Source: an archaeon | Lineage (GTDB): Archaea; Thermoproteota; Nitrososphaeria; Nitrososphaerales; Gagatemarchaeaceae | Direction: 5' to 3' | Assembly (NCBI GenBank): GCA_016432545.1 | Contig: CP066694.1 | Span: forward strand, 682,001 to 746,000 | Length of the DNA stretch: 64,000 nt | Shown here: one piece after another, positions 1 through 64,000 of the stretch | Layout: each line of letters begins with the position of its first letter | Numbering within the stretch: the stretch's first letter is position 1 | Program-made: the position numbers and the translations under genes | The notes under the pieces: generated by a model | Told to the model about the DNA's origin: nothing | Database searches by the model: none | Seen by the model: the letters and a program-made list of their open reading frames with translations, nothing else

Positions 1-514
1 TTGTCTCCTTGGCCAGGCGCAAGTCCACGGCGAAGTCCTCGAGCCTCGTCGTCCGGGAGGAGAGGCCGAAGTCGAGGAGGACCGGCCCCGCGTCCCTGAG
101 GATCACGTTGGCGGTGGTAACGTCGCCGTGGACCATCCCGGCGAGATGAAGCTTCGCGATGCACCTCCCGAGCGCCCTGAAGTGACCCGGCGCACCATTG
201 GGGGACCTCTCGACCCTGTCCTTCATCCTCTCGCCCCTTACCCTCTCCATGACGATGGTGGCGGCTGGCGGGTCGACGAAGTAGACATGGGGAGACTCGA
301 CCCCTGCCTCCTTGGCATGGTGGGTCATCTCAGCTTCCCGTGTCGTCCTTGAGAGGCGGATCGCGTCGTCGAGGGCTGCGAGCCTGTACCTCAGGGGGCG
401 CCGCACCTTGAGGATCGCTTCGAGACCCTCCCACCTTCCTTCCAGGATGTCGGCCTCGGCGCCCCTGAACAGAAGGGCGCCCCGGTAGTCAGCTCCTCCA
501 GGGGATGTCGACAG
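1..514 (-). CDS. bud32: KEOPS-associated kinase Bud32, partial (C-terminus off the window)
   Basis: Small atypical protein kinase/ATPase of the KEOPS complex, which works with Kae1 in making the t6A modification of tRNA. The reverse strand reads LLFRGAEADI near the start (the Bud32 GAEA motif), then HGDVTTANVIL (catalytic loop, like HGDLTTSN of the family) and LLDFGLS (the DFG metal-binding motif). The 3' end runs off the left edge. The reading frame is open only from about position 535 and contains no ATG, GTG or TTG ahead of the GAEA motif. The CTG at 514-512 is my working start, so the end given here is uncertain. It overlaps the last codons of kae1 just upstream, in a different frame. Confidence 0.85.
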   Translation of the reverse strand, partial: MSTSPGGADYRGALLFRGAEADILEGRWEGLEAILKVRRPLRYRLAALDDAIRLSRTTREAEMTHHAKEAGVESPHVYFVDPPAATIVMERVRGERMKDRVERSPNGAPGHFRALGRCIAKLHLAGMVHGDVTTANVILRDAGPVLLDFGLSSRTTRLEDFAVDLRLAKET

Positions 515-1478
515 AGTCGACCCTCCATGATTGCTTTACGTCCGCCTCCGCGACCGGGACGCTGATCCCTGCGGAGTGGGCGAGCCAACCGGTCCACGCA
601 ATCTGGGCGCCGCAGTCCCCGCTGAGCTCCGGCGGGGTCGAAGCGACCCTGGCGCGGTGCCTCCGAGCCATCTTTGTCATCATCGATGAGAGCCTTCGGT
701 TCGCCGCCACCCCGCCGACTATGAGGACCTCTTTCTTGCCGGTGAGGGCGAGGGCCCGCTCCGTGACCTCTGCCACCATCGCGAAGGCAGTCTCTTGTAT
801 CGAGTAGCAGAGGTCTTCGAAGGAGCGCCCTCCGTCAAGGAGCGACTTCGCGGCGGTCAGGAGCCCGGAGAAGGAGACGTCGTTGCCTTTCACGGAGTAG
901 GGGAGTGGGATGAAGTTCTTCGAGCGCCTGGCGGCGGCTTCGATGGCGCCCCCGCACGGAGAAGAGAGCCCGGCGTGCCTGCCGAACTGGTCGAGGAGCT
1001 GCCCGAGTGTCAGGTCGAGCGACTCGCCCAGGACTCTCCACCTTCTACCGCCGAACGAGATCACCATCGTGTGGCCGCCCGAGACGAGGAGGACGATGGG
1101 ATCCTTCGCGCCCGTCACGAGACACCCGAGCTCGATGTGGCCGACCGCGTGGTTGACTGGTACGAGAGGGACGTTGGCTGCCAGCGCCAGCGTCCTGGAG
1201 ACGACCGCCCCGACCCTGAGGCAGGGGCCCAGGCCTGGCCCCATCGAGTAGCAGACTGCGGAGACCCTCTCGAGGGGGACCCCGGCCTCGCCGAGGGCGT
1301 GTCTCAGGACCCCTTCTGCCGCCCTCTGGTGGCTCTGGGAGGCCTCGAAGGGGTGGATGCCCGAGCCGGCGGGCGCCTTGAAGACGTTCTTGGAGTTCGA
1401 CAGTATCTTCCCAGTGGAGGTAACCACCGAGACAGAGAAGGTGTGGGCCGTGCTCTCTATGCCGACTGCGTATTCCAA
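489..1478 (-). CDS. kae1: tRNA N6-threonylcarbamoyladenosine synthase subunit Kae1 (TsaD family)
   Basis: Catalytic ASKHA-fold subunit of KEOPS, transferring the threonylcarbamoyl group to A37 of ANN-decoding tRNAs in the cytoplasm. Visible motifs are GIESTAHTFSV at the N-terminus, HQRAAEGV and NHAVGHIE (the metal-binding histidine motif HxxGH), LLVSGGHT, and IVGGVAANRRL near the C-terminus. With the TTG at 1478 the protein is about 330 residues, the normal archaeal length; a longer upstream extension in the same frame is arginine/serine-rich and overlaps the preceding gene, so I rejected it. The upstream gene stops 7 bases before this start and bud32 overlaps its end, so the three genes are probably co-transcribed. 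Confidence 0.93.
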   Translation of the reverse strand: MEYAVGIESTAHTFSVSVVTSTGKILSNSKNVFKAPAGSGIHPFEASQSHQRAAEGVLRHALGEAGVPLERVSAVCYSMGPGLGPCLRVGAVVSRTLALAANVPLVPVNHAVGHIELGCLVTGAKDPIVLLVSGGHTMVISFGGRRWRVLGESLDLTLGQLLDQFGRHAGLSSPCGGAIEAAARRSKNFIPLPYSVKGNDVSFSGLLTAAKSLLDGGRSFEDLCYSIQETAFAMVAEVTERALALTGKKEVLIVGGVAANRRLSSMMTKMARRHRARVASTPPELSGDCGAQIAWTGWLAHSAGISVPVAEADVKQSWRVDSVDIPWRS

Positions 1479-1485
1479 AGCGAGC

Positions 1486-2007
1486 CTACATCTTTCTCGA
1501 CTGGCGGTAGAGGTCGCCGAGGATGTTGATGTAGGGCTTGACCTCCACCAGGAAGTCCTCGAACTTCCCGCGCTCGAAGGTGGCGTTCCTCTTCCCCCCG
1601 TCGATCGCAATCTTCGCGGCAAGGACTATGCCCCCGCTCCTGTCGGGCGTCGACCCTAGGCTAGGGAAGTGTATCAGGGCGCCGTACCCGACTTTCTTCT
1701 TCCCCTTGGTGAAAACCACGTTGTAGTACATGCTGAGGGTCTTTGTGAACTGGCGGAGTTGCTTCTCCCTGCTCTCGCTGCGCTTGACGTTGTCGAAGTC
1801 CGCGCGCGCGAGCGTGTCGATCATCTCCTTGAGCAGCTTCATCTCCCCGACCTTGTTGGTGTATCCAGCGTATTCGATCGGCATCTGGTACACGCTGTGC
1901 ATGACAGAGTCCCAGTCGTCGATGACTGCGAAGGTGTCGGTGTCGAGGTTCATCTCGCGCTTCAGCTCGTCCGAGAGGATGTCCTCGAGCGTCAGCTTCT
2001 TGGGCAT
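1486..2007 (-). CDS. conserved hypothetical protein upstream of kae1
   Basis: A 173-residue protein starting at the ATG at 2007 (MPKKLTLEDIL). It is soluble, charged, mixed alpha/beta, with no signal peptide or membrane segment. The stretch YYNVVFTKGKKKVGYGALIHF looks like a well-structured beta-rich core. I do not recognise the family. It stops 7 bases before kae1, so it is likely co-expressed with the KEOPS genes, and it may be linked to tRNA modification or translation, but that is only inference from position. A TATA-like site at 2026-2038 lies upstream and is shared with the divergent gene at 2060. Confidence 0.75.
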   Translation of the reverse strand: MPKKLTLEDILSDELKREMNLDTDTFAVIDDWDSVMHSVYQMPIEYAGYTNKVGEMKLLKEMIDTLARADFDNVKRSESREKQLRQFTKTLSMYYNVVFTKGKKKVGYGALIHFPSLGSTPDRSGGIVLAAKIAIDGGKRNATFERGKFEDFLVEVKPYINILGDLYRQSRKM

Positions 2008-2025
2008 CGAACGAACGCGCAAAGC

Positions 2026-2038
2026 GGATATAGTTAGG
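2026..2038. promoter_or_regulatory. TATA-like box between divergent genes
   Basis: The sequence GGATATAGTTAGG is AT-rich on both strands. It sits about 28 bases before the TTG start at 2060 on the plus strand and about 24 bases before the ATG at 2007 on the minus strand, so it may serve both as a bidirectional archaeal promoter core. Confidence 0.5.
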
Positions 2039-2059
2039 AGTTGCGGAAAAGGTCCGAGC

Positions 2060-2491
2060 TTGAAGGGCCCCATTCAATCGGTCGAAGCGTCGTACATCCT
2101 CCACGCGACTGAGGACGAGGAGAAGGTGAGGAGCGCTTTGGCGAAGCTGCTGGGGGTCGACGTGGAGCCAGTTCTTGAGGAGCTCGAAGGGCACTACGGG
2201 AACCCCGTGAGGATGGCGAGTGTGCACCTGACGGGAGACGAGGCCACGGCCGCGTTCAGGTCCGTAGTGAGGGGGCTCTCTCCTGCCGCCCGAGCCGACC
2301 TTGTTTCATCGTTGTCTGTTCGGGTCGACGAGCATTCTTCCCTCTTCATCAGGGTGGACAAGCAGGGGCTCGTCTCCGGGATCGCTGCCTTGGGCGACCG
2401 GGACACGGTCAGGCTGAAGGTCAAGCCGAGGGGGTTCGTGCCAAAGGGCGCCGGCGCGCAGCACTTTGCGAAGTTGATCGGTGGGAACTGA
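2060..2491 (+). CDS. RNA-binding protein of the archaeal exosome-associated type (COG1325-like)
   Basis: A 143-residue protein from the TTG at 2060; the longer open frame upstream overlaps the divergent gene and is not protein-like. The pattern (a charged N-terminal ATEDEEKV segment, a YGNPV motif, then a domain with LSVRVDEHSSLFIRVDKQ) matches the small archaeal RNA-binding family often found with exosome or RNase P genes and annotated as a predicted exosome subunit. It overlaps the next gene by one base, which supports coupled translation. Assignment is by pattern recognition; a profile search against COG1325 would settle it. Confidence 0.75.
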   Translation: MKGPIQSVEASYILHATEDEEKVRSALAKLLGVDVEPVLEELEGHYGNPVRMASVHLTGDEATAAFRSVVRGLSPAARADLVSSLSVRVDEHSSLFIRVDKQGLVSGIAALGDRDTVRLKVKPRGFVPKGAGAQHFAKLIGGN

Positions 2492-2784
2492 TGGCGAAGA
2501 GGTACCTGCTCCTACTGGCCGAGAGGCCCCTGGGGCAGGAGGACCTAGAAGCGATATCCGGCGAACTCAAGGCTAGGGCGCTGCGAGCCTCCGTGATCCA
2601 GGTGGACGCGAACCCGATGGCAGTGATAGTAAAGACCGACCAGCGGGGAGCGATGGCTCTTAGAGAGCGGGCGCCTTCGGCCGGGCCGCCACTGAGGGCG
2701 GTGCTCTCCTCGGGGTCCATCGGTAAGCTCAAAAGCAGAGCAAAGGCCGCGGTTGCGACAGTCGATGGCCAAGTTCCTAAGTGA
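2491..2784 (+). CDS. small protein, possibly RNase P component 2 (Pop5/Rnp2-like)
   Basis: A 97-residue protein beginning MAKRYLLLLAERPL at an ATG that overlaps the stop of the preceding RNA-binding protein gene. The order beta-alpha-beta (RYLLLLAE, EAISGELKARALRA, MAVIVKTDQRGAMALRER) fits a ferredoxin-like fold such as archaeal Pop5, the RNA-binding protein subunit of RNase P, whose gene is commonly found beside exosome-type genes. The similarity is weak, so the neighbour carries most of the weight. A structure-based search would support this if the Pop5 fold is recovered. Confidence 0.5.
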   Translation: MAKRYLLLLAERPLGQEDLEAISGELKARALRASVIQVDANPMAVIVKTDQRGAMALRERAPSAGPPLRAVLSSGSIGKLKSRAKAAVATVDGQVPK

Positions 2785-3142
2785 CGAGTACTTCGGCGAC
2801 TTCCAGAATGCACTTTCGTCCGATGCGAAGTGGCTGGAGGTCTCGAAGGGGTTCAAGACCACCATAGCGTTCAACGCGACCGACATCGGACAGAACTTTC
2901 TGCTCGTGGTGGAGAACGGTGCGACGACTCTGCAAAAAGTGTCGCCCGGGACGGCCGCGGAGTTTTCCTTCGACGGGACTTACGACACCTGGGGCAAGGT
3001 CGTGAAGGGAGAGCTCGACCTGCAGAGCGCGGTCCTGAAGGGGCAGCTCAAGTTCAAGGGCTCCCTTACCAAGATCCTGATGTACAGGGACAGGCTCACC
3101 AGGGTCGCGGAGGTCATGAGGGACCTCCCCAAGGAATTCTAG
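2765..3142 (+). CDS. SCP2 sterol-carrier-like lipid-binding protein
   Basis: A 125-residue single-domain protein starting at the ATG at 2765, which overlaps the previous gene by 20 bases. Features of the SCP2 fold include NFLLVVENGATTLQKV, the FDGTYDTWGKVVKGELDLQSAV segment split over the core, and LKFKGSLTKILMY near the C-terminus (the typical MKGKLKIKG...LM ending). SCP2 domains bind fatty acyl-CoAs and other lipids in a hydrophobic tunnel. Its stop codon overlaps the end of the convergent acyl-CoA operon, whose thiolase and dehydrogenase act on the kind of ligand this fold carries. No membrane segment or export signal is seen. Confidence 0.85.
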   Translation: MAKFLSDEYFGDFQNALSSDAKWLEVSKGFKTTIAFNATDIGQNFLLVVENGATTLQKVSPGTAAEFSFDGTYDTWGKVVKGELDLQSAVLKGQLKFKGSLTKILMYRDRLTRVAEVMRDLPKEF

Positions 3143-3570
3143 GCCTGCACGAATACGTAGTACGGGTTTCCTTCCTTGCTCGTCCTCGACTCCACTTTGA
3201 CTTTCATCCCGGGCTTGGCCTTCTCGGCCTCGACCCCCTCGAGCCAGGCGAGCGCCTTTGTGCCGCCCTTGAACTCGGCGATCGCAATCACGTAGGGGTC
3301 GTTCTCGACGAAGCTGGCAGGGGTGATCTGCACCCGCGTGAATGTCACCAGGGTCGCCTCCTTGCCCAGGTCGACCCATTCGAATTGGGAGCTCATGCAC
3401 CTTGAGCAGTCAGCCTGAGGCGGGAAGGCGACGTTCCCGCACTCCTTGCACTTCGTTGTCACGAAGCGACCTTCCCGGAGGGCGTCCCAGAACTCCTTCG
3501 TCCTCGATATCGGGATGTCGAACCTCAGGGTCAGGGAGCGCCGGGAGTGGAGGGCAGGGTCTCCGGACAA
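3139..3570 (-). CDS. DUF35 OB-fold/zinc-ribbon acyl-CoA-binding protein
   Basis: A 143-residue protein with the DUF35 layout: an N-terminal helix (TKEFWDALREGRF), a rubredoxin-like zinc ribbon CKECGN...CSRCMSSQFEW, and a C-terminal OB-fold (TLVTFTRVQITPASF to the end). Family members are non-catalytic partners of thiolases and of acyl-CoA lyases and shuttle acyl-CoA between active sites. It starts at a TTG 4 bases after the thiolase gene ends, so a thiolase-DUF35 complex is likely here. No HMG-CoA synthase gene lies next to it, unlike the archaeal mevalonate complexes where this pairing is best known. Confidence 0.88.
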   Translation of the reverse strand: MSGDPALHSRRSLTLRFDIPISRTKEFWDALREGRFVTTKCKECGNVAFPPQADCSRCMSSQFEWVDLGKEATLVTFTRVQITPASFVENDPYVIAIAEFKGGTKALAWLEGVEAEKAKPGMKVKVESRTSKEGNPYYVFVQA

Positions 3571-3574
3571 CTCG

Positions 3575-4735
3575 TCAGTCCCTCGAGAGTATGGTGACGT
3601 ACGCGTAGTGCCCCGTGCCCCCTACGTTGTGGACCAGGCCGATCCCGTTCTTGATCGGGGCCTGCCTGCTCCCGGCCTCGTTCCGCAGCTGCTTGGTCAC
3701 TTCGACGGCCATTGAAACTCCGGTCGCCCCGATCGGATGCCCCTTCGCCTTGAGGCCGCCGTCGAGGTTGACCGGGATCCGGCCGCCTATCTCAGTCTCG
3801 CCTTCTCTGATCATCTTGGCCCCCTCCCCCTTCTTGCAGAACCCGAGGTCTTCGTAAGCCATCAGCTCCGCGATCGTGAAGCAGTCATGGCAGGTCGCGA
3901 CGTCCACCGAGGATGGCTCGACCTTCGCTATCGAGTACGCTCGTCTTGCGGCCTCGACCGAGGCCCCGAGGCCCACGTAGTCAGGGCGCCGGCTCAGGTT
4001 CGCGGAGTCGGACGAGTACCCGATCCCCCTGACCCAGACCGGTGTGTCGGTCAGCTTCCTGGCCACGTCCTCGGAGGCAAGGATGACAGCGGCGGACCCA
4101 TCGGAAAGGGGGCACGCGTCGTAGAGCTTCAAGGGCCAGGAGACTACCTGCGAGCCCAGGGCCTTCTCAATCGTGATCTCCTTCTGGAACTGGGCGTTGG
4201 GGTTCATCGACCCGTAGTGGTGGGCCTTGACCGCGACCCGCGCCATGTCCTCCTCCGTCGTCCCGAACCTGTTCATGTGGGCGACCGCGTACAGCGCGTA
4301 GTAAGCGGGGAAGGTCATCCCGTAGTTCTCGAACTCCCAGGTGTACGAGCCGGCTCTTCCGATCAGCTCCACGGATGTCATGGTGTCAACCTCGGTCATC
4401 TTCTCGACGCCCACAGCCATGGCGATGTCCCCCTCGCCACTGGCTATCGAGTTGCAGGCAGCCTTCAAGGCGGCGCTCCCGCTCGCGCAGGCTGCCTCGA
4501 CCCTCATCGTGCCCACCGAGTCGAGCCCCGCGTATTCGTTGACTATCACGGCGGGGAGGGACTCCTCGTACCAGCCGCCGGCGCTGCCGACAACCACGTT
4601 CTTGATCTCCTTCTTGTCGATGCCCGCATCTTCGACCGCACCCTTTATCGACTCGAAGGCGAGCTCAGCAACGTTCACGTCCGTCCTCCTCCCGAACTTC
4701 GAGTGCCCTACGCCGACGATCGCTACGCGGCCCAT
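3575..4735 (-). CDS. archaeal thiolase / acetyl-CoA acyltransferase (SCP2-thiolase type)
   Basis: A 386-residue thiolase-fold enzyme that condenses or cleaves acyl-CoAs. The nucleophilic cysteine lies in VEAACASGSAALKAA, the GH motif in LKAKGHPIGATG, and the C-terminal NVGGTGHYAYV replaces the usual CxG motif, as in the SCP2-type/archaeal thiolase subgroup. A second conserved motif is TCHDCFTIAELMAYEDLG. The gene lies 7 bases after the acyl-CoA dehydrogenase gene and 4 bases before the DUF35 gene, in one operon. In this company thiolytic chain shortening in beta-oxidation is more likely than mevalonate synthesis. Confidence 0.92.
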   Translation of the reverse strand: MGRVAIVGVGHSKFGRRTDVNVAELAFESIKGAVEDAGIDKKEIKNVVVGSAGGWYEESLPAVIVNEYAGLDSVGTMRVEAACASGSAALKAACNSIASGEGDIAMAVGVEKMTEVDTMTSVELIGRAGSYTWEFENYGMTFPAYYALYAVAHMNRFGTTEEDMARVAVKAHHYGSMNPNAQFQKEITIEKALGSQVVSWPLKLYDACPLSDGSAAVILASEDVARKLTDTPVWVRGIGYSSDSANLSRRPDYVGLGASVEAARRAYSIAKVEPSSVDVATCHDCFTIAELMAYEDLGFCKKGEGAKMIREGETEIGGRIPVNLDGGLKAKGHPIGATGVSMAVEVTKQLRNEAGSRQAPIKNGIGLVHNVGGTGHYAYVTILSRD

Positions 4736-4742
4736 GACAGGC

Positions 4743-5915
4743 TCACTCCCCGTCTAGGAGTTCCTTTGAGAGGATCCATCGCTGGACCTCCGACGTCCCC
4801 TCCACGATGTCCAGGACCTTGGCGTCGCGCAGGTACCTCTCGAGAGGGAGGGCCTTGCTCACGCCGTACCCGCCGTGGATCTGGATGGAGCGCTCCGCGA
4901 CCCAGACCGCAGTCTCGCTCGCGAAGTACTTCGCCATCGCCGCCTCCTTGAGGAACTCGTCGCCCTTGTCGTGGATGGATGCGGCCTTGTAGGTCAGGAG
5001 CTTCGCCGCCTCTGTCCTCGTCGCCATGTCTGCGATCATGAACCTGATCGCTTCGTACTTGGCGAGGGGCCTGTCGAAGATGTTCCTCTTCTTCGCGTAC
5101 TTTATCGCCTCTTCGAGGGCCGCTTCGGCGAGGCCCACGGCGGCCGCGGCCGCCCCTATCCTTGACTTGCTGAGGATGGTGAGCGCTATGAGGAATCCGT
5201 CCCCTTCCCTGCCCATCAGGGCGGAGGCGGGGATCCGGCAGTCCGCGAACGTGAGCTCGGCGGTCGCTGTCCCTCTCGCGCCCATCACCTCGAGCTTCTG
5301 CCCGACGCTGAAGCCCGGGGTCCCCTTTTCGACTATGAAGGCGCTGATCCCCGCGGCGCCGTCCTCGGGCGTGCCCGTCCTGGCGAAGAAGACGAGCAGG
5401 TCCGCGACCGCGCCCTGCGTGATGAAGATCTTGGACCCGTTGACGACGTATGAGTCGCCGTCCTTGGTAGCCCTAGTGGAGATCCCTGCGGCGTCAGAGC
5501 CGGCTCCGGGCTCCGTCAGCCCGTACGCCCCGATGATCTCTCCCTTTACGAGGCGAGGCAGGTACCTTGACCTCTGCTCCTCGGTGCCGGACAGAGCGAT
5601 GGCGCTGCCGACCAGGCCGTTCTGGACGCCCATGATGAACCCCGCCGAGAGGCTCACTCGCGAAATCTCCTCCCCGACGATCACCGAGCCCATCAGGTCC
5701 AGGCCCAGCCCTCCGTATTCCTTGGGGACTGAAAGGCCGAGAAGGCCGTATTCGCCCATCTTCTTCTGAAGCTCGAACGGATACTCGTCAGTCCTGTCAA
5801 TCCGGGCCGCGACTGGGAGGACCTCTCTCTTCGCGAACTCCCGCGCCCACTTTCTGAGCTCAGAGTAGTCTGTCTCGTCCAGAGCCTGCTCAGAACGGGT
5901 CACCAACGTCTCCAT
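4743..5915 (-). CDS. acyl-CoA dehydrogenase
   Basis: A 390-residue FAD enzyme introducing the alpha-beta double bond into acyl-CoA. Signature segments are AYGLTEPGAGSDAAG (FAD/substrate loop), KIFITQGAVADL, and the C-terminal QIHGGYGVSKALPLERYLRDAK with a nearby EGTSEVQRWIL, where the EGTSE glutamate is the usual catalytic base position. Length and order are normal for the family. The start ATG at 5915 lies just before a strong palindrome at 5934-5948. The gene is second in the operon after the CaiB-type enzyme, with a 59-base gap that holds that palindrome, so it may also have its own control. Confidence 0.94.
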   Translation of the reverse strand: METLVTRSEQALDETDYSELRKWAREFAKREVLPVAARIDRTDEYPFELQKKMGEYGLLGLSVPKEYGGLGLDLMGSVIVGEEISRVSLSAGFIMGVQNGLVGSAIALSGTEEQRSRYLPRLVKGEIIGAYGLTEPGAGSDAAGISTRATKDGDSYVVNGSKIFITQGAVADLLVFFARTGTPEDGAAGISAFIVEKGTPGFSVGQKLEVMGARGTATAELTFADCRIPASALMGREGDGFLIALTILSKSRIGAAAAAVGLAEAALEEAIKYAKKRNIFDRPLAKYEAIRFMIADMATRTEAAKLLTYKAASIHDKGDEFLKEAAMAKYFASETAVWVAERSIQIHGGYGVSKALPLERYLRDAKVLDIVEGTSEVQRWILSKELLDGE

Positions 5916-5933
5916 AACCTATTGGTTACCATC

Positions 5934-5948
5934 ATTTCCATTGGAAAT
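5934..5948. promoter_or_regulatory. perfect palindrome in front of the acyl-CoA dehydrogenase gene
   Basis: ATTTCC-ATT-GGAAAT is a perfect 6+6 palindrome with a 3-base spacer, flanked by GGTT at 5924-5927 and AACC at 5949-5952, which extends the dyad. It lies 19 bases before the start codon at 5915 in the gap after the CaiB-type gene. This is the shape of a dimeric regulator operator, for example of a fatty-acid or acyl-CoA responsive repressor. The regulator itself is not identified in the window. Confidence 0.45.
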
Positions 5949-5974
5949 AACCTTTCCCTTTCACCAGACGGCGG

Positions 5975-7117
5975 CTACTGGACCGCATGAGAGCGGCGCA
6001 GCCGGGCCACTTCGGCGCGTGAGTATCCCAGCGATTCGAGGATCCTGGGCGTGTCTGCCCCGAGCTCGGGCGCCTGAGTCTGGGGCTTGGACCTCATCCT
6101 CGGACGAGACAGGACCGGGGCGCCCAGGACGTGCCCGCTGTGCGGGACCCGGACGAGGGCGCCCGCAGCCTTTGCCCAGTCGCTCTGGAGCGCCTCTGAG
6201 ACGGTCAGGACTGGGGTGACGCACGTATCCTTGTGCATCAGGAGACGAGCCCAGTGGTCCCTCGTCCTCGCGGAGAAGATCTTCTTCAGCGTGGACTTCA
6301 CCTGCCGTCGCTCCGGAGGGCTCCCGAACCTCTTGCCTTCCAGCTCGGGCACCCCGAGTGCCACGACCAGGTTGTGCCAGAACCTCTCCTCGATCGCGGC
6401 GACGGCTACGTGGCGCCCGTCGGAGGTCGGGTAGATGCTGTAGTAGGGCGTCGACCCGAAGATCAGGCTGTGCCCCGGGACAGGCTCCTCGCCGGTCGCG
6501 ATGTAGGTCGCCGCGGGGAGGACCATCCAAGACGCAAGGGACGGGACAATGGGGACGTCGATGTAGACGGGCCCACGCCGCCCGGCGAGAGCGCCAAGTA
6601 TTGCGAGCGCGGCGTGCATCCCCGAAGCCAGGTCGCCGAGCTGCAGAAGGGGAGGGGTCGGAGGGCCGTAGGAGAGCGTACCGGCCATCGCCTGGAAGTT
6701 GACGTCGTGCCCAGGCATCGAGCTCAGAGGGCTCTTCTGGCCGTAGGCGGAGATCGAGCAGTACACTATCTTCGGGCTGATGGTTTTCACTTCTTCATAC
6801 GAGAACCCCAGCCTCTTCATCGCCCCCGGCCTGAACCCCTCGACGAAGACGTCGGCACGCTCGAGGAGGCGCCTCATGACCCCTCGACCTTCCTTGGACT
6901 TCAGGTCGACCCCGATGCTCGACTTGTTCCGGTTGACTATGTCGTGGACGGGACTCTTCCCTCGCTTGGTCGGGGGCGTCGCCCGCATGTAGTCGCCCAG
7001 GCCGGGCTGCTCGACCTTGGTGACTTCTGCACCCATGTCAGAGAGGAGCATCGTGGCGTAGCCGCCGGGGAAGAGGCGAGTTGCGTCGACGACCCTGACG
7101 CCGTCCAGAAAGCCCAC
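5975..7117 (-). CDS. CaiB/BaiF family protein, probably alpha-methylacyl-CoA racemase
   Basis: A 380-residue class III CoA-transferase-fold enzyme. It opens FLDGVRVVDATRLFPG and contains VNRNKSSIGVDLKSKEG, both typical. The motif MPGHDVNFQAMAGTLSYG carries adjacent His and Asp, and LQLGDLASGMHAALAILGAL carries a second Asp; this pair matches the His/Asp acid-base pair of alpha-methylacyl-CoA racemase better than the FD motif of formyl-CoA transferases. Such racemases convert 2-methyl-branched acyl-CoAs to the isomer that dehydrogenases accept, which fits the operon. The start is GTG at 7117, about 25 bases after a TATA-like site (7138-7150). Confidence 0.85.
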   Translation of the reverse strand: MGFLDGVRVVDATRLFPGGYATMLLSDMGAEVTKVEQPGLGDYMRATPPTKRGKSPVHDIVNRNKSSIGVDLKSKEGRGVMRRLLERADVFVEGFRPGAMKRLGFSYEEVKTISPKIVYCSISAYGQKSPLSSMPGHDVNFQAMAGTLSYGPPTPPLLQLGDLASGMHAALAILGALAGRRGPVYIDVPIVPSLASWMVLPAATYIATGEEPVPGHSLIFGSTPYYSIYPTSDGRHVAVAAIEERFWHNLVVALGVPELEGKRFGSPPERRQVKSTLKKIFSARTRDHWARLLMHKDTCVTPVLTVSEALQSDWAKAAGALVRVPHSGHVLGAPVLSRPRMRSKPQTQAPELGADTPRILESLGYSRAEVARLRRSHAVQ

Positions 7118-7137
7118 TCCTCAGCTCCGTTGCAAGA

Positions 7138-7150
7138 GAATTAAAATCCG
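7138..7150 (-). promoter_or_regulatory. TATA-like promoter of the acyl-CoA operon
   Basis: On the minus strand the sequence reads CGGATTTTAATTC, centred about 27 bases before the GTG start at 7117. It is the only AT-rich site in the right place to drive the four-gene operon that runs leftward to 3139. Confidence 0.5.
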
Positions 7151-7279
7151 ACCAACACAATTCAAATCGTCTCGTGACTGTCTAGGGTTCCAAGAATCAG
7201 TATATTCAGCCCTGCCGTAGAAGTCTTGGGCCTGCATCATCCTGACCTGGGGGAACTAGCCAACGATGCGAATGTTAGC

Positions 7280-7549
7280 TCAGAAGTGATAGTAAAGACC
7301 GTCACAAGCCCACTCAAAGAGATATGTCCATGTGACATTGCCGAAGTATAGTATCCTTCCCTGAACATCATAGAGCGCCCCACATTCGAAAAGGTAGAAC
7401 GATGGCGAAGCCACAGCCCGCCACTCACCTATGTTTGCTTTTGTCACCACATGTCTATTGATGGACACGATAGGGGCGAAGAGGAAGAGAAGTGAGGCCA
7501 ACAAAACAATCGCCACGGCTTTCTTGTCCCTGTTCATTCGGAACACCAT
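7280..7549 (-). CDS. small membrane-anchored hypothetical protein
   Basis: An 89-residue protein with one strong hydrophobic segment near the N-terminus (VAIVLLASLLFLFAPIVSI, about residues 12-30), then a short presumably external domain rich in aromatic residues with two cysteines. The base composition is clearly lower in G+C than that of the neighbours. A TATA-like CTTTAACAAG lies about 30 bases before the ATG at 7549, which supports transcription; an internal ATG at 7537 is an alternative start. No family recognised. It may be a recently acquired or orphan gene. Confidence 0.45.
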   Translation of the reverse strand: MVFRMNRDKKAVAIVLLASLLFLFAPIVSINRHVVTKANIGEWRAVASPSFYLFECGALYDVQGRILYFGNVTWTYLFEWACDGLYYHF

Positions 7550-7741
7550 TCTCTCACCCTCGATCTCGTCGGGCGGTCTTGTTAAAGGTCTAAATCTGAG
7601 GGCGCAGAGTCCCTTCCGACGATGAGGTGAACGCCGTCCCAGTCATAGCCCGGGTTAGCTCCATGGGCAGATGATGACCTCGCGACGATACCGAGTCAAA
7701 CTTCTCAGCATTAATATCGGGCGAAGTGCGGCGTTGCTCCC

Positions 7742-7927
7742 TTGGGAAGGTCGGTCAAGGTGCACGACGACACGCACTCGGCGCTGAAGGCGATCAAAGC
7801 GAGGAAGAGGAGCGGGAGCATTGACGAGGTGATCAGGGAGATGGTCAGGGCAACGACGGGGACGCCAGTCGAGAAGACCAGGAAGGGGTCAGGGGCTGCG
7901 GAACTCTCGGAGTACCTCACCGAATAG
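7742..7927 (+). CDS. ribbon-helix-helix/VapB-type small DNA-binding protein
   Basis: A 61-residue protein from a TTG start: GRSVKVHDDTHSALKAIKA followed by GSIDEVIREMVRATTG. The pattern of a beta strand, a D-x-x-T-H-x-x-L helix and a second helix S-I-D-E-V-I-R-E-M is that of archaeal VapB/DUF217-like antitoxins. No PIN-domain or other toxin gene lies next to it, so it may be an orphan antitoxin or a small regulator. A TATA-like CATTAATATCG at 7708-7718 sits about 28 bases before the start, so the mRNA is probably leaderless. Confidence 0.65.
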   Translation: MGRSVKVHDDTHSALKAIKARKRSGSIDEVIREMVRATTGTPVEKTRKGSGAAELSEYLTE

Positions 7928-7967
7928 CCGGCAAGACAGAAATACGATTCTCTAGGAGCACGTTGCG

Positions 7968-8114
7968 ATGGCGAAGTTCGACGGGATCATCGGGAAGGCC
8001 CTGCTGACTGTCGAGGAGAAGGAGAACGATCTGACGCTCGTATTCGCGGACAACAGGTATCTCTTCGTCAAGCTCGACAACGGGAAGATAAGGTCCGACA
8101 GCGTCCCCGAGTAG
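7968..8114 (+). CDS. 48-residue hypothetical protein
   Basis: A short reading frame, ATG to TAG, encoding 48 residues (begins MAKFDGIIGKALL; later TLVFADNRYLFVKLDNGKI). The alternation of hydrophobic and charged residues predicts a small beta-sheet domain, and the codon use (G/C in third positions) matches that of neighbouring genes. A purine-rich AGGAG lies about 10 bases ahead of the ATG. It sits 40 bases after the ribbon-helix-helix gene and could be co-transcribed with it. Function unknown. Confidence 0.5.
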   Translation: MAKFDGIIGKALLTVEEKENDLTLVFADNRYLFVKLDNGKIRSDSVPE

Positions 8115-8116
8115 GC

Positions 8117-8770
8117 CTATTCCTCTTCGAGGATCTGGACCGGCACAGCGCCGCCGACGAGGTCCTTGAACCTCTTGGCGTCCGCGAGGCTCCCAACGAT
8201 TTTGTTGATGTGCATGGGCACCGCAACCTTCAGCTTCATCGCCATGGCAGCCTCCGCCGCCTCCTCCGCGGTCATCACGTACGTCCCGGAGACGGGGAGG
8301 AAGGCGACGTCCACGTCGAGGGCCTTCATCTCGGGGGTCGCGTCGGAGTCGCCCGCGTGGTAGAACCTGGACCCGTCGAGGGTCACGACGTATCCCACGC
8401 GGCCGTCAGCCTTCGGATGGAAGAGCTTCCCAGGCTCGCGGTACTTGTTGACGTTGTACGCCGCGACCGCCTGGACCGTCACGCCCTTCAGCTCGACAAC
8501 AGACCCGGGCTCCAGGAAGACCTTCTCGAGGTCGAACTTGGCTAGGGGCTCCTCGCAGATCCGCGGGGCGACGAGGGTCGATGAGGGGCCGGTGAAGCGC
8601 CTGATGTCCTCCTCGCTCAGGTGGTCTTGGTGCTCGTGAGATATCAGGAGGAGGTCCGCCTTGTAGTCGCCCTTGGCCTTGAAGGGGTCTATGACAACGG
8701 TCTTGCTTCCTTGGAGTACGAACCCGTCGTGCCCTAGCCAGCGGACCTGGACTCCTCCGAAAGTCCACAA
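8117..8770 (-). CDS. metallo-beta-lactamase-fold hydrolase (UlaG/UPF0173-like)
   Basis: A 217-residue single-domain metallo-hydrolase. The N-terminal VRWLGHDGFVLQGSKTVVIDP and the metal motif LLLISHEHQDHLSEED (HxHxDH) are typical of the UPF0173/UlaG group; a third metal ligand is the Asp of FYHAGDSDATPEMKAL, and VAVPMHINK near the end gives the last His. Group members hydrolyse varied phosphodiester or lactone substrates and the true substrate cannot be read from sequence. It lies 14 bases downstream of the proteasome-like gene on the same strand, so co-transcription is likely. Confidence 0.85.
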   Translation of the reverse strand: MWTFGGVQVRWLGHDGFVLQGSKTVVIDPFKAKGDYKADLLLISHEHQDHLSEEDIRRFTGPSSTLVAPRICEEPLAKFDLEKVFLEPGSVVELKGVTVQAVAAYNVNKYREPGKLFHPKADGRVGYVVTLDGSRFYHAGDSDATPEMKALDVDVAFLPVSGTYVMTAEEAAEAAMAMKLKVAVPMHINKIVGSLADAKRFKDLVGGAVPVQILEEE

Positions 8771-8784
8771 GTTCCGCCCTGCTC

Positions 8785-9384
8785 CTACAGGTCGAGTGCT
8801 TCTTCCTTGATGCCCGACCGCTCGACGGTCAAGATGTCGATGCCGTTTCCGCTCATCGCGTCTCTTGCCACCGCGGACCTGATCGCTGAGACCAGGAGGT
8901 CGCGGGCTTCTTTCTGAGACATCTCAGCCCTGTAGCCTGACTCGACTACGCCTATCGCAGTCTCCTCTCCAGTCCCCACGGTCGCATACTGGTCGGAGAT
9001 TACGCTGCCCAGCGGGTCCAATACGTAGACGATCGGCTTCGCGCCGACGCCGCCTAGGATCACCTGGGTCAGCAGGGGGGCGTAACGGTTCTGGAACATG
9101 AGCGTGGACATCAGCTTCGCGACCGAATTCGGCTTCAGGGCCTTCCTGGATTCGAGCTCCTTCAGCTTGGAGTAGACTGATACCTCCTTTACGAGGTTCT
9201 GCATGTCGGCCACCATGCCCGCGCAGACCGCCCCGACGGTGTCGGTGACCCTGAAGACCTTGCGCCCCGACTTGCTCCTCACGAAGCTCCCGAGGGTGAT
9301 CCTTCTCTCCGCGCCCAGCACGACGCCCTCCTTGTAGGCGATGCCGACCGCAGTCGCTCCTGGCAGGTATGCTTCGTACGACAC
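8785..9384 (-). CDS. psmB: 20S proteasome beta subunit, apparently non-catalytic
   Basis: A 199-residue Ntn-hydrolase-fold beta subunit with a short N-terminal segment ending in PG, followed by ATAVGIAYKEGVVLGAERR. Where active beta subunits have Thr after the processing Gly (GTTTVG), this protein has Ala, so the nucleophile is missing. The Lys of the active-site region remains in SKSGRKVFRV. Crenarchaeal proteasomes are known to contain an inactive beta subunit paired with an active one, and an active-type copy is present at 16665. It probably serves a structural role in mixed beta rings. The start is GTG at 9384. Confidence 0.88.
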   Translation of the reverse strand: MSYEAYLPGATAVGIAYKEGVVLGAERRITLGSFVRSKSGRKVFRVTDTVGAVCAGMVADMQNLVKEVSVYSKLKELESRKALKPNSVAKLMSTLMFQNRYAPLLTQVILGGVGAKPIVYVLDPLGSVISDQYATVGTGEETAIGVVESGYRAEMSQKEARDLLVSAIRSAVARDAMSGNGIDILTVERSGIKEEALDL

Positions 9385-9444
9385 TTGAAATCTTTCGACA
9401 GCGAAAAGATTCGTCCTTTTAGACGTTGTGTTAGAAAAGTCGGC

Positions 9445-10482
9445 CTATCGTCCCGAGGGCCTCGCCTCGAGCACAGTCCCTCCCCCGTCATTCCTCGTCA
9501 AGAACTCGCATGAGGTGAAGAGGCGCGCGAGCTCGATCCCTGACTCGAGGTGTGGGGTAACCGAGGCAAGGCGGACGGCCGAGGGACCATCGGCCAGCGA
9601 GAGGAGGGGGATCAGCATGTCGGCGACGTTGTCGTCCAGGCAGGCGCCCGACTTCAGATAGGCGACGAACCTCGAAGCGGAGTCAAGGCCCACCTCCTCG
9701 GCTCGCCTGCCTCTTGAGCCGAGCGCATCAGAGCCCAGGAACGCGCTGTTCGAGGTCGCAGAGATCGTTATCGACGAACCAGGGGAGTCCGACTCCTCGA
9801 GCGTTACTTCTTCGCGGACATTCAAACCGGTCTCGACGAGCACTTCTTTTGCGGCCCTCGCCTGTCTCTCCGCCACGTGCCTCGGCAGGGCGCCGCACCT
9901 GCTCGAGAGAGTGACTTCGGCCAGAGTGGCAGGAGAGTCCAGGCGCAGTGGATTGGGCATCGGGCACGGCTCGATAGAAGCTTCCACTTTCCCCCCTCCC
10001 TTCGGATAGTAGCCCCGCCTGGTCGCCCTGGCGTCGAACCTGACGCCCGCTGCCCCGAAAACGGGCTGTACAACCCTCGTCAGATAGTCGAAGGTGGGGC
10101 TCCATGGCACGTCCGTCCCGCCCCTCAGCCGGAGCCTGAGCGAGGAGTTGCTCAAAGACACGGCGGGGATGACGGCCTGAAGGACGAGCGGGATGCTAGC
10201 TGCCGTCCCCATGTCTATCGATACCTCTCTGGACCTCAGAGGCCCCGGAGCGAAGGTGACCTCGGAAGAGCCTTCGACGGCGCCGCCCAGGGTACAGTCG
10301 AAGACCTCGGAGAGCACCCTGAGAGATGAGGCGTGCTGTCTCTTCAGCCCTGGCACCTCTCGGCCGGCCCTAACCTTGGAGACCCTGACCGGCTTCCCGA
10401 CTATCGCTGAGAAGGCCACGGCAGTCCTGAGGATCTGGCCCCCGCCCTCCCCCCTCGACCCGTCGACTTCGACGTACTCCAC
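9445..10482 (-). CDS. rtcA: RNA 3'-terminal phosphate cyclase
   Basis: A 345-residue enzyme converting RNA 3'-phosphate ends to 2',3'-cyclic phosphates with ATP through a covalent histidine-AMP. Signature segments are SRGEGGGQILRTAVAFS, VRAGREVPGLKRQH, and YYPKGGGKVEASI. Near the end VADMLIPLLSLA keeps the catalytic-region Asp and SVTPHLESGIE keeps the His that aligns with the adenylylated His of the E. coli enzyme. Full length for the family. The start is GTG at 10482, with a TATA-like GCTTAATCTC about 27 bases upstream. RtcB, which can join such ends, is encoded at 27595. Confidence 0.93.
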   Translation of the reverse strand: MEYVEVDGSRGEGGGQILRTAVAFSAIVGKPVRVSKVRAGREVPGLKRQHASSLRVLSEVFDCTLGGAVEGSSEVTFAPGPLRSREVSIDMGTAASIPLVLQAVIPAVSLSNSSLRLRLRGGTDVPWSPTFDYLTRVVQPVFGAAGVRFDARATRRGYYPKGGGKVEASIEPCPMPNPLRLDSPATLAEVTLSSRCGALPRHVAERQARAAKEVLVETGLNVREEVTLEESDSPGSSITISATSNSAFLGSDALGSRGRRAEEVGLDSASRFVAYLKSGACLDDNVADMLIPLLSLADGPSAVRLASVTPHLESGIELARLFTSCEFLTRNDGGGTVLEARPSGR

Positions 10483-10537
10483 GGCCCAGCCCCAGTGCGC
10501 CCTGAGATTAAGCAGCCGGGCCGCCGGGCCACTTCAA

Positions 10538-10548
10538 TCGATAAATAG
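10538..10548 (+). promoter_or_regulatory. TATA-like box of the first NosD-type gene
   Basis: CGATAAATAGC lies 25-35 bases before the TTG start at 10573, the spacing expected for a leaderless archaeal transcript. The rtcA gene runs the other way and uses its own site near 10503-10513. Confidence 0.5.
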
Positions 10549-10572
10549 CGCTGCGGCCCTCACGGTCAGGCT

Positions 10573-11760
10573 TTGAAGGAGGGAAGGGCCCGAAGATTGT
10601 GGGCAGGAGTGATGGTGCTCGGGCTCGTCGCCTCGATGTTTCTCACAGGAGTCTCTCGCCCGGCCAGCGCGACAACGCTGCCTTCCTGCGGGATGGTCGT
10701 CACTACGTCAGTCACATTCAAGGCGGACCTCGGCCCCTGCGACGGGAACGGGCTCATGGTGGTCTCGGACAACGTCGTCATCGACTGCAAGCGCCACGCC
10801 CTGACCGGGTCCGGGAGCGGGACAGGATTCAACCTGACGCAAGTCGACAAGGTGACTCTGAAGAACTGCCTCGTCTCCGGCTTCTCCTATGGAGTGGCAG
10901 TCGGGCTATCATCCAACGTGACCGTCAAGGGGGTCACAGCCTCGAACAACGTCGTCGGCTTCCTGATGGACAGGACTACGCACAGCACCTTCAAGGGTGA
11001 CGCGGCCAGGAACAACTACAACGGGTTCGTCCTTAGCTCCTCCTCCAGCACCACGATGAAGGCCAACACGGCTAGTCACAACCAGTTCGCAGGGTTCCAG
11101 GCCACCTTCGCGACCAACAGCACGCTGAAAGGGAACTTTGCGAAGGACAACTACAATGGTTTCGTAGTTTCTCTCTCGTCCAGCACGACCCTCAAGGGGA
11201 ACTCCGCGAGCCGGAACAACTTCCTAGGGTTCGAGCTGGACAGCACTCAGAACAGCACGGTCAGGGAGAACTTTGCCAGGAACAACGGCTACGGGTTCTA
11301 CGTGACTTCCTCGACGGGAGACACGGTGAAGGGGAACCTTGCGAAGGACAACTACAACGGGTTCGGCATCTGGTACTCCACCCTCATGACTGTCCTGAGG
11401 AACACGGCGCAGAACAACAACTACAGTGGTTTCGAGGTCGAATATTCATACAACAGCTCCATAACCAGGAACACCGCCAAGAACAACGGGTACGCAGGAT
11501 TTTCGATGTGGGGGGCTGCGGGGAACCTCGTCAAGAGCAACACCGCCAACAGGAACTCGAACGGCTTCGTCCTCGGGACTGACTCGAGCGGCAATCAGCT
11601 CAGTGCCAACGCAGCCGACGTGAACTCTATGTTCGGATACTCTGACTATACCTCAGGGTCTCAGACCTCTGGGACCGCCAATCCTTATGCCACCAACGAA
11701 TGCCAGGGCAACCTTGCGGGATGCTCCAGCCCGTCTGGACTCGGCGCACCGCAGCCCTGA
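10573..11760 (+). CDS. secreted NosD-type right-handed beta-helix protein
   Basis: A 395-residue exported protein. The N-terminus has a basic stretch then GVMVLGLVASMFLTGVSRPASA, a clear signal peptide with an AxA-like cleavage site. The rest is a chain of about 22-24-residue beta-helix coils with recurrent asparagine-rich turns (for example AKDNYNGF occurs twice and GNxAxxNN variants many times), the pattern of NosD/CASH-domain parallel beta-helices that often act on surface polysaccharides. There is one Cys pair near the N-terminus (CGM...GPCDG) and another at the extreme C-terminus. Substrate unknown. A second copy follows directly. Confidence 0.82.
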   Translation: MKEGRARRLWAGVMVLGLVASMFLTGVSRPASATTLPSCGMVVTTSVTFKADLGPCDGNGLMVVSDNVVIDCKRHALTGSGSGTGFNLTQVDKVTLKNCLVSGFSYGVAVGLSSNVTVKGVTASNNVVGFLMDRTTHSTFKGDAARNNYNGFVLSSSSSTTMKANTASHNQFAGFQATFATNSTLKGNFAKDNYNGFVVSLSSSTTLKGNSASRNNFLGFELDSTQNSTVRENFARNNGYGFYVTSSTGDTVKGNLAKDNYNGFGIWYSTLMTVLRNTAQNNNYSGFEVEYSYNSSITRNTAKNNGYAGFSMWGAAGNLVKSNTANRNSNGFVLGTDSSGNQLSANAADVNSMFGYSDYTSGSQTSGTANPYATNECQGNLAGCSSPSGLGAPQP

Positions 11761-11825
11761 CACTTGAGTTAAGACGCTCCGACCCTTCAAGGCTTAAAGA
11801 ACGCAAGTCCAGGCGGGAGTTCTCA

Positions 11826-12959
11826 ATGAAGGGAGGGCAGCCCGAGCTCCTGAAAGCAGCCGCGGCGACCCTGTTCCTTCTCCTGCTCACAACAGCCGTC
11901 CCGCCCGTTGTGAACGCCGACGGGCCGGCATGCGGAGCCATAATCTCGGGATCGATCACTCTCAACGCGGACGTGGGCCCTTGCGACTCCCTCGGAGTGG
12001 GGGGAGTCGCGCTCGACGTGGGGACCTCCGGGGCTTCCCTCGACTGCCACGGGCACGCAATCAAAGGAAACGGGACCGCAGGCACGATCGGAATCAGGCT
12101 GGAGCAGGTTGACGTAGTGAAGATCAAGAACTGCCGCATCCAGGGCTTCCACATCGGGGTCTTCGTGCACGGCTCGACCTTGGGCAGCTTCGAGAAGAAC
12201 GTGGTAAGGAGGAACGACTACGGGTTCTCTCTCCTGGCCTCCGATCTGAACACCCTCAAAGGTGACAGGGCCATCGAGAACACCTTCGGCTACTTCCTGC
12301 AGGGGAGCACCGAGAACATCCTCAAGGGGAGCACTGCCACGGGCAACGGGAACGGGTACTACCTGCTCAACTCGCCCGCGAACCTGCTGAGGGGCAACTC
12401 TGCGTACGACAACAACGGAGCGGGCTTCGTCGTCGATGGCTCGTCCAACGTAAGGCTCGAGAGGAACTCGGCCAAGGGCAACAACTTCGACGGCTTCGTA
12501 GTCATGGGGCGCACCACCAACGAGAGCCTCAGGTTCAACACTGGCAGCGGGAACAACGGGAACGGATTCTACCTGGGCGGGTCGGACCACGGGTTCGTCG
12601 TGGGCAACAGGGCGAGCGCGAACACCGGACACGGCTTCCTGATTGCCTCGTCAACATCAGTGGAAGTGAGAGGGAATAGGGCAGTTGAGAATCTCTACGG
12701 CATCTTCCTACTCGGAAGCACGGGAAACAGCCTCACGGGGAACCTTGCCAAGGGAAGCCTCTACTCCGGGTTCTACTTCAGCGGGACGTCTCTGAACAAC
12801 ACGGTGAGCGCGAACGAAGCCAACGTCAACGCGAAGTACGGGTACCTCGACCGAACGACCGGGACAGGCACCTCCAGTTCGGGCAACTTCTACGCGGACG
12901 ACATCTGCAGGAACAACGGGGTCGCGGGCGGTTACCTCAACGACCTCTGCGCACCCTAA
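11826..12959 (+). CDS. secreted NosD-type right-handed beta-helix protein, second copy
   Basis: A 377-residue exported protein starting at the ATG at 11826 (a TATA-like GGCTTAAAGAAC lies about 28 bases before it). The signal peptide core is ATLFLLLLTTAVPPVVNA. It shares with the previous protein the N-terminal CGAIISGSITLNADVGPCDS pattern, the CHGHAIKGNG coil, and repeated beta-helix turns with NGNGFYL, NFDGFVV and similar motifs. It also ends with paired cysteines. The two genes are a tandem duplication that has diverged. A role in binding or cleaving surface or extracellular glycans is likely from the fold but not proven. Confidence 0.82.
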   Translation: MKGGQPELLKAAAATLFLLLLTTAVPPVVNADGPACGAIISGSITLNADVGPCDSLGVGGVALDVGTSGASLDCHGHAIKGNGTAGTIGIRLEQVDVVKIKNCRIQGFHIGVFVHGSTLGSFEKNVVRRNDYGFSLLASDLNTLKGDRAIENTFGYFLQGSTENILKGSTATGNGNGYYLLNSPANLLRGNSAYDNNGAGFVVDGSSNVRLERNSAKGNNFDGFVVMGRTTNESLRFNTGSGNNGNGFYLGGSDHGFVVGNRASANTGHGFLIASSTSVEVRGNRAVENLYGIFLLGSTGNSLTGNLAKGSLYSGFYFSGTSLNNTVSANEANVNAKYGYLDRTTGTGTSSSGNFYADDICRNNGVAGGYLNDLCAP

Positions 12960-12982
12960 CAATAGCGCAACGGCGGTTTCCT

Positions 12983-12993
12983 TCTTAAATAGC
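12983..12993 (+). promoter_or_regulatory. TATA-like box of nadM
   Basis: TCTTAAATAGC is located about 30 bases before the ATG at 13019, consistent with a leaderless mRNA for the NMN adenylyltransferase gene. Confidence 0.5.
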
Positions 12994-13018
12994 CCAGAGC
13001 GGGCCGCGCGAAAGTGAG

Positions 13019-13555
13019 ATGAGAGTCGGGCTATTCGTAGGCCGCTTTCAGCCCTTCCACCTTGGGCACCTGGCCGCAGTCAAGTACGCCATGGCAAGGG
13101 TCGACTACCTGTACGTGGTCGTAGGGAGCGCGCAAAGGAGCCACGAGAGGGACAACCCATTCACCGCCTCCGAGAGGATCACGATGATCAAGAGCGCCCT
13201 CGACGGGGGCGGGGTCGACCCGAAGAAGTGGATGGCGATACCTATCGCGGACGCGGACTCGCACTCGCTCTGGGTCTCCTCAGTCGAGTCGATGGTCCCC
13301 AGGTTCGACGTAGTGTTCACGAACGACGCGCTCACCTTCCTGCTCTTCAAAGAGGAGGGCGAGGAGGTCAAGGCGGTGCCGTACAAGGACAGGAGCAGGT
13401 ACTCTGCGACCAACGTGCGGGACAGGATCCTCGAGAGGAAGGACTGGGAGAGCCTCGTGCCGCCGGAGGTCGGGAAGCTGGTGAAGAAGTTCGGCGGAGT
13501 GGAGAGGGTGAGGGCGCTCATGAGGAAGGACCTGTCGGGGGCCGGACGTGCATAG
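13019..13555 (+). CDS. nadM: nicotinamide-nucleotide adenylyltransferase, archaeal type
   Basis: A 178-residue nucleotidyltransferase making NAD from NMN and ATP. The N-terminus RVGLFVGRFQPFHLGHLAAV contains the HxGH motif, and PFTASERITMIKSAL and the later RSRYSATNVRDRI contain the usual substrate-binding patterns (the ISxTxxR motif appears as YSATNVR). Length and order match the archaeal NadM family. It overlaps the next gene by 8 bases, so the two are co-transcribed from the TATA-like site at 12983. Confidence 0.94.
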   Translation: MRVGLFVGRFQPFHLGHLAAVKYAMARVDYLYVVVGSAQRSHERDNPFTASERITMIKSALDGGGVDPKKWMAIPIADADSHSLWVSSVESMVPRFDVVFTNDALTFLLFKEEGEEVKAVPYKDRSRYSATNVRDRILERKDWESLVPPEVGKLVKKFGGVERVRALMRKDLSGAGRA

Positions 13556-14648
13556 AGACCAGAACCTGATCATGCTGCCTGGCCCGACCAACGTGTCGGA
13601 CCGCGTCATGCAGGCGATGCTGGGGCCGATAATCAACCACAGGGGGGACTCCTTCCGGGCGCTCTTCAAGGGGGTCACCGAGAAGGCTAGGCACCTGTTC
13701 CAGACCGATGGGGACGTAGTGATCTTCTCAGCCTCGGGGACCGGAGGGGTGGAGGCTGCAGTCTGGAACCTGATCAGGCCGGGAGACGTCGCCCTGGTCC
13801 CTGTCTTCGGAGAGTTCAGCGCCCGCCTGGCAGAGACTGTGGAGATGGCAGGGGGCACGGCAGTGAGGGTCAAGGCCGATTCGGGCGCGGTGCCGCCCTT
13901 CGAGGAGGTCAGGGCCGCCGCCGAGAAGACTGGTCCGTTCAAGGCGCTCTTCCTGGTCCACAACGAGACGAGTACAGGGGTCGCAGCCCCGTACCTCAAG
14001 GAGGCGGCCCTCCTCGCAAAGAAGCATGGGGCGTTCTCAGTCATCGACGCCATCTCCAGCCTCGGAGGCTACGCGATCCCGGTCGACGAATGGGGAGTGG
14101 ACGTGTGCATCACGGGGAGCCAGAAGTGCATAGCGGCGCCCCCTGGGCTGGCGCTCCTCTCTGTCAGCGAGAGGGTCGTCCAGTTCCTCAAGGGCTCGCC
14201 ACCCAAGACCCGTTATTTCGAGATTCCCAGGTACCTTGAGTATGCGGCGAGGGGAGAGACCCCCTTCACTCCGGCCCTGCCTCTGGTGTACGCCTTGGAC
14301 GAGGCCCTCAAGGAACTCCTCGAGGAGGGGCTCGCGCGCAGGGTCGAAAGGCACGACAGGATGTCGGCCCTGCTGTACGACGGCCTGGGCGGGATGGGTC
14401 TGAAGCCTGTGGCCGAGAAGGCCGTCAGGTCCAGAACGGTCATCGCTTCCTACTATCCGCCTGGGATAGAGGACGCGGCGTTCAGGAAGTCGCTCGCCCA
14501 TGACAAGGGGATAGTCGTCGCCGGAGGGTTCGGGCCCTTCGCCGGGAAAGTCTTCAGAGTCGGATGCATGGGGCAGATCAACGAGGAGTTCGTGTCTAGG
14601 ACCCTGAAGGCAATCGGTGAGACGCTGGCGATTCGAAAGAGCGCCTAA
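13548..14648 (+). CDS. class V pyridoxal-phosphate aminotransferase (alanine-glyoxylate/serine-pyruvate type)
   Basis: A 366-residue fold-type I PLP enzyme from a GTG start. Motifs include MLPGPTNVSDRVMQAML and NHRGDSFRALF near the N-terminus (typical of this group), the PLP-phosphate segment SASGTGGVEAAVWN, DAISSLGGY with the cofactor-ring Asp, and the Schiff-base lysine in ITGSQKCIAAPPGLALLSV. The family transfers amino groups between alanine or serine and glyoxylate or pyruvate. It is translationally coupled to nadM by overlap, but no metabolic link to NAD synthesis is obvious; a role in serine/glycine metabolism is likely. Confidence 0.88.
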   Translation: MHRDQNLIMLPGPTNVSDRVMQAMLGPIINHRGDSFRALFKGVTEKARHLFQTDGDVVIFSASGTGGVEAAVWNLIRPGDVALVPVFGEFSARLAETVEMAGGTAVRVKADSGAVPPFEEVRAAAEKTGPFKALFLVHNETSTGVAAPYLKEAALLAKKHGAFSVIDAISSLGGYAIPVDEWGVDVCITGSQKCIAAPPGLALLSVSERVVQFLKGSPPKTRYFEIPRYLEYAARGETPFTPALPLVYALDEALKELLEEGLARRVERHDRMSALLYDGLGGMGLKPVAEKAVRSRTVIASYYPPGIEDAAFRKSLAHDKGIVVAGGFGPFAGKVFRVGCMGQINEEFVSRTLKAIGETLAIRKSA

Positions 14649-14651
14649 AAC

Positions 14652-14660
14652 CTATAAACC
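14652..14660 (+). promoter_or_regulatory. TATA-like box of the FKBP gene
   Basis: CTATAAACC lies about 28 bases before the ATG at 14684. This placement favours that ATG over the in-frame ATG at 14663, which would fall inside the expected untranscribed region. Confidence 0.5.
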
Positions 14661-14683
14661 CAATGAGAAGGTTGTCCGAAAAC

Positions 14684-15469
14684 ATGGCCTTTGAGAAGGG
14701 CGACCTGATTCTGGCGAACTATACCGCCAAGGTCAAGGACACCGGCGAGGCGATCGAGACGACGCTCGAAGCCGACGCCAAGAAGCTCAACATCTACGAC
14801 GCGACGAGGAAGTACGAACCAAGGCTCGTGGCAGTGGGCGAGGGATGGCTCCTGTCGGGCCTTGAGGACGAGGTGAAGGGCATGGGCGTCGCCCAGAAGA
14901 AGGAGATAGAGCTGACGCCTGAGAAGGCATTCGGGGTCAGGGACCCAACTCAGACGAGGATGATACCACTGAGGAAGTTCGGCGAGAGGGAGCACGAGCT
15001 GACTGTGGGCGACTCGGTGGACATCGACAATAGAGTCGGGATAGTGAGGTTCATCGGCTCCGGCAGGGCCCAGGTCGACTTCAACCACAGGCTGGCAGGA
15101 AAGTCCATAGTCTACGACTTCGAGGTGCTGAAGAAGCTCGAGAGCGACGAGGACAAGGTCCGGGCCCTCGTGGACCGGAGGCTGGCAGGGGAAGGGGGCA
15201 GGGTCTCCTTCGAGCTGGGGGAGACGGAACTGAGGGTCTCGATTCCCGAGGAGCTCTTCCTCGTCGACGGCCTGCAGATCATAAAGAGAGGCATCGCCAA
15301 TGACGTCTTCAAATTCGTCCCTCGCCTGGCGAAGCTCACCTTCTCCGAGGACTTTGCGAACGAGAAGGTAGTCGCGAAGAAGGAGGAGGTCAAGGAGCCG
15401 GAGAAGGTCGAGGCGGCGGTCCCGAAGCCGAGAAAGCGCAAGGCGGCCCCCGCGCCGTCGACTTCCTAG
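14684..15469 (+). CDS. FKBP-type peptidyl-prolyl isomerase (SlyD-like, long archaeal form)
   Basis: A 261-residue cytoplasmic folding helper. It starts FEKGDLILANYTAKVKDTGE, followed by VGEGWLLSGLEDEVKGMGV and the SlyD-type motif LTPEKAFGVRDP, then an insert-in-flap domain ending NHRLAGKSIVYDFEVL, which is the characteristic SlyD/FKBP C-terminal strand. The remaining ~100 residues form an extra alpha/beta domain and a lysine-rich, proline-rich tail. Such long forms occur in archaea and combine prolyl isomerisation and chaperone activity. The start is set by the TATA-like site at 14652. Its stop overlaps that of the convergent G1PDH gene. Confidence 0.9.
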   Translation: MAFEKGDLILANYTAKVKDTGEAIETTLEADAKKLNIYDATRKYEPRLVAVGEGWLLSGLEDEVKGMGVAQKKEIELTPEKAFGVRDPTQTRMIPLRKFGEREHELTVGDSVDIDNRVGIVRFIGSGRAQVDFNHRLAGKSIVYDFEVLKKLESDEDKVRALVDRRLAGEGGRVSFELGETELRVSIPEELFLVDGLQIIKRGIANDVFKFVPRLAKLTFSEDFANEKVVAKKEEVKEPEKVEAAVPKPRKRKAAPAPSTS

Positions 15470-16506
15470 AGTACCCCAGTCTCTTCTGCGAGCCTGGCGG
15501 CGGCCGTCCGCTTCAGTCTTGCCTTTGAGAGAATCGTGTACCTGTCGGGCCTTATGGAGCTCGCCTTCACGAGGGCCTCTACGACCTGAGCCTTGTCGGT
15601 CCCAATCTCCTCGGCCGTGACCGGCGCTCCTACTTCGACGAGCGACCTTCGGACCCCCTTCCAGTCAAGCCCGTGGAGCTTCGCCATCATGATTGTCCCA
15701 AGACCGCACTTCTCTCCGTGGAGCCCGGACTCGGGGGCGATGAAGTCTAGATAGTGGCTGAAGAGGTGCTCAGAGCCGCTGCAGGGCCTTGAGCTGCCGG
15801 CTATCCCGGCTGCGACCCCGGTGCTGATCAGGGCCTCGACCAGGTCCCTGACGCTCTCCTTGCCGAACTTGCCAATCCTCTTGGAGTCCTTGAGGACGAC
15901 GTCCGCGCTCATCAGCGCCAGGCTAGCCGCATAGCTTCCGTAGTACTCCCCGTTCGTCCTGTGCGCCAGTTGCCAGTCCTTGACGGCGGTCAGCTTCGAC
16001 ACTAGGTCTCCGCACCCAGAGGCGAGGAGGCGCCTCGGCGCCGAGGATATGACGTCTATGTCCGCGAGTATCCCCACGGGTGGCTTCGCCTTCACGGAAT
16101 AGGGCCTGTCGAGTCCCTTGAGCGAGGCGAAGGGGCTCGCGATCCCGTCATGAGATGCGCTCGTCGGCAGCGAGTAGAAGGAGATCCCTCTCCTGAATGC
16201 CGCAAGCTTCCCGACGTCGACGCTCTTCCCGCCCCCCACCCCCACTATGCAGCTGGACCCCTTTGAGCCAGCAACGACGCGCTCGACGTTCGCGACGTCA
16301 GCAGCCTTCACTTCGACCCAGAGCGGTTGCCTGACCAGGGCCTTCTCGATAGAATCCCTGACCCTGTCTTTGACGTGCGAGCCAGCGGCGACGACGACCT
16401 TCTTTCTTCCCGCAGACTCCTTTACGAACTCCCCGAGCTGCGTCAGCACCCCGTCCCCGATGAGGACCTTGGTCGGCAGCTCCATCAGGTGGAAGCGTTG
16501 CTCCAC
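15466..16506 (-). CDS. egsA: sn-glycerol-1-phosphate dehydrogenase
   Basis: A 346-residue NAD(P)H enzyme that reduces dihydroxyacetone phosphate to sn-glycerol-1-phosphate, the glycerol backbone of archaeal ether lipids. The sequence has the dehydrogenase motif CIVGVGGGKSVDVGKLAA, SLPTSASHDGIASPFAS, and histidines suited to zinc binding in GSEHLFSHYLD and GLHGEKCGLGTI. The length is typical. The start is a GTG at 16506. It is a strong marker that the window comes from an archaeon. Confidence 0.94.
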   Translation of the reverse strand: MEQRFHLMELPTKVLIGDGVLTQLGEFVKESAGRKKVVVAAGSHVKDRVRDSIEKALVRQPLWVEVKAADVANVERVVAGSKGSSCIVGVGGGKSVDVGKLAAFRRGISFYSLPTSASHDGIASPFASLKGLDRPYSVKAKPPVGILADIDVISSAPRRLLASGCGDLVSKLTAVKDWQLAHRTNGEYYGSYAASLALMSADVVLKDSKRIGKFGKESVRDLVEALISTGVAAGIAGSSRPCSGSEHLFSHYLDFIAPESGLHGEKCGLGTIMMAKLHGLDWKGVRRSLVEVGAPVTAEEIGTDKAQVVEALVKASSIRPDRYTILSKARLKRTAAARLAEETGVL

Positions 16507-16605
16507 GAAGGTATGATGCCTGTTCGACTCGATTTAAGGTCATTCGCCCCCCCGGAGGATTCGTGGGCTCTGCGGAACAGGCCCGTCCGGACGCGACCGC
16601 GCGGG

Positions 16606-16619
16606 AAAGATTAAAAAAG
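16606..16619 (+). promoter_or_regulatory. TATA-like box of the proteasome-aCPSF1 operon
   Basis: AGATTAAAAAAGG lies about 45-58 bases before the TTG at 16665. The distance leaves room for a short leader, unlike most promoters in the window. Confidence 0.45.
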
Positions 16620-16664
16620 GAACGGACGGCGCTTGGGTCTGCCTTCTAGGGAAGGTAGTTTCTA

Positions 16665-17339
16665 TTGGAAGCTGCAAATAACAAGAGGTTCGCAGGCAAG
16701 CCGCTCGGAGCGGCAGTGTACCACGGGACCACGACGGTGGGCCTGGTGTGCGCGGACGGGGTCGTATTGGCCACGGACACTAGGGTAACCGCAGGCGGGT
16801 TCATAGCGCACAAGAGGGGGAAGAAGCTCCTCCGCATCGACGACAACATCGCGATGACCATCTCCGGCGGGGTCGCGGACGCTCAGAACGTGGTCGACAC
16901 TCTGAAGTACTACACCAACCTCTACAGGATCGAGAAGAGACGCCTAATGCCCGTAAGGGCCGCAGCGCAGGTCGTCTCGAACGTTCTCTTTTCTTCACGA
17001 CTCTACCCCTTCATCGCCGACGTGCTGGTGGGAGGGGTCGACCCGTCTGGGGGCTCGCTCTACAATGTGGACTTCTTCGGTTCCAAGAACCAGGAGAAGA
17101 TGATGGCGACGGGGAGTGGCTCGCCCGTTGCTTACGGAGTCCTGGAGTCGGAGTTCAAGGTGGGCACGACGGCCGCGAAGGCCTACCCCCTGGCTGCGAA
17201 GGCTATCATAGCCGCAACGAGGCGGAACGTCGCGACCGGCGACCACTTCGACGTCGCCATCCTCGACAAGGACGGGTTCCGCGAAATCCCTGAGCAGGAG
17301 AAGGAGAAGCTCCTCGCCCAGTTCAGCTCTGACAATTAG
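16665..17339 (+). CDS. psmB: 20S proteasome beta subunit, catalytic type
   Basis: A 224-residue beta subunit with a propeptide of about 20 residues ending in YHG, cut before TTTVGLVCADGVVLATDTR, which gives the Thr1 nucleophile. Asp17 and Lys33 equivalents are present in ATDTRVTAG and KRGKKLLRI, and the SGSGSPVAYGVLES segment holds the usual Ser/Asp-region pattern. This is the active partner of the Ala1 subunit encoded at 8785. It starts at a TTG and lies 2 bases before the aCPSF1 gene, so the two genes are co-transcribed. Confidence 0.95.
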   Translation: MEAANNKRFAGKPLGAAVYHGTTTVGLVCADGVVLATDTRVTAGGFIAHKRGKKLLRIDDNIAMTISGGVADAQNVVDTLKYYTNLYRIEKRRLMPVRAAAQVVSNVLFSSRLYPFIADVLVGGVDPSGGSLYNVDFFGSKNQEKMMATGSGSPVAYGVLESEFKVGTTAAKAYPLAAKAIIAATRRNVATGDHFDVAILDKDGFREIPEQEKEKLLAQFSSDN

Positions 17340-17341
17340 TC

Positions 17342-19255
17342 TTGGAACAGAAATCAAACGGCGCGAGCCTGATGAGCGCCATCCTGACCAACATCCCAGC
17401 GGAGGCTCAGATCACCCGGATCGAGTACGAGGGCCCCAGGATCGCGCTCTACACGAAGAACCCTGCCTTCCTGCACAAGAACAGCTACGTGATCTCTGAG
17501 ATCGTCAACTCCCTCAAGAAGCGGGTGGTCACGCGCACAGAGAAGTCCATCCGGAAGCCGGAGAGCGAGGCGCGCCAGGCCCTCGAGAAGGTCCTCCCGG
17601 TCGAGGCGGAGGCGTCGAACTTCTTCTTCGACGACGCCCTCGGGGAGATAGTCGTCGAGGCGGGGAACCCGAAGGCCCTCTCTCAGGAGGCCGGCTTCGA
17701 CCTCGGCAACGCGATGGAGCTGACGGGCTGGAAGGTCAAGGTCCGCAAGGCCCCCCACGTGAAGTCGACCGCGATCCAGAACATGTACTTCGCGATGAAG
17801 GCGGGCAGCGAGGTCCGCGAGAAGTTCTACAGGGAACTAGGGGAGGCGATCTTCAGGCCGAGGCTTACGACCACCGAGCACGTCACGATCAAGACGCTCG
17901 GATCCTTCCAGGAGGTCGGGCGCTCCTCTCTGCTTGTCGAGACGGCCGAGAGCAAGGTCCTCCTCGACTGCGGCATCAGCCCCGGTGCGAGGAACACCTG
18001 GGACGCGTACCCCAGGCTTGACTGGGCGGACATCTCGCCGCGCGACCTCGACGCAATCGTGATCAGCCACTCTCACCTCGACCACATGGGCTTCCTGCCG
18101 GCGATGTTCAAGTACGGATACGACGGCCCCGTCTACTGCACCGAGCCGACTCTGCCCCTGATGACCCTCCTCCAGAACGACTTTGTCAAGATAGCTCAGA
18201 TCGAGGGTGGCCGGCTGATCTACGACCAGAAGGACATCCGGGACGAGATCCAGCACACCATCACCCTCCCCTACGGGCTCGTCACCGACATCTCGCCCGA
18301 CATCAAGCTCGTGTTCAACAACGCCGGGCACATACTCGGCTCCGCGACCGTCCACCTCCACATCGGGGAGGGAGCGCACAACATAGTCTACACGGGCGAC
18401 TACAAGTACGGCCGGACTCAGCTCTTCGACTCGGCCACGTGGAACTACCCCCGGGTCGAGACCCTGATCACCGAGAGCACCTACGGCGCCAAGGAGGACA
18501 TCATGCCGGTCCGCGAAGAGGTCGAGATGAACTTCGTCAACGCGATCAACAACACCCTGAAGGCCGGGGGCAAGGTCCTCATCCCAACGCCCGCAGTCGG
18601 GCGGGCGCAAGAGATCATGCTGGTCATCGACCAATACATGCGCAACAAGGTCCTCGTGGAGGCCCCGGTCTTCATGGAGGGGATGATCTCTGAGGCGACC
18701 GCGATCCACGTCTCCTACTGCGACTACCTCTCGAGGGAGCTCAGGTCCAAGATAATCGACGAGGGAGTCAACCCCTTCAGGTCGGAGTACTTCACAGAGG
18801 TGGAGCACCCGTCCGACAGGGAGGAGGCCTACAGGGAGGGCCCAGCGATCATCATGGCGACCTCGGGGATGCTCGAGGGAGGCCCCGTATTGGACTACTT
18901 CGAGAACCTCGCCCCTTCTGAGAGGAACAAGATCCTCTTCGTCTCCTACCAGGTCCAGGGCACCATAGGGCGGAGGGTCCTCGACGGGAGCGGCCAGGCG
19001 AGCCTCATGGGCCAGGACGGGAAGATCAAGATCGTGGACGTCAAGTGCGGTGTCCAGAAGGTGGACGGCTTCTCGGGGCACAGCGACTACAACCAGATAA
19101 TCAGGTTCGTGGGCAAGGTCAGGCCGAAGCTCCAGCTCGTACTCGTCAACCACGGCGAGAAGCGCAAGACGGAGAACCTGGCGTACGCGATTTCGAGGAT
19201 CTACAGGGTTCCTGCGATACATCCGGCCGTGCAGGAAGCGATCAGGGTCTACTGA
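17342..19255 (+). CDS. transcription termination/3'-processing ribonuclease aCPSF1 (KH-metallo-beta-lactamase-beta-CASP)
   Basis: A 637-residue nuclease of the archaeal CPSF1 family, which cleaves nascent RNA 3' ends and causes termination. N-terminal KH-like domains (about residues 1-140) precede a metallo-beta-lactamase core with VISHSHLDHMGFLP (HxHxDH), NAGHILGSATVHLHIG, YTGDYKYGRTQLFD and ITESTYGAKEDIM, then a beta-CASP domain with LIPTPAVGRAQEIML, IIMATSGMLEGGPVL and, near the end, VDGFSGHSDYNQII and LVLVNHGEKRKTENLA. The TTG at 17342 is the first start after the proteasome gene; an ATG at 17372 is an alternative. Length is normal for aCPSF1. Confidence 0.95.
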   Translation: MEQKSNGASLMSAILTNIPAEAQITRIEYEGPRIALYTKNPAFLHKNSYVISEIVNSLKKRVVTRTEKSIRKPESEARQALEKVLPVEAEASNFFFDDALGEIVVEAGNPKALSQEAGFDLGNAMELTGWKVKVRKAPHVKSTAIQNMYFAMKAGSEVREKFYRELGEAIFRPRLTTTEHVTIKTLGSFQEVGRSSLLVETAESKVLLDCGISPGARNTWDAYPRLDWADISPRDLDAIVISHSHLDHMGFLPAMFKYGYDGPVYCTEPTLPLMTLLQNDFVKIAQIEGGRLIYDQKDIRDEIQHTITLPYGLVTDISPDIKLVFNNAGHILGSATVHLHIGEGAHNIVYTGDYKYGRTQLFDSATWNYPRVETLITESTYGAKEDIMPVREEVEMNFVNAINNTLKAGGKVLIPTPAVGRAQEIMLVIDQYMRNKVLVEAPVFMEGMISEATAIHVSYCDYLSRELRSKIIDEGVNPFRSEYFTEVEHPSDREEAYREGPAIIMATSGMLEGGPVLDYFENLAPSERNKILFVSYQVQGTIGRRVLDGSGQASLMGQDGKIKIVDVKCGVQKVDGFSGHSDYNQIIRFVGKVRPKLQLVLVNHGEKRKTENLAYAISRIYRVPAIHPAVQEAIRVY

Positions 19256-19337
19256 ATGAACTTCGATGTCGAGTCCCAAAGTCCGCCAAAGGTGTAGTTA
19301 GGACGTACGCAATAGAGCGGACAGAGCCATCTCCAAA

Positions 19338-19982
19338 TTGAGTGTCTTCGACAGGATCAAGAGCGCGTTCTGGGAAACTGGTTTCATCGAGGAACTGGCC
19401 CAACACTTCGACCAAATGGGCGTGAAGTCCAGTGCATTGCCTCACGGCAGTCCGGAAGCAATACATCATACGCCGACCTTTGGCATATTCGGAAATCCTC
19501 CGATCGGCTCGTTGAAACTCTACGGAAGGAGCGCAGACTTCGTGGAGGTTTATCGGAAGCCCGTGAGAGGAAGCAGAGGCCCTGGCCAAATACTGTACAG
19601 CTATCTGTATGTCGTCAGAATCAACATTGGAAACCAGGACGATTTCAATGCATCTACCGAGCCGTTCAAGAAAGGCCTATTGAAGAGGGAGACCATTGGT
19701 TTCGACTGGAAGGGTGGTCGTCTGGCAAGCGCCTTGAACTCTGACGTTGAACTAAAGCGATCCGTGATTGAGATTGGTTTCCCTGACATCAGAGTCAGGG
19801 CCAACAAGAGAGACGGATATGTCGGGATCGGTGCGCCGGTCAGGTGGGATACCCTGGCAGTAAACGGAGTTCCTGTCAAACACCTGTTGATGGTTGGGAA
19901 GAATCTTCCGAGCAGGGAGTCATTCGATGTCTTCGACGAGATTGCCAGGCAGGTTCGTGGTCTGCCGACCAGCCCGTCCTAG
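19338..19982 (+). CDS. hypothetical protein in a lower-GC patch
   Basis: A 214-residue soluble protein from a TTG, with no recognised domain, signal peptide or membrane segment. Its sequence mixes beta-rich stretches (YSYLYVVRINIGNQDDF; SVIEIGFPDIRVRANKRDGY) with charged helices. Codon and base use are less G+C-rich than in neighbouring genes, and the 250 bases following it hold tRNA-like debris and a hairpin, so it may be part of an integrated or decaying element. Function unknown; homology search is the obvious test. Confidence 0.55.
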   Translation: MSVFDRIKSAFWETGFIEELAQHFDQMGVKSSALPHGSPEAIHHTPTFGIFGNPPIGSLKLYGRSADFVEVYRKPVRGSRGPGQILYSYLYVVRINIGNQDDFNASTEPFKKGLLKRETIGFDWKGGRLASALNSDVELKRSVIEIGFPDIRVRANKRDGYVGIGAPVRWDTLAVNGVPVKHLLMVGKNLPSRESFDVFDEIARQVRGLPTSPS

Positions 19983-19984
19983 TG

Positions 19985-20034
19985 CAGCTCACTGGTAGAG
20001 TGCTGGAACAGCTCCGACTGGTTCGGTAACCTAT
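19985..20034 (+). other. degenerate tRNA-like sequence (D-arm and T-arm remnants)
   Basis: CAGCTCACTGGTAGAGTGCT closely follows the D-arm consensus of tRNAs, and TGGTTCGGTAACC resembles a T-arm. I could not build an intact cloverleaf: the anticodon stem is mispaired and no acceptor stem is found. It is best seen as a remnant of a tRNA gene or a chance match. Confidence 0.25.
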
Positions 20035-20113
20035 CACGGGACTTGGACTCGAAACTGATCAGTTACACTTCCTAGCCGAGCCAACTTCAATCAGGACATG
20101 TGCATTAATTTCT

Positions 20114-20145
20114 GGGTTTGAGCCTCGTCTCCGAGGATTCAATCC
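20114..20145. repeat. imperfect inverted repeat (hairpin)
   Basis: GGGTTTGAGCCTCG and CGAGGATTCAATCCC can pair around a short loop, with one mismatch and a bulge. It lies in the 250-base gap between the hypothetical at 19338 and sepF, in which I see no other gene. The right arm resembles a tRNA T-arm (GGATTCAATCC). Confidence 0.4.
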
Positions 20146-20234
20146 CGCCTTAGATGAGATTGGTAGCTCTGGTGGCCTTTGCTCAGGTCAAATTCGCCGA
20201 CAGTTAGGATCTACTAGGAGGGTCGAGTCGGTTA

Positions 20235-20531
20235 CTACTGCAGTCCGCGCCAGATCTTGACGCCCGGAGGAGTGATCACGACCCTCTCGTCGCCCAGCCT
20301 CGCGATGTCCCCTCCCACCGAGGTCGCGAACTCGTAGAGCTGCTCCACCGAGGACTTTAGCTCGTCGAGGCTCTTCTGGGCCAGTGGCGTCACCTTGAGT
20401 ATGACTATGGTCTTGTTGGTGACGTCCTCCTGGATCTTCGGGATGTCTTCGACGCTCTTGAGGGGTATCGCCTTCAGCAGTATCTCCTTCGTCTTGCCCT
20501 CCAACCTCCTCTCCTGTATCATCCCTGACAT
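20235..20531 (-). CDS. sepF: archaeal SepF cell-division protein
   Basis: A 98-residue protein with the SepF domain pattern: SVEDIPKIQEDVTNKTIVIL followed by KVTPLAQKSLDELKSSVEQLYEF and the closing GGDIARLGDERVVITPPGVKI. SepF polymerises and anchors FtsZ to the membrane in FtsZ-dividing archaea. FtsZ is not in the window. The N-terminus is short, without the longer amphipathic lead of some SepF proteins, though IQERRLEGKTKEILLKAIP may take part in membrane contact. A TATA-like GCTTAATAAC lies about 30 bases before the ATG at 20531. Confidence 0.82.
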   Translation of the reverse strand: MSGMIQERRLEGKTKEILLKAIPLKSVEDIPKIQEDVTNKTIVILKVTPLAQKSLDELKSSVEQLYEFATSVGGDIARLGDERVVITPPGVKIWRGLQ

Positions 20532-20599
20532 GGTTCTATTTTTCCTCTGGCCTGTTATTAAGCTTGGACCGAAGGGAGCAATTCTGCGCGCGATGTGAA

Positions 20600-20668
20600 T
20601 TTGTTAGACCAACTGGTAGAGTAATCTTCAGGAATCGGAGAATTCGTTCTCCGGATATAAGGGGAGGG
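20600..20668 (+). other. weak tRNA-like sequence in the sepF-PUA gap
   Basis: CCAACTGGTAGAGTAATC resembles a tRNA D-arm and GGAGAATTCGTTCTCC forms a T-stem-like hairpin, but the loop is the wrong size and neither the acceptor stem nor the anticodon arm can be formed. It lies antisense to the flow of the neighbouring minus-strand genes. Low confidence. Confidence 0.2.
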
Positions 20669-20689
20669 GACCCTGAAAGTTATCGCAGC

Positions 20690-21169
20690 TCAGAGCGTCT
20701 TGTAGAGGGCCCAGTACCTGTCGCCCACGTAGTGGAGGTTCTTCAGGCAGGGGCCCTTCTTGACCTCCTTCGCCTCCTCGCTCGAGAGCTCCGCCAGCCC
20801 GATGGCTATCGCCCGCCCCTTCTTCTCTTCCTTGACCACGACGACCTTGCCCTTCTCTCCCCAGTCGTCGAAGCGCCTGATGCCCGGCCTCATAACGTCT
20901 GCCCCGTTGACCAGGAACCTTATCGCTCCCTCGTCGACCACCGCCTCGGGGAAGAGCGCGAGCGCGTCGAACGAGCCGAGGAATGGGAGGTACCTCTCCT
21001 TGTGCTGGACGAAGACCTTCCCGGCGAGGGTCACGAAGACCACACCCTGGTCCGGCTCGGCGCACTCGGCCTGAGTGGACTTTGGGAGGGCCAGAGAGAC
21101 GCCGAGGGAGGACTCGATCTTTCCGATGATCTCCGTGGAGTCCCTGCCTGAAAGGACCCACTTCTTCAT
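20690..21169 (-). CDS. PUA-domain RNA-binding protein (MCT-1/Tma20-like)
   Basis: A 159-residue protein taken from the ATG at 21169 (KKWVLSGRDSTEIIGKIE), which is about 27 bases after the TATA-like box at 21190; longer starts would place the box inside the message. It has an N-terminal pre-PUA domain (to about residue 70), then a PUA domain with VDEGAIRFLVNGADVMRPGI and AIAIGLAELSS, and a C-terminal KGPCLKNLHYVGDRYW segment. The layout matches archaeal relatives of MCT-1/Tma20, which act in ribosome recycling or reinitiation. It is divergent from the Lsm gene. Confidence 0.85.
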   Translation of the reverse strand: MKKWVLSGRDSTEIIGKIESSLGVSLALPKSTQAECAEPDQGVVFVTLAGKVFVQHKERYLPFLGSFDALALFPEAVVDEGAIRFLVNGADVMRPGIRRFDDWGEKGKVVVVKEEKKGRAIAIGLAELSSEEAKEVKKGPCLKNLHYVGDRYWALYKTL

Positions 21170-21189
21170 CTGGGAGTCGCTAAATGACT

Positions 21190-21202
21190 GCTTAAATAAA
21201 TC
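21190..21202. promoter_or_regulatory. bidirectional TATA-like box (PUA gene / lsm)
   Basis: GCTTAAATAAATC reads as a TATA-like core on both strands. It is centred 27 bases before the minus-strand ATG at 21169 and about 34 bases before the plus-strand ATG at 21230, and no other AT-rich site lies between the two genes. Confidence 0.55.
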
Positions 21203-21229
21203 CATTCGAGAGGCCGGCACAAGATCAGT

Positions 21230-21460
21230 ATGTCAGTCGACATGGCGGTCAAGGTCCTCGACGAGAGCGTCGGCAAGACCGTGCTCATCAAGCTGAAGGG
21301 CGGCAAGATCATCAGGGGCACGCTTCAGGGCTTCGACCAGCACATGAACCTCTCCCTCGAGAAGGCGGAGGAGGTCTCGGAGGACGGAAAGTCCAACTCG
21401 CTTGGCATGCTCATCGTAAGAGGAGACAACATCATCATGATCTCACCGCCTCCGGCCTAA
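21230..21460 (+). CDS. lsm: Sm-like archaeal protein Lsm
   Basis: A 76-residue Sm-fold protein expected to form a heptameric ring that binds U-rich RNA. Sm1 motif: KTVLIKLKGGKIIRGTLQGFDQHMNLSLEKAEE; Sm2 motif: LGMLIVRGDNIIMISP, with the conserved RGDN/RG-type loop. Length is standard. In many archaea lsm is followed by the L37e ribosomal protein gene; I looked for it here and did not find it. Confidence 0.95.
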   Translation: MSVDMAVKVLDESVGKTVLIKLKGGKIIRGTLQGFDQHMNLSLEKAEEVSEDGKSNSLGMLIVRGDNIIMISPPPA

Positions 21461-21783
21461 GAAGAATTCGCCGACCCGAGCGCACCCTCCTGACTTCGGT
21501 CAAGAGCTTCGATGAAAGCGCAAGCAACACAATCGAGAACCCTGCGAAGACCATCGCCCGGCTGTCGTTTCAATTGGCAGGCTGAACCCGGAAGCGACTT
21601 GAACGAAGTGGGTACAGCGTGCAACGATCAGGGGACATGTTCCGGAGTCCGACGCCTGGAAGAGGACTCCTCCCACCACGAGAAGTTCCCCAACTCCAGC
21701 CGTGGCGAACAGGTTCATCAGACCGCCATGGCCGAATCTACTTTTAATACCGAAGGCCCCACCCGAGGGACAGGAACCAACGA
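21461..21783. other. 323-base stretch without a convincing gene
   Basis: Open frames exist on both strands (for example a 68-74-residue one from the ATG at 21720, minus) but none has a recognisable domain or convincing codon use. A TATA-like CTTTTAATACC at about 21735-21745 lies 40-50 bases before the ATG at 21784 and is the likely promoter of the coiled-coil protein gene. No tRNA, ribosomal protein L37e or clear C/D box RNA was found. Confidence 0.5.
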
Positions 21784-22452
21784 ATGGCACTTGACCTCCT
21801 GACCGGGATCGTCGCAGGCGCGGCGGGGCTCGGGCTCGGGGGAGTCGCCGCCTACTACGTCTTCTACTCGAGGGGCAGGCCCCAGAAGGTCCTGGCCGCT
21901 GCCAGGGACTCCAAGGGGCAAGTCGCCCTCGCATCGGTCACCTCCTCTGAACTCGAGAAGTCCAAGCGGGAGATGCGCACGATCATGGTCGAGAGGGACC
22001 TCCTCTCCTCGGCGCTCATGAAGCTCTACGAGGCCGAGAACGAGGGGAGGATCACGAGGGAAGAGAGAGAAACCATCTCGAAGCGCTACTCCGAGCAGAT
22101 CAAGGACCTCCAGTCCAAGCTCAAGGACGTGGAGCTCATAGTCGAAGTGGGCGAGCTCGAGGGCCTGCGTAACGACCTGGTCAGCCTCTTCGAGGGGAAG
22201 ATCCAGAACATCGAGGGGAGGCTGGAGGCCGCCAAGCAGAGGCTGGGCACGGCGGTCCCCGAGATGGTCAGGAAGGAGGCATCGACCCCCAAGGCTGAGC
22301 GGGCCACCGACCTCGAGAAGGTGGTGGAGAGGAGGGCCAAGCCCGAGATGAGCGAGGCGGAGAAGAAGCGCAAGGAGATCATGGACGACGTGATGGGCGA
22401 ACTCGCCCGTCTAGAGCAGCTGGACGTGGACAAGAAGCCTCAGGAAATTTGA
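21784..22452 (+). CDS. membrane-anchored coiled-coil protein
   Basis: A 222-residue protein with one N-terminal transmembrane segment (LLTGIVAGAAGLGLGGVAAYYVFY, residues 5-28) and a long charged region rich in Glu, Lys, Arg and Leu with heptad character (about residues 55-165), then a helical C-terminal tail. It should sit in the membrane with the coiled coil in the cytoplasm. I do not recognise the family; cell-shape, division or scaffold roles are possible but speculative. It overlaps the start of rpiA by 4 bases, so the two are translationally coupled. Confidence 0.75.
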   Translation: MALDLLTGIVAGAAGLGLGGVAAYYVFYSRGRPQKVLAAARDSKGQVALASVTSSELEKSKREMRTIMVERDLLSSALMKLYEAENEGRITREERETISKRYSEQIKDLQSKLKDVELIVEVGELEGLRNDLVSLFEGKIQNIEGRLEAAKQRLGTAVPEMVRKEASTPKAERATDLEKVVERRAKPEMSEAEKKRKEIMDDVMGELARLEQLDVDKKPQEI

Positions 22453-23147
22453 CCGATAAGCAAAGGCAGGCCCTGAAGGGAGTGGCCCAGGAACTCTCAA
22501 AGAAGCTCCCATCCGGGAGCACGATAGGCCTCGGGAGCGGCTCGACGGTCGCGACGCTCCTCGAAGAGCTCTCCCCGCTGGTGATGGCGAAAGGGAGGCG
22601 AATATCCGGGGTCCCCACCTCCACCCAGATCGAGCTGGTCGCTTCCAGGAACGGGATCGACCTCGTGCCTTTTCGGGGGTCGGTCGACCTCGTGGTCGAC
22701 GGCGCCGACCAGGTCGACAACAAGCTCAACCTGATCAAGGGGGGAGGGGGCGCACTGCTCAGGGAGAAGGTAGTGATGGGCAGCGCGAAGGCGATTGCGA
22801 TCGTTGCCTCCGAGAACAAGTTCGCGGCCCGACTCTGCGAGAGGGGGGCGAGGGTCCCTGTGGAGGTGGTGCCGATGGCCCGCGAAAGCGCCAAGGTCAG
22901 GCTCTCCCTCCTCGGCGGCGTCCCCGAGGAGAGGCTGATGCAGAAGGGGTACCCCTACTTTACTGAGAACGGGAACCTGATCCTCGACACGATGTTCGAG
23001 CCGCTGGACGACCCGGCCCAGCTCGAGTCCAAGGTGAAGTCGGTCCCGGGGGTCGTTGAGGTCGGGGTCTTCACGTTCAAGCCGATCACGGTCTACAAGC
23101 TCATGGACGACGGGACGTACGATGCGCTCAGCAGCAAGACGAAGTAA
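22449..23147 (+). CDS. rpiA: ribose-5-phosphate isomerase A
   Basis: A 232-residue enzyme interconverting ribose-5-phosphate and ribulose-5-phosphate. The motifs STIGLGSGSTVATLLEEL, VPTSTQIE, LVVDGADQVDNKLNLIKGGGGALLREK and KFAARLCERGARVPVEVVP are all those of RpiA, with the catalytic region (GADQVD and KGGGGAL) intact. The TTG start overlaps the TGA of the coiled-coil gene (TTGA), an arrangement seen repeatedly in this window. Confidence 0.95.
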   Translation: MTDKQRQALKGVAQELSKKLPSGSTIGLGSGSTVATLLEELSPLVMAKGRRISGVPTSTQIELVASRNGIDLVPFRGSVDLVVDGADQVDNKLNLIKGGGGALLREKVVMGSAKAIAIVASENKFAARLCERGARVPVEVVPMARESAKVRLSLLGGVPEERLMQKGYPYFTENGNLILDTMFEPLDDPAQLESKVKSVPGVVEVGVFTFKPITVYKLMDDGTYDALSSKTK

Positions 23148-23162
23148 GGAAGCGCACAGACC

Positions 23163-23432
23163 TTGAGCGCGCTCTTGAGGCGGTGCCCTTCCTGCGGCAG
23201 GCACTTCTCAGTCGAGCTGACCAGCAAGAAAGTCCTGTCAGTCGAAGACGACACCGAGCGAGTGATGCACGACATCATTGTCAGGGCTCCCAGAGGTCAG
23301 GTCCTCGGCCCCATCGTCACTTACGAGGACGTGCCGATCGAAAGGGAGTCAATCGAAATCGGCTACGAGTGCAGGCACTGCCACCATCAATGGAAGGAGA
23401 CGATCATCAAAATCCAGAAGGGCTGGCGATAA
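23163..23432 (+). CDS. small zinc-ribbon protein
   Basis: An 89-residue protein with two separated zinc knuckles, RCPSCGRHF near the N-terminus and ECRHCHHQWKE near the C-terminus, giving a four-cysteine zinc ribbon with a roughly 60-residue insert. Between them a charged segment (KVLSVEDDTERVMHDIIV) and VTYEDVPIERESIE suggest an additional small fold. The role may be in transcription or RNA binding but cannot be read from sequence. It starts at a TTG 16 bases after rpiA and may be part of that operon. Confidence 0.7.
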   Translation: MSALLRRCPSCGRHFSVELTSKKVLSVEDDTERVMHDIIVRAPRGQVLGPIVTYEDVPIERESIEIGYECRHCHHQWKETIIKIQKGWR

Positions 23433-23525
23433 GACCGCAGCGGACTCAGAAGTCGCGAGCCAAGGCCCAAACCTCGCAATCTCCAATTAGACTTATAACC
23501 TCCTCTCAGGGACGATTCAACAATC

Positions 23526-23954
23526 ATGACGAGAGACGCGGGCTACAAGTCTGCCCCGATCGACCCGAACTTCCTCTCGAAGCCAGACCAGTTCCCTGTC
23601 ACCGGCGAGCACGTCAGCCACAAGGTCAGGGCACTCGGCGCGAGCAGGATGGACGGGGACGCCAAGCCTTACCCGACCACCAACGGGATCCACGGGACGT
23701 CGGTAGCGATCGACTGGGAGTCGTGCGTTGCGGACGGGGTCTGCATGGACGTCTGCCCTGTCTTCGTCTTCGAGTGGCTCCTGAACCCCGGTCAGGCTGG
23801 GACGGGCAAGGACAAGGTCCTCGAGAGCGGCTCCGAGGAGTGGAACTCATACAGGACTGACAAGTCGGACCCCGTGCGTGAGAACGACTGCATCTACTGC
23901 ATGGCTTGTGAAACAAGTTGCCCGACGCAGTCAATCAAGATCACCCAGCCTTAG
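23526..23954 (+). CDS. ferredoxin with two Fe-S cluster motifs (zinc-ferredoxin-like)
   Basis: A 142-residue ferredoxin of the long archaeal type. The N-terminal ~65 residues with HVSHKVRALG and YPTTNGIHG match the extension that binds zinc in archaeal zinc-containing ferredoxins. Cluster motifs are CVADGVCMDVCP and CIYCMACETSCPT, with the first motif missing a cysteine compared with the classical CxxCxxCxxxCP pattern (CxxxxxCxxxCP), as in the family's 3Fe-4S or 7Fe forms. It would carry electrons for ferredoxin-dependent dehydrogenases. Its 3' end overlaps the convergent LAGLIDADG gene by 14 bases. Confidence 0.9.
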   Translation: MTRDAGYKSAPIDPNFLSKPDQFPVTGEHVSHKVRALGASRMDGDAKPYPTTNGIHGTSVAIDWESCVADGVCMDVCPVFVFEWLLNPGQAGTGKDKVLESGSEEWNSYRTDKSDPVRENDCIYCMACETSCPTQSIKITQP

Positions 23955-25005
23955 CCGCAGTCAGCAATCGCTTCGCGACCCGTAGTTCCACAACTTGCTT
24001 CGCAATGCCGACAAAGTCATCACGGCCTTGGCGTATTTCCTGGCGCAACTGAGACACCCTGGGCCCGACCGCATCCCACCGTTCACTTCCTTTGAGAGCG
24101 CGCGCCATCCTAGACTTGGCCTGTTTCTCTTCGTGCCTTAGGCTCAAGACCCCCAGGAAAGACTTGGATTCCTCAGACCTTGTAATGAGAACCCTCCAGT
24201 AATCCTTCTTCATCTCAATCTGGAATCCCGGAGACCTGAACCCTTTCGCTTTGTCCAGATAGGGCGCAAGTGGATTGAAACCCAGGTCCCTTATCCAACG
24301 GCGCACGAGTTCCAGGAGCCGGAGGTTGGTGTTGTAGTATGCGATTACCACTGCGACCGAGTTTTTGGCCTTGTAGATTCCCACGCTGCCTTCGGCGTCG
24401 AGGAGCCCGGAGAGGTATGCCCGCTTGAGTGCCTGGCTTGTGGAGACCCAAGCCCATACATCTTCGTGGCTTTGGGTTAGGAAATCGAAACTGGGGTCCA
24501 GAATGACGGCGAGATTCCATTCGTAGGTCTTCGTGTCTTTCTTGTATCTTGCATATCTGTACACGTGACCATGCCCACCAAACAGGCGGTCGAAGAGTCT
24601 CGCCATGGCAGGGTGCGTCGTGCTCGTGCTCACCTTTACCACGTCTTTCCAAGGCCTAGATGTAGTCAGGTCTCCATGCTTCAGCCCCAGCAAGTACGCC
24701 TTGTCCTCGTCCGTCCCGTCGAAGGGCCTCCGCTCGTACTTCCTCCTCTTCTCCCTGATCGCCTTGAGCCGCGCCTCCTCGAAGGGGCGCGCCCTGACCC
24801 CGAGCTCCCTGCAGAGCCAAGAGGTGTAGCCGCTGGTCTTGTTGCCTATCCGCTTCGCGAGGTCTGAGAGGGAGACGCCCTGCTCCACGTGGACCCTGAA
24901 TAGGTAGGCCTTGAGCAGGCCTCGCGTCGGCTCGTGGAGGGACCGGATGCTTAGGCCCTTGGTCCTCAGTAGGGTGATGACTCGCGGGTCGTCCTCGTCG
25001 GCCAA
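23941..25005 (-). CDS. free-standing LAGLIDADG protein with N-terminal DNA-binding region
   Basis: A 354-residue protein with two LAGLIDADG helices, AYLLGLKHGDLTTSRPW (about residue 105) and AYLSGLLDAEGSVGIYK (about residue 200), each followed by a beta-rich half, as in single-chain homing endonucleases. The first ~100 residues look helical and may form a helix-turn-helix (GVSLSDLAKRIGNKTSGYTSW). The second motif keeps an acidic residue (DAEG); the first has HGD, so one catalytic position may be altered. No intein splice blocks flank it, so it is not part of an intein. It could be a homing enzyme, an escaped one, or a domesticated regulator. Confidence 0.75.
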   Translation of the reverse strand: MADEDDPRVITLLRTKGLSIRSLHEPTRGLLKAYLFRVHVEQGVSLSDLAKRIGNKTSGYTSWLCRELGVRARPFEEARLKAIREKRRKYERRPFDGTDEDKAYLLGLKHGDLTTSRPWKDVVKVSTSTTHPAMARLFDRLFGGHGHVYRYARYKKDTKTYEWNLAVILDPSFDFLTQSHEDVWAWVSTSQALKRAYLSGLLDAEGSVGIYKAKNSVAVVIAYYNTNLRLLELVRRWIRDLGFNPLAPYLDKAKGFRSPGFQIEMKKDYWRVLITRSEESKSFLGVLSLRHEEKQAKSRMARALKGSERWDAVGPRVSQLRQEIRQGRDDFVGIAKQVVELRVAKRLLTAAKAG

Positions 25006-25041
25006 CGACTCCGAGGTGCCTGTGAGTACTTAGCGCCCACC

Positions 25042-25956
25042 ATGGCCTCAGAGCGGCTTAAAGCCGGGCTGCGCCGGGCGCGCTCATTGGCCAGCATCAG
25101 GCCGTACGCGCTCCTCATCACGCTCTCTGTCATCTGGGGGATGGCCTTCGTCGCGATCAGGCAGGCGGACTTTGAGCTCGACTCCAACAACCTGACCCTC
25201 CTGAGGTGGCTCATCGTCTCCGCGGCGTTCCTGATCCTCTATCGCTTCATAGTCAGGCCCAAGGCGAAGTTCGAGCGGAAGGACTTTCCCAGGCTCATAG
25301 TCGTGGCCGCGACGAGCGTAGCGATCTACCACCTGTCCCTCAACGCGTCGGAGAAGATCGTGAACGCGTCCCTCGCAGGGCTGCTCATCTCTCTTGCGCC
25401 TCTCACGACAGTGCTTCTTTCTTCCATCGTGCTCCATGAGAAGATCTCCTCGAGGATCTGGGGAGCGCTGGTGCTCGCGATCGCGGGCGCAGTGGTTATC
25501 TCGAGCCCGGACCTGAGCCTCACGGGCGCGGCCTTCGGGCCAGGCCTGGTGGTCGTGGCCGCGATGGCGGGGGCGACCTTCACTGTGTCGTCGAAGCCCC
25601 TGGTCGCAAAGTACGGGCCTTATCCCGTGGCCGCGTGGGCCGCGTTTCTTGGGACCGCGATGCTGCTGCCTCTGGTGACCCCCGGGCTCCTGACGCAGGC
25701 CGAGGGGCTCTCGGCGACCGGGTGGCTCAGCGTGCTCTATCTTGCGATCCTCAGCACGGTGATAGCGAACATGATCTTCTACACCCTGGTCAGCAGGCAG
25801 GCGCTCTCAAAGCTGGGGGTCCAGCTCTACCTGGTCCCCATCGTGAGCGCGGTCGGCGGGGTCCTGCTCCTGGGGGAGCAGCTGGGGGTCGCGACCCTCG
25901 TCGGTGGCGCACTCCTCCTGGTGGCTGTGGGGCTCGCGACGAGCGGCCGGCACTGA
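25042..25956 (+). CDS. EamA/DMT-family transporter
   Basis: A 304-residue integral membrane protein with ten hydrophobic segments and two tandem EamA repeats. The first repeat starts ALLITLSVIWGMAFVAIR and includes LRWLIVSAAFLILYR; the second starts LVVVAAMAGATFTVSSKPLVAKYG and ends with SAVGGVLLLGEQLGVATLVGGALLLVAVGL, the usual GE-Q motif. Drug/metabolite transporters export amino acids or nucleotide-sugar-like metabolites; the substrate here is unknown. It is divergently arranged from the LAGLIDADG gene. Confidence 0.9.
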   Translation: MASERLKAGLRRARSLASIRPYALLITLSVIWGMAFVAIRQADFELDSNNLTLLRWLIVSAAFLILYRFIVRPKAKFERKDFPRLIVVAATSVAIYHLSLNASEKIVNASLAGLLISLAPLTTVLLSSIVLHEKISSRIWGALVLAIAGAVVISSPDLSLTGAAFGPGLVVVAAMAGATFTVSSKPLVAKYGPYPVAAWAAFLGTAMLLPLVTPGLLTQAEGLSATGWLSVLYLAILSTVIANMIFYTLVSRQALSKLGVQLYLVPIVSAVGGVLLLGEQLGVATLVGGALLLVAVGLATSGRH

Positions 25957-25999
25957 TTCAGGAAGCTTTTTGTCTGCGGGGCAGGCGGTCGTTCGAGAT

Positions 26000-26371
26000 T
26001 TGAACGAGGACGAGGAGCTGAGGCTCATCGAGCAGAGGAAGCTGCTCGCGATGAGGAGGAAGCTGGAGGCCAGGGATGCGCCCGCCCCGGCTGTGAAGAA
26101 CGACAGGGAGGTCGTGGAGGGGGTCCTCTACGACAGGGGGGACGAGGTCCTCGAGGCTGCGTACTCTTTCTACCCCCGGGAGACGGAGAGGCTCGTCGGG
26201 GAGCTGGCAGGGCTGGTGAAGTCTGGGAGGCTCAAGGACAGGGTCTCCGGAGGGGAGCTGTACTCTATCTTCAGACAGGTGGGGCTCAGGTTCAGGCTCA
26301 AGACCTCGATCAGGGTCCAGGACAAGGGGAAGCTGGTCGACCTGAGCGAGAAGCTTTCGAGGAGGGAGTAG
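26000..26371 (+). CDS. PDCD5-family DNA-binding protein
   Basis: A 123-residue helical protein from the TTG at 26000; the longer open frame upstream overlaps the transporter gene and was rejected. It begins NEDEELRLIEQRKLLAMRRKLE and contains the family core LAGLVKSGRLKDRVSGGELYSIFRQVG followed by the basic FRLKTSIRVQDKGK tail. PDCD5/TFAR19 relatives in archaea bind double-stranded DNA and are often near ribosomal-protein or RNA genes. It ends 5 bases before the PAC2 gene, so the two are probably one operon. Confidence 0.8.
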   Translation: MNEDEELRLIEQRKLLAMRRKLEARDAPAPAVKNDREVVEGVLYDRGDEVLEAAYSFYPRETERLVGELAGLVKSGRLKDRVSGGELYSIFRQVGLRFRLKTSIRVQDKGKLVDLSEKLSRRE

Positions 26372-26376
26372 GAGTA

Positions 26377-27129
26377 ATGGGAGGGGTCGTAAGGGAGAAG
26401 GTCGTCTCGGTCCCCGAGGGGACGGTCCTTGTCTGCGGGCTCCCGGGGAGCGGGTACGTGGGCAAGCTGGCCGCGGACCACCTCGTGGACGAGTTAGGGC
26501 TCAAGAAGGTGGCCGAGTATTCCAGCGAGAGCTTCCCGCCCCAGGTCAACGTGAAGGCGGACGGGACTGTGGAGGAGCAAAAGGGAGGGGTCTACTTCGC
26601 GAAGGTGGACGGGAAGGGGCTCATGGTCTTCACAGCGGACGCGCAGCCGACGACCTCCGAGGGGGAGTACGAGCTCTCGGACGCGGTCGTGGGGTTCGCG
26701 AAGAAGTGCGGGGTGGGGAAGGTCTACACCCTCGCGGCGTACATCACGGGCGGGTTCTCTGATGCGCCCAAGGTCTACGGGGCCGGGACCTCGAAGGAGA
26801 TGCTGGACGCGCTCTCCGGGTCGGGGGTGACCCTGATGAAGGACGGGGCCGTGAGCGGGATGAACGGGCTCCTGGTCGGGGTGGCGGCGCTGAGGGGGAT
26901 GGAGGGAGGGTGTCTCCTGGGCGAGACCTCGGGATACGTGGTGGACGCGGGGGCCTCGAGGGCGGTCCTGGAGGTCCTCTCCAAGGTGGTGGGCTTCTCG
27001 ATAGACACCTCCAAGCTGAAGGAGAAGGCGGAGGAGACGCAGAAGGTGATCAGCCAGCTCCAGGCGATGGCAGAGTCGGCGGAGACGAGCCCTCAGCCGA
27101 AGCGCGAGCGCCCCGGGTACATCGGCTAG
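26377..27129 (+). CDS. PAC2-family protein (proteasome assembly chaperone-like)
   Basis: A 250-residue protein of the archaeal PAC2 family, related to the eukaryotic proteasome assembly chaperones. It has the N-terminal LVCGLPGSGYVGKLAADHLVDEL motif, FPPQVNVKADGTVEEQKGGVY, and the later VGVAALRGMEGGCLLGETSGY segment, followed by a helical tail that may dimerise. Binding to proteasome alpha subunits was reported for some archaeal relatives, while others are of unknown role, so function is inferred from the family. Translation is likely coupled to the PDCD5 gene. Confidence 0.85.
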   Translation: MGGVVREKVVSVPEGTVLVCGLPGSGYVGKLAADHLVDELGLKKVAEYSSESFPPQVNVKADGTVEEQKGGVYFAKVDGKGLMVFTADAQPTTSEGEYELSDAVVGFAKKCGVGKVYTLAAYITGGFSDAPKVYGAGTSKEMLDALSGSGVTLMKDGAVSGMNGLLVGVAALRGMEGGCLLGETSGYVVDAGASRAVLEVLSKVVGFSIDTSKLKEKAEETQKVISQLQAMAESAETSPQPKRERPGYIG

Positions 27130-27542
27130 AACGGGAAGAAGTCCGGGAAGGAGACGTGGAAGGAGCGGACGAGGACAAAGTCCAGCACGAGCAGGATTAT
27201 CCAGGCGAGGACCACGATGCCTATCGCGCCCAGCCAGCCGGTGTCGAAGGCAGAGCGGTAGACCGCGAGCCAGACGATTATCCCGATTATCGAGGCGAGG
27301 GCGAGCGCGCTCGAGGGTAGGACGGGCCCTAGGAAGAAGGCGACGACCCAGTAGACTATGAAGTACGCGAGGCCGCCCCCGAGGGTCGCCCCCATCGCCG
27401 TCCTGAACCCGGAGCGCCCGTGCGTGACCGCCTTGCCCGCGAAGTAGACCGGGATCGAGACTATGACCCAGAGGATCACGAGGCCGACCACGTAGACCAG
27501 GATCCCCACTGCGTCGGAGGGGAGGGACGGGAGGGAGACCAA
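27126..27542 (-). CDS. small integral membrane protein
   Basis: A 138-residue protein with about four transmembrane segments (VGILVYVVGLVILWVIVSIPVYF, LAYFIVYWVVAFFLGPVL, ASIIGIIVWLAVYRSAF, AIGIVVLAWIILLVLDFVLV) and almost no soluble part. The start is a TTG at 27542 with a TATA-like GATTAAATACGG (27570-27582) about 30 bases upstream. Its end overlaps the end of the convergent PAC2 gene. Family not recognised. Confidence 0.75.
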   Translation of the reverse strand: MVSLPSLPSDAVGILVYVVGLVILWVIVSIPVYFAGKAVTHGRSGFRTAMGATLGGGLAYFIVYWVVAFFLGPVLPSSALALASIIGIIVWLAVYRSAFDTGWLGAIGIVVLAWIILLVLDFVLVRSFHVSFPDFFPF

Positions 27543-27594
27543 TCTCCTGACTCCTTGTGCGGTCTCGGGTTCCGTATTTAATCCTGAGCGGTGT

Positions 27595-29046
27595 TCAGCC
27601 CTTGATGTTGCCTATAGGCCTCAGGGCTACGACCTTCTTGGAGATGCCAGCCCTGTCCATCGTCTCGACGACCTCGGAGATGTCCTTGTAGGCCATGCCT
27701 GCCTCCTCCGCGAGGCCGTCCATCGTCGCCGCCTTGACGTATATCCCCCGCTCCAGCATCCTCTTCTGAAGCTCCGCGCCCCGGACCTCGCGCCTGGCTG
27801 CCGTCCTAGACATCGTCCTCCCCGAGCCGTGGGCGGTCGAGCCGAAGGTCTCCTCCATCGCCTTCTGCGTCCCTAGGAGGAGGTAGGAGCCGGTCTCCAT
27901 GGACCCACCGATGATCACCGGCTGGCCGATGGAGCGGTAGGGTAGGGGTATGTCCGGGTGCCCGGGGCCGAAGCTCCGGGTCGCGCCCTTGCGGTGGACG
28001 AGGAGGTCGGCGGTCCTCTTGTCGAAGGTGTGGCGCTCTACCTTGGCGATGTTGTGGCAGACGTCGTAGACTAGTCCCATGTCGAGAGCCTCTGCGTCCT
28101 TGTGGAAGACCTTGGAGAAGGCCTCCCTGACGCGGTGGACGATCACCTGGCGGTTGGCGAAGGCCATGTTTGCGGCGCAGACCATGGCCCCGTAGTAGTC
28201 CCCGCCCTCCTTGGAGGAGAAGGGGGCGCAGGCCAGCTCGCGGTCGCGGACTGTGATGTTGTACTTGCGCATCGCGCCGTCGAAGACCCGGAGGTAGTCG
28301 CTACCGACCTGGTGCCCGAAGCCGCGGCTTCCGCAGTGGACCATCACCACGACCTGGTCCTCGTGGACGATCCCGAAGTGCTTTGCGAGGTTTGGGTCGA
28401 AGAACCGAGAGGGGTCCACGACCTGGATCTCGAGGTAGTGGTTGCCGGAGCCGAGGGTCCCGAGCTGTCCGATCCCGCGGCTTCGGGCCTGGGGGCTGAC
28501 CTTGGACGGGTCGGCGCCCTTGATGAAGCCGCCCTCTTCCACGTGCGAGGGGTCGTCCTCCCAGGCGAGCTCGTTCTCGGCGCACCACTTGACTCCGTAC
28601 TTCATTACCTCCTCGAACTGGGGCTCGGAGAGACGGAGAGTCCCCTTTACGCCCACTCCGGCCGGGACGAGCCTGAACATCAGGTCTACCAGTTCTTTTA
28701 CCTTGGATTTGACCTCAGAATAGCGTAAATTTGTGCGTATGAGACGCATACCGCAATTTATGTCAAATCCGACCCCGCCGGGCGAAATCACGCCCGAATC
28801 AAGTTCGAAAGCGGCAACGCCGCCTATTGGGAACCCGTAGCCCCAGTGGGCGTCGGCCATGGCGTAGGCGTGGCGGACAATCCCCGGAAGACAGGCGAGG
28901 TTGGTCACCTGCTCGATGACCCCCGAGTCCATCGACTCGAGGAGCTTCCTGGTAGCGTAGATCCGCGAAGGGACGAGCATCCCCTGCTTGTACGAGGTGG
29001 GGATCTCCCAGGTCACGTCGGAGACTTGTTTGATGGAATCGACCAT
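27595..29046 (-). CDS. rtcB: RNA ligase RtcB
   Basis: A 483-residue GTP- and manganese-dependent ligase that joins 2',3'-cyclic phosphate or 3'-phosphate RNA ends to 5'-OH ends, as in tRNA splicing. Family motifs include GGVAAFELDSGVISPGGVGFDINCGMRLI with the metal-binding Asp and Cys, MVHCGSRGFGHQVG, VYDVCHNIAKVERH, and TAHGSGRTMSRTAA holding the His nucleophile of the GMP intermediate. The start ATG at 29046 follows a TATA-like CTTAAAGTATC (about 29080-29090) at a distance giving a short leader. Archease is encoded at 30030, with one unrelated gene in between. Confidence 0.96.
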   Translation of the reverse strand: MVDSIKQVSDVTWEIPTSYKQGMLVPSRIYATRKLLESMDSGVIEQVTNLACLPGIVRHAYAMADAHWGYGFPIGGVAAFELDSGVISPGGVGFDINCGMRLIRTNLRYSEVKSKVKELVDLMFRLVPAGVGVKGTLRLSEPQFEEVMKYGVKWCAENELAWEDDPSHVEEGGFIKGADPSKVSPQARSRGIGQLGTLGSGNHYLEIQVVDPSRFFDPNLAKHFGIVHEDQVVVMVHCGSRGFGHQVGSDYLRVFDGAMRKYNITVRDRELACAPFSSKEGGDYYGAMVCAANMAFANRQVIVHRVREAFSKVFHKDAEALDMGLVYDVCHNIAKVERHTFDKRTADLLVHRKGATRSFGPGHPDIPLPYRSIGQPVIIGGSMETGSYLLLGTQKAMEETFGSTAHGSGRTMSRTAARREVRGAELQKRMLERGIYVKAATMDGLAEEAGMAYKDISEVVETMDRAGISKKVVALRPIGNIKG

Positions 29047-29141
29047 GGGCAAGCGGAATCTTTGACGCCGGGCCGGTCTTGATACTTTAAGGGTTTGGAG
29101 GTTTGGGGCTTCATTGACTGCACCGGACTGCGGCTCATGAC

Positions 29142-29978
29142 TTAGGGGCCGAAAACGAAACTGGCGACTGAGTACGAGTTGTTGGTGGCTCTCACCGTCA
29201 ACTGAGCCTGGAGCTGATAGTAGCTGCCGGTCCAGTTCCCAAAGTGGTAGCCGGGATTAGGAATCGCGGATAGGATTACCTTCGAGCCTTCAGGGACCGC
29301 GAAGCTCCTGGTAACTCCGTCTGAGACCATGACTGGGATTCCTCTGTTTATCGCGGAAGAGTAGACCTCGACCGTTCCACCGTGAATGGATGAAACCTGG
29401 ACCACGGGGGTGAATGTCCTATTGCAACAGGCGACCGTTTCGTAGGTCGAGGCATTCTCCCAGAAGAAGGAGTCGCCTACGTAGAGGCTTTGGTCTGAGG
29501 ACTCCTTCCATTGGAGGATCGGGTGGATCTCCCAACAGGAGTATCCGTGCCAGGCTTGGTCTTCGTTTTGTTCGAGGACGTTGTCGCAGTAGACAATGCC
29601 GGTGATGTCGATGACGCTGCCTACCCTGGGGATTGTGAGGGGATGCGAGGGAATGATCTCGGTGATGAATATGCTACCTTCGAAGTTGCACCCCGATGAG
29701 TTGCTCGGAGGAGTCAGCCCCGTTCCGCAGATGGAGCGATCGGTGACAGCGACGTGGTAGTCGCCGTCGTCTTCGTGCTGCACGTAGAGGACTCGAAGGT
29801 TAAGGACACTGACCACAGCCCCTCCGGTTCCCCTCTTGTCGAGCGCGGTGTGAAACTGCCCTGCCTTCAGCTGTGCCAGGGTCGCGGTGAATCCCATAGA
29901 CTGTTGCTGAAGCCCAATGGCGATGACCCCGATCAGGAGGATGGCGGTGTACGTCGGACGATCTTTGGACAGCTTCAA
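29142..29978 (-). CDS. secreted protein with a C-terminal bacterial Ig/InlB-B-like repeat
   Basis: A 278-residue protein with an N-terminal hydrophobic signal or anchor (AILLIGVIAIGLQQQSMGFTA), a beta-rich central domain with several cysteines, and a C-terminal repeat with VPEGSKVILSAIPNPGYHFGNWTGSYY, the pattern of the divergent InlB B-repeat (a small beta-rich surface domain). It is probably extracellular and membrane-anchored. I do not recognise the central domain. Neighbours are RNA-processing genes with no obvious link. Confidence 0.6.
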   Translation of the reverse strand: MKLSKDRPTYTAILLIGVIAIGLQQQSMGFTATLAQLKAGQFHTALDKRGTGGAVVSVLNLRVLYVQHEDDGDYHVAVTDRSICGTGLTPPSNSSGCNFEGSIFITEIIPSHPLTIPRVGSVIDITGIVYCDNVLEQNEDQAWHGYSCWEIHPILQWKESSDQSLYVGDSFFWENASTYETVACCNRTFTPVVQVSSIHGGTVEVYSSAINRGIPVMVSDGVTRSFAVPEGSKVILSAIPNPGYHFGNWTGSYYQLQAQLTVRATNNSYSVASFVFGP

Positions 29979-30029
29979 CCGAGTTTACCTAAGCGCAGGG
30001 AACGAGTCGCTGATTCTCTTCAGGTCGGC

Positions 30030-30452
30030 TCAAATGTCGAGGACCACCGTAGCCTTCCAGCCTTCAGGAGTGTTGACGATGCTGAACATGTGCATTGTCA
30101 CGGCCTTGACATCATTGCGAAGGGTGTGCCGAACTCTGTCGATTGGTTCTCCTCGCAATGAGGCCTTGAGGGCGCCGCCATCTTTTGTCAGCGTGACCTT
30201 GACCTCCTTGAATAGGAGCGAGTCCACGTCTTTGACGACTATGAGTTCGGTGAGAAAGTCGTAGAGCAGGCGCTCTCGGTCCTCGGCATTCAAAGTGACC
30301 TCTTTCGACTTGGCTGCACGGAGGGTAGAGGGATCGACCATGATGTCAGTGAGCGCAAGGGCGCAGGCCTCGAAGAGTCCAGAAAGAGAATCGGAGGTGG
30401 CCTCGAAGGCGATGTCGGCGAGGGCGACGTCTGGGAGGAACCTGTGGGGCAC
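30030..30452 (-). CDS. archease, RtcB-activating protein
   Basis: A 140-residue protein from the GTG at 30452, chosen because a TATA-like site at 30475 lies 25-30 bases upstream and the longer frame overlaps the lipoate ligase gene. The start HRFLPDVALADIAFEATSDS, with metal-binding acid residues, LSGLFEACALALTDIMVD, and the C-terminal DVKAVTMHMFSIV...WKATVVLDI match archease. It speeds guanylylation of RtcB and allows multiple turnover. The rtcB gene lies about 1 kb downstream on the same strand. Confidence 0.9.
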   Translation of the reverse strand: MPHRFLPDVALADIAFEATSDSLSGLFEACALALTDIMVDPSTLRAAKSKEVTLNAEDRERLLYDFLTELIVVKDVDSLLFKEVKVTLTKDGGALKASLRGEPIDRVRHTLRNDVKAVTMHMFSIVNTPEGWKATVVLDI

Positions 30453-30474
30453 GGAGGCTCGCCGCGATTCCAAA

Positions 30475-30485
30475 CTTCTTAATCT
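30475..30485. promoter_or_regulatory. bidirectional TATA-like box (archease / lipoate ligase-like gene)
   Basis: CTTCTTAATCT reads AGATTAAGAAG on the other strand. It lies about 27 bases before both the plus-strand ATG at 30507 and the minus-strand GTG at 30452, and the region holds no other AT-rich site. Confidence 0.55.
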
Positions 30486-30506
30486 ATGCGGCTGGCTCGA
30501 TCCTCG

Positions 30507-31235
30507 ATGAAGGCGAGGCTTCTGGACCTCACCCTGGAGGACCCGTACTCGAACCTCGCCCTTGAGGAGGCGCTGTTGGTCGAGTTCTCCGAACCGACGG
30601 TCAGGGTGTGGGACAGTCAGGTTTCGGTGGTGGTGGGGAGAGGGCAGCTGGCGTCGCATGAGACCGACCTCGACTATTGCAGGGCAAAGGGGATACCGGT
30701 CGTGAGGAGGATGAGCGCTGGCGGGGCGGTGTACAACGGGCCGGGGAACACGAACTGGTCGTTCCTCGTGGGCAGGAGGAGCGAGGTCGTCGGGCCCTCG
30801 GCGGGTGCAAAGGACGTTTTCGAGGCGTTTGCAAGAGTCTTGGTCAGGGCTCTGAAGTCTTGCGGCCTTGCCTGCGAGTTCAAGCCGCCGAACAGCCTGG
30901 TCACCGGGAAAGGGAAGGTGAGCGGAATGGCTGCGTACGTCGCCAAGGAGGCTGTGTTGTGCCACGGGACACTGCTCAGGGAGGCCGACCTGGAAGAGGT
31001 CCAGAGGCTGACCAAGCCCAAGGACGAGAAGCTGGAGAGGCGTTATCCCAGGAGCAACTTCACTCGAGTGGCCAACTGCGGACTCTTGAGGAGCGAGTTC
31101 GTCGGAGCGCTGGGCAGAGAAGGGACGTTCGAACTGAAGGCGGGGCGTCTGACTGCTCTCGAGGAAGAGAGGCTCAAGGGCCTCAGGGAGAAGTACGCGA
31201 GCGACGGCTGGAACCTGGGCGACCCGTTCACTTGA
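30507..31235 (+). CDS. lipoate/octanoyl-protein ligase-like protein
   Basis: A 242-residue protein of the biotin/lipoate ligase fold. Motifs are YSNLALEEALLVEF at the N-terminus, VVVGRGQLASHE, RRMSAGGAVYNGPGNTNWSF (a variant of the lipoate ligase RRxSGGGxVYHDxGN motif) and GKGKVSGMAAYVAKEAVLCHGTLL with the catalytic lysine region. It begins at the ATG at 30507 placed by the TATA-like site at 30475. It lacks a separate C-terminal LplB domain, which in archaea may be encoded elsewhere. It would attach lipoyl groups to glycine-cleavage H protein or to oxoacid dehydrogenases. Confidence 0.8.
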   Translation: MKARLLDLTLEDPYSNLALEEALLVEFSEPTVRVWDSQVSVVVGRGQLASHETDLDYCRAKGIPVVRRMSAGGAVYNGPGNTNWSFLVGRRSEVVGPSAGAKDVFEAFARVLVRALKSCGLACEFKPPNSLVTGKGKVSGMAAYVAKEAVLCHGTLLREADLEEVQRLTKPKDEKLERRYPRSNFTRVANCGLLRSEFVGALGREGTFELKAGRLTALEEERLKGLREKYASDGWNLGDPFT

Positions 31236-32424
31236 TCAGGCCGAGTTCCTTCCCGGCCTTCTCGAAGGCGTTGACGGCGAAGTCAACGTCAGAGTCGGAC
31301 AGGGCCGCGTTCATGATGGTCCTGATCCTGGCCTTTCCTTGCCCGACCATCGGGTAGACGATCGGAAGCGCGAAGACTCCCAATTCGAAGAGGCGCGCTG
31401 ACAGCCTCTTCGCTGCACCGCTGTCCCCAACCATTACCGGGGTGATCGGGGTGCGGCTCTTCCCGACGTCGAAACCCAGGTCCTCCATAGCTTTCTTGAA
31501 CCTGCGCGTGTTGGCCCAGAGCTTCAGGACGTGCTGGGGTTCTGTTTCGAGGACGTCGATGGCCGCGAGGCAGGCCGCGACGACGGCTGGCGGGTGTGAG
31601 CCGCTCAAGAGCCAGGTCCTTGACTTGTTGTATGCGAAGTTCCTGAGGTCGGTCGAGCCGGAGACATGGCCCCCGACGACTCCGAAGGCTTTCGAAAAGG
31701 TGCCCATCTCGACTTGGACCTTCTGCCTCGGGAGCTTGAAGAAAGCGACTATGCCCCTTCCCCCTTCGCCCAGCACGCCCTCGCCGTGGGCGTCGTCGAC
31801 GTAGAGCATCGCCCCGTGCTCTTCGGCGAGGTCCGCGATCTTGTCGAGGGGTGCGATGTCGCCGTCCATTGAGAAGACGCCGTCAGTGATTATCAGGATT
31901 CTCTGGTACGAGGGGGAGGCCTTCTCGGCCTCTGCGAGGACGCGCGCGAGGTCCTCGGAGTCGGCGTGCTTGTAGACGCCCCTCTCAGCGTGGGAGAGGC
32001 GGACCCCGTCGATGATGCTCCCATGGTTTAGCTCGTCGCTGATGACAAGGTCGCCCTTGCCGGCAAGCTGGGGGATCAGGCCGGCGTTGGCCGCGAAGCC
32101 CGTCTGGTAGACCAGCGAAGCCTCGGCGCCCTTGAAGGCCGCGAGGCGCCTCTCGAGCTCCATGTGGAGGTCCATGTTTCCCGCGATGGGGCGCACGGAC
32201 CCTGAGCCGGCGCCGTAGGTCTTGACTGCCTCGATCGCAGCCTCCTTGAGCTTGGGGTGGTTGCTGAGTCCAAGGTAGTTGTTGGAGCAGAACATCAGGA
32301 CCTTCTTGCCGTCGACCATGCACCAGGGGGAGCTCGGGCCGCCCAGCACGCGGAGCCTCCAGTCAATCTCCTGTCGGACGAGGTCGTCGTACTCCGCCTT
32401 CAGGAACGAGGTTGGGTCGCGCAT
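31228..32424 (-). CDS. kbl: glycine C-acetyltransferase (2-amino-3-ketobutyrate CoA ligase)
   Basis: A 398-residue PLP enzyme of the alpha-oxoamine synthase family. Motifs include VLMFCSNNYLGLSNHP, GAGSGSVRPIAGNMDLH, SDELNHGSIIDGVRLS, YVDDAHGEGVLGEGGRG and the Schiff-base lysine in GTFSKAFGVVGGHVSGS. The neighbouring TDH gene on the same strand fixes the substrate as 2-amino-3-ketobutyrate, giving glycine and acetyl-CoA from threonine. The paralogous KBL and AONS enzymes are hard to separate by motif alone; here context favours KBL. Its end overlaps the convergent lipoate ligase gene. Confidence 0.9.
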   Translation of the reverse strand: MRDPTSFLKAEYDDLVRQEIDWRLRVLGGPSSPWCMVDGKKVLMFCSNNYLGLSNHPKLKEAAIEAVKTYGAGSGSVRPIAGNMDLHMELERRLAAFKGAEASLVYQTGFAANAGLIPQLAGKGDLVISDELNHGSIIDGVRLSHAERGVYKHADSEDLARVLAEAEKASPSYQRILIITDGVFSMDGDIAPLDKIADLAEEHGAMLYVDDAHGEGVLGEGGRGIVAFFKLPRQKVQVEMGTFSKAFGVVGGHVSGSTDLRNFAYNKSRTWLLSGSHPPAVVAACLAAIDVLETEPQHVLKLWANTRRFKKAMEDLGFDVGKSRTPITPVMVGDSGAAKRLSARLFELGVFALPIVYPMVGQGKARIRTIMNAALSDSDVDFAVNAFEKAGKELGLIK

Positions 32425-32455
32425 CTTTGTCCAGTCCGGGGGTCTGATGGAGGGT

Positions 32456-33418
32456 CTAAACGTCTTTCGCCGCGAGGCGTGGGCCGAGCTTCTGGAGCAT
32501 GTCGGAGGTCATCCTGCCGAGGTCGAACTTGTGGGCCCAGCCCCAGTCGCGGCGGGCCTCCGCGTCGTCGATGGACATCGGCCAGGAGTCGGCGATCTTC
32601 TGGCGGGAGTCGGGCGCATAGGAGATTGTGAAGGTCTGGATGTGGCGCTTGATCTCAGAGGCGAGGTCTCCGGCTGAGAAGCTGATGGCGGCAAGGTTGT
32701 ATCCGAGGTGCCTCGGGACCCTGGAGTGGTCGGCCTCCATGAAGCCGACGGTGCCTTCGAGGGCGTCTGGCATGTACATCATGGGGAGGACTGTGTCCTC
32801 TCGGAGGAAACAGGAGTAAGACCCCTTCTTGAGGGCCTCATAGAAGATCTCGACGGCGTAGTCGGTCGTACCTCCTCCCGGGGGGGACTCGCTGCTGATG
32901 AGGCCCGGGTAGCGGAGGACCCGGACGTCGAGGTCATACTTCAGGAAGTAGTAGTTGCAGAGGAGCTCGCCGGCGACCTTTGTGACCCCGTACATCGTGG
33001 TGGGGTTGAGGGCTGCGCTCTGGGGGGCGGAGGTCCTTGGGGCGTCCGGGCCGTAGACGGCGATGGAGCTGGGCCAGAAGACCCTCGAGAGCTTGGCGTT
33101 CCGGGCGACCTCAAGGACGTTGCGGAGGCCGTCCATGTTGATGCGCCATGCGAGCTGTGGGTCCTTCTCGCCGGTCGCGGAGAGAAGGGCGGCGAGGTGG
33201 TAGAGAGTGTCGATCTTGTTCTCATTGACCGCGGCGGCGAGGGCAGAGGGGTCGGAGATGTCGAGCTGGATGGTCGGGCCGTCTTTCAAGGCGGGGATGC
33301 CCTGGGCTCTGTGGAGCCCCGCGACAACGTTGTCCTTTCCGTACTTTGAGCGGAGGAGGGGGACTAGTTCGGCGCCTATCTGTCCGGCGGCTCCGGTCAC
33401 GAGGACCCTGGGAGACAA
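32456..33418 (-). CDS. tdh: NAD-dependent epimerase-type L-threonine dehydrogenase
   Basis: A 320-residue short-chain dehydrogenase/epimerase fold protein. It has the dinucleotide motif LVTGAAGQIGAELVPLLRSKYG, the catalytic YxxxK as MYGVTKVAGE, and RVLRYPGLISSESPPGG and EVFYEALKKG-like segments that match the UDP-epimerase-type threonine dehydrogenases of Thermoplasma and some bacteria, rather than the zinc-dependent MDR type. It oxidises threonine to 2-amino-3-ketobutyrate, which KBL cleaves. Upstream of kbl by 31 bases, same strand; a two-gene threonine catabolism operon. Confidence 0.9.
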   Translation of the reverse strand: MSPRVLVTGAAGQIGAELVPLLRSKYGKDNVVAGLHRAQGIPALKDGPTIQLDISDPSALAAAVNENKIDTLYHLAALLSATGEKDPQLAWRINMDGLRNVLEVARNAKLSRVFWPSSIAVYGPDAPRTSAPQSAALNPTTMYGVTKVAGELLCNYYFLKYDLDVRVLRYPGLISSESPPGGGTTDYAVEIFYEALKKGSYSCFLREDTVLPMMYMPDALEGTVGFMEADHSRVPRHLGYNLAAISFSAGDLASEIKRHIQTFTISYAPDSRQKIADSWPMSIDDAEARRDWGWAHKFDLGRMTSDMLQKLGPRLAAKDV

Positions 33419-33461
33419 CTGCGGCGGGGCGCGTCCGTGCCCGTTTAAAGATTGGCGGATT

Positions 33462-33692
33462 CTAGGAGAGAATCTTCATCGTGATCGTCGACACGACCCC
33501 GGGCTTGGACCTGAGGTTGTCAGCGATTATCGACTTTACGGCCTGGTCGTCGTTCCCCTCGACCATGACGAGGAGGTCGTAGAGCCCGTAGAGCTGGTAG
33601 ACCGACTTGATGCCGGGCATCTCCTTCAAGGCGGCGAGGCTCTGCTCCTCTGAGCCGGGGCTGAGGTTGACTAGGACTATCGCGCGCTCCAT
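33462..33692 (-). CDS. stand-alone RAM (Lrp/AsnC effector-binding) domain protein
   Basis: A 76-residue protein that starts MERAIVLVNLSPGSEEQSLAALKEMPGIKSVYQLYGLYDLLVMVEG, the beta-alpha-beta-beta RAM domain that binds small effectors, usually amino acids, in Lrp/AsnC regulators. No DNA-binding helix-turn-helix is present, so it is a small ligand sensor that may act with a partner protein. It lies upstream of tdh on the same strand with a 43-base gap, which suggests a role in sensing an amino acid such as threonine or glycine. Confidence 0.85.
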   Translation of the reverse strand: MERAIVLVNLSPGSEEQSLAALKEMPGIKSVYQLYGLYDLLVMVEGNDDQAVKSIIADNLRSKPGVVSTITMKILS

Positions 33693-33752
33693 CGCTTCAT
33701 CATTAGCAAGGGGCTTTGGTTAAATCTTGTGCCGGGGCGAGAGGCCAGCACG

Positions 33753-35024
33753 CTACGAGCCCAGGATCCGCTTCACTGCTGAGGCCAGGGTCAGCGCCTC
33801 TTCCCCTCTGGAGGACATGTCCCTCAGGGTCACCTTGCGCGCTGAAATCTCCTTCTCGCCTATGATCACGGCCCACGAGGCGCCCATCCTGCTGGCGTCC
33901 TCGAGCTGCTTGGAGAGGGGCCTCTCCTGGAATGACGCGTCGGTCTGGATCCCTTCCTCCCTAAGCTGGCGTTGGATGCCGAGCGCGTGCTTCCATGCGG
34001 AAGGTCCGGCGAAGGCCACGTAGACGAGGGACCTCTTCGGGCCTCCCTTACCAGCGAGGGAGAGCGCGATCCGCTCCATACCGCCGGCGGCACCGGTGGC
34101 GGAGAGGTCGTCCCGCCCGAAGGTCTTGGGGAGGAGGTCGTACCTCCCGCCCCCGGCGAGAGAGCCGAGGTCGGGGTGGTCTCCGTCGTAGACCTCGAAG
34201 ACGATCCCAGTGTAGTAGTCAATGCCCCTCACGACCCCGAGGTTGAACTCGAAGTTCGAGACCCCCCTGTGGGAGAGAGAGTCCTTGAGCTCGGCCAGGG
34301 AGGAGACGTCGAGCTTGAGCTCCTCGAGCTTTGAAATGACCTTGGCGGGCGGGCCTGAGGTGCGGCCGAGCTCGAACAGCGACTCGATCTGCTTCGATTC
34401 GAAGCCCTTCTTAGTGTACTCTGACTTGAGCTCGGGGAGGCTCCGCTTCTGGGCCTTGTCGAGGGCCCTCATCAGTTCCGGCGCCCTCTGAGTGGCTACG
34501 CCGAGGTTGCGGGTGATGAACTCTTCCACGACTCTCCGGTCTCCCACGGAGACCTTGAAGCCCTTGAGACCGAGTTTCTCGAATAGGCGGGAGGTGGCTT
34601 CGATTACTTCTGCGTCTGCGCCCACGCTCCTGGGCCCGAAGATCTCGAGGTCCCACTGCCTGAACCAGCGGTACCTTGCGTGCTGCGGCTCGTCGTACCT
34701 CCAGACTCCTGCAAGGGCGGCGAGCTTGACGGGAGGCTTCAGGTCGCGCCTGGAGCATGCGTAGCGGGTCATCCCTACGGTAAGGTCGAAACGGAGGCCC
34801 ACGTCGCGACCCCCCTTGTCCTTGAAGGCGTAGATCTCGCGCTCGACGTCCGCCCCGCTCTTCGCCCCTAGGATCGAGACGTGTTCTATGGGGGCGGGCT
34901 CCATCATCTGGAAGTTGTAGAGGCCCGCGACTTCCTCGAAGGCGCGCTGGATCCTCGACTGGATCGCATAGTCCTCGGGCTCGATGTCCCTGATTCCGCG
35001 GGGTAAGGATAGGTCCGTCCTAAT
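33753..35024 (-). CDS. hisS: histidyl-tRNA synthetase
   Basis: Class II aminoacyl-tRNA synthetase charging tRNA-His. Class II motif 2 is YRWFRQWDLEIFG, the histidine-specific motif is VRGIDYYTGIVFEVYDG, and motif 3 is GGMERIALSL. A C-terminal anticodon-binding domain follows (KEISARKVTLRDM). The reading frame extends upstream of the first ATG (34907) through LPRGIRDIEPEDYAIQSRI, the conserved HisRS start region, but contains no ATG, GTG or TTG there. The ATT at 35024, overlapping the RFC stop as ATTAG, is my working start. Downstream of the RFC gene, likely co-transcribed. Confidence 0.92.
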   Translation of the reverse strand: MRTDLSLPRGIRDIEPEDYAIQSRIQRAFEEVAGLYNFQMMEPAPIEHVSILGAKSGADVEREIYAFKDKGGRDVGLRFDLTVGMTRYACSRRDLKPPVKLAALAGVWRYDEPQHARYRWFRQWDLEIFGPRSVGADAEVIEATSRLFEKLGLKGFKVSVGDRRVVEEFITRNLGVATQRAPELMRALDKAQKRSLPELKSEYTKKGFESKQIESLFELGRTSGPPAKVISKLEELKLDVSSLAELKDSLSHRGVSNFEFNLGVVRGIDYYTGIVFEVYDGDHPDLGSLAGGGRYDLLPKTFGRDDLSATGAAGGMERIALSLAGKGGPKRSLVYVAFAGPSAWKHALGIQRQLREEGIQTDASFQERPLSKQLEDASRMGASWAVIIGEKEISARKVTLRDMSSRGEEALTLASAVKRILGS

Positions 35025-35988
35025 CGCCCTTCTTCTTCAGCTTGGAGAGCTGGGCCAGCATCGCAGTAAGCTGGAGTTCGGGCTGGGAGCCCTGGACGAG
35101 GCGGAAGTCGTACTCTGCGAGTATCTCGACCGCCTTGGCAAGGTCGTCGACCTCCATCGAGGTGACCACCTCGTTCGCGAAGCGAAGGAAGTCCCGCTCG
35201 GGGATGCCGTAGACGCGCGTCAGCTCGACCATCTTAGTTCGGGCGCCTTCGAAGTTCCCGCCCATCGCAAGGGTGATTATCTCGCCGACCCTGGACCGCA
35301 CGCTCGACCCGGAGACTGTCTTGACCGAGTCTTGTGTCAGCTCGCCTGATGAGGATGCGGCCTGGAGAAGGTTGATCGCCTGCCTGAGGTCCCCCTGGGT
35401 AGCCTCGAAGACCGAGGCGAAGACCGAGTCGTCAGCGTAGGCGAGGCTCTCTTTCTTCGCTATCGCCTTCAAGTGCTCGACGACCGACTCCTCGTCTAGG
35501 CGCTGGAATCTGAAGATCGCGCAGCGGCTCTGGATCGCTTCAATGATGCCCGATGAGTAATTGCAGACCAGGACGAAACGGGTATACTTTGAGTACTCCT
35601 CCATGATCCTCCGGAGGGCGTTCTGCGAGTCGCGGGTCATTTCGTCGGATTCGTCGAGGACCACGAGCCGGAAGGGGACCCCCTCGCGCCGGTCGACGAA
35701 CCTCGCGAAGACCTTGACCTTCTCCCTGACAGTGTCGATGCCGCGCTCGTCGCTCGCGTTGAGCATCAGCGTGTAGTCGGCCCAGTGCTCGCCGAGGACC
35801 TGCTTCGCGACGATGAGGGCTGTGGTAGTCTTCCCTGACCCGGGCGGCCCTGCGAACAATAGGTGAGGGAGCTCTTCCTTGCGAGCGAGGAGAGAGGAGA
35901 GCCTCGACTTGATGGCTTTCTGGTTTGCGACTTCTTCGAGCTTCTGGGGGCGATACTTCTCGACCCACATCAGGTTCTCGATGGGCAT
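35020..35988 (-). CDS. rfcS: replication factor C small subunit
   Basis: A 322-residue AAA+ clamp-loader subunit that opens and loads PCNA. Motifs are MWVEKYRPQKLEEV, Walker A FAGPPGSGKTTTALIV, Walker B LVVLDESDEMTRDSQNALRRIMEEYS, and SRC motif IIEAIQSRCAIFRFQR with the arginine finger. The DESD in place of DEAD or DECD is within family variation. The start is the ATG at 35988 (MPIENLMWVEKYRP) and a longer frame starting at 36153 has no homology-like sequence. A TATA-like site GAATAAATACGC at about 36045-36056 may drive it, giving a leader of a few tens of bases. Confidence 0.93.
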   Translation of the reverse strand: MPIENLMWVEKYRPQKLEEVANQKAIKSRLSSLLARKEELPHLLFAGPPGSGKTTTALIVAKQVLGEHWADYTLMLNASDERGIDTVREKVKVFARFVDRREGVPFRLVVLDESDEMTRDSQNALRRIMEEYSKYTRFVLVCNYSSGIIEAIQSRCAIFRFQRLDEESVVEHLKAIAKKESLAYADDSVFASVFEATQGDLRQAINLLQAASSSGELTQDSVKTVSGSSVRSRVGEIITLAMGGNFEGARTKMVELTRVYGIPERDFLRFANEVVTSMEVDDLAKAVEILAEYDFRLVQGSQPELQLTAMLAQLSKLKKKGD

Positions 35989-36117
35989 CAGATGAGCGAG
36001 CCCCTGACGGAGACACAAGCCATTTGAGAAAACTCGACCTCTCAGCGTATTTATTCCTTCGAGGCCATGAGAGCGACTCGAGGGGAGAGGGCCTCCCTCG
36101 GCCAGGCGGATGAGAAC

Positions 36118-36130
36118 GAGATAATAGGAT
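36118..36130 (+). promoter_or_regulatory. TATA-like box of the first peptide-binding protein gene
   Basis: GAGATAATAGGAT is about 27-38 bases before the ATG at 36156. The bases upstream (GCGGATGAGAAC at 36106-36117) partly resemble the motif shared by the genes at 38737 and 56053. Confidence 0.45.
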
Positions 36131-36155
36131 GTTCGAAGTCCGAAATTGACCACCC

Positions 36156-38612
36156 ATGAGCGGGAGAGGAATCTTCCTTGTCCTCGTGTTGGCGATGCTG
36201 CTGCCCAGCGTTCCTCTTGCAGGCGCGGTGGACGGGTCCTTCCTGCCAGGCTCCCAGGTGCAGTTGCACGGTCCGCTGGTCGACAAGGTCCTGATCAGTG
36301 TTTACTACACTGACTCAAGTATGCAGGGCGCAGTCGCAGCAGGAACCATACAGGCTCCTGAATGGACGTTTAGCACCGGCGCATACACCTCTCTGGGTAG
36401 CAACCCTGATGTCATCGAAAACTCGACTGTGAGCTATTCGTGGTTCGGCCTAAATTTCAATACTCTGAAAGCCCCAGGTAGCAACGTCCACTTCCGAAGG
36501 GCGGTCCAGTACCTCCAAGACTACAGCTACATTCAGACGACGATCCTGAACGGAGTTGAAGGAATCGCTTCGCCGGACGTTCTCCCATGCCCGGCATACG
36601 GAGGAGCGTGCAATCCCATGGACGGCGGCAACGCAAGCGTGAAGTCGTATTCCTTCAACCTCACTGCTGCAGCGGCCGAGCTGCTTGCGGGAGGATTCTT
36701 CTGCGACGGTTGCTCTGCTTCGAACGCCAACAGCTCGACGCATTGGTTCTACGATTCGTTGCACACCAGCGCCCTGTTCCCCACTCTATGGAGAAGGACG
36801 ACACATCATAGGGACCCTTGGGGTGCCAGGATGTCGTTCGAAGCGTCGCAGATTGGGCTGGCACTCGACAATCGCCTGTGCTGCTTCGGTGGAGGCATAG
36901 GAGGCGCATTCACCTACTGTTACGCTCCCTTGGCCCACGAGATAATAACGCCTGGCCAGTTCCAGGGGACAACGGGTGCCCTAGCCTGGCAGAACTCCCC
37001 CCAGGTTGTGAACTCGACCGTGGTCGCGTCTGTGGGCTGCGACATGTACACGTTCGGTTTCATAGGAGGACCGGACTATGACGGAACCTTGCAGGAGTAC
37101 AACTCTCAGTTCTCAGGGACACCGACGAACCTGGGGAACTTCGAGAACCAGAGCGTCAACATCGCGACGAACCACGTATCCTATGCGCACGACAGGACGA
37201 CAGCCGAGCAATGGGCCAGAAACTTCGCGGTCGACTATTCCCAGCAGTTGCCCACGGTGATGGGCTACTTCGAGAACCAATTGTTCGCAGAGAACGCGAA
37301 CGGCTGGACGGGCTTTGCACTCCTCCCCACCCAGAGTCCCAACGAGGCTGCTGGACTCTACTATACTCTCCTTAACGTCCACATGTGCGGTGTTTCTAGC
37401 TGCGACATTGGAGGGGTCGGAGGAGGACAACCTGGCGGTACCTTCGCGCTCGCGCTACAGCAGGTCGCAGACCAGGATGGACTCAACCCTCTCTACCAAA
37501 CGGCCTGGTCGTGGCAGCGGGATGTCTGGGGCGAGTTCTACGATAGTCCTCTTGTCGTCCCCCCCCGGCAAGCAAACGTGCAGGGCGCTCTCGAGGACTA
37601 CCTCACGACTTCACACTCGATCTCCTCCTTTACGGGACCAACGCCTTCAGGCAAGGGGTCTTTCGACTACCAGGCCATCAAGGGACCCCAGCAACATGCG
37701 GCGGCAAACATAGTCAATGGAGAGAGGATCCGCTTCGTCTTTGCAAACAACATCACCTTCAGCGACGGAGTCCCATTGACTGCGGTCGACTATCAGTTCT
37801 CCCTCGACGCGTGGAATGTTGCAGGTTCCCCTAACTACCCAGACAGCGCCTCCCCCATGTCAAACATCCTAGGCGGGCCGCTGGGGCTCATCTCGTCGAA
37901 TGTCGTCGACAGATACACCATTGACATCTATCTCAACATTTCTTCCTTCTGGAACGAAGGCAGGATAGTGTTGCCCATACTGCCCCAACACATCTGGAAG
38001 TACTTCAACCTGGACCACGTGTCGACCATTTCCTCCACTCTGGACACCACTAAGCCGTTCTTCTTTCCTACCGGAGCATACGAGACCCAAGGATCCCCTC
38101 ATCCTTCAAAGTGGCTCCGCTTCCTCAACAACCTCGAGGTGGGCTCCGGGCCGTTCTGGTTGAGGACCTGGGACACGCCCAGTGGGACGGGTGAGATCGA
38201 CAGAAACCAGTTCTACTTCCGCAGTGCTTGGTACGCGAACCTGTCAGCCAATCAGGTTTCCCCCGGGACCCCCTATCTGTTCAGGACGACACTCGTAATT
38301 CCAATCTACAATCCAACTGGCTCTACCTACTGTGGAGTGAGTTCGGGGGCAACGGGCCTGTGCCAGTTGAAGGGAATGACTAATGGATTGTCTATGCCCA
38401 AGTTGGGGAAGGTCCTCTGGCTCTACACGGCGGCCGGAGCCCTAGTTAGGAAGTACAATCTCCACATCAACTTGGCCACAGGAGTCTACAGCGCAGCGAT
38501 TGACACTTCGAGCCTTACCCCCGGAGACTACAGGACATTGATTAGCTCGAGCTACATTTTCCAAGGCCTGCGCAGGACCTGGAGCCAGTCTTCTGGATTC
38601 AGAGTTTCGTAG
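36156..38612 (+). CDS. oligopeptide-binding protein of a peptide ABC transporter (SBP family 5)
   Basis: An 818-residue exported solute-binding protein. The signal peptide is IFLVLVLAMLLPSVPLAGA, followed by a long two-lobe SBP_bac_5-type domain; typical segments are FRRAVQYLQDYSYIQTTIL near the N-terminus, and IRFVFANNITFSDGVPLTAVDYQFSLDAW (about residues 525-555). Many asparagine-linked glycosylation-type NxS/T sites and several cysteines (for example CPAYGGACNP) suit an extracellular protein. It is longer than typical bacterial DppA/OppA (about 500-550). A diverged tandem paralog follows. The membrane components are probably the dpp operon at 56053. Confidence 0.88.
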   Translation: MSGRGIFLVLVLAMLLPSVPLAGAVDGSFLPGSQVQLHGPLVDKVLISVYYTDSSMQGAVAAGTIQAPEWTFSTGAYTSLGSNPDVIENSTVSYSWFGLNFNTLKAPGSNVHFRRAVQYLQDYSYIQTTILNGVEGIASPDVLPCPAYGGACNPMDGGNASVKSYSFNLTAAAAELLAGGFFCDGCSASNANSSTHWFYDSLHTSALFPTLWRRTTHHRDPWGARMSFEASQIGLALDNRLCCFGGGIGGAFTYCYAPLAHEIITPGQFQGTTGALAWQNSPQVVNSTVVASVGCDMYTFGFIGGPDYDGTLQEYNSQFSGTPTNLGNFENQSVNIATNHVSYAHDRTTAEQWARNFAVDYSQQLPTVMGYFENQLFAENANGWTGFALLPTQSPNEAAGLYYTLLNVHMCGVSSCDIGGVGGGQPGGTFALALQQVADQDGLNPLYQTAWSWQRDVWGEFYDSPLVVPPRQANVQGALEDYLTTSHSISSFTGPTPSGKGSFDYQAIKGPQQHAAANIVNGERIRFVFANNITFSDGVPLTAVDYQFSLDAWNVAGSPNYPDSASPMSNILGGPLGLISSNVVDRYTIDIYLNISSFWNEGRIVLPILPQHIWKYFNLDHVSTISSTLDTTKPFFFPTGAYETQGSPHPSKWLRFLNNLEVGSGPFWLRTWDTPSGTGEIDRNQFYFRSAWYANLSANQVSPGTPYLFRTTLVIPIYNPTGSTYCGVSSGATGLCQLKGMTNGLSMPKLGKVLWLYTAAGALVRKYNLHINLATGVYSAAIDTSSLTPGDYRTLISSSYIFQGLRRTWSQSSGFRVS

Positions 38613-38687
38613 GCCCCGTCCCGACCCTATGATGAAGCCCCAGTGACTCGAGAAGCTCGCTCCCGCGTGGAACGCTCAGAAGGTTAT

Positions 38688-38701
38688 GCGAGATGGTAAC
38701 A
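38688..38701 (+). promoter_or_regulatory. shared 14-base motif upstream of TATA, second peptide-binding protein gene
   Basis: GCGAGATGGTAACA ends exactly 36 bases before the ATG at 38737 and precedes a TATA-like GGATATTAAGG (38704-38714). The identical 14-mer ends exactly 36 bases before the ATG of dppB at 56053. It may be a transcription-factor B recognition element plus operator or a shared regulator site. Confidence 0.6.
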
Positions 38702-38736
38702 TTGGATATTAAGGCCGGTTTCGAAATCCGAGTCGT

Positions 38737-40992
38737 ATGAAGGAGTACTGGCTATCTGCGACCCTAGTGCTCTTCTTCCTCCTGCCCAGCGTCCCGATTG
38801 CCGGGGCGACGGACGGCTCCTTCCTCTCATCGAACCAGGTCGGGCTTCACGGGCCTCTGGTGGACAGGGTGGTCATCTCAGTGTATACCTCCGAGGCAGG
38901 GATGCTGAACGCGCTCTCGGCAGGCTCGATCCAGGCCCCGGAGTGGAGTTTCAGCACCGGAGGATATGCTACTCTGGCCTCGCAGGCCCACGTAATCGAA
39001 GGCGCCACGGTCTCGTATTCCTACTTCAGCATAGCATTCAACACTCTCAAGTTCCCTGGGAGCAGCGTCCACTTCAGGAGGGCGATACAGTACATGCAGG
39101 ACTACAGCCTGATCCAGTCGACGATCCTCAACGGGGTCGAAGGCGTAGCCTCGCCGGACGTCCTCCCGTGCGCAGCCTATTCGGGCGCCTGCAATCCGAT
39201 GGACGGGACCAACTCAAGCGTGAAGTTCTATCCCTTCGACCTCGACGCGGCAGGCCAGGAGCTCATCGCGTCTGGGGTCTTCTGTGGGAACTGCGGGGCT
39301 GGGAACGACAGCTACGACTCCTCAACGACTTGGTGGACGGACGCCGCGCAGACCCAGGCCTTCTCCCCGAATCTTTGGATCGTCAACGACCACCACAGAT
39401 ACGAGTGGGGGTCGGAGATAGTGAACTGGGCGGGCCAGATCGGATTGCAGATCTCCGCGCACACGCCCCCGGGCAGGGCTGGAGCCTCTGCGAACTGCTA
39501 CGGGCCCAACTCGCGAGAGGTTATGTCCCCAGGGTCCTTCCAGGGTACGACGGGCGCGAACGCATGGGAGAATACCCCGCAGCACGTGAATTCTACCCAG
39601 ACCGGGCTCGACCTCTGCGACATGTACACGAAGGCAGACAGCCCTGGCCCCGAGTACTACTACAACATGGAGCAGTACAACAGCCAGTTTTCCGGGACCC
39701 CGGTCAACATGGAGAACTTCGAGAATCAGACCCTCAACGTGGCCACGAGCCATGTTATGCTTGCGCCAGACCAGCAGTCAGCGGAGCGCTGGGCAAGGAA
39801 CTTCGCCGTCTATTACTCGCAGCAGGTACCGACCGTCATGGGCTACTTTGAGAACCAGCTATTCGCAAACAACGTAAATGGGTGGACTGGTTTCGCACAG
39901 ATTCCCACCCAGAGTCCCAACGACCTGGCGGGGCTCTACTACAGCCTCCTCAACGTCCACAGGTGCGGGCCAAGCTCGTGCGAACTGAACGCTACTGGTG
40001 GAGGGAGACCTGGCGGGACCCTCAACCTGGCCCTCGAACATGTGGCCGACCAAGGGGGGCTCAACCCGCTTTATGGAGAGCAGTGGGGTTGGCAGACCGA
40101 CGTCTGGAGGGTGGTCTACGACGTACCGATGCTCCTCTCGCCTGACAACGCGAGCGTGGTGGACAGCTTCTTGGGCTACATGGTGTCGAGCTTCTCGGTC
40201 TCTCCCTTCAGCGGGATGACTCCCGCAGGAAAGGCCGCTTTCGACTACCAGGCGGTAAGGGGACTGGGTCAGCACATTTCGCGGAGGATTCTGAACGGGC
40301 AGGAGATCAGGCTCCAGTTCCTCAGGAACATCACCTTCAGCGATGGTATCCCGATGACAGCGCTGGACTACCTGAAGTATTTCGACTTGGACCACTTCTC
40401 GACGTCTCAGTCCACGGCGGACACGACCCAGCCGCTCGGGCCGGAGTTGCTGGCCTTCGCCCCTTCCCGCGTGAGGCCTCCTCCTCGGTGGGTCAAGTTC
40501 CTGAACAACCTAGAGGTCGGGTCGGGTCCGTTCACGCTGGGGAGTTGGGACAGGGTTAGCGGGACCGGCGAGCTCGACAGGAGTCCCACTTACTTCAGGT
40601 CTGCCTGGGACGCCAACCTGACCTCCAACGCCGTGCAGCAGGGGACCCCGTATGTGTTCAGGATGGCGATACAGATGAGGATCTTCAACCCGCTGATAAC
40701 ATCCTACTGCGGAGTCGCCCCTGGGGAGACGGGCTTGTGCACCTTGGCCGGGACAAATCCCGGACAGTCTTGGGCGAGGGTCGGAAAGGTGCTGTCCCTC
40801 TTTGACTCGACAGGCCACCTGCTGAAGAAGTACAGCCTGGTCAAGGATGCGTCGATAAGCGGATACAACGCGACGATAAGCACCACCCACCTGGCCCCAG
40901 GGGACTACAAGCTCTTGGTGCAGACGATCTTCACCTTCCAGGGGCTTAGGAGGACGTGGATTCAGGTCTCAGGGTTCACAGTCGAACCTTAG
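38737..40992 (+). CDS. oligopeptide-binding protein paralog with an internal deletion
   Basis: A 751-residue exported solute-binding protein, similar to the previous one throughout (same cysteine motif CAAYSGACNP, same QDYSLIQSTILNGVEG, same C-terminal FQGLRRTWIQVSG). Signal peptide LSATLVLFFLLPSVPIAGATDG. Relative to the 818-residue paralog it lacks about 67 residues: after ITFSDGIPMTALDY the next residues are LKYFDLDHFS, while the paralog has 68 residues in between. The missing part lies in the C-terminal lobe that closes over the ligand, so the protein may bind a different peptide or be impaired. The reading frame is intact. Confidence 0.85.
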   Translation: MKEYWLSATLVLFFLLPSVPIAGATDGSFLSSNQVGLHGPLVDRVVISVYTSEAGMLNALSAGSIQAPEWSFSTGGYATLASQAHVIEGATVSYSYFSIAFNTLKFPGSSVHFRRAIQYMQDYSLIQSTILNGVEGVASPDVLPCAAYSGACNPMDGTNSSVKFYPFDLDAAGQELIASGVFCGNCGAGNDSYDSSTTWWTDAAQTQAFSPNLWIVNDHHRYEWGSEIVNWAGQIGLQISAHTPPGRAGASANCYGPNSREVMSPGSFQGTTGANAWENTPQHVNSTQTGLDLCDMYTKADSPGPEYYYNMEQYNSQFSGTPVNMENFENQTLNVATSHVMLAPDQQSAERWARNFAVYYSQQVPTVMGYFENQLFANNVNGWTGFAQIPTQSPNDLAGLYYSLLNVHRCGPSSCELNATGGGRPGGTLNLALEHVADQGGLNPLYGEQWGWQTDVWRVVYDVPMLLSPDNASVVDSFLGYMVSSFSVSPFSGMTPAGKAAFDYQAVRGLGQHISRRILNGQEIRLQFLRNITFSDGIPMTALDYLKYFDLDHFSTSQSTADTTQPLGPELLAFAPSRVRPPPRWVKFLNNLEVGSGPFTLGSWDRVSGTGELDRSPTYFRSAWDANLTSNAVQQGTPYVFRMAIQMRIFNPLITSYCGVAPGETGLCTLAGTNPGQSWARVGKVLSLFDSTGHLLKKYSLVKDASISGYNATISTTHLAPGDYKLLVQTIFTFQGLRRTWIQVSGFTVEP

Positions 40993-40998
40993 GTTAGC

Positions 40999-41712
40999 TC
41001 ATGCAACCCTGAGCCCCAGGTATAACTGGGCCAGTTCCTTGTGTGCCAGTAGCTCGGCAGCGGTCCCCTGGTAGACGTTCTTCCCTCCGACTAGAAGGTA
41101 CGCCTTGTCTCCCATCTCGAGCGCCTTCTTCGCGTTTTGCTCGACCAGCACGACGGTCAGGCCCTTGTCCTTCGCGAGGCTCCTGACGGTGGAGAGGACC
41201 TCAGTGGCGATCTTGGGAGAGAGGTTGGCCGTCGGTTCGTCGAACATCACAACCTTTGGCTTTCTGATCAGGGCCATGGTCATCGCGACCATCTGCCTCT
41301 CCCCGCCGCTCAGGTTCACTGCCTTCTCCCCGACGAAGGAGGCGAGCCTGGGGAAGAACGCCATGGACTCTTGGATCCGAGCGTCGAGGTCCGCGCGTTT
41401 GATCGTGTATCCGGCCATCCTGAAGTTCTCCGAGACGGTCAGGTTCGTGAAGACACTCTCTGTCTGAGGGAGATATGCGACCCCTGAACGCGCTATGACG
41501 TGAGGTGCGAGACGCGAGATGACCTGGCCGTCGAGGCTGATGCTCCCGCCCTGAAGGGCGATCAAGCCCGCGATCGTCTTCAGGAGTGTGCTCTTTCCCG
41601 ACCCGTTGGGCCCCACCACGACGGTCAACTCGCCGGGGCCCGCACTAAGCGAGACCTCGTTGAGGATCCTGAGCTTCCCGTATCCGGAGGAGACGGATTC
41701 GACGCTCAGCAA
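40999..41712 (-). CDS. livF: branched-chain amino-acid ABC transporter ATPase LivF
   Basis: A 237-residue ABC ATPase with Walker A VVVGPNGSGKSTLLKTIAGL, the signature LSGGERQMVAMTMAL, and Walker B VVMFDEPTANLSP, plus the H-loop region VVLVEQNAKKALEMGDKAYLL. The VEQNAKKAL segment is typical of LivF. It follows livG and livK in one minus-strand operon, with the permease genes livH and livM divergent on the other side. Substrate class (branched-chain amino acids or related) is inferred from the family. Confidence 0.93.
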   Translation of the reverse strand: MLSVESVSSGYGKLRILNEVSLSAGPGELTVVVGPNGSGKSTLLKTIAGLIALQGGSISLDGQVISRLAPHVIARSGVAYLPQTESVFTNLTVSENFRMAGYTIKRADLDARIQESMAFFPRLASFVGEKAVNLSGGERQMVAMTMALIRKPKVVMFDEPTANLSPKIATEVLSTVRSLAKDKGLTVVLVEQNAKKALEMGDKAYLLVGGKNVYQGTAAELLAHKELAQLYLGLRVA

Positions 41713-41715
41713 GTG

Positions 41716-42474
41716 CTAGCCTCCAAGGTAGGCCTCGACCAGCCTCGGATCCTTCATCACTTCTTGGGGGTCGCCGCTCGTGACCACCTTGCCATAGGCC
41801 ATCGCGATCACTGTGTCGACGTACTTCATCGCTATGTCGAGCCTGTGCTCTACGATGAAGAAGGTGAGGCCCAACGTGTCCCGGAGGGTTACCAGCTTCT
41901 CGAAGATCTCGTGTGCGAGCGTCGGGTTTATTCCTGATATCGGCTCGTCGAGAAGGAGCATCTGAGCGTCGCTCATCAGGGCCCTCCCGATTTCTAGGAG
42001 TTTCATCTGCCCCCCGCTGAGGGTTGATGCTGGCTTGTCCCAGTTCTTTGTGATGCCGAGCAACTTGAGGATGTTAATCGCACGCTCCACTGAGTTTGCC
42101 TCTGCACCCTGCCAGCGGTTCTTCAGCAGAGAGTTGACGAAGGACTCCCCAGGGTTCTTCTTCCTAGCGACGAGAAGGTTCTCGAGGACGGTGAGTTTGC
42201 CGAACAGGGAAGGAATCTGGAATGTCCGGACGAGGCCAGCCTCATACACCTTGTGTGCAGGAAGGCCCGTGATGTCCCTCCCTGCGTAGAAGACGCTGCC
42301 CGCGTCCTGATGGTATAGGCCGCCGATGACGTTGATCAAGGTGGTCTTGCCGGAGCCGTTAGGGCCTATGAGTATCGTGATTGTCTTTTCCTGAACGCCA
42401 AGCGAGACATCGTCGAGGGCCTTCAGGTTTCCGAAGGCCTTCGTCAGACCCCGTGCTTCCAGCGCGTAATTCAA
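41716..42474 (-). CDS. livG: branched-chain amino-acid ABC transporter ATPase LivG
   Basis: A 252-residue ABC ATPase from the TTG at 42474 (NYALEARGLTKAFGNLKALDDV). Walker A is ILIGPNGSGKTTLINVIGG, the signature LSGGQMKLLEIGRAL, and Walker B MLLLDEPISGINP; RTFQIPSLFGKLTVLENLLVAR is typical of LivG. The longer upstream frame overlaps the divergent or intergenic sequence and has no homology-like content. A 35-base gap separates it from livK, which suggests coupled expression. Confidence 0.93.
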   Translation of the reverse strand: MNYALEARGLTKAFGNLKALDDVSLGVQEKTITILIGPNGSGKTTLINVIGGLYHQDAGSVFYAGRDITGLPAHKVYEAGLVRTFQIPSLFGKLTVLENLLVARKKNPGESFVNSLLKNRWQGAEANSVERAINILKLLGITKNWDKPASTLSGGQMKLLEIGRALMSDAQMLLLDEPISGINPTLAHEIFEKLVTLRDTLGLTFFIVEHRLDIAMKYVDTVIAMAYGKVVTSGDPQEVMKDPRLVEAYLGG

Positions 42475-42509
42475 GCGAGACCGTACAAAAAAGGGGTGGA
42501 GTCCGATTG

Positions 42510-43841
42510 TTAAGGTGTGGTTGTGAAGGTGACCGCGTCGGTGGCCACAGCCCATTGACCCGCGGTTACCCAAGTCGCAGTACCGTTGACATCGTGGACG
42601 ACCCAGATGTTGTACGCGACAGGTATCAGGTCTCCGAACTGGTCCAGTCCGAGCCAGCCAGAATTGCCGAACATGTGGTTGGTGATGAGCGGGACTTGCT
42701 TGGCGACTGCTGCGCCGTCGTACGAGCCCGCTGCGATGATACTTAGAGCGGCTACCCAGACTGCGTCGTAGGTGGAACCACCGTATCCGCCGGGGTTCTG
42801 TCCATACGCTGCCTGGTATCTCGAAGAGAATGTGCTGAAGACGCTAGTCGAAGGAGGCGCGTAGACGGTGCTGATCAGTTTCACCTGCTCAGAGAGCGGG
42901 CCGGTTGCTCCTTGGACGAAGGACGAGAGCGTCGCCTCTCCGTCAGAGCCGAGCCATGTCACGCTCAAGGCAGCCGAAGTGTTGCCGAGCTGTTGCATCA
43001 GCGTCGCAACTTCTTCGAAACCGATAGCGTCGACTGCGACCTTGCTGGAGTTTCCGCCAGCATCGTTGATCGCCGCCGTCACTTCGTTGTTGATGGTGGT
43101 AAGAAGAGATGAGAAGTCGTTGTTGTTCTCAGGCCACTGGACATCGTTGGTCGCGATTCCGCCGAGGGCGGTGAAGCGAGCAACTGTCGCATTGGCCAGG
43201 CCGTCGCCGTAGCTGTCGTGCACGTGAAGCATGACGAGGTGAGTGAAGCCCAAGGTCGTGGCAAGCCTGCCGAGGGCGGCGCCCTGAGCAGAGTCGCTAG
43301 GAATGACCCTGAACAACGGACCTCTGTTCGCGTACGAAAGCTTGGCTGAGGTGGACGACTGGCTGATCAGAACTAGGTGGTTCGTGGTAGCGTATGGGAG
43401 GATCTGCAGCGCGCCCCCGCTCCATTCTGGCCCGATGAAGACCTTGATGCCCTTGCTTGCAAGGTCCTGGACCGCCGATTGGACGGTGTTGACGTCTGTG
43501 GCAGAGTCCTCGTGCGTCACCGCGAAGTGGTAGGATGTGATCCCTGCGGCTGTCAGGTAGGCGTTGACGTCGGCGACCGCCATGTCGACGGCCGGCTTGT
43601 CCCTCGCTCCCTGATCGGAAAGACTGCCCGTCAGAGCGACGAGGTCCCCGAGCATGATTTCGCCCGAGAGTCCGGCGTTGACAGTCTTGGTGGTTGTGGT
43701 GGTCGAGGTTCCGCCTCCGACCGTGACTGTGCTCGCAAGACCGAGCGATGGTGCGGCGGCATAGATTATGCCGGCGCCGATGAGAAGACCTACAATCAGT
43801 ACTCCAATAAGTGAACTTGTAGATGCCCCTTTTCTTTTCAA
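42510..43841 (-). CDS. livK: branched-chain amino-acid-binding protein LivK
   Basis: A 443-residue exported ligand-binding protein of the Peripla_BP_6 type. The N-terminus has a hydrophobic stretch SLIGVLIVGLLIGAGIIYAA that serves as a signal or membrane anchor, followed by a threonine-rich linker (GGGTSTTTTTKTV) as in archaeal lipoprotein-like anchors. The ligand domain begins IMLGDLVALTGSLSDQGARDKPAV and includes VQDLASKGIKVFIGPEWSG and STYDAVWVAALSI. Gene order livK-livG-livF, divergent from livH. Substrate predicted from the family only. Confidence 0.9.
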   Translation of the reverse strand: MKRKGASTSSLIGVLIVGLLIGAGIIYAAAPSLGLASTVTVGGGTSTTTTTKTVNAGLSGEIMLGDLVALTGSLSDQGARDKPAVDMAVADVNAYLTAAGITSYHFAVTHEDSATDVNTVQSAVQDLASKGIKVFIGPEWSGGALQILPYATTNHLVLISQSSTSAKLSYANRGPLFRVIPSDSAQGAALGRLATTLGFTHLVMLHVHDSYGDGLANATVARFTALGGIATNDVQWPENNNDFSSLLTTINNEVTAAINDAGGNSSKVAVDAIGFEEVATLMQQLGNTSAALSVTWLGSDGEATLSSFVQGATGPLSEQVKLISTVYAPPSTSVFSTFSSRYQAAYGQNPGGYGGSTYDAVWVAALSIIAAGSYDGAAVAKQVPLITNHMFGNSGWLGLDQFGDLIPVAYNIWVVHDVNGTATWVTAGQWAVATDAVTFTTTP

Positions 43842-43871
43842 AGTAGGGTAAATCCACGAGACCCTTCCAAA

Positions 43872-43890
43872 ACTATTTAAGACTTTAAGC
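43872..43890. promoter_or_regulatory. AT-rich promoter region between livK and livH
   Basis: CTATTTAAG and CTTTAAGC lie in tandem between the divergent genes. On the minus strand they read GCTTAAAG and CTTAAATAG, about 30 bases before the livK ATG at 43841; on the plus strand they are 30-45 bases before the GTG of livH at 43921. The two operons could thus share one regulatory interval. Confidence 0.5.
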
Positions 43891-43920
43891 GCGCATGAGA
43901 GATTGGCTGGCCAATTCTAA

Positions 43921-44835
43921 GTGGTCGAGACATTCTACCTCGACGCGATCCTGAGGGCATCGGTGATCGCGATCATGAGCACGGGGCTCACGCTCATCTA
44001 CATGACTACGAAGGTGCCGAACTTCGCCCACGGCTCGATACTTACCGTCGGGGCGTACATAGCGTACACTCTCGCGAGCTTCATGAAGGTCTCCCCATAC
44101 GTGTCCGCGCCCTTAGCGTTCCTTATCGGCGCCGGGGTCTCGCTTGCGATCTACAGGCTCGTCCTCAGGCCTCTGAGGAAGCACGGCTCGCCGATAGTCT
44201 CTGTTATGATTGCCACCTTGGCGATCGACATCGCCTTCGTGGGAGTCTTCGGGACGTACTCGGACTACCTCGCAAACGTGTTCCGGCTGATCGGGACGAA
44301 GTCGTTCATCCTCATCTCCTACGACTTTTCATTCTTCGGCCTTCAACACTACGGAGCAGCGATAGTCTTCCCGATACTGACGTTATCCATGGTGGGGCTG
44401 CTCTATCTCGGGATGACCAGGACGCGCTTCGGGATTGCGATGAGGGCATCAGTGGAGAACCCGGACCTCGCCAGCGTCCTCGGGGTGAGCGTTGAAAGGG
44501 TCTACTCCTTCTCCTGGCTCCTTGCGGGAGGCCTCGGGGCGATGGGCGGCGCGCTCGCGACCCTGCACGTGGCAGGCACGCCTGACTTTGGCTCGAAGCT
44601 GATTGTGGCCATCTTTGCCGCCTCGGTGCTGGGCGGGTTCTTCAGCATCTACGGGGCAGTGCTTGGAGGGGTCATCGTGGGCGGGGGCGAGGTCCTCTCA
44701 GTGAACTACCTTGCTCCGGTCGTCGGGAGCTGGGTCACTCAGTGGATTGAAGGAGTCCCGCTGATCATGATGGCGGTCGCGCTTCTGATCATACCGAAGG
44801 GCCTGACGTCGATAAAGCTCAGGAGGAGAAGATAG
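43921..44835 (+). CDS. livH: branched-chain amino-acid ABC transporter permease LivH
   Basis: A 304-residue permease with about eight hydrophobic segments. It starts at a GTG; the N-terminal VIAIMSTGLTLIYMTTKVPNFAHGSILTVGAYIAY contains the family motif FxHGxxxxxGAY. Later GMTRTRFGIAMRASVENPDLASVLGVSVERVYSFSWLLAGGLGAMGG is the EAA-like cytoplasmic loop that contacts the ATPases. livM follows directly with no gap. Confidence 0.93.
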   Translation: MVETFYLDAILRASVIAIMSTGLTLIYMTTKVPNFAHGSILTVGAYIAYTLASFMKVSPYVSAPLAFLIGAGVSLAIYRLVLRPLRKHGSPIVSVMIATLAIDIAFVGVFGTYSDYLANVFRLIGTKSFILISYDFSFFGLQHYGAAIVFPILTLSMVGLLYLGMTRTRFGIAMRASVENPDLASVLGVSVERVYSFSWLLAGGLGAMGGALATLHVAGTPDFGSKLIVAIFAASVLGGFFSIYGAVLGGVIVGGGEVLSVNYLAPVVGSWVTQWIEGVPLIMMAVALLIIPKGLTSIKLRRRR

Positions 44836-45918
44836 GTGGTCCTGCCTGCAATCACGGTCTTCGGGATCAACATCGTAAGTTTCTCTTTCGACCTCCTCAC
44901 TTTCTTCGCGATCTACCTCGCGATTTCGATCAGCCTGAACCTAGAGCTGGGATACGCCGGGATACCCAACTTCGGGAAGGCGCTCATGGTGGCGGCGGGA
45001 GGGTCGATCGGGGGCTCGTTCGCCGGCCAGTTCGCGGCCTGGTACCTGCACGTTGACACTCAGGGAGGTTTCTTCAGGCACTGGTACACGATAATCCCGC
45101 AGGTCAGCACCATCCTCGAGGGGGACGCCTGGTTCTCGGTCGCCCTCCTCTTCATGACGATTCTGGTGGGGGCGCTCGCGGGCGGCGCGATAGGATACCT
45201 GGCGTCCTTCCCTGCGCTGAGGCTGAGGGAGGACTACCTCGCGATGATACTGCTCGCCATGGCCCAGCTGTACGTGATCTTCCTCGCCAACACGTCAGTC
45301 ATAACCGACTCCACGGACGGGCTTGCGATCCCCGATGTCTTCAGGTTCGCCGGAGAGTGGGGCCCGATCCTCTCGACGGGCACGATAGTGGCTTTTGCGG
45401 CCCTGGTCTACCTCTACGCGGAAAGAGTCGCGAGGTCCCCCCTCGGTCGCATGCTGAGGGCCATGAGGGACAACGAGGTCGCTGCCGAGGCTCTGGGCAA
45501 GGACACGGTCAAGGCGAGGCGGAACGTCCTGATAGTGGCCTCGATGATAACAGGCGCGGCGGGAGCCCTCTGGGCCTTCCAAGTGGGGATCAGCCAGCCG
45601 GGCGAATACACGAGGTTCGTGTGGACGATCTATCCGTGGGTGATGGTGATCATGGGAGGGGCTGCGAACAACTTCGGGGTCGCACTGGGGACCATGGTCT
45701 TCTGGTTCATCCTCAAGTTCGTGGACATCGCGAAGTTCTCCTTCTCAGCCTACGTGCCCTTCGAGGTCAACTACCTGCAGTACATGACAGTGGGAGCCAT
45801 CCTGCTGTTGATCTTGTACTTCAGGCCGGAGGGGATACTCAAGGAGAAGTCCACTGCGACTACTTCATCGTCGAGGCTGAGAGGACTCTTCGGCGGAGAC
45901 AAGAAAGAACCCGGATAG
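44836..45918 (+). CDS. livM: branched-chain amino-acid ABC transporter permease LivM
   Basis: A 360-residue permease with about nine hydrophobic segments, GTG start directly after livH. Signature segments are ISISLNLELGYAGIPNFGKALMVAAGG (LivM-type) and RSPLGRMLRAMRDNEVAAEALGKDTVKARRNVLIVASMITGAAGALWAF, the cytoplasmic EAA loop. Together with LivH, LivG, LivF and LivK it gives a complete transporter in one locus. The C-terminus is a short charged tail. Confidence 0.93.
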   Translation: MVLPAITVFGINIVSFSFDLLTFFAIYLAISISLNLELGYAGIPNFGKALMVAAGGSIGGSFAGQFAAWYLHVDTQGGFFRHWYTIIPQVSTILEGDAWFSVALLFMTILVGALAGGAIGYLASFPALRLREDYLAMILLAMAQLYVIFLANTSVITDSTDGLAIPDVFRFAGEWGPILSTGTIVAFAALVYLYAERVARSPLGRMLRAMRDNEVAAEALGKDTVKARRNVLIVASMITGAAGALWAFQVGISQPGEYTRFVWTIYPWVMVIMGGAANNFGVALGTMVFWFILKFVDIAKFSFSAYVPFEVNYLQYMTVGAILLLILYFRPEGILKEKSTATTSSSRLRGLFGGDKKEPG

Positions 45919-45974
45919 ACGTTAACAACCCCTCAAGACTTAATTACGAACTGGGGCTCTTTGGCCGCCCCACA

Positions 45975-46538
45975 TTGGAAACTACCGAGTCGCGACTCTC
46001 CGGGATACTGGAACAGCGGGAAAGGGGATTCCTTCTGGAGAAGGTCAGGGTCAAGCTCAGGAGTTCTCTTGAGAACATCGACGTCGGGGACTTCCGCATC
46101 GAGAAGCTGAACGAGGGCGAGACGGCAGAGCTTCCACGCTGGGTCGCAGACGAGCTGGTGAAGTCGGGCCTAGCAGAGATGCCCGAGGAGCCGTTCGAGT
46201 CTGAGATGGTCAGGTCTCTGAGCAGGGAGAAGATGATGGGGCCGCTACAGCTGCCACCGCTCCCTCACGACTTCTACGTCAAGATGAAGAGAAGGCTGGC
46301 GTTTCTGAGGGAGGCCGCGGCCGAGGGCAGGGGGAAGAAGGAGGACTACGAGAAGGTGCGGGCGGGCAGCTACGACCTCATAGGCCTGAGGCTCAGCAAG
46401 CTGCTCGCTCTCTCGAGCTCCGCGACGCCAGCCTCAGTACTTGCGGATAAGCTGACGCCTGAAGAGGTTGCGTTCTTCTCCCTCTCGCAGTCGATCTCAA
46501 AGGACTGGAGGGGCGCTCTCTTGGACGGTGCGAAGTAG
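45975..46538 (+). CDS. GINS complex subunit (Gins15/Gins51-type)
   Basis: A 187-residue protein from the TTG at 45975, about 30 bases after a TATA-like CTTAATTAC (45939-45947); the longer upstream frame overlaps livM and was rejected. It has a long helical N-terminus (RERGFLLEKVRVKLRSSLENI, VGDFRIEKLNEGETAELPRWVADELVKSGLAEM, LPPLPHDFYVKMKRRLAFLRE) matching the GINS A-domain, and continues with a helical domain ending LTPEEVAFFSLSQSISKDW. GINS is part of the CMG-like helicase with MCM and Cdc45/RecJ. It overlaps mcm by one base. Confidence 0.85.
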   Translation: METTESRLSGILEQRERGFLLEKVRVKLRSSLENIDVGDFRIEKLNEGETAELPRWVADELVKSGLAEMPEEPFESEMVRSLSREKMMGPLQLPPLPHDFYVKMKRRLAFLREAAAEGRGKKEDYEKVRAGSYDLIGLRLSKLLALSSSATPASVLADKLTPEEVAFFSLSQSISKDWRGALLDGAK

Positions 46539-49500
46539 TGGCCACGCTGGCGAGCGGAAAGCTCTCGGAGATGTTCGAGGACTTCCTCAAGACGGCGGTC
46601 GACAGGTCGGGGAACTCGGTCTATAGGACCAAGATATCCCAGCTGATCTCGAGCGAGGGCAAGTCGCTCGTCGTGGACTTCAACGACCTCCTAAGGTACA
46701 ACGGCGACCTGGCGAACCGCGTCCTCCTCGAGCCAGACTCCTCGCTGGGGTCGTTCAAGATCGCTGCGTTCGAGACGATGAGGAGCGAGAACGCGATGTA
46801 CGCTGACAGGGTCAAGAGGGAACTCTCCGTCAGAATCAGGGGGATTCCCGAGCAGGTACCCCTCAGGAAGGTCGACACTTCGTACCTGGACAAGATGCTC
46901 TCGGTGTCCGGGATGGTCGTCCGGACCTCGGAGCTCAGGCCGCTGATGACCTCCGCGGCGTGGACGTGTCCCAGCGGGCACCTGACGTACCAAGACCAGG
47001 ACGACCTGGCGCTCAAGCGGCCCCCGAGGTGCGAGCTCTGCGGAGAGGTGAGGAACTTCGAGCTCGACAAGAAGCACAGCAGGTTCATCGACTTCCAGGT
47101 GGTGAGGGTGCAAGAGCTGCCGGAGGAGCTCCCGCCCGGCCAGCTTCCTCAGTTCTTTGACGTGAACCTTGAAGGCGACATCGTAAACTCAGCCCGTCCT
47201 GGCGACAGGGCGATCCTCTCAGGGATCGTCAGGGCGGTCCCCGACTATTCGGTGGGCGCCGTCAAGACGAGGCTCTTCAAGTCACAGATCGACTGCAACC
47301 ACGTCGAGATCAAGGGGAAGGAGCCCGACCAGGTGAACATCACGAAGGAGGACGAGGCGCTCATCAGGGGGCTCGCCTCAGAGCCCGACGCGTACGACAG
47401 GCTGATCTCCTCCGTGGCTCCGGTCATACTAGGGCATCGCCCAGAGAAGGAAGCGATCCTCCTGCTCCTCGCGGGCGGGAGCGCAACCCCCCTGCCCGAC
47501 GGGACCAAGCTCAGGGGCGACATGAACGTACTTTTCGTGGGTGATCCTGGCTGTATGGTGGGAGACGAGAGAATAGCTTTGGGCAACGGCGCGATCGTGA
47601 AGATTGAACAGGTTGGAAGGTCGCATCTCCAAGACCTGAACTTGCAGGTCCTTACTGGGGAGGGAGGAGGAAAGAGGGATTGGGCGACGAAGTTCCACAT
47701 CTACAGGCAGCAGCCAGTCCTCGAGGCGGTGACTGAGAGCGGCAAGAGCATCAAGGGGACCTACAACCACCCCATGCTGGTCCTGAGGAACGACGAAGGC
47801 AAGATCATCAGAGAGTGGAGAAGGCTCGACGAGCTCAAAGTGGGCGACAGGCTCGTCACCACGACGTTCATCCCCTGCCAAGTCACGAAGTACTTGGATA
47901 CGGGGTTCGAGGTTGTGCAGCAGAAGCTAGGGCCTAGATTCAGAGGGAGGCTGCCCGATGTCGTCGACCCGAAGCTCGGGGCGTTCCTAGGATACCTGCT
48001 GGGCGACGGGTTCGTGAACAAATACCGAGCGGTCCTCTCGGTAGCAGAGCCAGAGGTCGACATCCTTCCGAAATTGGTCGCAATCGAGGAGGACCTCTTC
48101 GGGATAAGGCCCGCTGTGATTCGGAGGCTGAGGGAAGACAGGAACGTGGCGATGCACGATGTGTATCTCAACAGCTCTCACATAGCGGCGAACCTACAAT
48201 TCATGCGAGTGAGGCGGGTGCCCGACCTCATACTGAGGTCGGGAAACGAGGTCGTCGCGGAGTTCCTCAGATGGCTATTTGAGGCGGACGGGACGGTGTT
48301 CTCGAAGGGCAGGGGGCGAAGGGCTGTCGGGCTAAAGGCCAAGGACATTGAACTCCTGAGAGATGTGCAGTTCCTCCTCTTGAGGTTCGGAATCCATTCG
48401 CGGATAGTCGCGAACGCCTTGCTGATTAGGCGTGGGGAAGACATAGTCAGATACGCGAAGCACATTGGCTTCGTGTCGAAAAAGAAGACGGACAGGCTGA
48501 ATGAATTGAAATCTCAGGCTCTGGCCTTCGGACGAGTCCACAAGCAAAGGAGCGAGAGAGTAGTTGCCATTCACGAGGGGCCCCTGGAGGATGTCTACGA
48601 CATCGAGGTCCCTCGCTCGCATCGATTCATAGCGAACGGTCTGATATCTCACAATACGGCCAAGAGTGAGATGCTGAAGTTTGCCGCCCAGGTCGCGCCG
48701 AGAGGGATCTACGCGAGCGGGAGAGGCACTACCGCGGCGGGGCTCTCGGCAGCAGTAATCAGGGAGAAGAACGTGTTCATGCTGGAAGCAGGAGTAGTCG
48801 TATTGGGCGACCAGGGGATCGCTGCGATAGACGAATTTGAAAAGATGAAGCCCGAGGACAGGACCGCGCTGCACGAGGCGATGGAGCAGAACACTGTCAC
48901 GATTGCGAAGGGCGGGATCTACGCGACACTCAACGCGAGGACCGCCATACTCGCGGCGTGCAACCCCGTGCTCGGGAGGTACAACCCGTTCCAGAACCTG
49001 ACGGAAAACATCGGGACCCTTCCGATACCGCTACTGACCAGGTTCGACCTGATCTTCGTGATCAAGGACCAGCCGCATCCCGCGGACGACGAGAAGCTCG
49101 CGACGCACATCCTGGCGGTGCACACGAGGAGGACCTACGCCACCCCGCCGCCAGTTGAGTTCTCGCTTCTGAAGAAGTACATCTCCTTCTCGAAGAGAAT
49201 CACGCCGAACCTGACCAAGGAGGCCTCGGCCAGGCTCAGGGACTACTATCTCGAGCTGAGGAAGGGAGGAGGGGAGGAGGGCCAGATCCCAGCTACTCCG
49301 AGGACTTTGGAGTCGCTGATAAGGGTAGCTTCGTCGAGGGCGCGGATCCTGCTGAGGCAAGAGGTGACTGAGGAGGACGCGCTGTCGGCCATATCTCTGA
49401 TGAACAGGATGGTGGAGGACGTACTGACCGACGCGACCACCAAGAAGACCGACTTTGGCATCCAGCTGGGCAAGCCGCTCGGCGAGACCAAGAACCTGAA

Positions 49501-49690
49501 GGCTGCGATGGAAGTCTTCAAGGCCCTGGAGGGCCCCGACAAGAAGCCGGTGGAAAGGAAGGCCTTCAAGGACGAGCTGGTGAAATCCAGGTTCTCGGAC
49601 GAGGACGCCGAGAAGATGATCAGGACGATGTTCAGGGAAGGCATGGTCTACGAGTCGAAGCCGGGCTTCATCCGCAGGCTCGGCGGCTAG
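46538..49690 (+). CDS. mcm: replicative DNA helicase MCM, split by an intein
   Basis: A 1050-residue precursor; removal of the 368-residue intein gives a 682-residue MCM, a normal length. N-terminal OB domain with a zinc knuckle (WTCPSGHLTY and RCELCGEVR), then AAA+ helicase. Walker A reads NVLFVGDPG before the intein and TAKSEMLKF after it; Walker B is GIAAIDEFEKM and the arginine finger lies in IPLLTRFDLIF. A winged-helix tail ends the protein. Starts at a GTG overlapping the GINS stop and is followed 16 bases later by hel308. Confidence 0.95.
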   Translation: MATLASGKLSEMFEDFLKTAVDRSGNSVYRTKISQLISSEGKSLVVDFNDLLRYNGDLANRVLLEPDSSLGSFKIAAFETMRSENAMYADRVKRELSVRIRGIPEQVPLRKVDTSYLDKMLSVSGMVVRTSELRPLMTSAAWTCPSGHLTYQDQDDLALKRPPRCELCGEVRNFELDKKHSRFIDFQVVRVQELPEELPPGQLPQFFDVNLEGDIVNSARPGDRAILSGIVRAVPDYSVGAVKTRLFKSQIDCNHVEIKGKEPDQVNITKEDEALIRGLASEPDAYDRLISSVAPVILGHRPEKEAILLLLAGGSATPLPDGTKLRGDMNVLFVGDPGCMVGDERIALGNGAIVKIEQVGRSHLQDLNLQVLTGEGGGKRDWATKFHIYRQQPVLEAVTESGKSIKGTYNHPMLVLRNDEGKIIREWRRLDELKVGDRLVTTTFIPCQVTKYLDTGFEVVQQKLGPRFRGRLPDVVDPKLGAFLGYLLGDGFVNKYRAVLSVAEPEVDILPKLVAIEEDLFGIRPAVIRRLREDRNVAMHDVYLNSSHIAANLQFMRVRRVPDLILRSGNEVVAEFLRWLFEADGTVFSKGRGRRAVGLKAKDIELLRDVQFLLLRFGIHSRIVANALLIRRGEDIVRYAKHIGFVSKKKTDRLNELKSQALAFGRVHKQRSERVVAIHEGPLEDVYDIEVPRSHRFIANGLISHNTAKSEMLKFAAQVAPRGIYASGRGTTAAGLSAAVIREKNVFMLEAGVVVLGDQGIAAIDEFEKMKPEDRTALHEAMEQNTVTIAKGGIYATLNARTAILAACNPVLGRYNPFQNLTENIGTLPIPLLTRFDLIFVIKDQPHPADDEKLATHILAVHTRRTYATPPPVEFSLLKKYISFSKRITPNLTKEASARLRDYYLELRKGGGEEGQIPATPRTLESLIRVASSRARILLRQEVTEEDALSAISLMNRMVEDVLTDATTKKTDFGIQLGKPLGETKNLKAAMEVFKALEGPDKKPVERKAFKDELVKSRFSDEDAEKMIRTMFREGMVYESKPGFIRRLGG
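47552..48655 (+). mobile_element. MCM intein with LAGLIDADG endonuclease
   Basis: A 368-residue in-frame intein inserted in the Walker A motif between Gly and Thr of GDPG-TAKS. It begins CMVGDERIALG (block A Cys1), has GTYNHPMLVLRN (block B, TxxH), DOD endonuclease motifs LGYLLGDGFVNKY and WLFEADGTVFSKG with acidic residues present, and ends VYDIEVPRSHRFIANGLISHN (blocks F and G, with His-Asn) before Thr as the +1 residue. Both splicing and homing domains look intact. This P-loop insertion site is a known MCM intein site in other archaea. Confidence 0.93.
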
Positions 49691-49706
49691 CGGCCGGTCG
49701 GGATAG

Positions 49707-52700
49707 TTGAGGTTCGACGAGATAGGGCTCCCCGAGGAGCTGGTGGCATTCACAGCAGGGAAGGGGTACACGGAATTGTATCCCCCGCAGGAGGCTGCGG
49801 TGAAGGCGGGGCTGCTGGAGGGGAAGAGCCTGGTTGTGTCAAGTCCTACTGCATGTTATGACGAGGTCACAGAAGTCCTCACAAGAAGGGGTTGGATACT
49901 CTTCAAAGACGCCATGCCCGACGAGGAGGTGGTTTCGATGAACCCCAGGACGTGGGAAATCGAATACGTGAAGGCAATTGGGAAAGTTGAGTATCTTTAC
50001 AGTGGAGTCATGATCCATGTCGCTGGGAAAGAGATTGACTTCAGAGTCACCGAGAGTCACCGCATCTATTGCCGAACTGGCAGTCAGAACTCACGCGAGG
50101 CCCGGGAGCCGTCAGGATTCATGAGGTACCACTTCAAACCGGCGCGGGAGATTCAACCAACTTGGGTATTCAAGACTGATGGGATCTGGAAGGGAAAGGC
50201 AAGGAAATACTTCGTTCTCCCGGCGGCGACCCTTCGGGGTGGCAGTCTTCCCAGGTCGAAGAGAGAGCTCCCACCTCTCAGGATTCCCATGCGAGATTGG
50301 CTGGATTTCTTTGGTTGGTATGTTGCGGAAGGTACCTCCAAACATGGGGTAAGTCACGAGGTGACCCTATGTCAGACAAAGGATCAGGCCGGGGTCGAAG
50401 CGGCAGTCAGGAACCTCCGCCATTGGAAAGTGTATGTGACAGGAAGCAAGGAACACAGGCACTTCAGCGTCGCTAGTGTGCAACTTGCGAAGTACCTCTC
50501 ACAGTTCGGAAGAGCGTACGAAAAATTCGTTCCCGACTTCATCAAGGAACTCAGTCCCGAGCAGATCAAGGTCTTCCTTGATTCGTATCAACGAGGGGAC
50601 GGCCACGTTGGCAGGGATGGGGTTAGCCCCGTCTTTGACACGACCTCAAAGCGCTTAGCTGACGATCTTCAGGAATTGCTTCTTAAGGTAGGGCGAAGCA
50701 GCTCGGTCAGGAACAGGGGCCTTTCTCCTTCTCATATCATGCCCGACGGACACTTGATCGTCTCCAAACACCCACACTATCAAGTAAGTTGCAGGCGGTA
50801 CTCGGAACATGGCATCGACTACAGGAAACCCAGCAAGCCGGCCTTCGAGAGGGTTCAGGGAGAGCGGGTCTACTGCCTGACACTTCCGAAGCATCACCTC
50901 TTGTATGTGAGAAGAAACGGAAAAGCGCTTTGGTGTGGCAACTCCGGAAAGACGATGATCGCGATAATGGCGGCCTTCGTGAACGCGAAGGTGAGGATGA
51001 AAAAGACCGTCTACCTCGCGCCCCTGAGGGCCCTGGCGTCTGAGAAGTACTCTGAATTCTCAGAGCTCACGAAATATGGAGTGAACACCGCCATCTCTAC
51101 CGGGGACTACGACTCGAGCGGGGAGACGCTGGGGCGGGCCGACATCATAGTCTTGACCAACGAGAGGTTCGACTCGATCCTGAGGCACAGAGTGAGCTGG
51201 CTGAGGGACGTGGGGCTCTTCATCGCGGACGAGGTGCACCTAGCGGGGAGCGACTCGAGGGGGCCGACCCTGGAGATGATCCTCACGAAGATGATGCACA
51301 TGGGGCTGAACGCCCAGCTGCTTTCCCTGTCTGCGACCATCAGCAACTCGAAGGAGATAGGGGAGTGGCTGAAGTCGGAGACGGTCCAGGTCGACTGGAG
51401 GCCGGTCCCGCTGAGGGAGGGAGTCTTCGACTATGGGAGGGTGCTGTTCGTAGATGGGGAGGAGAGGCAGATAGTGAGGTCGACCTACGGCTCCCCGATC
51501 GACGTGGCGATGGAGACCCTGAAGGCCGGAGGGCAGGCCCTCGTCTTTGCGAACACCAGGAGGAGGGCCGTGAGCCTAGCCACGAGGGCAGCGGAGCTGA
51601 CGGGGAGGCACCTGAAGGAGGAGGAGAAGAAGGCGGCGGAGGAGGCGGGAAGGAGAATACTTTCCTCAGGGGAGGAGACTAGCTTGAGCAGGCTCCTCGC
51701 AGAATTGGTGTCCAAGGGGGCGGCGTTCCACCATGCAGGGCTCGAGAGCGAACACAGGCGGGTAGTTGAGGACTACTACAGGGCTGGAGCTATCAGGCTG
51801 CTTGCCGCTACCCCGACTCTGGCCAGTGGAGTGAACATCCCCGCAAGGAGAGTGGTGGTGGCGGACATGACGAGGTACGACGCGGAGTCGGGGGGCAACG
51901 CGGAGATCTCGGTGTTGGAGTACAGGCAGATGGCTGGGCGGGCGGGCAGGCCTCAGTACGATTCCTTCGGGGAGACCGTGATGATACCCCCTCCCTCCAT
52001 GGACTCTGGAGAGCTCCTGGAGCACTATGCAAAGAGCCCCCCGGAGCCGATCGAGTCGAGGCTGGCCGACGACTCTTCGATGAGGTTCCACACGCTCGCC
52101 ACGATCGCGACAGCGAGCGGGCTCTCCAAAGGGGATCTCGACAGCCTGTTCAAGGGGACGCTGCTGGCGCGGCAGGTGGGCGAGGCGACGGTCGGCAAGC
52201 TCACGGAGAAGGCCCTCGGGTACCTCCTGGCGGAGAGGCTGGTCGAGGGCGGCGGGGGTCTCTTCTACCCGACGGACTTTGGGAGGCGGGTCTCAATCCT
52301 CTACATCGACCCCGCGACAGGCGTTGTGTTCAGGGAAGGAATCAGGAAGGTGGAGCCGGGAAGGGACTACACGGCCGGGCTTCTCAGGCTCTTGGCAGGG
52401 TCTCCAGACTTTGAGCCGAAGTTTCCTCTCAGGAGCAAGGACTTTGACCAGGCGGTCGCATTCATAGAGGAGCACTCCGCCGAGATGATCGAGCGGCCCA
52501 ACTCGAGGCAGTTCTCGGCGTACGACGAGGTCCTACAGGAGATGAGGACCGTCATGGCGCTCCACGGATGGATCGACGAGTGGAGGGAGGAGCAGCTCCT
52601 GTCCCGCCTGGGAGTGGAGCCGGGCGACATGCACAGGGCTGTGGACAACGCCGAGTGGCTGCTGCACGCGCTGGGAGAGCTGGCCAAGCTCTTCAAGAAG

Positions 52701-52940
52701 CCCGAGGTGGTGAGGCAGGTAGACGTGCTGAGGATGAGGGTGGCGAGTGGGGTCAGCGCGGAGCTGGTCGAGCTTACGACCCTCCAAGGAGTGGGGAGGG
52801 TGAGGGCGAGAGCCCTTTACACCGCTGGGTTCAAGACGCTTGAGGATGTCAAGGAGGCACCGGCCGAAAGGCTTGCCGGGGTGGAAAAGGTGGGAACAGC
52901 CGTTGCCCGAAGGATCAAGGAGCAGGTAGCGCGATATTGA
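49707..52940 (+). CDS. hel308: Hel308-type DNA helicase, split by an intein
   Basis: A 1077-residue precursor; without the 363-residue intein it is a 714-residue superfamily 2 helicase, normal for Hel308, which remodels stalled replication forks. N-terminal Q-motif region LYPPQEAAVKAGLLEGKSLVVSSPTA, then after the intein SGKTMIAIMAAF, DExH box LFIADEVHLAGSDSRGPTLEMIL, LLSLSATISN, motif VI YRQMAGRAGRPQYD and a C-terminal helix-hairpin-helix LQGVGRVRARALYTAGFKTLEDV. It starts at a TTG 16 bases after mcm and overlaps the next gene by the TTGA pattern. Confidence 0.95.
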   Translation: MRFDEIGLPEELVAFTAGKGYTELYPPQEAAVKAGLLEGKSLVVSSPTACYDEVTEVLTRRGWILFKDAMPDEEVVSMNPRTWEIEYVKAIGKVEYLYSGVMIHVAGKEIDFRVTESHRIYCRTGSQNSREAREPSGFMRYHFKPAREIQPTWVFKTDGIWKGKARKYFVLPAATLRGGSLPRSKRELPPLRIPMRDWLDFFGWYVAEGTSKHGVSHEVTLCQTKDQAGVEAAVRNLRHWKVYVTGSKEHRHFSVASVQLAKYLSQFGRAYEKFVPDFIKELSPEQIKVFLDSYQRGDGHVGRDGVSPVFDTTSKRLADDLQELLLKVGRSSSVRNRGLSPSHIMPDGHLIVSKHPHYQVSCRRYSEHGIDYRKPSKPAFERVQGERVYCLTLPKHHLLYVRRNGKALWCGNSGKTMIAIMAAFVNAKVRMKKTVYLAPLRALASEKYSEFSELTKYGVNTAISTGDYDSSGETLGRADIIVLTNERFDSILRHRVSWLRDVGLFIADEVHLAGSDSRGPTLEMILTKMMHMGLNAQLLSLSATISNSKEIGEWLKSETVQVDWRPVPLREGVFDYGRVLFVDGEERQIVRSTYGSPIDVAMETLKAGGQALVFANTRRRAVSLATRAAELTGRHLKEEEKKAAEEAGRRILSSGEETSLSRLLAELVSKGAAFHHAGLESEHRRVVEDYYRAGAIRLLAATPTLASGVNIPARRVVVADMTRYDAESGGNAEISVLEYRQMAGRAGRPQYDSFGETVMIPPPSMDSGELLEHYAKSPPEPIESRLADDSSMRFHTLATIATASGLSKGDLDSLFKGTLLARQVGEATVGKLTEKALGYLLAERLVEGGGGLFYPTDFGRRVSILYIDPATGVVFREGIRKVEPGRDYTAGLLRLLAGSPDFEPKFPLRSKDFDQAVAFIEEHSAEMIERPNSRQFSAYDEVLQEMRTVMALHGWIDEWREEQLLSRLGVEPGDMHRAVDNAEWLLHALGELAKLFKKPEVVRQVDVLRMRVASGVSAELVELTTLQGVGRVRARALYTAGFKTLEDVKEAPAERLAGVEKVGTAVARRIKEQVARY
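49854..50942 (+). mobile_element. Hel308 intein with LAGLIDADG endonuclease
   Basis: A 363-residue in-frame intein inserted in the Walker A motif between PTA and SGKT. It begins CYDEVTEVLTRRGW (Cys1), has FRVTESHRIYC (block B), LDFFGWYVAEGTSKHG and FLDSYQRGDGHVGRD (endonuclease motifs), and ends VYCLTLPKHHLLYVRRNGKALWCGN, with Ser as the +1 residue. The penultimate residue is Gly, not the usual His, which may slow the last splicing step but is tolerated in some inteins. The DNA here is less G+C-rich than that of the flanking exteins. It is not closely similar to the MCM intein. Confidence 0.92.
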
Positions 52941-54091
52941 CAGAAGGGGGAGCCTTCTGCGTGGTTGACGAGAGGAGGGCAGAAGCGGCCCTAGCAGGCG
53001 CACGGAGCATCGACCGCGTTCGGAGAGGAGAACCAAGAACCCAGAGTCTCGGCCTGGACGGGAGGAGCCTGGCGGTCGTCTCGATGTTTCAGGACTCTGA
53101 ATCTCTCGTCCCTGCGGTTCACGGTTGGTCGGAAGGAGAGAGGCTGGAAGGGACTGCGCTCGTATCGGAAGGGGGCTCAAGACTTCGTCGGGACATCGCA
53201 GGGACGAGGCCCCTGTTCTTGGCCTCCGACGGCACGTGGGCTGCCTCCGACTGGAGGTTCTTTAGGGGCGAAGGGGCGCAGCTCCTGCTTCCTGGATCCT
53301 TGTACGACCTTTCCACCGGAGTCCTGGAGTTGAAGAAGGTTGGGCACGAGGAGTTTCAAGGCTCGTTCGAGGATGCCGCGAAGAAGCTCGCTCGAGCGCT
53401 CGAGGACTCGATCAGGGGCAGGGTCAAGGGGTACCGGAAGGTCGCTGTAGCTTTCTCTGGAGGGATAGACAGCGCAATCCTGGCTTGCGTTGCTTCCAAG
53501 GCAACCGAGGTCGTCGCATGCGTGGGGGCTGCGAGAGGTTCGAGGGACTTCGTGGGGGCAAAGGTGGCGGCCGACCTCCTTGGCATCGAACTCCGCATGT
53601 TTGGGGTAGACTCCGCCATGATTCGCGACGAGCTTCGAGGGCTTGACCTCCCGTTCTCACCTTCTCCGATGGACAGGAGCCTGTGGTGCCTCTACTCCAT
53701 TGTGTCAAGGGGAGCCGCCGAGTCTGGGGCCCAGACTATCTTGCTAGGGCAGCTGTCCGACGAGCTGTTTGCCGGGTACGCCAAGTACGTTGCGGCCGGC
53801 GAGGAAGGAGCGGCGTCAAGGATGATGGAAAGTGACTTCGAAGCCTGCGGGGAGAGGGGCCTGGTCAGGGATGAGGCGGCTTGCTCAAGGTGCCTGCAGC
53901 CGGCTTTCCCCTTCGCAGAACAGGGCGTTGTCCGCCTGGCGAGGAGCCTGCCCATGTCGTTCAAGATCAGGGACAGAGCAAGAAAAGCAGTCCTCAGAGA
54001 GGCCGCAAGGTCGATGGGGGTCCCGGAGGAGCTCGCGGGAGCTGAGAAGAAAGCTGCCCAGTACAGCTCGGGCATACAGAAGTTGGTCTAA
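52937..54091 (+). CDS. asparagine synthetase-like protein lacking the amidotransferase nucleophile
   Basis: A 384-residue protein. The C-terminal half has the PP-loop VAVAFSGGIDSAILACVASKATEVV, later LLGQLSDELFAGYAKYV, and RKAVLREAARSMGVPEEL, all matching the asparagine synthetase synthase domain, where ATP activates a carboxylate. The N-terminal ~145 residues resemble the Ntn-type glutaminase domain (RRDIAGTRPLFLASDGTWAASDWRFF matches its GxRPLyy segment), but there is no Cys at position 2, so the protein cannot hydrolyse glutamine in the standard way. It starts at a TTG overlapping hel308 (TTGA). Possible roles are beta-lactam-synthetase-like ligation or use of free ammonia. Confidence 0.75.
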   Translation: MTEGGAFCVVDERRAEAALAGARSIDRVRRGEPRTQSLGLDGRSLAVVSMFQDSESLVPAVHGWSEGERLEGTALVSEGGSRLRRDIAGTRPLFLASDGTWAASDWRFFRGEGAQLLLPGSLYDLSTGVLELKKVGHEEFQGSFEDAAKKLARALEDSIRGRVKGYRKVAVAFSGGIDSAILACVASKATEVVACVGAARGSRDFVGAKVAADLLGIELRMFGVDSAMIRDELRGLDLPFSPSPMDRSLWCLYSIVSRGAAESGAQTILLGQLSDELFAGYAKYVAAGEEGAASRMMESDFEACGERGLVRDEAACSRCLQPAFPFAEQGVVRLARSLPMSFKIRDRARKAVLREAARSMGVPEELAGAEKKAAQYSSGIQKLV

Positions 54092-54150
54092 GAGGCCCAC
54101 AAGGCTAATCAGCGGCTCCCCTCATCCGAAGAAGAGGGCAGGTAAGGACG

Positions 54151-55098
54151 ATGGGTCATGGCTCGACACCGACTGGGGATCGCGTCTCTCTTGCGTTCGG
54201 AGCCGTGTGTCTGCTGACCGTTGGTTTGATAGCAGGTCTCCCGGGGGCACACTTGACCCCCGGTCCCTCTACGGCTTTGGTCGAACCTACTCTTACGACG
54301 GCACCGTATTCGGCTTCACGCCCAGGTGGGCCCGGGGGGTTCTACACCTTCTATCAGAAACACCAAAGTGAGACGAACGTCACAGGAGACCTTCAGTGGC
54401 TGAGCGTGAATGTGGCAGAGGCGCAGACCTACAATTCAGGCTGGGGGAGAGACTATCAATTGTCCCAGTCAATTAAGTCGAGCATCTCTGACCTCGAGGT
54501 CCTGTCTGACATCGAAGTGAACAACGGAGCCCTGTTCTCGGGTGGGCACCGACTCTTCGACAACCTAATCATCGGACACGAAGAATATGTCACCTTGCAG
54601 GAATACTCACAATTCAAAGAGTTCGTCAGGACCGGGGGCAAGCTGATCGTGATGGGCGGCGACACCTTTGAAGTGAGGGTAAACCTGACGAGGGGCGTAG
54701 AGACGCTGGTCGCTGGACATGGATGGAACTTCAACGGAAGTGCCGCAGTCACTTCGCCCCATCTGAACTGCGATGCAGACGTTCCACACGCCTGCGATGA
54801 AGCGTTGGTTGCCGCCCTGAGGCCCTTCCAGAAGGAGAATGGAAACTGGGTGGGGAGTTCCTATTTGCAGAATACGGGGCTCAGCGAGGACAACTCGATC
54901 CTCAACTTCACCCACACTACTTTGCTTACGACCTACTACACCCTCCCCGGCAGGGTCGTCGCATCCTATGTTCATGGATACGTGCAGGGGACGGTGTGGT
55001 GCTTCTGCAGGACGTTCCTCGATGGAGGCCCTCACGCGCCTGAATACACTCAGTTCTTGGGGACTGCTGCCACTGGCTCCTGGTCGCCGCGGACCTGA
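54151..55098 (+). CDS. secreted protein with a dimethylformamidase-like/GATase-like region
   Basis: A 315-residue exported protein with the signal peptide AFGAVCLLTVGLIAGLPGAHL. The segment LFDNLIIGHEEYVTLQEYSQF, then KEFVRTGGKLIVMGGDTFEV resembles the type I amidotransferase-like fold found in N,N-dimethylformamidase and related secreted proteins, a pattern of unknown catalytic meaning here. Several CxC-type cysteines near the C-terminus (GTVWCFCRTF) are unusual. The gene has its own upstream region with AGGCTAATC about 50 bases before the ATG. It is not clearly linked to its neighbours. Confidence 0.6.
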   Translation: MGHGSTPTGDRVSLAFGAVCLLTVGLIAGLPGAHLTPGPSTALVEPTLTTAPYSASRPGGPGGFYTFYQKHQSETNVTGDLQWLSVNVAEAQTYNSGWGRDYQLSQSIKSSISDLEVLSDIEVNNGALFSGGHRLFDNLIIGHEEYVTLQEYSQFKEFVRTGGKLIVMGGDTFEVRVNLTRGVETLVAGHGWNFNGSAAVTSPHLNCDADVPHACDEALVAALRPFQKENGNWVGSSYLQNTGLSEDNSILNFTHTTLLTTYYTLPGRVVASYVHGYVQGTVWCFCRTFLDGGPHAPEYTQFLGTAATGSWSPRT

Positions 55099-55166
55099 AG
55101 CCATGGATGACTTGCTTGCCAGTAAAGCGTCTCATGGTTTAAAAAGGCGGTTCCAGGGGAAAAACC

Positions 55167-55430
55167 ATGATTCCATCGCCGCAGCCGAGGGGAAAACTCG
55201 TCGGCTTCAAGCCTCTGCAGGAGAGGTTCAGCTACTACGCGCTGGATGACGGGACGGTACTTGGAATCAAACCGGCAGTCGTCAAGGTTTATCGGCTGCA
55301 GAACTCAGACAACAGCCTGGCGTATTCGCCCGACGGAACACCGGCTTACTTCTACCAGACCCAGAACATCACTCAAGTTTTAAGCCCTGAGGAGTACAAG
55401 TCCATGAAGGGCGACGACATCTCTGAATGA
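55167..55430 (+). CDS. small hypothetical protein
   Basis: An 87-residue beta-rich soluble protein (MIPSPQPRGKLVGFKPLQE; YALDDGTVLGIKPAVVKVYRLQ). A TATA-like GTTTAAAAAGG at about 55137-55147 lies about 25 bases before its ATG, so it is probably transcribed leaderless. It overlaps the methyltransferase gene by the ATGA pattern, so the two are coupled. No family recognised; a small regulatory or release-factor-associated role is possible given its neighbour. Confidence 0.65.
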   Translation: MIPSPQPRGKLVGFKPLQERFSYYALDDGTVLGIKPAVVKVYRLQNSDNSLAYSPDGTPAYFYQTQNITQVLSPEEYKSMKGDDISE

Positions 55431-55951
55431 GGCCGCGGGCCTACAATTCAGCTGAAGACTCAAGGCTTCTTCGCGACGCACTGGCGCAGTGCTCAGGAGG
55501 AACGTTCCTGGAGATGGGCGCAGGCAACTGCGGGACCCTGATTGACATGTCGAGCCGATACAGCACTGTCGTTGGGACCGACATCGTTCGCCCTGACTTG
55601 GATGATTGGAGAGTGGCTGGAACTTCCCTGCTTCTCGCTGACAGGGCAACTTGCCTGAGAGACGGCGTTTTCGACCTGGTCGCACTCAACCCCCCCTACC
55701 TGTCGGGTCCAGTCGAGGATCTAGCAACGGATGCTGGAGTCGACTTCGAGGCTGTATTCCGACTACTGGAGGATGCACTAAGGGTAGTCAAGGATGATGG
55801 AAGGGTCCTTGTGCTTCTCTCCGGCGACGTTCCTTTGGAGAGGGCCAAGGTCATCTGCAAAGCAAAGGGTTTTGGTCTCAGGAAGGTCAAAGAGCGGCGT
55901 CTCTTCTATGAAGAACTCTTGGTTGTTGAAGCCTCTAGCGAACCAGCCTAA
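55427..55951 (+). CDS. N5-glutamine methyltransferase of the Mtq2/HemK2 type (release factor aRF1)
   Basis: A 174-residue Rossmann-fold SAM methyltransferase. Motif I is FLEMGAGNCGTLIDMS, motif II is VVGTDIVRPD, and the active-site motif is VALNPPYLSGPVED, the NPPY signature for methylating planar amides or exocyclic amines. Small size and lack of an N-terminal extension match the archaeal/eukaryotic Mtq2 class, which methylates the GGQ glutamine of release factor 1. Coupled to the upstream small gene (ATGA). Confidence 0.85.
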   Translation: MRPRAYNSAEDSRLLRDALAQCSGGTFLEMGAGNCGTLIDMSSRYSTVVGTDIVRPDLDDWRVAGTSLLLADRATCLRDGVFDLVALNPPYLSGPVEDLATDAGVDFEAVFRLLEDALRVVKDDGRVLVLLSGDVPLERAKVICKAKGFGLRKVKERRLFYEELLVVEASSEPA

Positions 55952-56003
55952 CCATGCGAAAACCGGGAGCAGAACCGTCCGTAGGAGTGTTTGCTGAGTG
56001 AGA

Positions 56004-56017
56004 GCGAGATGGTAACA
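56004..56017 (+). promoter_or_regulatory. shared 14-base motif upstream of TATA, dpp operon
   Basis: GCGAGATGGTAACA is identical to 38688-38701 and ends exactly 36 bases before the dppB ATG at 56053, the same distance as at the other site. A TATA-like CTATAAGAAC (56020-56029) follows directly. A common regulator of peptide uptake genes is inferred. Confidence 0.6.
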
Positions 56018-56052
56018 ATCTATAAGAACTCAAGTTGGTCTGGCGAAATTCC

Positions 56053-57477
56053 ATGGGGCTGGCACGGTACGTTGCCCGCAGGACCGTGTACACAATTGTG
56101 CTTCTTCTGATCATTGTAGCCTTCAACTTCGTCCTGTTCCAGATCTTGCCCTTTGTCACCTCGTGCCCCAATTCGACTTACAATCAATGCGCCATATCCC
56201 TATACGCCCCCGAGCAGCCCCCAAGGGGAGTCCAGAATGTGACGCTCTGGCTAACACAAATCAGGGGCAAGATCTTCCACCAATACGGGTTCGACCAACC
56301 GATGCTCCCTGGCTACGGCAAGAATCCAGCTTCAAGTAAGTGTGAGACCATGCAGGTCATCGCACCCGGCGGCCACCTTAACGCTACCAAGCTAAGCAAG
56401 GGAACACGTACCATAAACACTTCGCTATCGGCTAGCAGTATTCCGTTGGGAGGCACCGTCTACGACACGGCGGTACTCTCTCAAGCTGCGCTGAAAGCAG
56501 GAGGTACTGTCAGCTACTACTACTCTGGCTCTTCCTACTGCCCAGCCCTCGGAGCCACCCCGGTCACCGTGGTGAACATTACCAACGGCGTCGTTCCACA
56601 TTCCACTGCCATCCACTTTGAAGCGTCCAACAGCAGTGGCGGCACCTACTACTTCTACGCCGTGTATTCGGGCGAGTCCAACATGACATTCGTGCCTGGG
56701 AGGTTCCTGACATACTATCAGAACATGTTTACATTCAACTTTGGGTACAACCTCGGCAACGTCCTAGGAGGGACCGTCCTTCAGACGATACAGGACAGGA
56801 CTCCTTACACAATTCTGCTCATTGGGAGCTCCACCATTGCCGCGTTCATCATGGGAATCGGGTTGGGCGTGATAGCCGCGGCCAAGAGAGGAAAGATCAT
56901 GGACGTCTCGTCCCTCAGCGCGCTTCTATTCGTCAATGCCCTGCCCGTATTCTTCCTCGGAGGCATGCTTGAGTTAAGCCAGCTGGCATTGACAAAGTCG
57001 TTCTATCAGCCGTTGGGCTCTGCCTTGATCGGGGTAGACGGATGGAACGTGTATGTCGTTTTGCTGCAGGAGCTTTTTCTGCCGGCTTTGACCCTGACTC
57101 TCGCGAACATCGGAGGCGTCTTCCTTACTCAAAGAGCGGTCATGATCGACACGATTTCCGAGGACTACATCATCATGGCGCGGGCGAAGGGTCTCCCAGA
57201 GAGGACCGTACTCTACCGCCACGCTCTTAGAAACGCCGTGCTTCCCATCGCTACGGCGTTCGCTCTTTCGATTGGCTTTATCCTCTCCGGCGCCATCATA
57301 ACTGAGACGGTCTTCGGATGGCCGGGGTTAGGTTACGCGATATATCAAGGAGTGAGCGCAATCGACTTCCCACTCGAACAGGCGATGTTCTTCATCATCT
57401 CTGTGATGGTCCTGATCGCAGTGTTTGCCGCCGAAGTCATATACGGTTTCCTCGACCCACGGGTGAGCACGGGCTAA
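56053..57477 (+). CDS. dppB: peptide ABC transporter permease DppB-type, with large external insert
   Basis: A 474-residue permease, much longer than the usual ~310-340. After TM1 (VYTIVLLLIIVAFNFVLFQILPF, about residues 12-34) comes about 190 residues of serine-, threonine- and asparagine-rich sequence with several cysteines (CPNSTYNQC, SKCETM), presumably external, before the canonical part RTPYTILLIGSSTIAAFIMGIGLGVIAA, the ARAKGLPERTVLYRHALRNAVLP EAA loop, and GYAIYQGVSAIDFPLEQAMFFII. Start chosen at the ATG at 56053, 36 bases after the shared motif. The next gene starts 1 base after its stop. Confidence 0.9.
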   Translation: MGLARYVARRTVYTIVLLLIIVAFNFVLFQILPFVTSCPNSTYNQCAISLYAPEQPPRGVQNVTLWLTQIRGKIFHQYGFDQPMLPGYGKNPASSKCETMQVIAPGGHLNATKLSKGTRTINTSLSASSIPLGGTVYDTAVLSQAALKAGGTVSYYYSGSSYCPALGATPVTVVNITNGVVPHSTAIHFEASNSSGGTYYFYAVYSGESNMTFVPGRFLTYYQNMFTFNFGYNLGNVLGGTVLQTIQDRTPYTILLIGSSTIAAFIMGIGLGVIAAAKRGKIMDVSSLSALLFVNALPVFFLGGMLELSQLALTKSFYQPLGSALIGVDGWNVYVVLLQELFLPALTLTLANIGGVFLTQRAVMIDTISEDYIIMARAKGLPERTVLYRHALRNAVLPIATAFALSIGFILSGAIITETVFGWPGLGYAIYQGVSAIDFPLEQAMFFIISVMVLIAVFAAEVIYGFLDPRVSTG

Positions 57478-57478
57478 C

Positions 57479-59086
57479 TTGGCACGGACGGGCACTGGGA
57501 GGAAGATGTTCCTCGCGGGGGTGAAGAGGAACACAAAACTATACCTGAAGTCAAAGATTGGAATGTTGGGAATTGGAATCATACTTTTCTTCCTACTCAT
57601 GGCAATCTTCGCCGGCGACCTTGCGCCCAACGACCCTGTGTTCGGCACGAACGTTGCGGCTCCCTATTCCATACCCTCATGGGCGACGATTTTTCCACAG
57701 TATCAAGGCCTGGCGGTCACCTCATATCCGGTCGCCCCCACTGGCTTTCAGAGCCAGAGCGACTTGTCGCCTTGGACCTTCAAGGCGGGTCAGAATGGGA
57801 CATACACTCTGCAGCTACAGCCCAAGGTGCCTTCTCCGCCTAATGACTTCCTTCCAAGGAACCCGACTGGTTCGCTCCTGGTGAATGCGACGAGGGTACG
57901 GTCCAACGGGACATCGACGACCAACAAGTACCTCCCGGGAGGACAGGCCCTCTTCTCGATGACCCAGTCGTTTCAATGGACAATTCACAAGGCACCCTCC
58001 GCCTTCGTAATCAATGCAACCCTAGACCCGGTGAAAATGACCAACGTCTCCGCAGTCTACATCAACTTCATGATTTCCACGCCAAGGTCCAACTTCACCA
58101 TGTCGACTGTGAAGACGTACGTGCTCATTTCTCAGGTGAAGTTCGTACCTAGCCAAATAGGGGGATGGAGGAGGATTTTCATCCCGAGCGGGCTCCTGCC
58201 TTCCTCGGGGATTCCCGCCTTCGCGAACAGGGCATACCCGGCCAGCGTGGTTTTCACTGGGAACGGGACCTACACCTTCACGATGCAGATCCAGGCTGTC
58301 CCCACCGGGGCGAACCCTTCGGTCTCCGTGAGGATCGCCTCTGTCAGCTTCAAGGTCCTAGGCAGCGCTTTTGGTCTCCTCGGGTCAGATGACGCAGGCC
58401 GCGATGTCTGGTCCGAGCTGGTGTGGGGATCGAGGATATCCCTGCTCATCGGCGTCCTCTCTGGCATCGGGGCCGTCGGTCTGGGCACTTTGCTCGGAAT
58501 AGTCGCGGGATACTTAGGCGGCCTATGGGACGAAGGAATCGGCAGGGTGACGGACTTCTTCCTTGTCCTCCCGTTCCTCCCTCTGCTCATCATCCTGACG
58601 TTTATCCTCAGCCAGAACTCCTTTCTCTTGAAGACGGTGTATACCTGGATCATCCTGCTGTTTACTGCCCTGTCCTGGCCCACCATAACGAAGATCATCA
58701 GAAGTCAGGTGCTCTCGGTCAAGGAGAGGGCCTACGTCGAGGCCTCGCGCGCGGTCGGGGGCGGGACAGCTCACATCCTCCGCAAGCACATACTGCCAAA
58801 CGTGACTGGGCTTGTCTATTCACAGGTGGCACTGAGCGTCTCAGGGTTCATCCTCCTTGAGGCCGCGCTCGACTTCCTGACGGTCTCCCTCTACCCAGTC
58901 GACGTGACTACCTGGGGCCTGATGCTGACGAAGGCCCTTCCCGACGCCACAGCCAACTCCGCTGCGGGCTACGTATGGTGGTGGTTCCTACCTCCGGGAG
59001 TTGCGATCGCGGTCCTCTCCCTCGCCTTCGTGCTCGTGGGGTTCGCGCTGGACTCGATCTTCAATCCGAGGCTGCGTGCAAGATAG
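57479..59086 (+). CDS. dppC: peptide ABC transporter permease DppC-type, with large external insert
   Basis: A 535-residue permease, against about 300 usually. TM1 is IGMLGIGIILFFLLMAIFAG (residues 25-44). About 250 residues of beta-rich external sequence follow, with Thr/Asn-rich strands and no cysteines, before the usual motif LLGSDDAGRDVWSELVWGSRISLLIG (near residue 300, against about 80 in ordinary DppC). The EAA loop ERAYVEASRAVGGGTAHILRKHILPN is intact. The TTG start is directly after dppB. The matching inserts in DppB and DppC suggest they form an external dome that docks the binding proteins. Confidence 0.9.
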   Translation: MARTGTGRKMFLAGVKRNTKLYLKSKIGMLGIGIILFFLLMAIFAGDLAPNDPVFGTNVAAPYSIPSWATIFPQYQGLAVTSYPVAPTGFQSQSDLSPWTFKAGQNGTYTLQLQPKVPSPPNDFLPRNPTGSLLVNATRVRSNGTSTTNKYLPGGQALFSMTQSFQWTIHKAPSAFVINATLDPVKMTNVSAVYINFMISTPRSNFTMSTVKTYVLISQVKFVPSQIGGWRRIFIPSGLLPSSGIPAFANRAYPASVVFTGNGTYTFTMQIQAVPTGANPSVSVRIASVSFKVLGSAFGLLGSDDAGRDVWSELVWGSRISLLIGVLSGIGAVGLGTLLGIVAGYLGGLWDEGIGRVTDFFLVLPFLPLLIILTFILSQNSFLLKTVYTWIILLFTALSWPTITKIIRSQVLSVKERAYVEASRAVGGGTAHILRKHILPNVTGLVYSQVALSVSGFILLEAALDFLTVSLYPVDVTTWGLMLTKALPDATANSAAGYVWWWFLPPGVAIAVLSLAFVLVGFALDSIFNPRLRAR

Positions 59087-60079
59087 TTGGCCGGCCCACT
59101 TCTCGAGGTCCAGGGGTTGAGGATGCACTATGGGACTATGGCTGGGGATGTCAAAGCCGTGGACGGACTCAACTTCGACGTCGGACAGGGGGAGATCCTG
59201 GGCATAGTGGGGGAGAGTGGATGCGGCAAGTCGAGCCTCGCGAGCACCCTCCTGAAGCTCCTGCCCAACAACGCGAAGATAGTGGAGGGAAAGATGATGC
59301 TGGAAGGTGAGGACCTCGTGCCTGTCCCTGACGCAGACATGAGGAGGAGGATCAGGTGGTCTAAGATTGCCTTGGTCCCCCAAGGAGCAATGAACGCTCT
59401 CAACCCGGTCTTCAGGGTGGGCGACCAGATCGCGGAGGCCATCACCAGCCACAGCAGCATCTCCAAAGGCGAAGCGAAGGCAAGGACGGGGGAGCTTCTG
59501 AAACTCGTCGGCGTCGACCCTGGGCGCGCAAGGCATTACCCGCACGAGTTCAGCGGGGGCATGAAGCAGAGGGCGATGATTGCGATGTCCCTCGCCCTAA
59601 GTCCGAAACTGCTGATCGCGGACGAGCCCACCACTGCGTTGGATGTCATAGTCCAGGCGGGGATCATCAGGCTCTTGCTGAGCATCAGAAACGAGCTGGG
59701 GACGGCAATCATACTGATCAGCCACGACCTTGCGCTTGTCGCTCAGATGAGTGACAAGACCGCAATCATGTACGCGGGGAAGTTCGTGGAGTACGGCTCC
59801 AGCGCGAGCGTCTACCGGGCGCCTCTGCATCCGTACACCATCGGCCTGGTCGGGGCGTTCGCAGACATCAGGAAGCCCAAGGAGGCGCTGATCTCTGTTC
59901 CAGGGTCTCCTCCCAACCTCCTAGAACCTCCAACCGGATGCAGGTTCAATCCCCGCTGCCCCTACGCCAAGGAGATCTGCACCGTACAGGAGCCGCCGCT
60001 CGAGCAGGCCGCGCCGGGGCACCTGGTCGCGTGCCACTTTTGGAAGGATATCATGACCCAAAGGGGCGTCAAGCTTTGA
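59087..60079 (+). CDS. dppD: peptide ABC transporter ATPase DppD-type
   Basis: A 330-residue ABC ATPase with Walker A IVGESGCGKSSLASTLLKLL, signature EFSGGMKQRAMIAMSLAL, Walker B LLIADEPTTALDVIVQ and the C-terminal OppD/DppD motif PTGCRFNPRCPYAKEICTVQEPP, where the cysteines may bind an iron-sulfur or metal site. A standard length. TTG start immediately after dppC; the last codons overlap the start of the next gene as TTGA. Confidence 0.94.
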   Translation: MAGPLLEVQGLRMHYGTMAGDVKAVDGLNFDVGQGEILGIVGESGCGKSSLASTLLKLLPNNAKIVEGKMMLEGEDLVPVPDADMRRRIRWSKIALVPQGAMNALNPVFRVGDQIAEAITSHSSISKGEAKARTGELLKLVGVDPGRARHYPHEFSGGMKQRAMIAMSLALSPKLLIADEPTTALDVIVQAGIIRLLLSIRNELGTAIILISHDLALVAQMSDKTAIMYAGKFVEYGSSASVYRAPLHPYTIGLVGAFADIRKPKEALISVPGSPPNLLEPPTGCRFNPRCPYAKEICTVQEPPLEQAAPGHLVACHFWKDIMTQRGVKL

Positions 60080-61524
60080 CTGCGTCCTCGCTGGACAAGG
60101 ACGAGGAGACCCTGAAGAGCCTCGCGAGGCTCTATCGATACGGGAGGATAGGCGCGAGAGTCGCCTTCGTACTTTGGGCATTGGGCGCGGCGTACTATGG
60201 GCTGGTCCTCGGAGTCTTCTCGGGAAGGCACGACTGGACATACTTCGCGGGAGTCGGACTACTGATGTTCGGGTTCGCCGCGGGGACTGCATTGGTGGTC
60301 AATAGGTTCAACCTCCTGAGGGCGGCCGTAGGCAGAAGGGACATCATCAGGATGCGGGAGTTGAGCACCCCAGAGTGGCTGATTAACGTGACGGCTTTGG
60401 CGATGGTGGTGCCGGGCATCATCCTGGCCTACGCCTCGAGGAGGCTTAGGAACCTGAAGGAGCGGGAGATTTCTTCGGTGGGGGCGGTCTTGGAAGTGAG
60501 CCACCTGACGAAGTTCTTCGCCGTCAGAAGGACATTTTCGCAGTCCATGAAGAGGAGCTCAACTGGCTTGGTGCACGCAGTCGACGACGTCAGCTTCACG
60601 ATAAAGAAGGGCCAGATCTTCGGCCTCGCAGGAGAGAGCGGCTCTGGTAAGACGACGGTTCTGAGGACGGCGTTGATGCTGACGGAGCCCACCTCAGGCT
60701 CGATAGTCTTCGACGGTCGGGAAATCTCGAAGATGACGAGGGGGGAACTAAAGAAGTTCAGGCCCAAGCTCCAGGTGGTCTTCCAGGACCCGTACGAATC
60801 CGTAAACCCGAGGATGTCTGTGTTTGACATAATCTCGGAAGGACTCTTCGTCAACAACATGGTCTCCTCCAAGGAAGAAGCTATTGAGAAGGTAGTGTCT
60901 GCGCTCCGCGATGTTCAGATCACGCCTCCAGAAGAGTACCTCTTCAGATACCCGCACGAACTCTCCGGGGGCCAGAGGCAGAGGGTGGCCATCGCGAGAG
61001 CCCTGGTGCTCGAGCCTGACCTGATTCTGGCGGACGAGCCGGTCTCGATGCTTGATGTCTCGATCAGGGCCGAAGTGATCAACGTACTTCTCGCCATCCG
61101 CGAGAAGAGGGGCATCTCGGTGCTCATGGTCACACACGACCTGGCCCTCTCTAAGGACATGGTGGACGAGTTGGCGATCATGTACGTGGGCAAGATAGTC
61201 GAGAAGGGGCCAGCCCAGGAGGTGGTGTCGATGCCGTACCACCCGTACACGTACGCGCTGACCGCTGCTGTCCCGGTCCCCGACCCCGAGGCGCCCAAGA
61301 TCCGGGTTCTGGCGAAGGGGGAGATTCCCACGAACATTTCGCCCCCGAGCGGCTGCAGGTTCCACCCGAGGTGTCCATTCGCTCAACAGGTCTGCGCGGA
61401 CCTCGAGCCTCCGCTCCAGGAGGTGGCGCCGGGGAGGTTGGTCGCGTGCCATTTCTGGAAGGAAGCTCACGAGGCTTTCGCGAAGGGCCTGGACGGGCCG
61501 GCGGGTAGCGTTGTCGAGAACTAG
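60076..61524 (+). CDS. dppF: peptide ABC transporter ATPase DppF-type, with N-terminal membrane extension
   Basis: A 482-residue protein. The first ~140 residues hold three hydrophobic segments (VAFVLWALGAAYYGLVLGVFSG, YFAGVGLLMFGFAAGTALVV, LINVTALAMVVPGIILAYAS) and then an ATPase domain starts at about residue 140 (AVLEVSHLTKFFAVRRTF): Walker A FGLAGESGSGKTTVLRTAL, signature ELSGGQRQRVAIARAL, Walker B LILADEPVSMLD and the C-terminal Cys motif SGCRFHPRCPFAQQVC. Fusion of a membrane region to a DppF ATPase is unusual. Start is the TTG at 60076, overlapping dppD's stop; a longer frame upstream lies inside dppD and was rejected. Confidence 0.88.
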   Translation: MTASSLDKDEETLKSLARLYRYGRIGARVAFVLWALGAAYYGLVLGVFSGRHDWTYFAGVGLLMFGFAAGTALVVNRFNLLRAAVGRRDIIRMRELSTPEWLINVTALAMVVPGIILAYASRRLRNLKEREISSVGAVLEVSHLTKFFAVRRTFSQSMKRSSTGLVHAVDDVSFTIKKGQIFGLAGESGSGKTTVLRTALMLTEPTSGSIVFDGREISKMTRGELKKFRPKLQVVFQDPYESVNPRMSVFDIISEGLFVNNMVSSKEEAIEKVVSALRDVQITPPEEYLFRYPHELSGGQRQRVAIARALVLEPDLILADEPVSMLDVSIRAEVINVLLAIREKRGISVLMVTHDLALSKDMVDELAIMYVGKIVEKGPAQEVVSMPYHPYTYALTAAVPVPDPEAPKIRVLAKGEIPTNISPPSGCRFHPRCPFAQQVCADLEPPLQEVAPGRLVACHFWKEAHEAFAKGLDGPAGSVVEN

Positions 61525-62344
61525 GGTCGCCCTGGCTGCTTTCCTCGTCCTTCTTCTCCTGCCCACTTCAGCGACGGGGAGGACGATGGGCATCCATCCT
61601 GGGGACTCCGCCGTCTTCTCCTACCAGCTGGACACGATAACCGAGGAGCCGGTGGGTAACACGGTCGTGAACCACACTGACACCGTCATCAACCAGTTCG
61701 TCGTCAGTATACTGTCGATCAACACGACCAAGTCGATCGGTGAAGTTGGCTATAGGGAGAGCGTGAACGTCTTCAACTCGACGACCGCGGAGACTCCCTC
61801 GATCGCGCAGAACCTGACCGCGATCTTCGACCCTAGGGACAACAGGACATATCTCGGGAAGATCGGCTTCTATCCTTTCACATACATCGACCTTCCCGCG
61901 GGGAGCGTCTATAACTTGAAAGTCTACGTCACGATTGCCGGAATCCCAGGGTCTCCGGGGTCGCACACGAGCGTGCAGCTCGTCAACGCGACGGTGACCA
62001 GGAGCCTTGGGACCATTGACGTGAGGTTCACCGTGATTTGGGACCCAAAGGGCAGGCCGTGGTCCGCTGACATGCAGTTCAGCCCGGTTACAGGGCTGCT
62101 GGAGAACGGGACCCTGTCCGCCTACTTCTTCCAGACTACGAGGGTCTTCACGTACCACCTGGTCTCGTACCAGAAGTACGCTCCTATCGACTACACGCTC
62201 GTCGGTTACGTCGGAATCGCAGCCTTGGGAGGAGTCCTGGTCTACGCTGTCCTCACCAGGAAGAGCTCAAGCGAGAAGAAGGTCGAGAGGGTCAGGCGGA
62301 AGTTCGGGAGGAGGACGAGACACAGCCTGGGTCCTTTGACTTGA
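61511..62344 (+). CDS. membrane-anchored exported protein of the peptide transporter locus
   Basis: A 277-residue protein with signal peptide VALAAFLVLLLLPTSATG, an external domain with many NxS/T sites and no cysteines, and one C-terminal transmembrane segment (YVGIAALGGVLVYAVL) followed by a basic cytoplasmic tail. It overlaps the 3' end of dppF and the start of the next gene (TTGA), so it is translated as part of the operon. It may help to receive peptides or to stabilise the unusual permease complex; no family was recognised. Confidence 0.65.
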   Translation: MSRTRVALAAFLVLLLLPTSATGRTMGIHPGDSAVFSYQLDTITEEPVGNTVVNHTDTVINQFVVSILSINTTKSIGEVGYRESVNVFNSTTAETPSIAQNLTAIFDPRDNRTYLGKIGFYPFTYIDLPAGSVYNLKVYVTIAGIPGSPGSHTSVQLVNATVTRSLGTIDVRFTVIWDPKGRPWSADMQFSPVTGLLENGTLSAYFFQTTRVFTYHLVSYQKYAPIDYTLVGYVGIAALGGVLVYAVLTRKSSSEKKVERVRRKFGRRTRHSLGPLT

Positions 62345-62844
62345 TAGGGGGAGCCGACAGGAAGAGGGTAAGGCCCTCACTCAAGAACTTCGCATATTCA
62401 GGTGGGGTCCTTCTGGCGGCGGTGTACGTCTCTGGATTCCTCCCTTTCGACTCCGTCCTGGAGCCGTTGGGAGCGATGTTGGCGACCGGGTCCGCGGTAG
62501 GACTCTTCAGATACTTGCGCCTTAGGTCGAGGATTCCGAAGCCGTACGGAGAAGGGAAGATTACGGAAATCGATGCCGCGCGGGCCGCCAGGTCGGGCCT
62601 GTTAATGGTGGCCGCTGGAGGCGCCGTTATGGTCGCGCTGGTCGGAGGCTCGTACTTCATCCCGGGGGCGATACTGTTCACCATCATCTTCGGCCTGATA
62701 GGAGGACTTCCACTGCAAGAGCTCATCTTCTTCCTTACAGTCGTCGCTCTTGAGAGGAGGTCGGTGGCAAAGCTCTACGCCGTGACCCAGGAGACAGAGG
62801 TCGCAGGAAGGCCCCTGCTACGAAAGACCGTGGAAGTCGACTAG
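62341..62844 (+). CDS. small integral membrane protein of the peptide transporter locus
   Basis: A 167-residue protein with about four transmembrane segments: FAYSGGVLLAAVYVSGFLPFD, LEPLGAMLATGSAVGLFRYL, GLLMVAAGGAVMVALVGGSYF and PGAILFTIIFGLIGGLPLQELIFFLTVV. The short cytoplasmic parts are basic. Its TTG start overlaps the stop of the preceding gene. Last gene of the dpp transcription unit. No family recognised. Confidence 0.65.
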   Translation: MIGGADRKRVRPSLKNFAYSGGVLLAAVYVSGFLPFDSVLEPLGAMLATGSAVGLFRYLRLRSRIPKPYGEGKITEIDAARAARSGLLMVAAGGAVMVALVGGSYFIPGAILFTIIFGLIGGLPLQELIFFLTVVALERRSVAKLYAVTQETEVAGRPLLRKTVEVD

Positions 62845-62859
62845 AGCCAAGTCCTGAAC

Positions 62860-63240
62860 CTAGAGCTCGCCCAGATTCATCCAGGCAACCTCTTGTGACT
62901 TTGACCGAAAGCCCATGCCCTTCCATGGCTGTGGGAGTTCCCTGCGGATCTCTATGACCAGGGCTCTTGCAGATGTCCTGACGGTCCTCATGTCTTCGCC
63001 GGAACCGACCAGGGGCTTCACCTCCAAGGCAGACTCAATCCTGAAGGAGCTCCTTAGGGGGAAGCCGAACTGTGATCTGTTGAGGTTCTCGATGGTCACC
63101 AGGAATTTGACAGGGAAGGAGGTCTCGAACTCGGTTATCCGCTGGCCCCTGTTGGTGTAGTACTTGAAGCCCAGTCTCCCAAGAGAGGTCTCGACGGCCT
63201 TCGAGACTTCGGAATCGGCTAGCCGAGTTAAAGCTCGCAC
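62860..63240 (-). CDS. hypothetical protein
   Basis: A 126-residue soluble protein from the GTG at 63240, set by a TATA-like TTATACG (63259-63265) about 22 bases upstream; a longer frame begins at 63279. The sequence alternates strands (YYTNRGQRITEFETSFPVKFLVTI, SFRIESALEVKPLV) and helices. No domain recognised. It lies between the dpp operon and the third peptide-binding protein gene. Its 3' end meets the end of the membrane protein gene at 62844 with a 15-base gap. Confidence 0.6.
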   Translation of the reverse strand: MRALTRLADSEVSKAVETSLGRLGFKYYTNRGQRITEFETSFPVKFLVTIENLNRSQFGFPLRSSFRIESALEVKPLVGSGEDMRTVRTSARALVIEIRRELPQPWKGMGFRSKSQEVAWMNLGEL

Positions 63241-63333
63241 AGGTCCCGTCCCACTTTGACGTATAACAGGGTTCGGCAACCGCGTCCGTAGGAACCTGAG
63301 ACGAGTCTGGGTTTGCTTGCCTAAAACGGGGAT

Positions 63334-63363
63334 AGCAATTGAGTCCGCGTGGACCCAATTGCT
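63334..63363. repeat. inverted repeat after the third peptide-binding protein gene
   Basis: AGCAATTGAGTCC and GGACCCAATTGCT can pair in 12 of 13 positions around a 4-base loop. It lies 9 bases downstream of the stop codon at 63373 in the direction of that gene's transcription, so it may be a transcript 3' end stabiliser or processing signal, or a mobile-element end. Confidence 0.45.
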
Positions 63364-63372
63364 CGAATGTGT

Positions 63373-64000
63373 TTAGTGGACGTTGAATCCAGATGCTTGG
63401 TACCAGGTCCGCTTAAGGCCCTGGAAGGTGTACGTGGTCGAAACCACGATCTTGTAGTTGCCCGGTGCGAGCAACGCAGTTGGGATGGAGGCTGAGTATA
63501 TTCCAGTTCCAGTGTTCTTGGCTAGGTTGTACTTCTTGACCAATGCTCCGGCTGCGGTGTAGACGCCGACTGCCTTGCCCAACGAAGCCCACGACTGTCC
63601 AGGGTTAGTTCCCTTGACTTGGCAGGTTCCGGTAGCGCCCGAAGCTACTCCACAGTATGCAGAGGCTGTCGGGTTGAAGATGGGCATGTACAGCGCGGTG
63701 CTGAACAGGAAGGGAGTTCCGACTGCTACAGAGTTCGCCGAGACGTTAGAGTCCCAGGCGGTCCTGAAGTAGTACGGGTTCCTGTCGATCTCGCCAGTGC
63801 CGGTGGGTGTATCCCAGCTCTTCAACCAGAACGGCCCTGAGCCGACTTCTAAGTTGTTGAGGAAGAATATCCACTTTGGTGCCTTCGGCGCATTCTGTGT
63901 CGAGTAGGCGTTTACGAAGAAGAATGACTTCGTGGTGTCTACTGTCGACAGAAGGGTCGAGACGTGGTCGGTGTTGAAGTACTTCCACATGTGCTGTGGG
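63373..64000 (-). CDS. oligopeptide-binding protein, C-terminal fragment (5' end off the window)
   Basis: The last ~209 residues of a third paralog of the two proteins at 36156 and 38737 (shared FLNNLEVGSGPFWLKSWDTP and FQGLKRTWYQASGFNVH ending). The frame is open to the right edge of the window (PQHMWKYFNTDHV), so only the C-terminal lobe is present. It matches the 818-residue paralog better than the deleted one: the segment ending in MWKYFNTDH that the shorter paralog lacks is present at least in part. Transcribed opposite to the dpp operon. Confidence 0.85.
   Translation of the reverse strand, partial: PQHMWKYFNTDHVSTLLSTVDTTKSFFFVNAYSTQNAPKAPKWIFFLNNLEVGSGPFWLKSWDTPTGTGEIDRNPYYFRTAWDSNVSANSVAVGTPFLFSTALYMPIFNPTASAYCGVASGATGTCQVKGTNPGQSWASLGKAVGVYTAAGALVKKYNLAKNTGTGIYSASIPTALLAPGNYKIVVSTTYTFQGLKRTWYQASGFNVH

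Follow-up and report, generated by a model that had tools for sequence, protein, structure and literature searches.

Four minus-strand genes in a closed genome probably provide a soil-type, heterotrophic archaeon related to the Gagatemarchaeaceae with a module for catabolic beta-oxidation, which includes a putative AMACR-type racemase. The genes lie in a 64-kb stretch of DNA, hereafter the window, that corresponds to C1:682001-746000 of the 1,504,237 bases of the genome. The locus starts with a plus-strand gene (2765-3142) for a stand-alone 125-amino-acid protein with the SCP2 fold, predicted to bind lipids or acyl-CoA (Pfam SCP2, 4e-10). This gene converges on a minus-strand run that encodes a DUF35 protein consisting of a zinc ribbon and an OB fold (3139-3570; zf-ChsH2, 2e-12; OB_ChsH2_C, 9e-15), an SCP2-type thiolase (3575-4735; Thiolase_C_1, 1e-46; Thiolase_N, 2e-30), an acyl-CoA dehydrogenase (4743-5915; Acyl-CoA_dh domains, down to 7e-48) and a CaiB/BaiF-family protein with AMACR-type residues (5975-7117; CoA_transf_3, 7e-93). 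The spacing within the run, calculated from the gene coordinates, is 4, 7 and 59 nt, and the widest gap (5916-5974, minus strand) is the slot that in most relatives holds a gene for a fused 3-hydroxyacyl-CoA dehydrogenase/enoyl-CoA hydratase. The open frames and the Pfam matches, which exceed the gathering cut-off for all five genes, bear out the positions and identities given in a first-pass annotation of this DNA.

The cluster is not a chance assemblage because a close orthologue of its thiolase is present in 43 of the 46 sampled genomes of the host family (the window's own included), and the remaining three genomes are incomplete (60-76%). Outside the family, thiolase matches of 58-68% identity were detected in only 4 of the 155 genomes covered by an order-level search. 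In relatives, the SCP2 and DUF35 genes are arranged convergently in 42 of 42 loci. The host family appears to be Gagatemarchaeaceae, of Group I.1c Thaumarchaeota, with Candidatus Gagatemarchaeum stordalenia as a named member; organic-carbon use and genes for beta-oxidation of fatty acids are reported for this family in PMC10640624, which also refers to work from 2015 on the oxidation of fatty acids by Thaumarchaeota of peat.

Among the proteins of the run, the DUF35 protein has four Cys residues that are conserved in all 42 relatives, and most of its PDB matches (6esq_E, 9myr_B, 6ok1_B, 3irb and 7pxp) are partner proteins in complexes with a thiolase or an aldolase. These matches support, by homology, the assignment of the DUF35 protein as the predicted partner of the window thiolase, in line with the pairing suggested by the first-pass annotation, and a thiolase with DUF35 is a recognised type of heteromer. 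The acyl-CoA dehydrogenase contains the three ACAD domains (Pfam) and a candidate catalytic residue, E372, which is presumably the catalytic Glu of a YEGT-like motif and is kept in 40 of 40 sequences, a count that covers both dehydrogenase types of the family loci. Two unrelated dehydrogenases (about 44% identity) occupy the same slot of the cluster in different family members. The best PDB matches of the window dehydrogenase are short-chain/butyryl-type dehydrogenases, and neither this protein nor the CaiB protein reaches an NCBIfam equivalog cut-off. The thiolase, for its part, scores above the cut-off with PRK12578 (588 bits) and PRK06064 (560 bits) and has the nucleophilic Cys (C83), the HDCF residues H283 and C285, and the GHP His (H333), all conserved in the 41 relatives that are complete at these sites (43 of 43 for the nucleophilic Cys). 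In steroid side-chain aldolases (Ltp2/Sal), Tyr replaces His in this motif, which reads YDHF or YDCY (PMC12329534). The window protein has HDCF as well as the nucleophilic Cys, and a steroid aldolase role is therefore rejected; H and C of the motif occur in all 41 complete relatives.

Two alternative assignments of the enzymes have to be weighed. The closest solved structures of the thiolase, 7yvy and 6esq, are archaeal acetyl-CoA acetyltransferases, so the enzyme could be biosynthetic, making acetoacetyl-CoA for isoprenoids rather than serving breakdown. This option is very improbable. The genome encodes the usual archaeal row of HMG-CoA synthase (HMGS), thiolase and DUF35 genes at C1:314.2-316.8 kb; the HMGS model TIGR00748 (447 bits) crosses its cut-off only at C1:314255-315265, the same genome search found no HMGS gene adjoining the window thiolase, and the two thiolases are 31% identical. 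In a tree of 80 rows, from which 11 near-duplicate family loci had been excluded and some rows of which have long branches, one branch, supported at 100/99, divides 23 HMGS-adjacent thiolases from 18 family orthologues of the window protein. The genes alongside the window thiolase, namely the dehydrogenase and, in relatives, the hydratase/dehydrogenase, also argue against biosynthesis. Placement among the mevalonate acetoacetyl-CoA thiolases, the outcome that the first-pass annotation had named as fatal to its proposal, is therefore rejected on the strength of the tree split and the separate HMGS-adjacent gene. The CaiB protein can be called racemase-like with fair confidence. A phmmer alignment pairs its H137, D162 and E243 with H126, D156 and E241 of M. 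tuberculosis MCR (1x74), which we take to be the catalytic residues of that enzyme, and the set is conserved in all 26 family members that carry CaiB. As an alternative, the protein could belong to the family III CoA-transferases and activate an acid, with succinyl-CoA as one possible CoA donor, for the other enzymes. The top single PDB score does belong to formyl-CoA transferase (160.5 bits), in a tie with AMACR (160.4 bits), and transferase models rank first among the NCBIfam matches, each of them below the cut-off. However, the match to MCR spans all three residues of the catalytic set, and the formyl-CoA transferase aligned in the same search has Tyr and Asp at the positions of the racemase His and Glu, so that the transferase reading is unlikely. 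The racemase proposed from the first reading is supported by these residues, and the whole-sequence scores favour neither assignment.

A further HMGS candidate in the same genome, at C1:468918-469979, was rejected when a family search identified it as a thiolase-domain protein. The region C1:468918-471147 contains a pair of thiolase-domain genes (PRK06066-like and PRK06065-like) with DUF35 genes, adjoined by an ETF pair, an acyl-CoA dehydrogenase and an MmgE/PrpD protein, and represents another acyl-CoA locus.

The window cluster lacks a hydratase and a 3-hydroxyacyl-CoA dehydrogenase, and hence is not a complete beta-oxidation operon. Both activities are found in relatives in a single protein of about 660 amino acids, with the domains 3HCDH_N, 3HCDH (two stretches) and ECH_1, that is encoded between the dehydrogenase and CaiB. 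Among the 43 family loci, 10 end too soon to be judged; in the 33 with full flanks, the fused HAD-ECH gene lies beside the dehydrogenase in 28. In the nearest relative (L080; 91% identity in the thiolase), the contig stops short of CaiB. Eleven of these 28 genes share the strand of the cluster, and the other 17, which are less similar (about 36% identity), run on the opposite strand and adjoin a classical thiolase. The 33 full-flank clusters include 26 with CaiB and 7 from which it is missing; in these 7, the dehydrogenase, thiolase and DUF35 genes stay, so CaiB is not essential to the module. Five of the 33 relatives lack both CaiB and the fused gene, and wherever CaiB occurs among them the fused gene accompanies it, so that the window stands alone in having CaiB but no fused gene; some of these loci come from close relatives, so the cluster counts do not equal independent events. 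With two relatives' fused proteins as queries, tblastn gave no significant match to the fused gene or a remnant of it in the 64 kb, in agreement with the earlier remark that the window has no hydratase or hydroxyacyl dehydrogenase gene, and a family search found no fused gene anywhere in the genome. The two functions are encoded elsewhere: the single HAD-domain match over the cut-off is a stand-alone protein of 294 amino acids (C1:85.2-86.1 kb), next to genes for two ECH proteins (C1:82.7-84.2 kb). Because the fused gene typical of relatives is absent here, the window cluster looks like a trimmed form of one that, judging by the gene content of relatives, would have included the fused dehydrogenase/hydratase. 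The apparent loss of this gene in the lineage suggests that a cluster of this type can shed one member and keep the others. In one relative (locus L105 of genome G077), the genes upstream of the dehydrogenase resemble the dehydrogenase-proteasome-CPSF-like genes at 15.5-19.2 kb of the window; with such neighbours, the block with CaiB seems to have been removed or moved there, as judged from the starts of translations.

Taken as a catabolic module, the cluster would work as follows, although neither the reaction direction (breakdown or synthesis) nor the chain type can be read from sequence. The racemase would convert a 2R-methylacyl-CoA to the 2S form, and the acyl-CoA dehydrogenase would produce an enoyl-CoA and pass electrons to ETF. 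Hydration could be carried out by the enoyl-CoA hydratases of C1:82.7-84.2 kb and oxidation of the 3-hydroxy intermediate by the 3-hydroxyacyl-CoA dehydrogenase of C1:85.2-86.1 kb. The thiolase-DUF35 heteromer would then release acetyl-CoA or, from 2-methyl substrates, propionyl-CoA, which might be taken up via methylmalonyl-CoA mutase. The SCP2 protein would be a separate carrier of acyl-CoA or lipid, probably in an accessory capacity. The genome encodes ETF subunits (4 matches), 4 acyl-CoA dehydrogenases, 3 AMP-binding proteins and a methylmalonyl-CoA mutase adjoining a dehydrogenase. With ETF, AMP-binding proteins and the mutase, the electrons, substrate activation and propionyl-CoA would be manageable in principle, and these accessory enzymes, the mutase included, are consistent with branched-chain breakdown.

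The fold assignment of the SCP2 protein is sound because an AlphaFold2 model, built on 33 relatives (pLDDT 88.5), matches Thermus SCP2 (2cx7) at a TM-score of 0.86; an Archaeoglobus protein was matched more weakly. The SCP2 domain is not fused to the thiolase as in SCPx, the two being separate genes on opposite strands. SCP2 and DUF35 are together in 42 of 42 loci, never split, and a 4-nt overlap of their stop codons is seen in the window as well as in 39 of the 42 relatives; the CaiB side of the block, in contrast, has been rebuilt several times. Nevertheless, the SCP2 gene could adjoin the operon merely through a conserved chromosomal block, with no role in the pathway, and the chance of this falls only somewhat short of even. 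The housekeeping genes beside SCP2 are equally well conserved (of the 43 loci, 41 have the PF01877 RNA-binding gene and 38 have Kae1), so that block conservation explains the position of SCP2 as well as function would. SCP2 matches are present in 22 of 23 sampled family genomes compared with 20 of 98 others of the order. Another 20 SCP2 loci, several of them on short contigs, comprise 17 from outside the family and 3 second copies within it; a single one (L210) has a beta-oxidation homologue nearby, a HAD gene about 2 kb away. SCP2 as a general neighbour of beta-oxidation genes across the order is thus unsupported. With regard to the substrate, general straight-chain fatty-acid beta-oxidation, with the racemase serving occasional methyl branches and no special link to isoprenoids, has about an even chance of being correct. 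Its appeal lies in the loss of CaiB from 7 of the 33 complete clusters, in the resemblance of the dehydrogenase to short-chain/butyryl enzymes and in comparable archaeal clusters that serve fatty acids, as described in PMC6449355. Against it, none of the 26 CaiB orthologues departs from the AMACR residues and CaiB is the only CoA_transf_3 member of its genome, which together suggest a steady need for the racemase. For the catabolic module, branched or isoprenoid acyl chains are possible substrates. The most specific version, family-wide breakdown of acyl chains that carry methyl branches and derive from isoprenoids (such as the phytanyl-type chains of archaeal membrane lipids), in which a methylacyl-CoA racemase feeds an SCP2-carrier-assisted thiolase-DUF35 complex, is doubtful.

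Several other genes of the window deserve mention. An MCM helicase gene (46538-49687, plus strand; 1049 amino acids) has an intein inside, with Intein_splicing and LAGLIDADG_3 Pfam matches within the MCM domains. The next gene (49707-52937, plus strand; 1076 amino acids) encodes a Hel308-like helicase in which SPTA is followed by Cys where Walker A would continue, the DEAD match begins only at residue 413 and LAGLIDADG_3 matches weakly at residues 287-337; a second intein thus probably interrupts the ATP-binding motif. Two adjoining, exported-looking repeat proteins are encoded at 10573-12959 (plus strand), the first of which matches NosD/right-handed beta-helix proteins, and a tandem pair of long, similar proteins at 36156-40989 (plus strand), the first of which matches SBP_bac_5 solute-binding proteins.

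The breakdown of isoprenoid and branched acyl chains by archaea is poorly described in the literature searched here. The searches, which covered few subscription papers, found no paper that joins SCP2, thiolase, acyl-CoA dehydrogenase and Thaumarchaeota, and none on alpha-methylacyl-CoA racemase with archaea, sterol carrier protein and thiolase; a search on racemase/CoA-transferase returned only an unrelated genome paper. The conserved cluster, with its racemase residues, dehydrogenase and thiolase-DUF35 pair, provides concrete enzymes to assay.

The cluster and its parts can be compared with known systems. Like the window CaiB protein, M. tuberculosis MCR has all three residues, His126, Asp156 and Glu241, at the aligned positions, but the window protein, a putative racemase, is archaeal and encoded inside a beta-oxidation cluster. 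The archaeal HMGS-acetoacetyl-CoA thiolase-DUF35 complex (6esq) shares with the window the thiolase fold, the Cys and HDCF residues and an adjoining DUF35 gene; in contrast to that complex, which the same genome encodes elsewhere, the window thiolase has no neighbouring HMGS and belongs to a separate clade. The parallel with animal peroxisomes, drawn in the first-pass annotation, holds in part. As in the SCPx system of peroxisomal branched-chain beta-oxidation, the locus brings together a racemase, a first dehydrogenation, an SCP2-type thiolase and an SCP2 domain, but the window has a dehydrogenase rather than an oxidase, SCP2 is unfused and DUF35 is added. In animal peroxisomes, the first step is carried out by an oxidase and the middle steps by the D-specific multifunctional enzyme 2 (MFE-2), whereas the relatives of the window have a crotonase-type hydratase fused to 3-hydroxyacyl-CoA dehydrogenase. 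The Saci_1103-Saci_1126 cluster of Sulfolobus acidocaldarius, as presented in the accessible part of PMC6449355, likewise combines acyl-CoA dehydrogenase with thiolase and, as in the relatives of the window, includes a hydratase and a hydroxyacyl dehydrogenase; that part of the text mentions neither DUF35 nor sterol carrier. Compared with it, the window module is small, without a hydratase, a hydroxyacyl dehydrogenase or lipases, and has an AMACR-type CaiB and a convergent SCP2 gene. The kind of system is already known; what is new is that racemase residues and SCP2 accompany a thiolase-DUF35 module in an archaeon, together with the trimming of the cluster.
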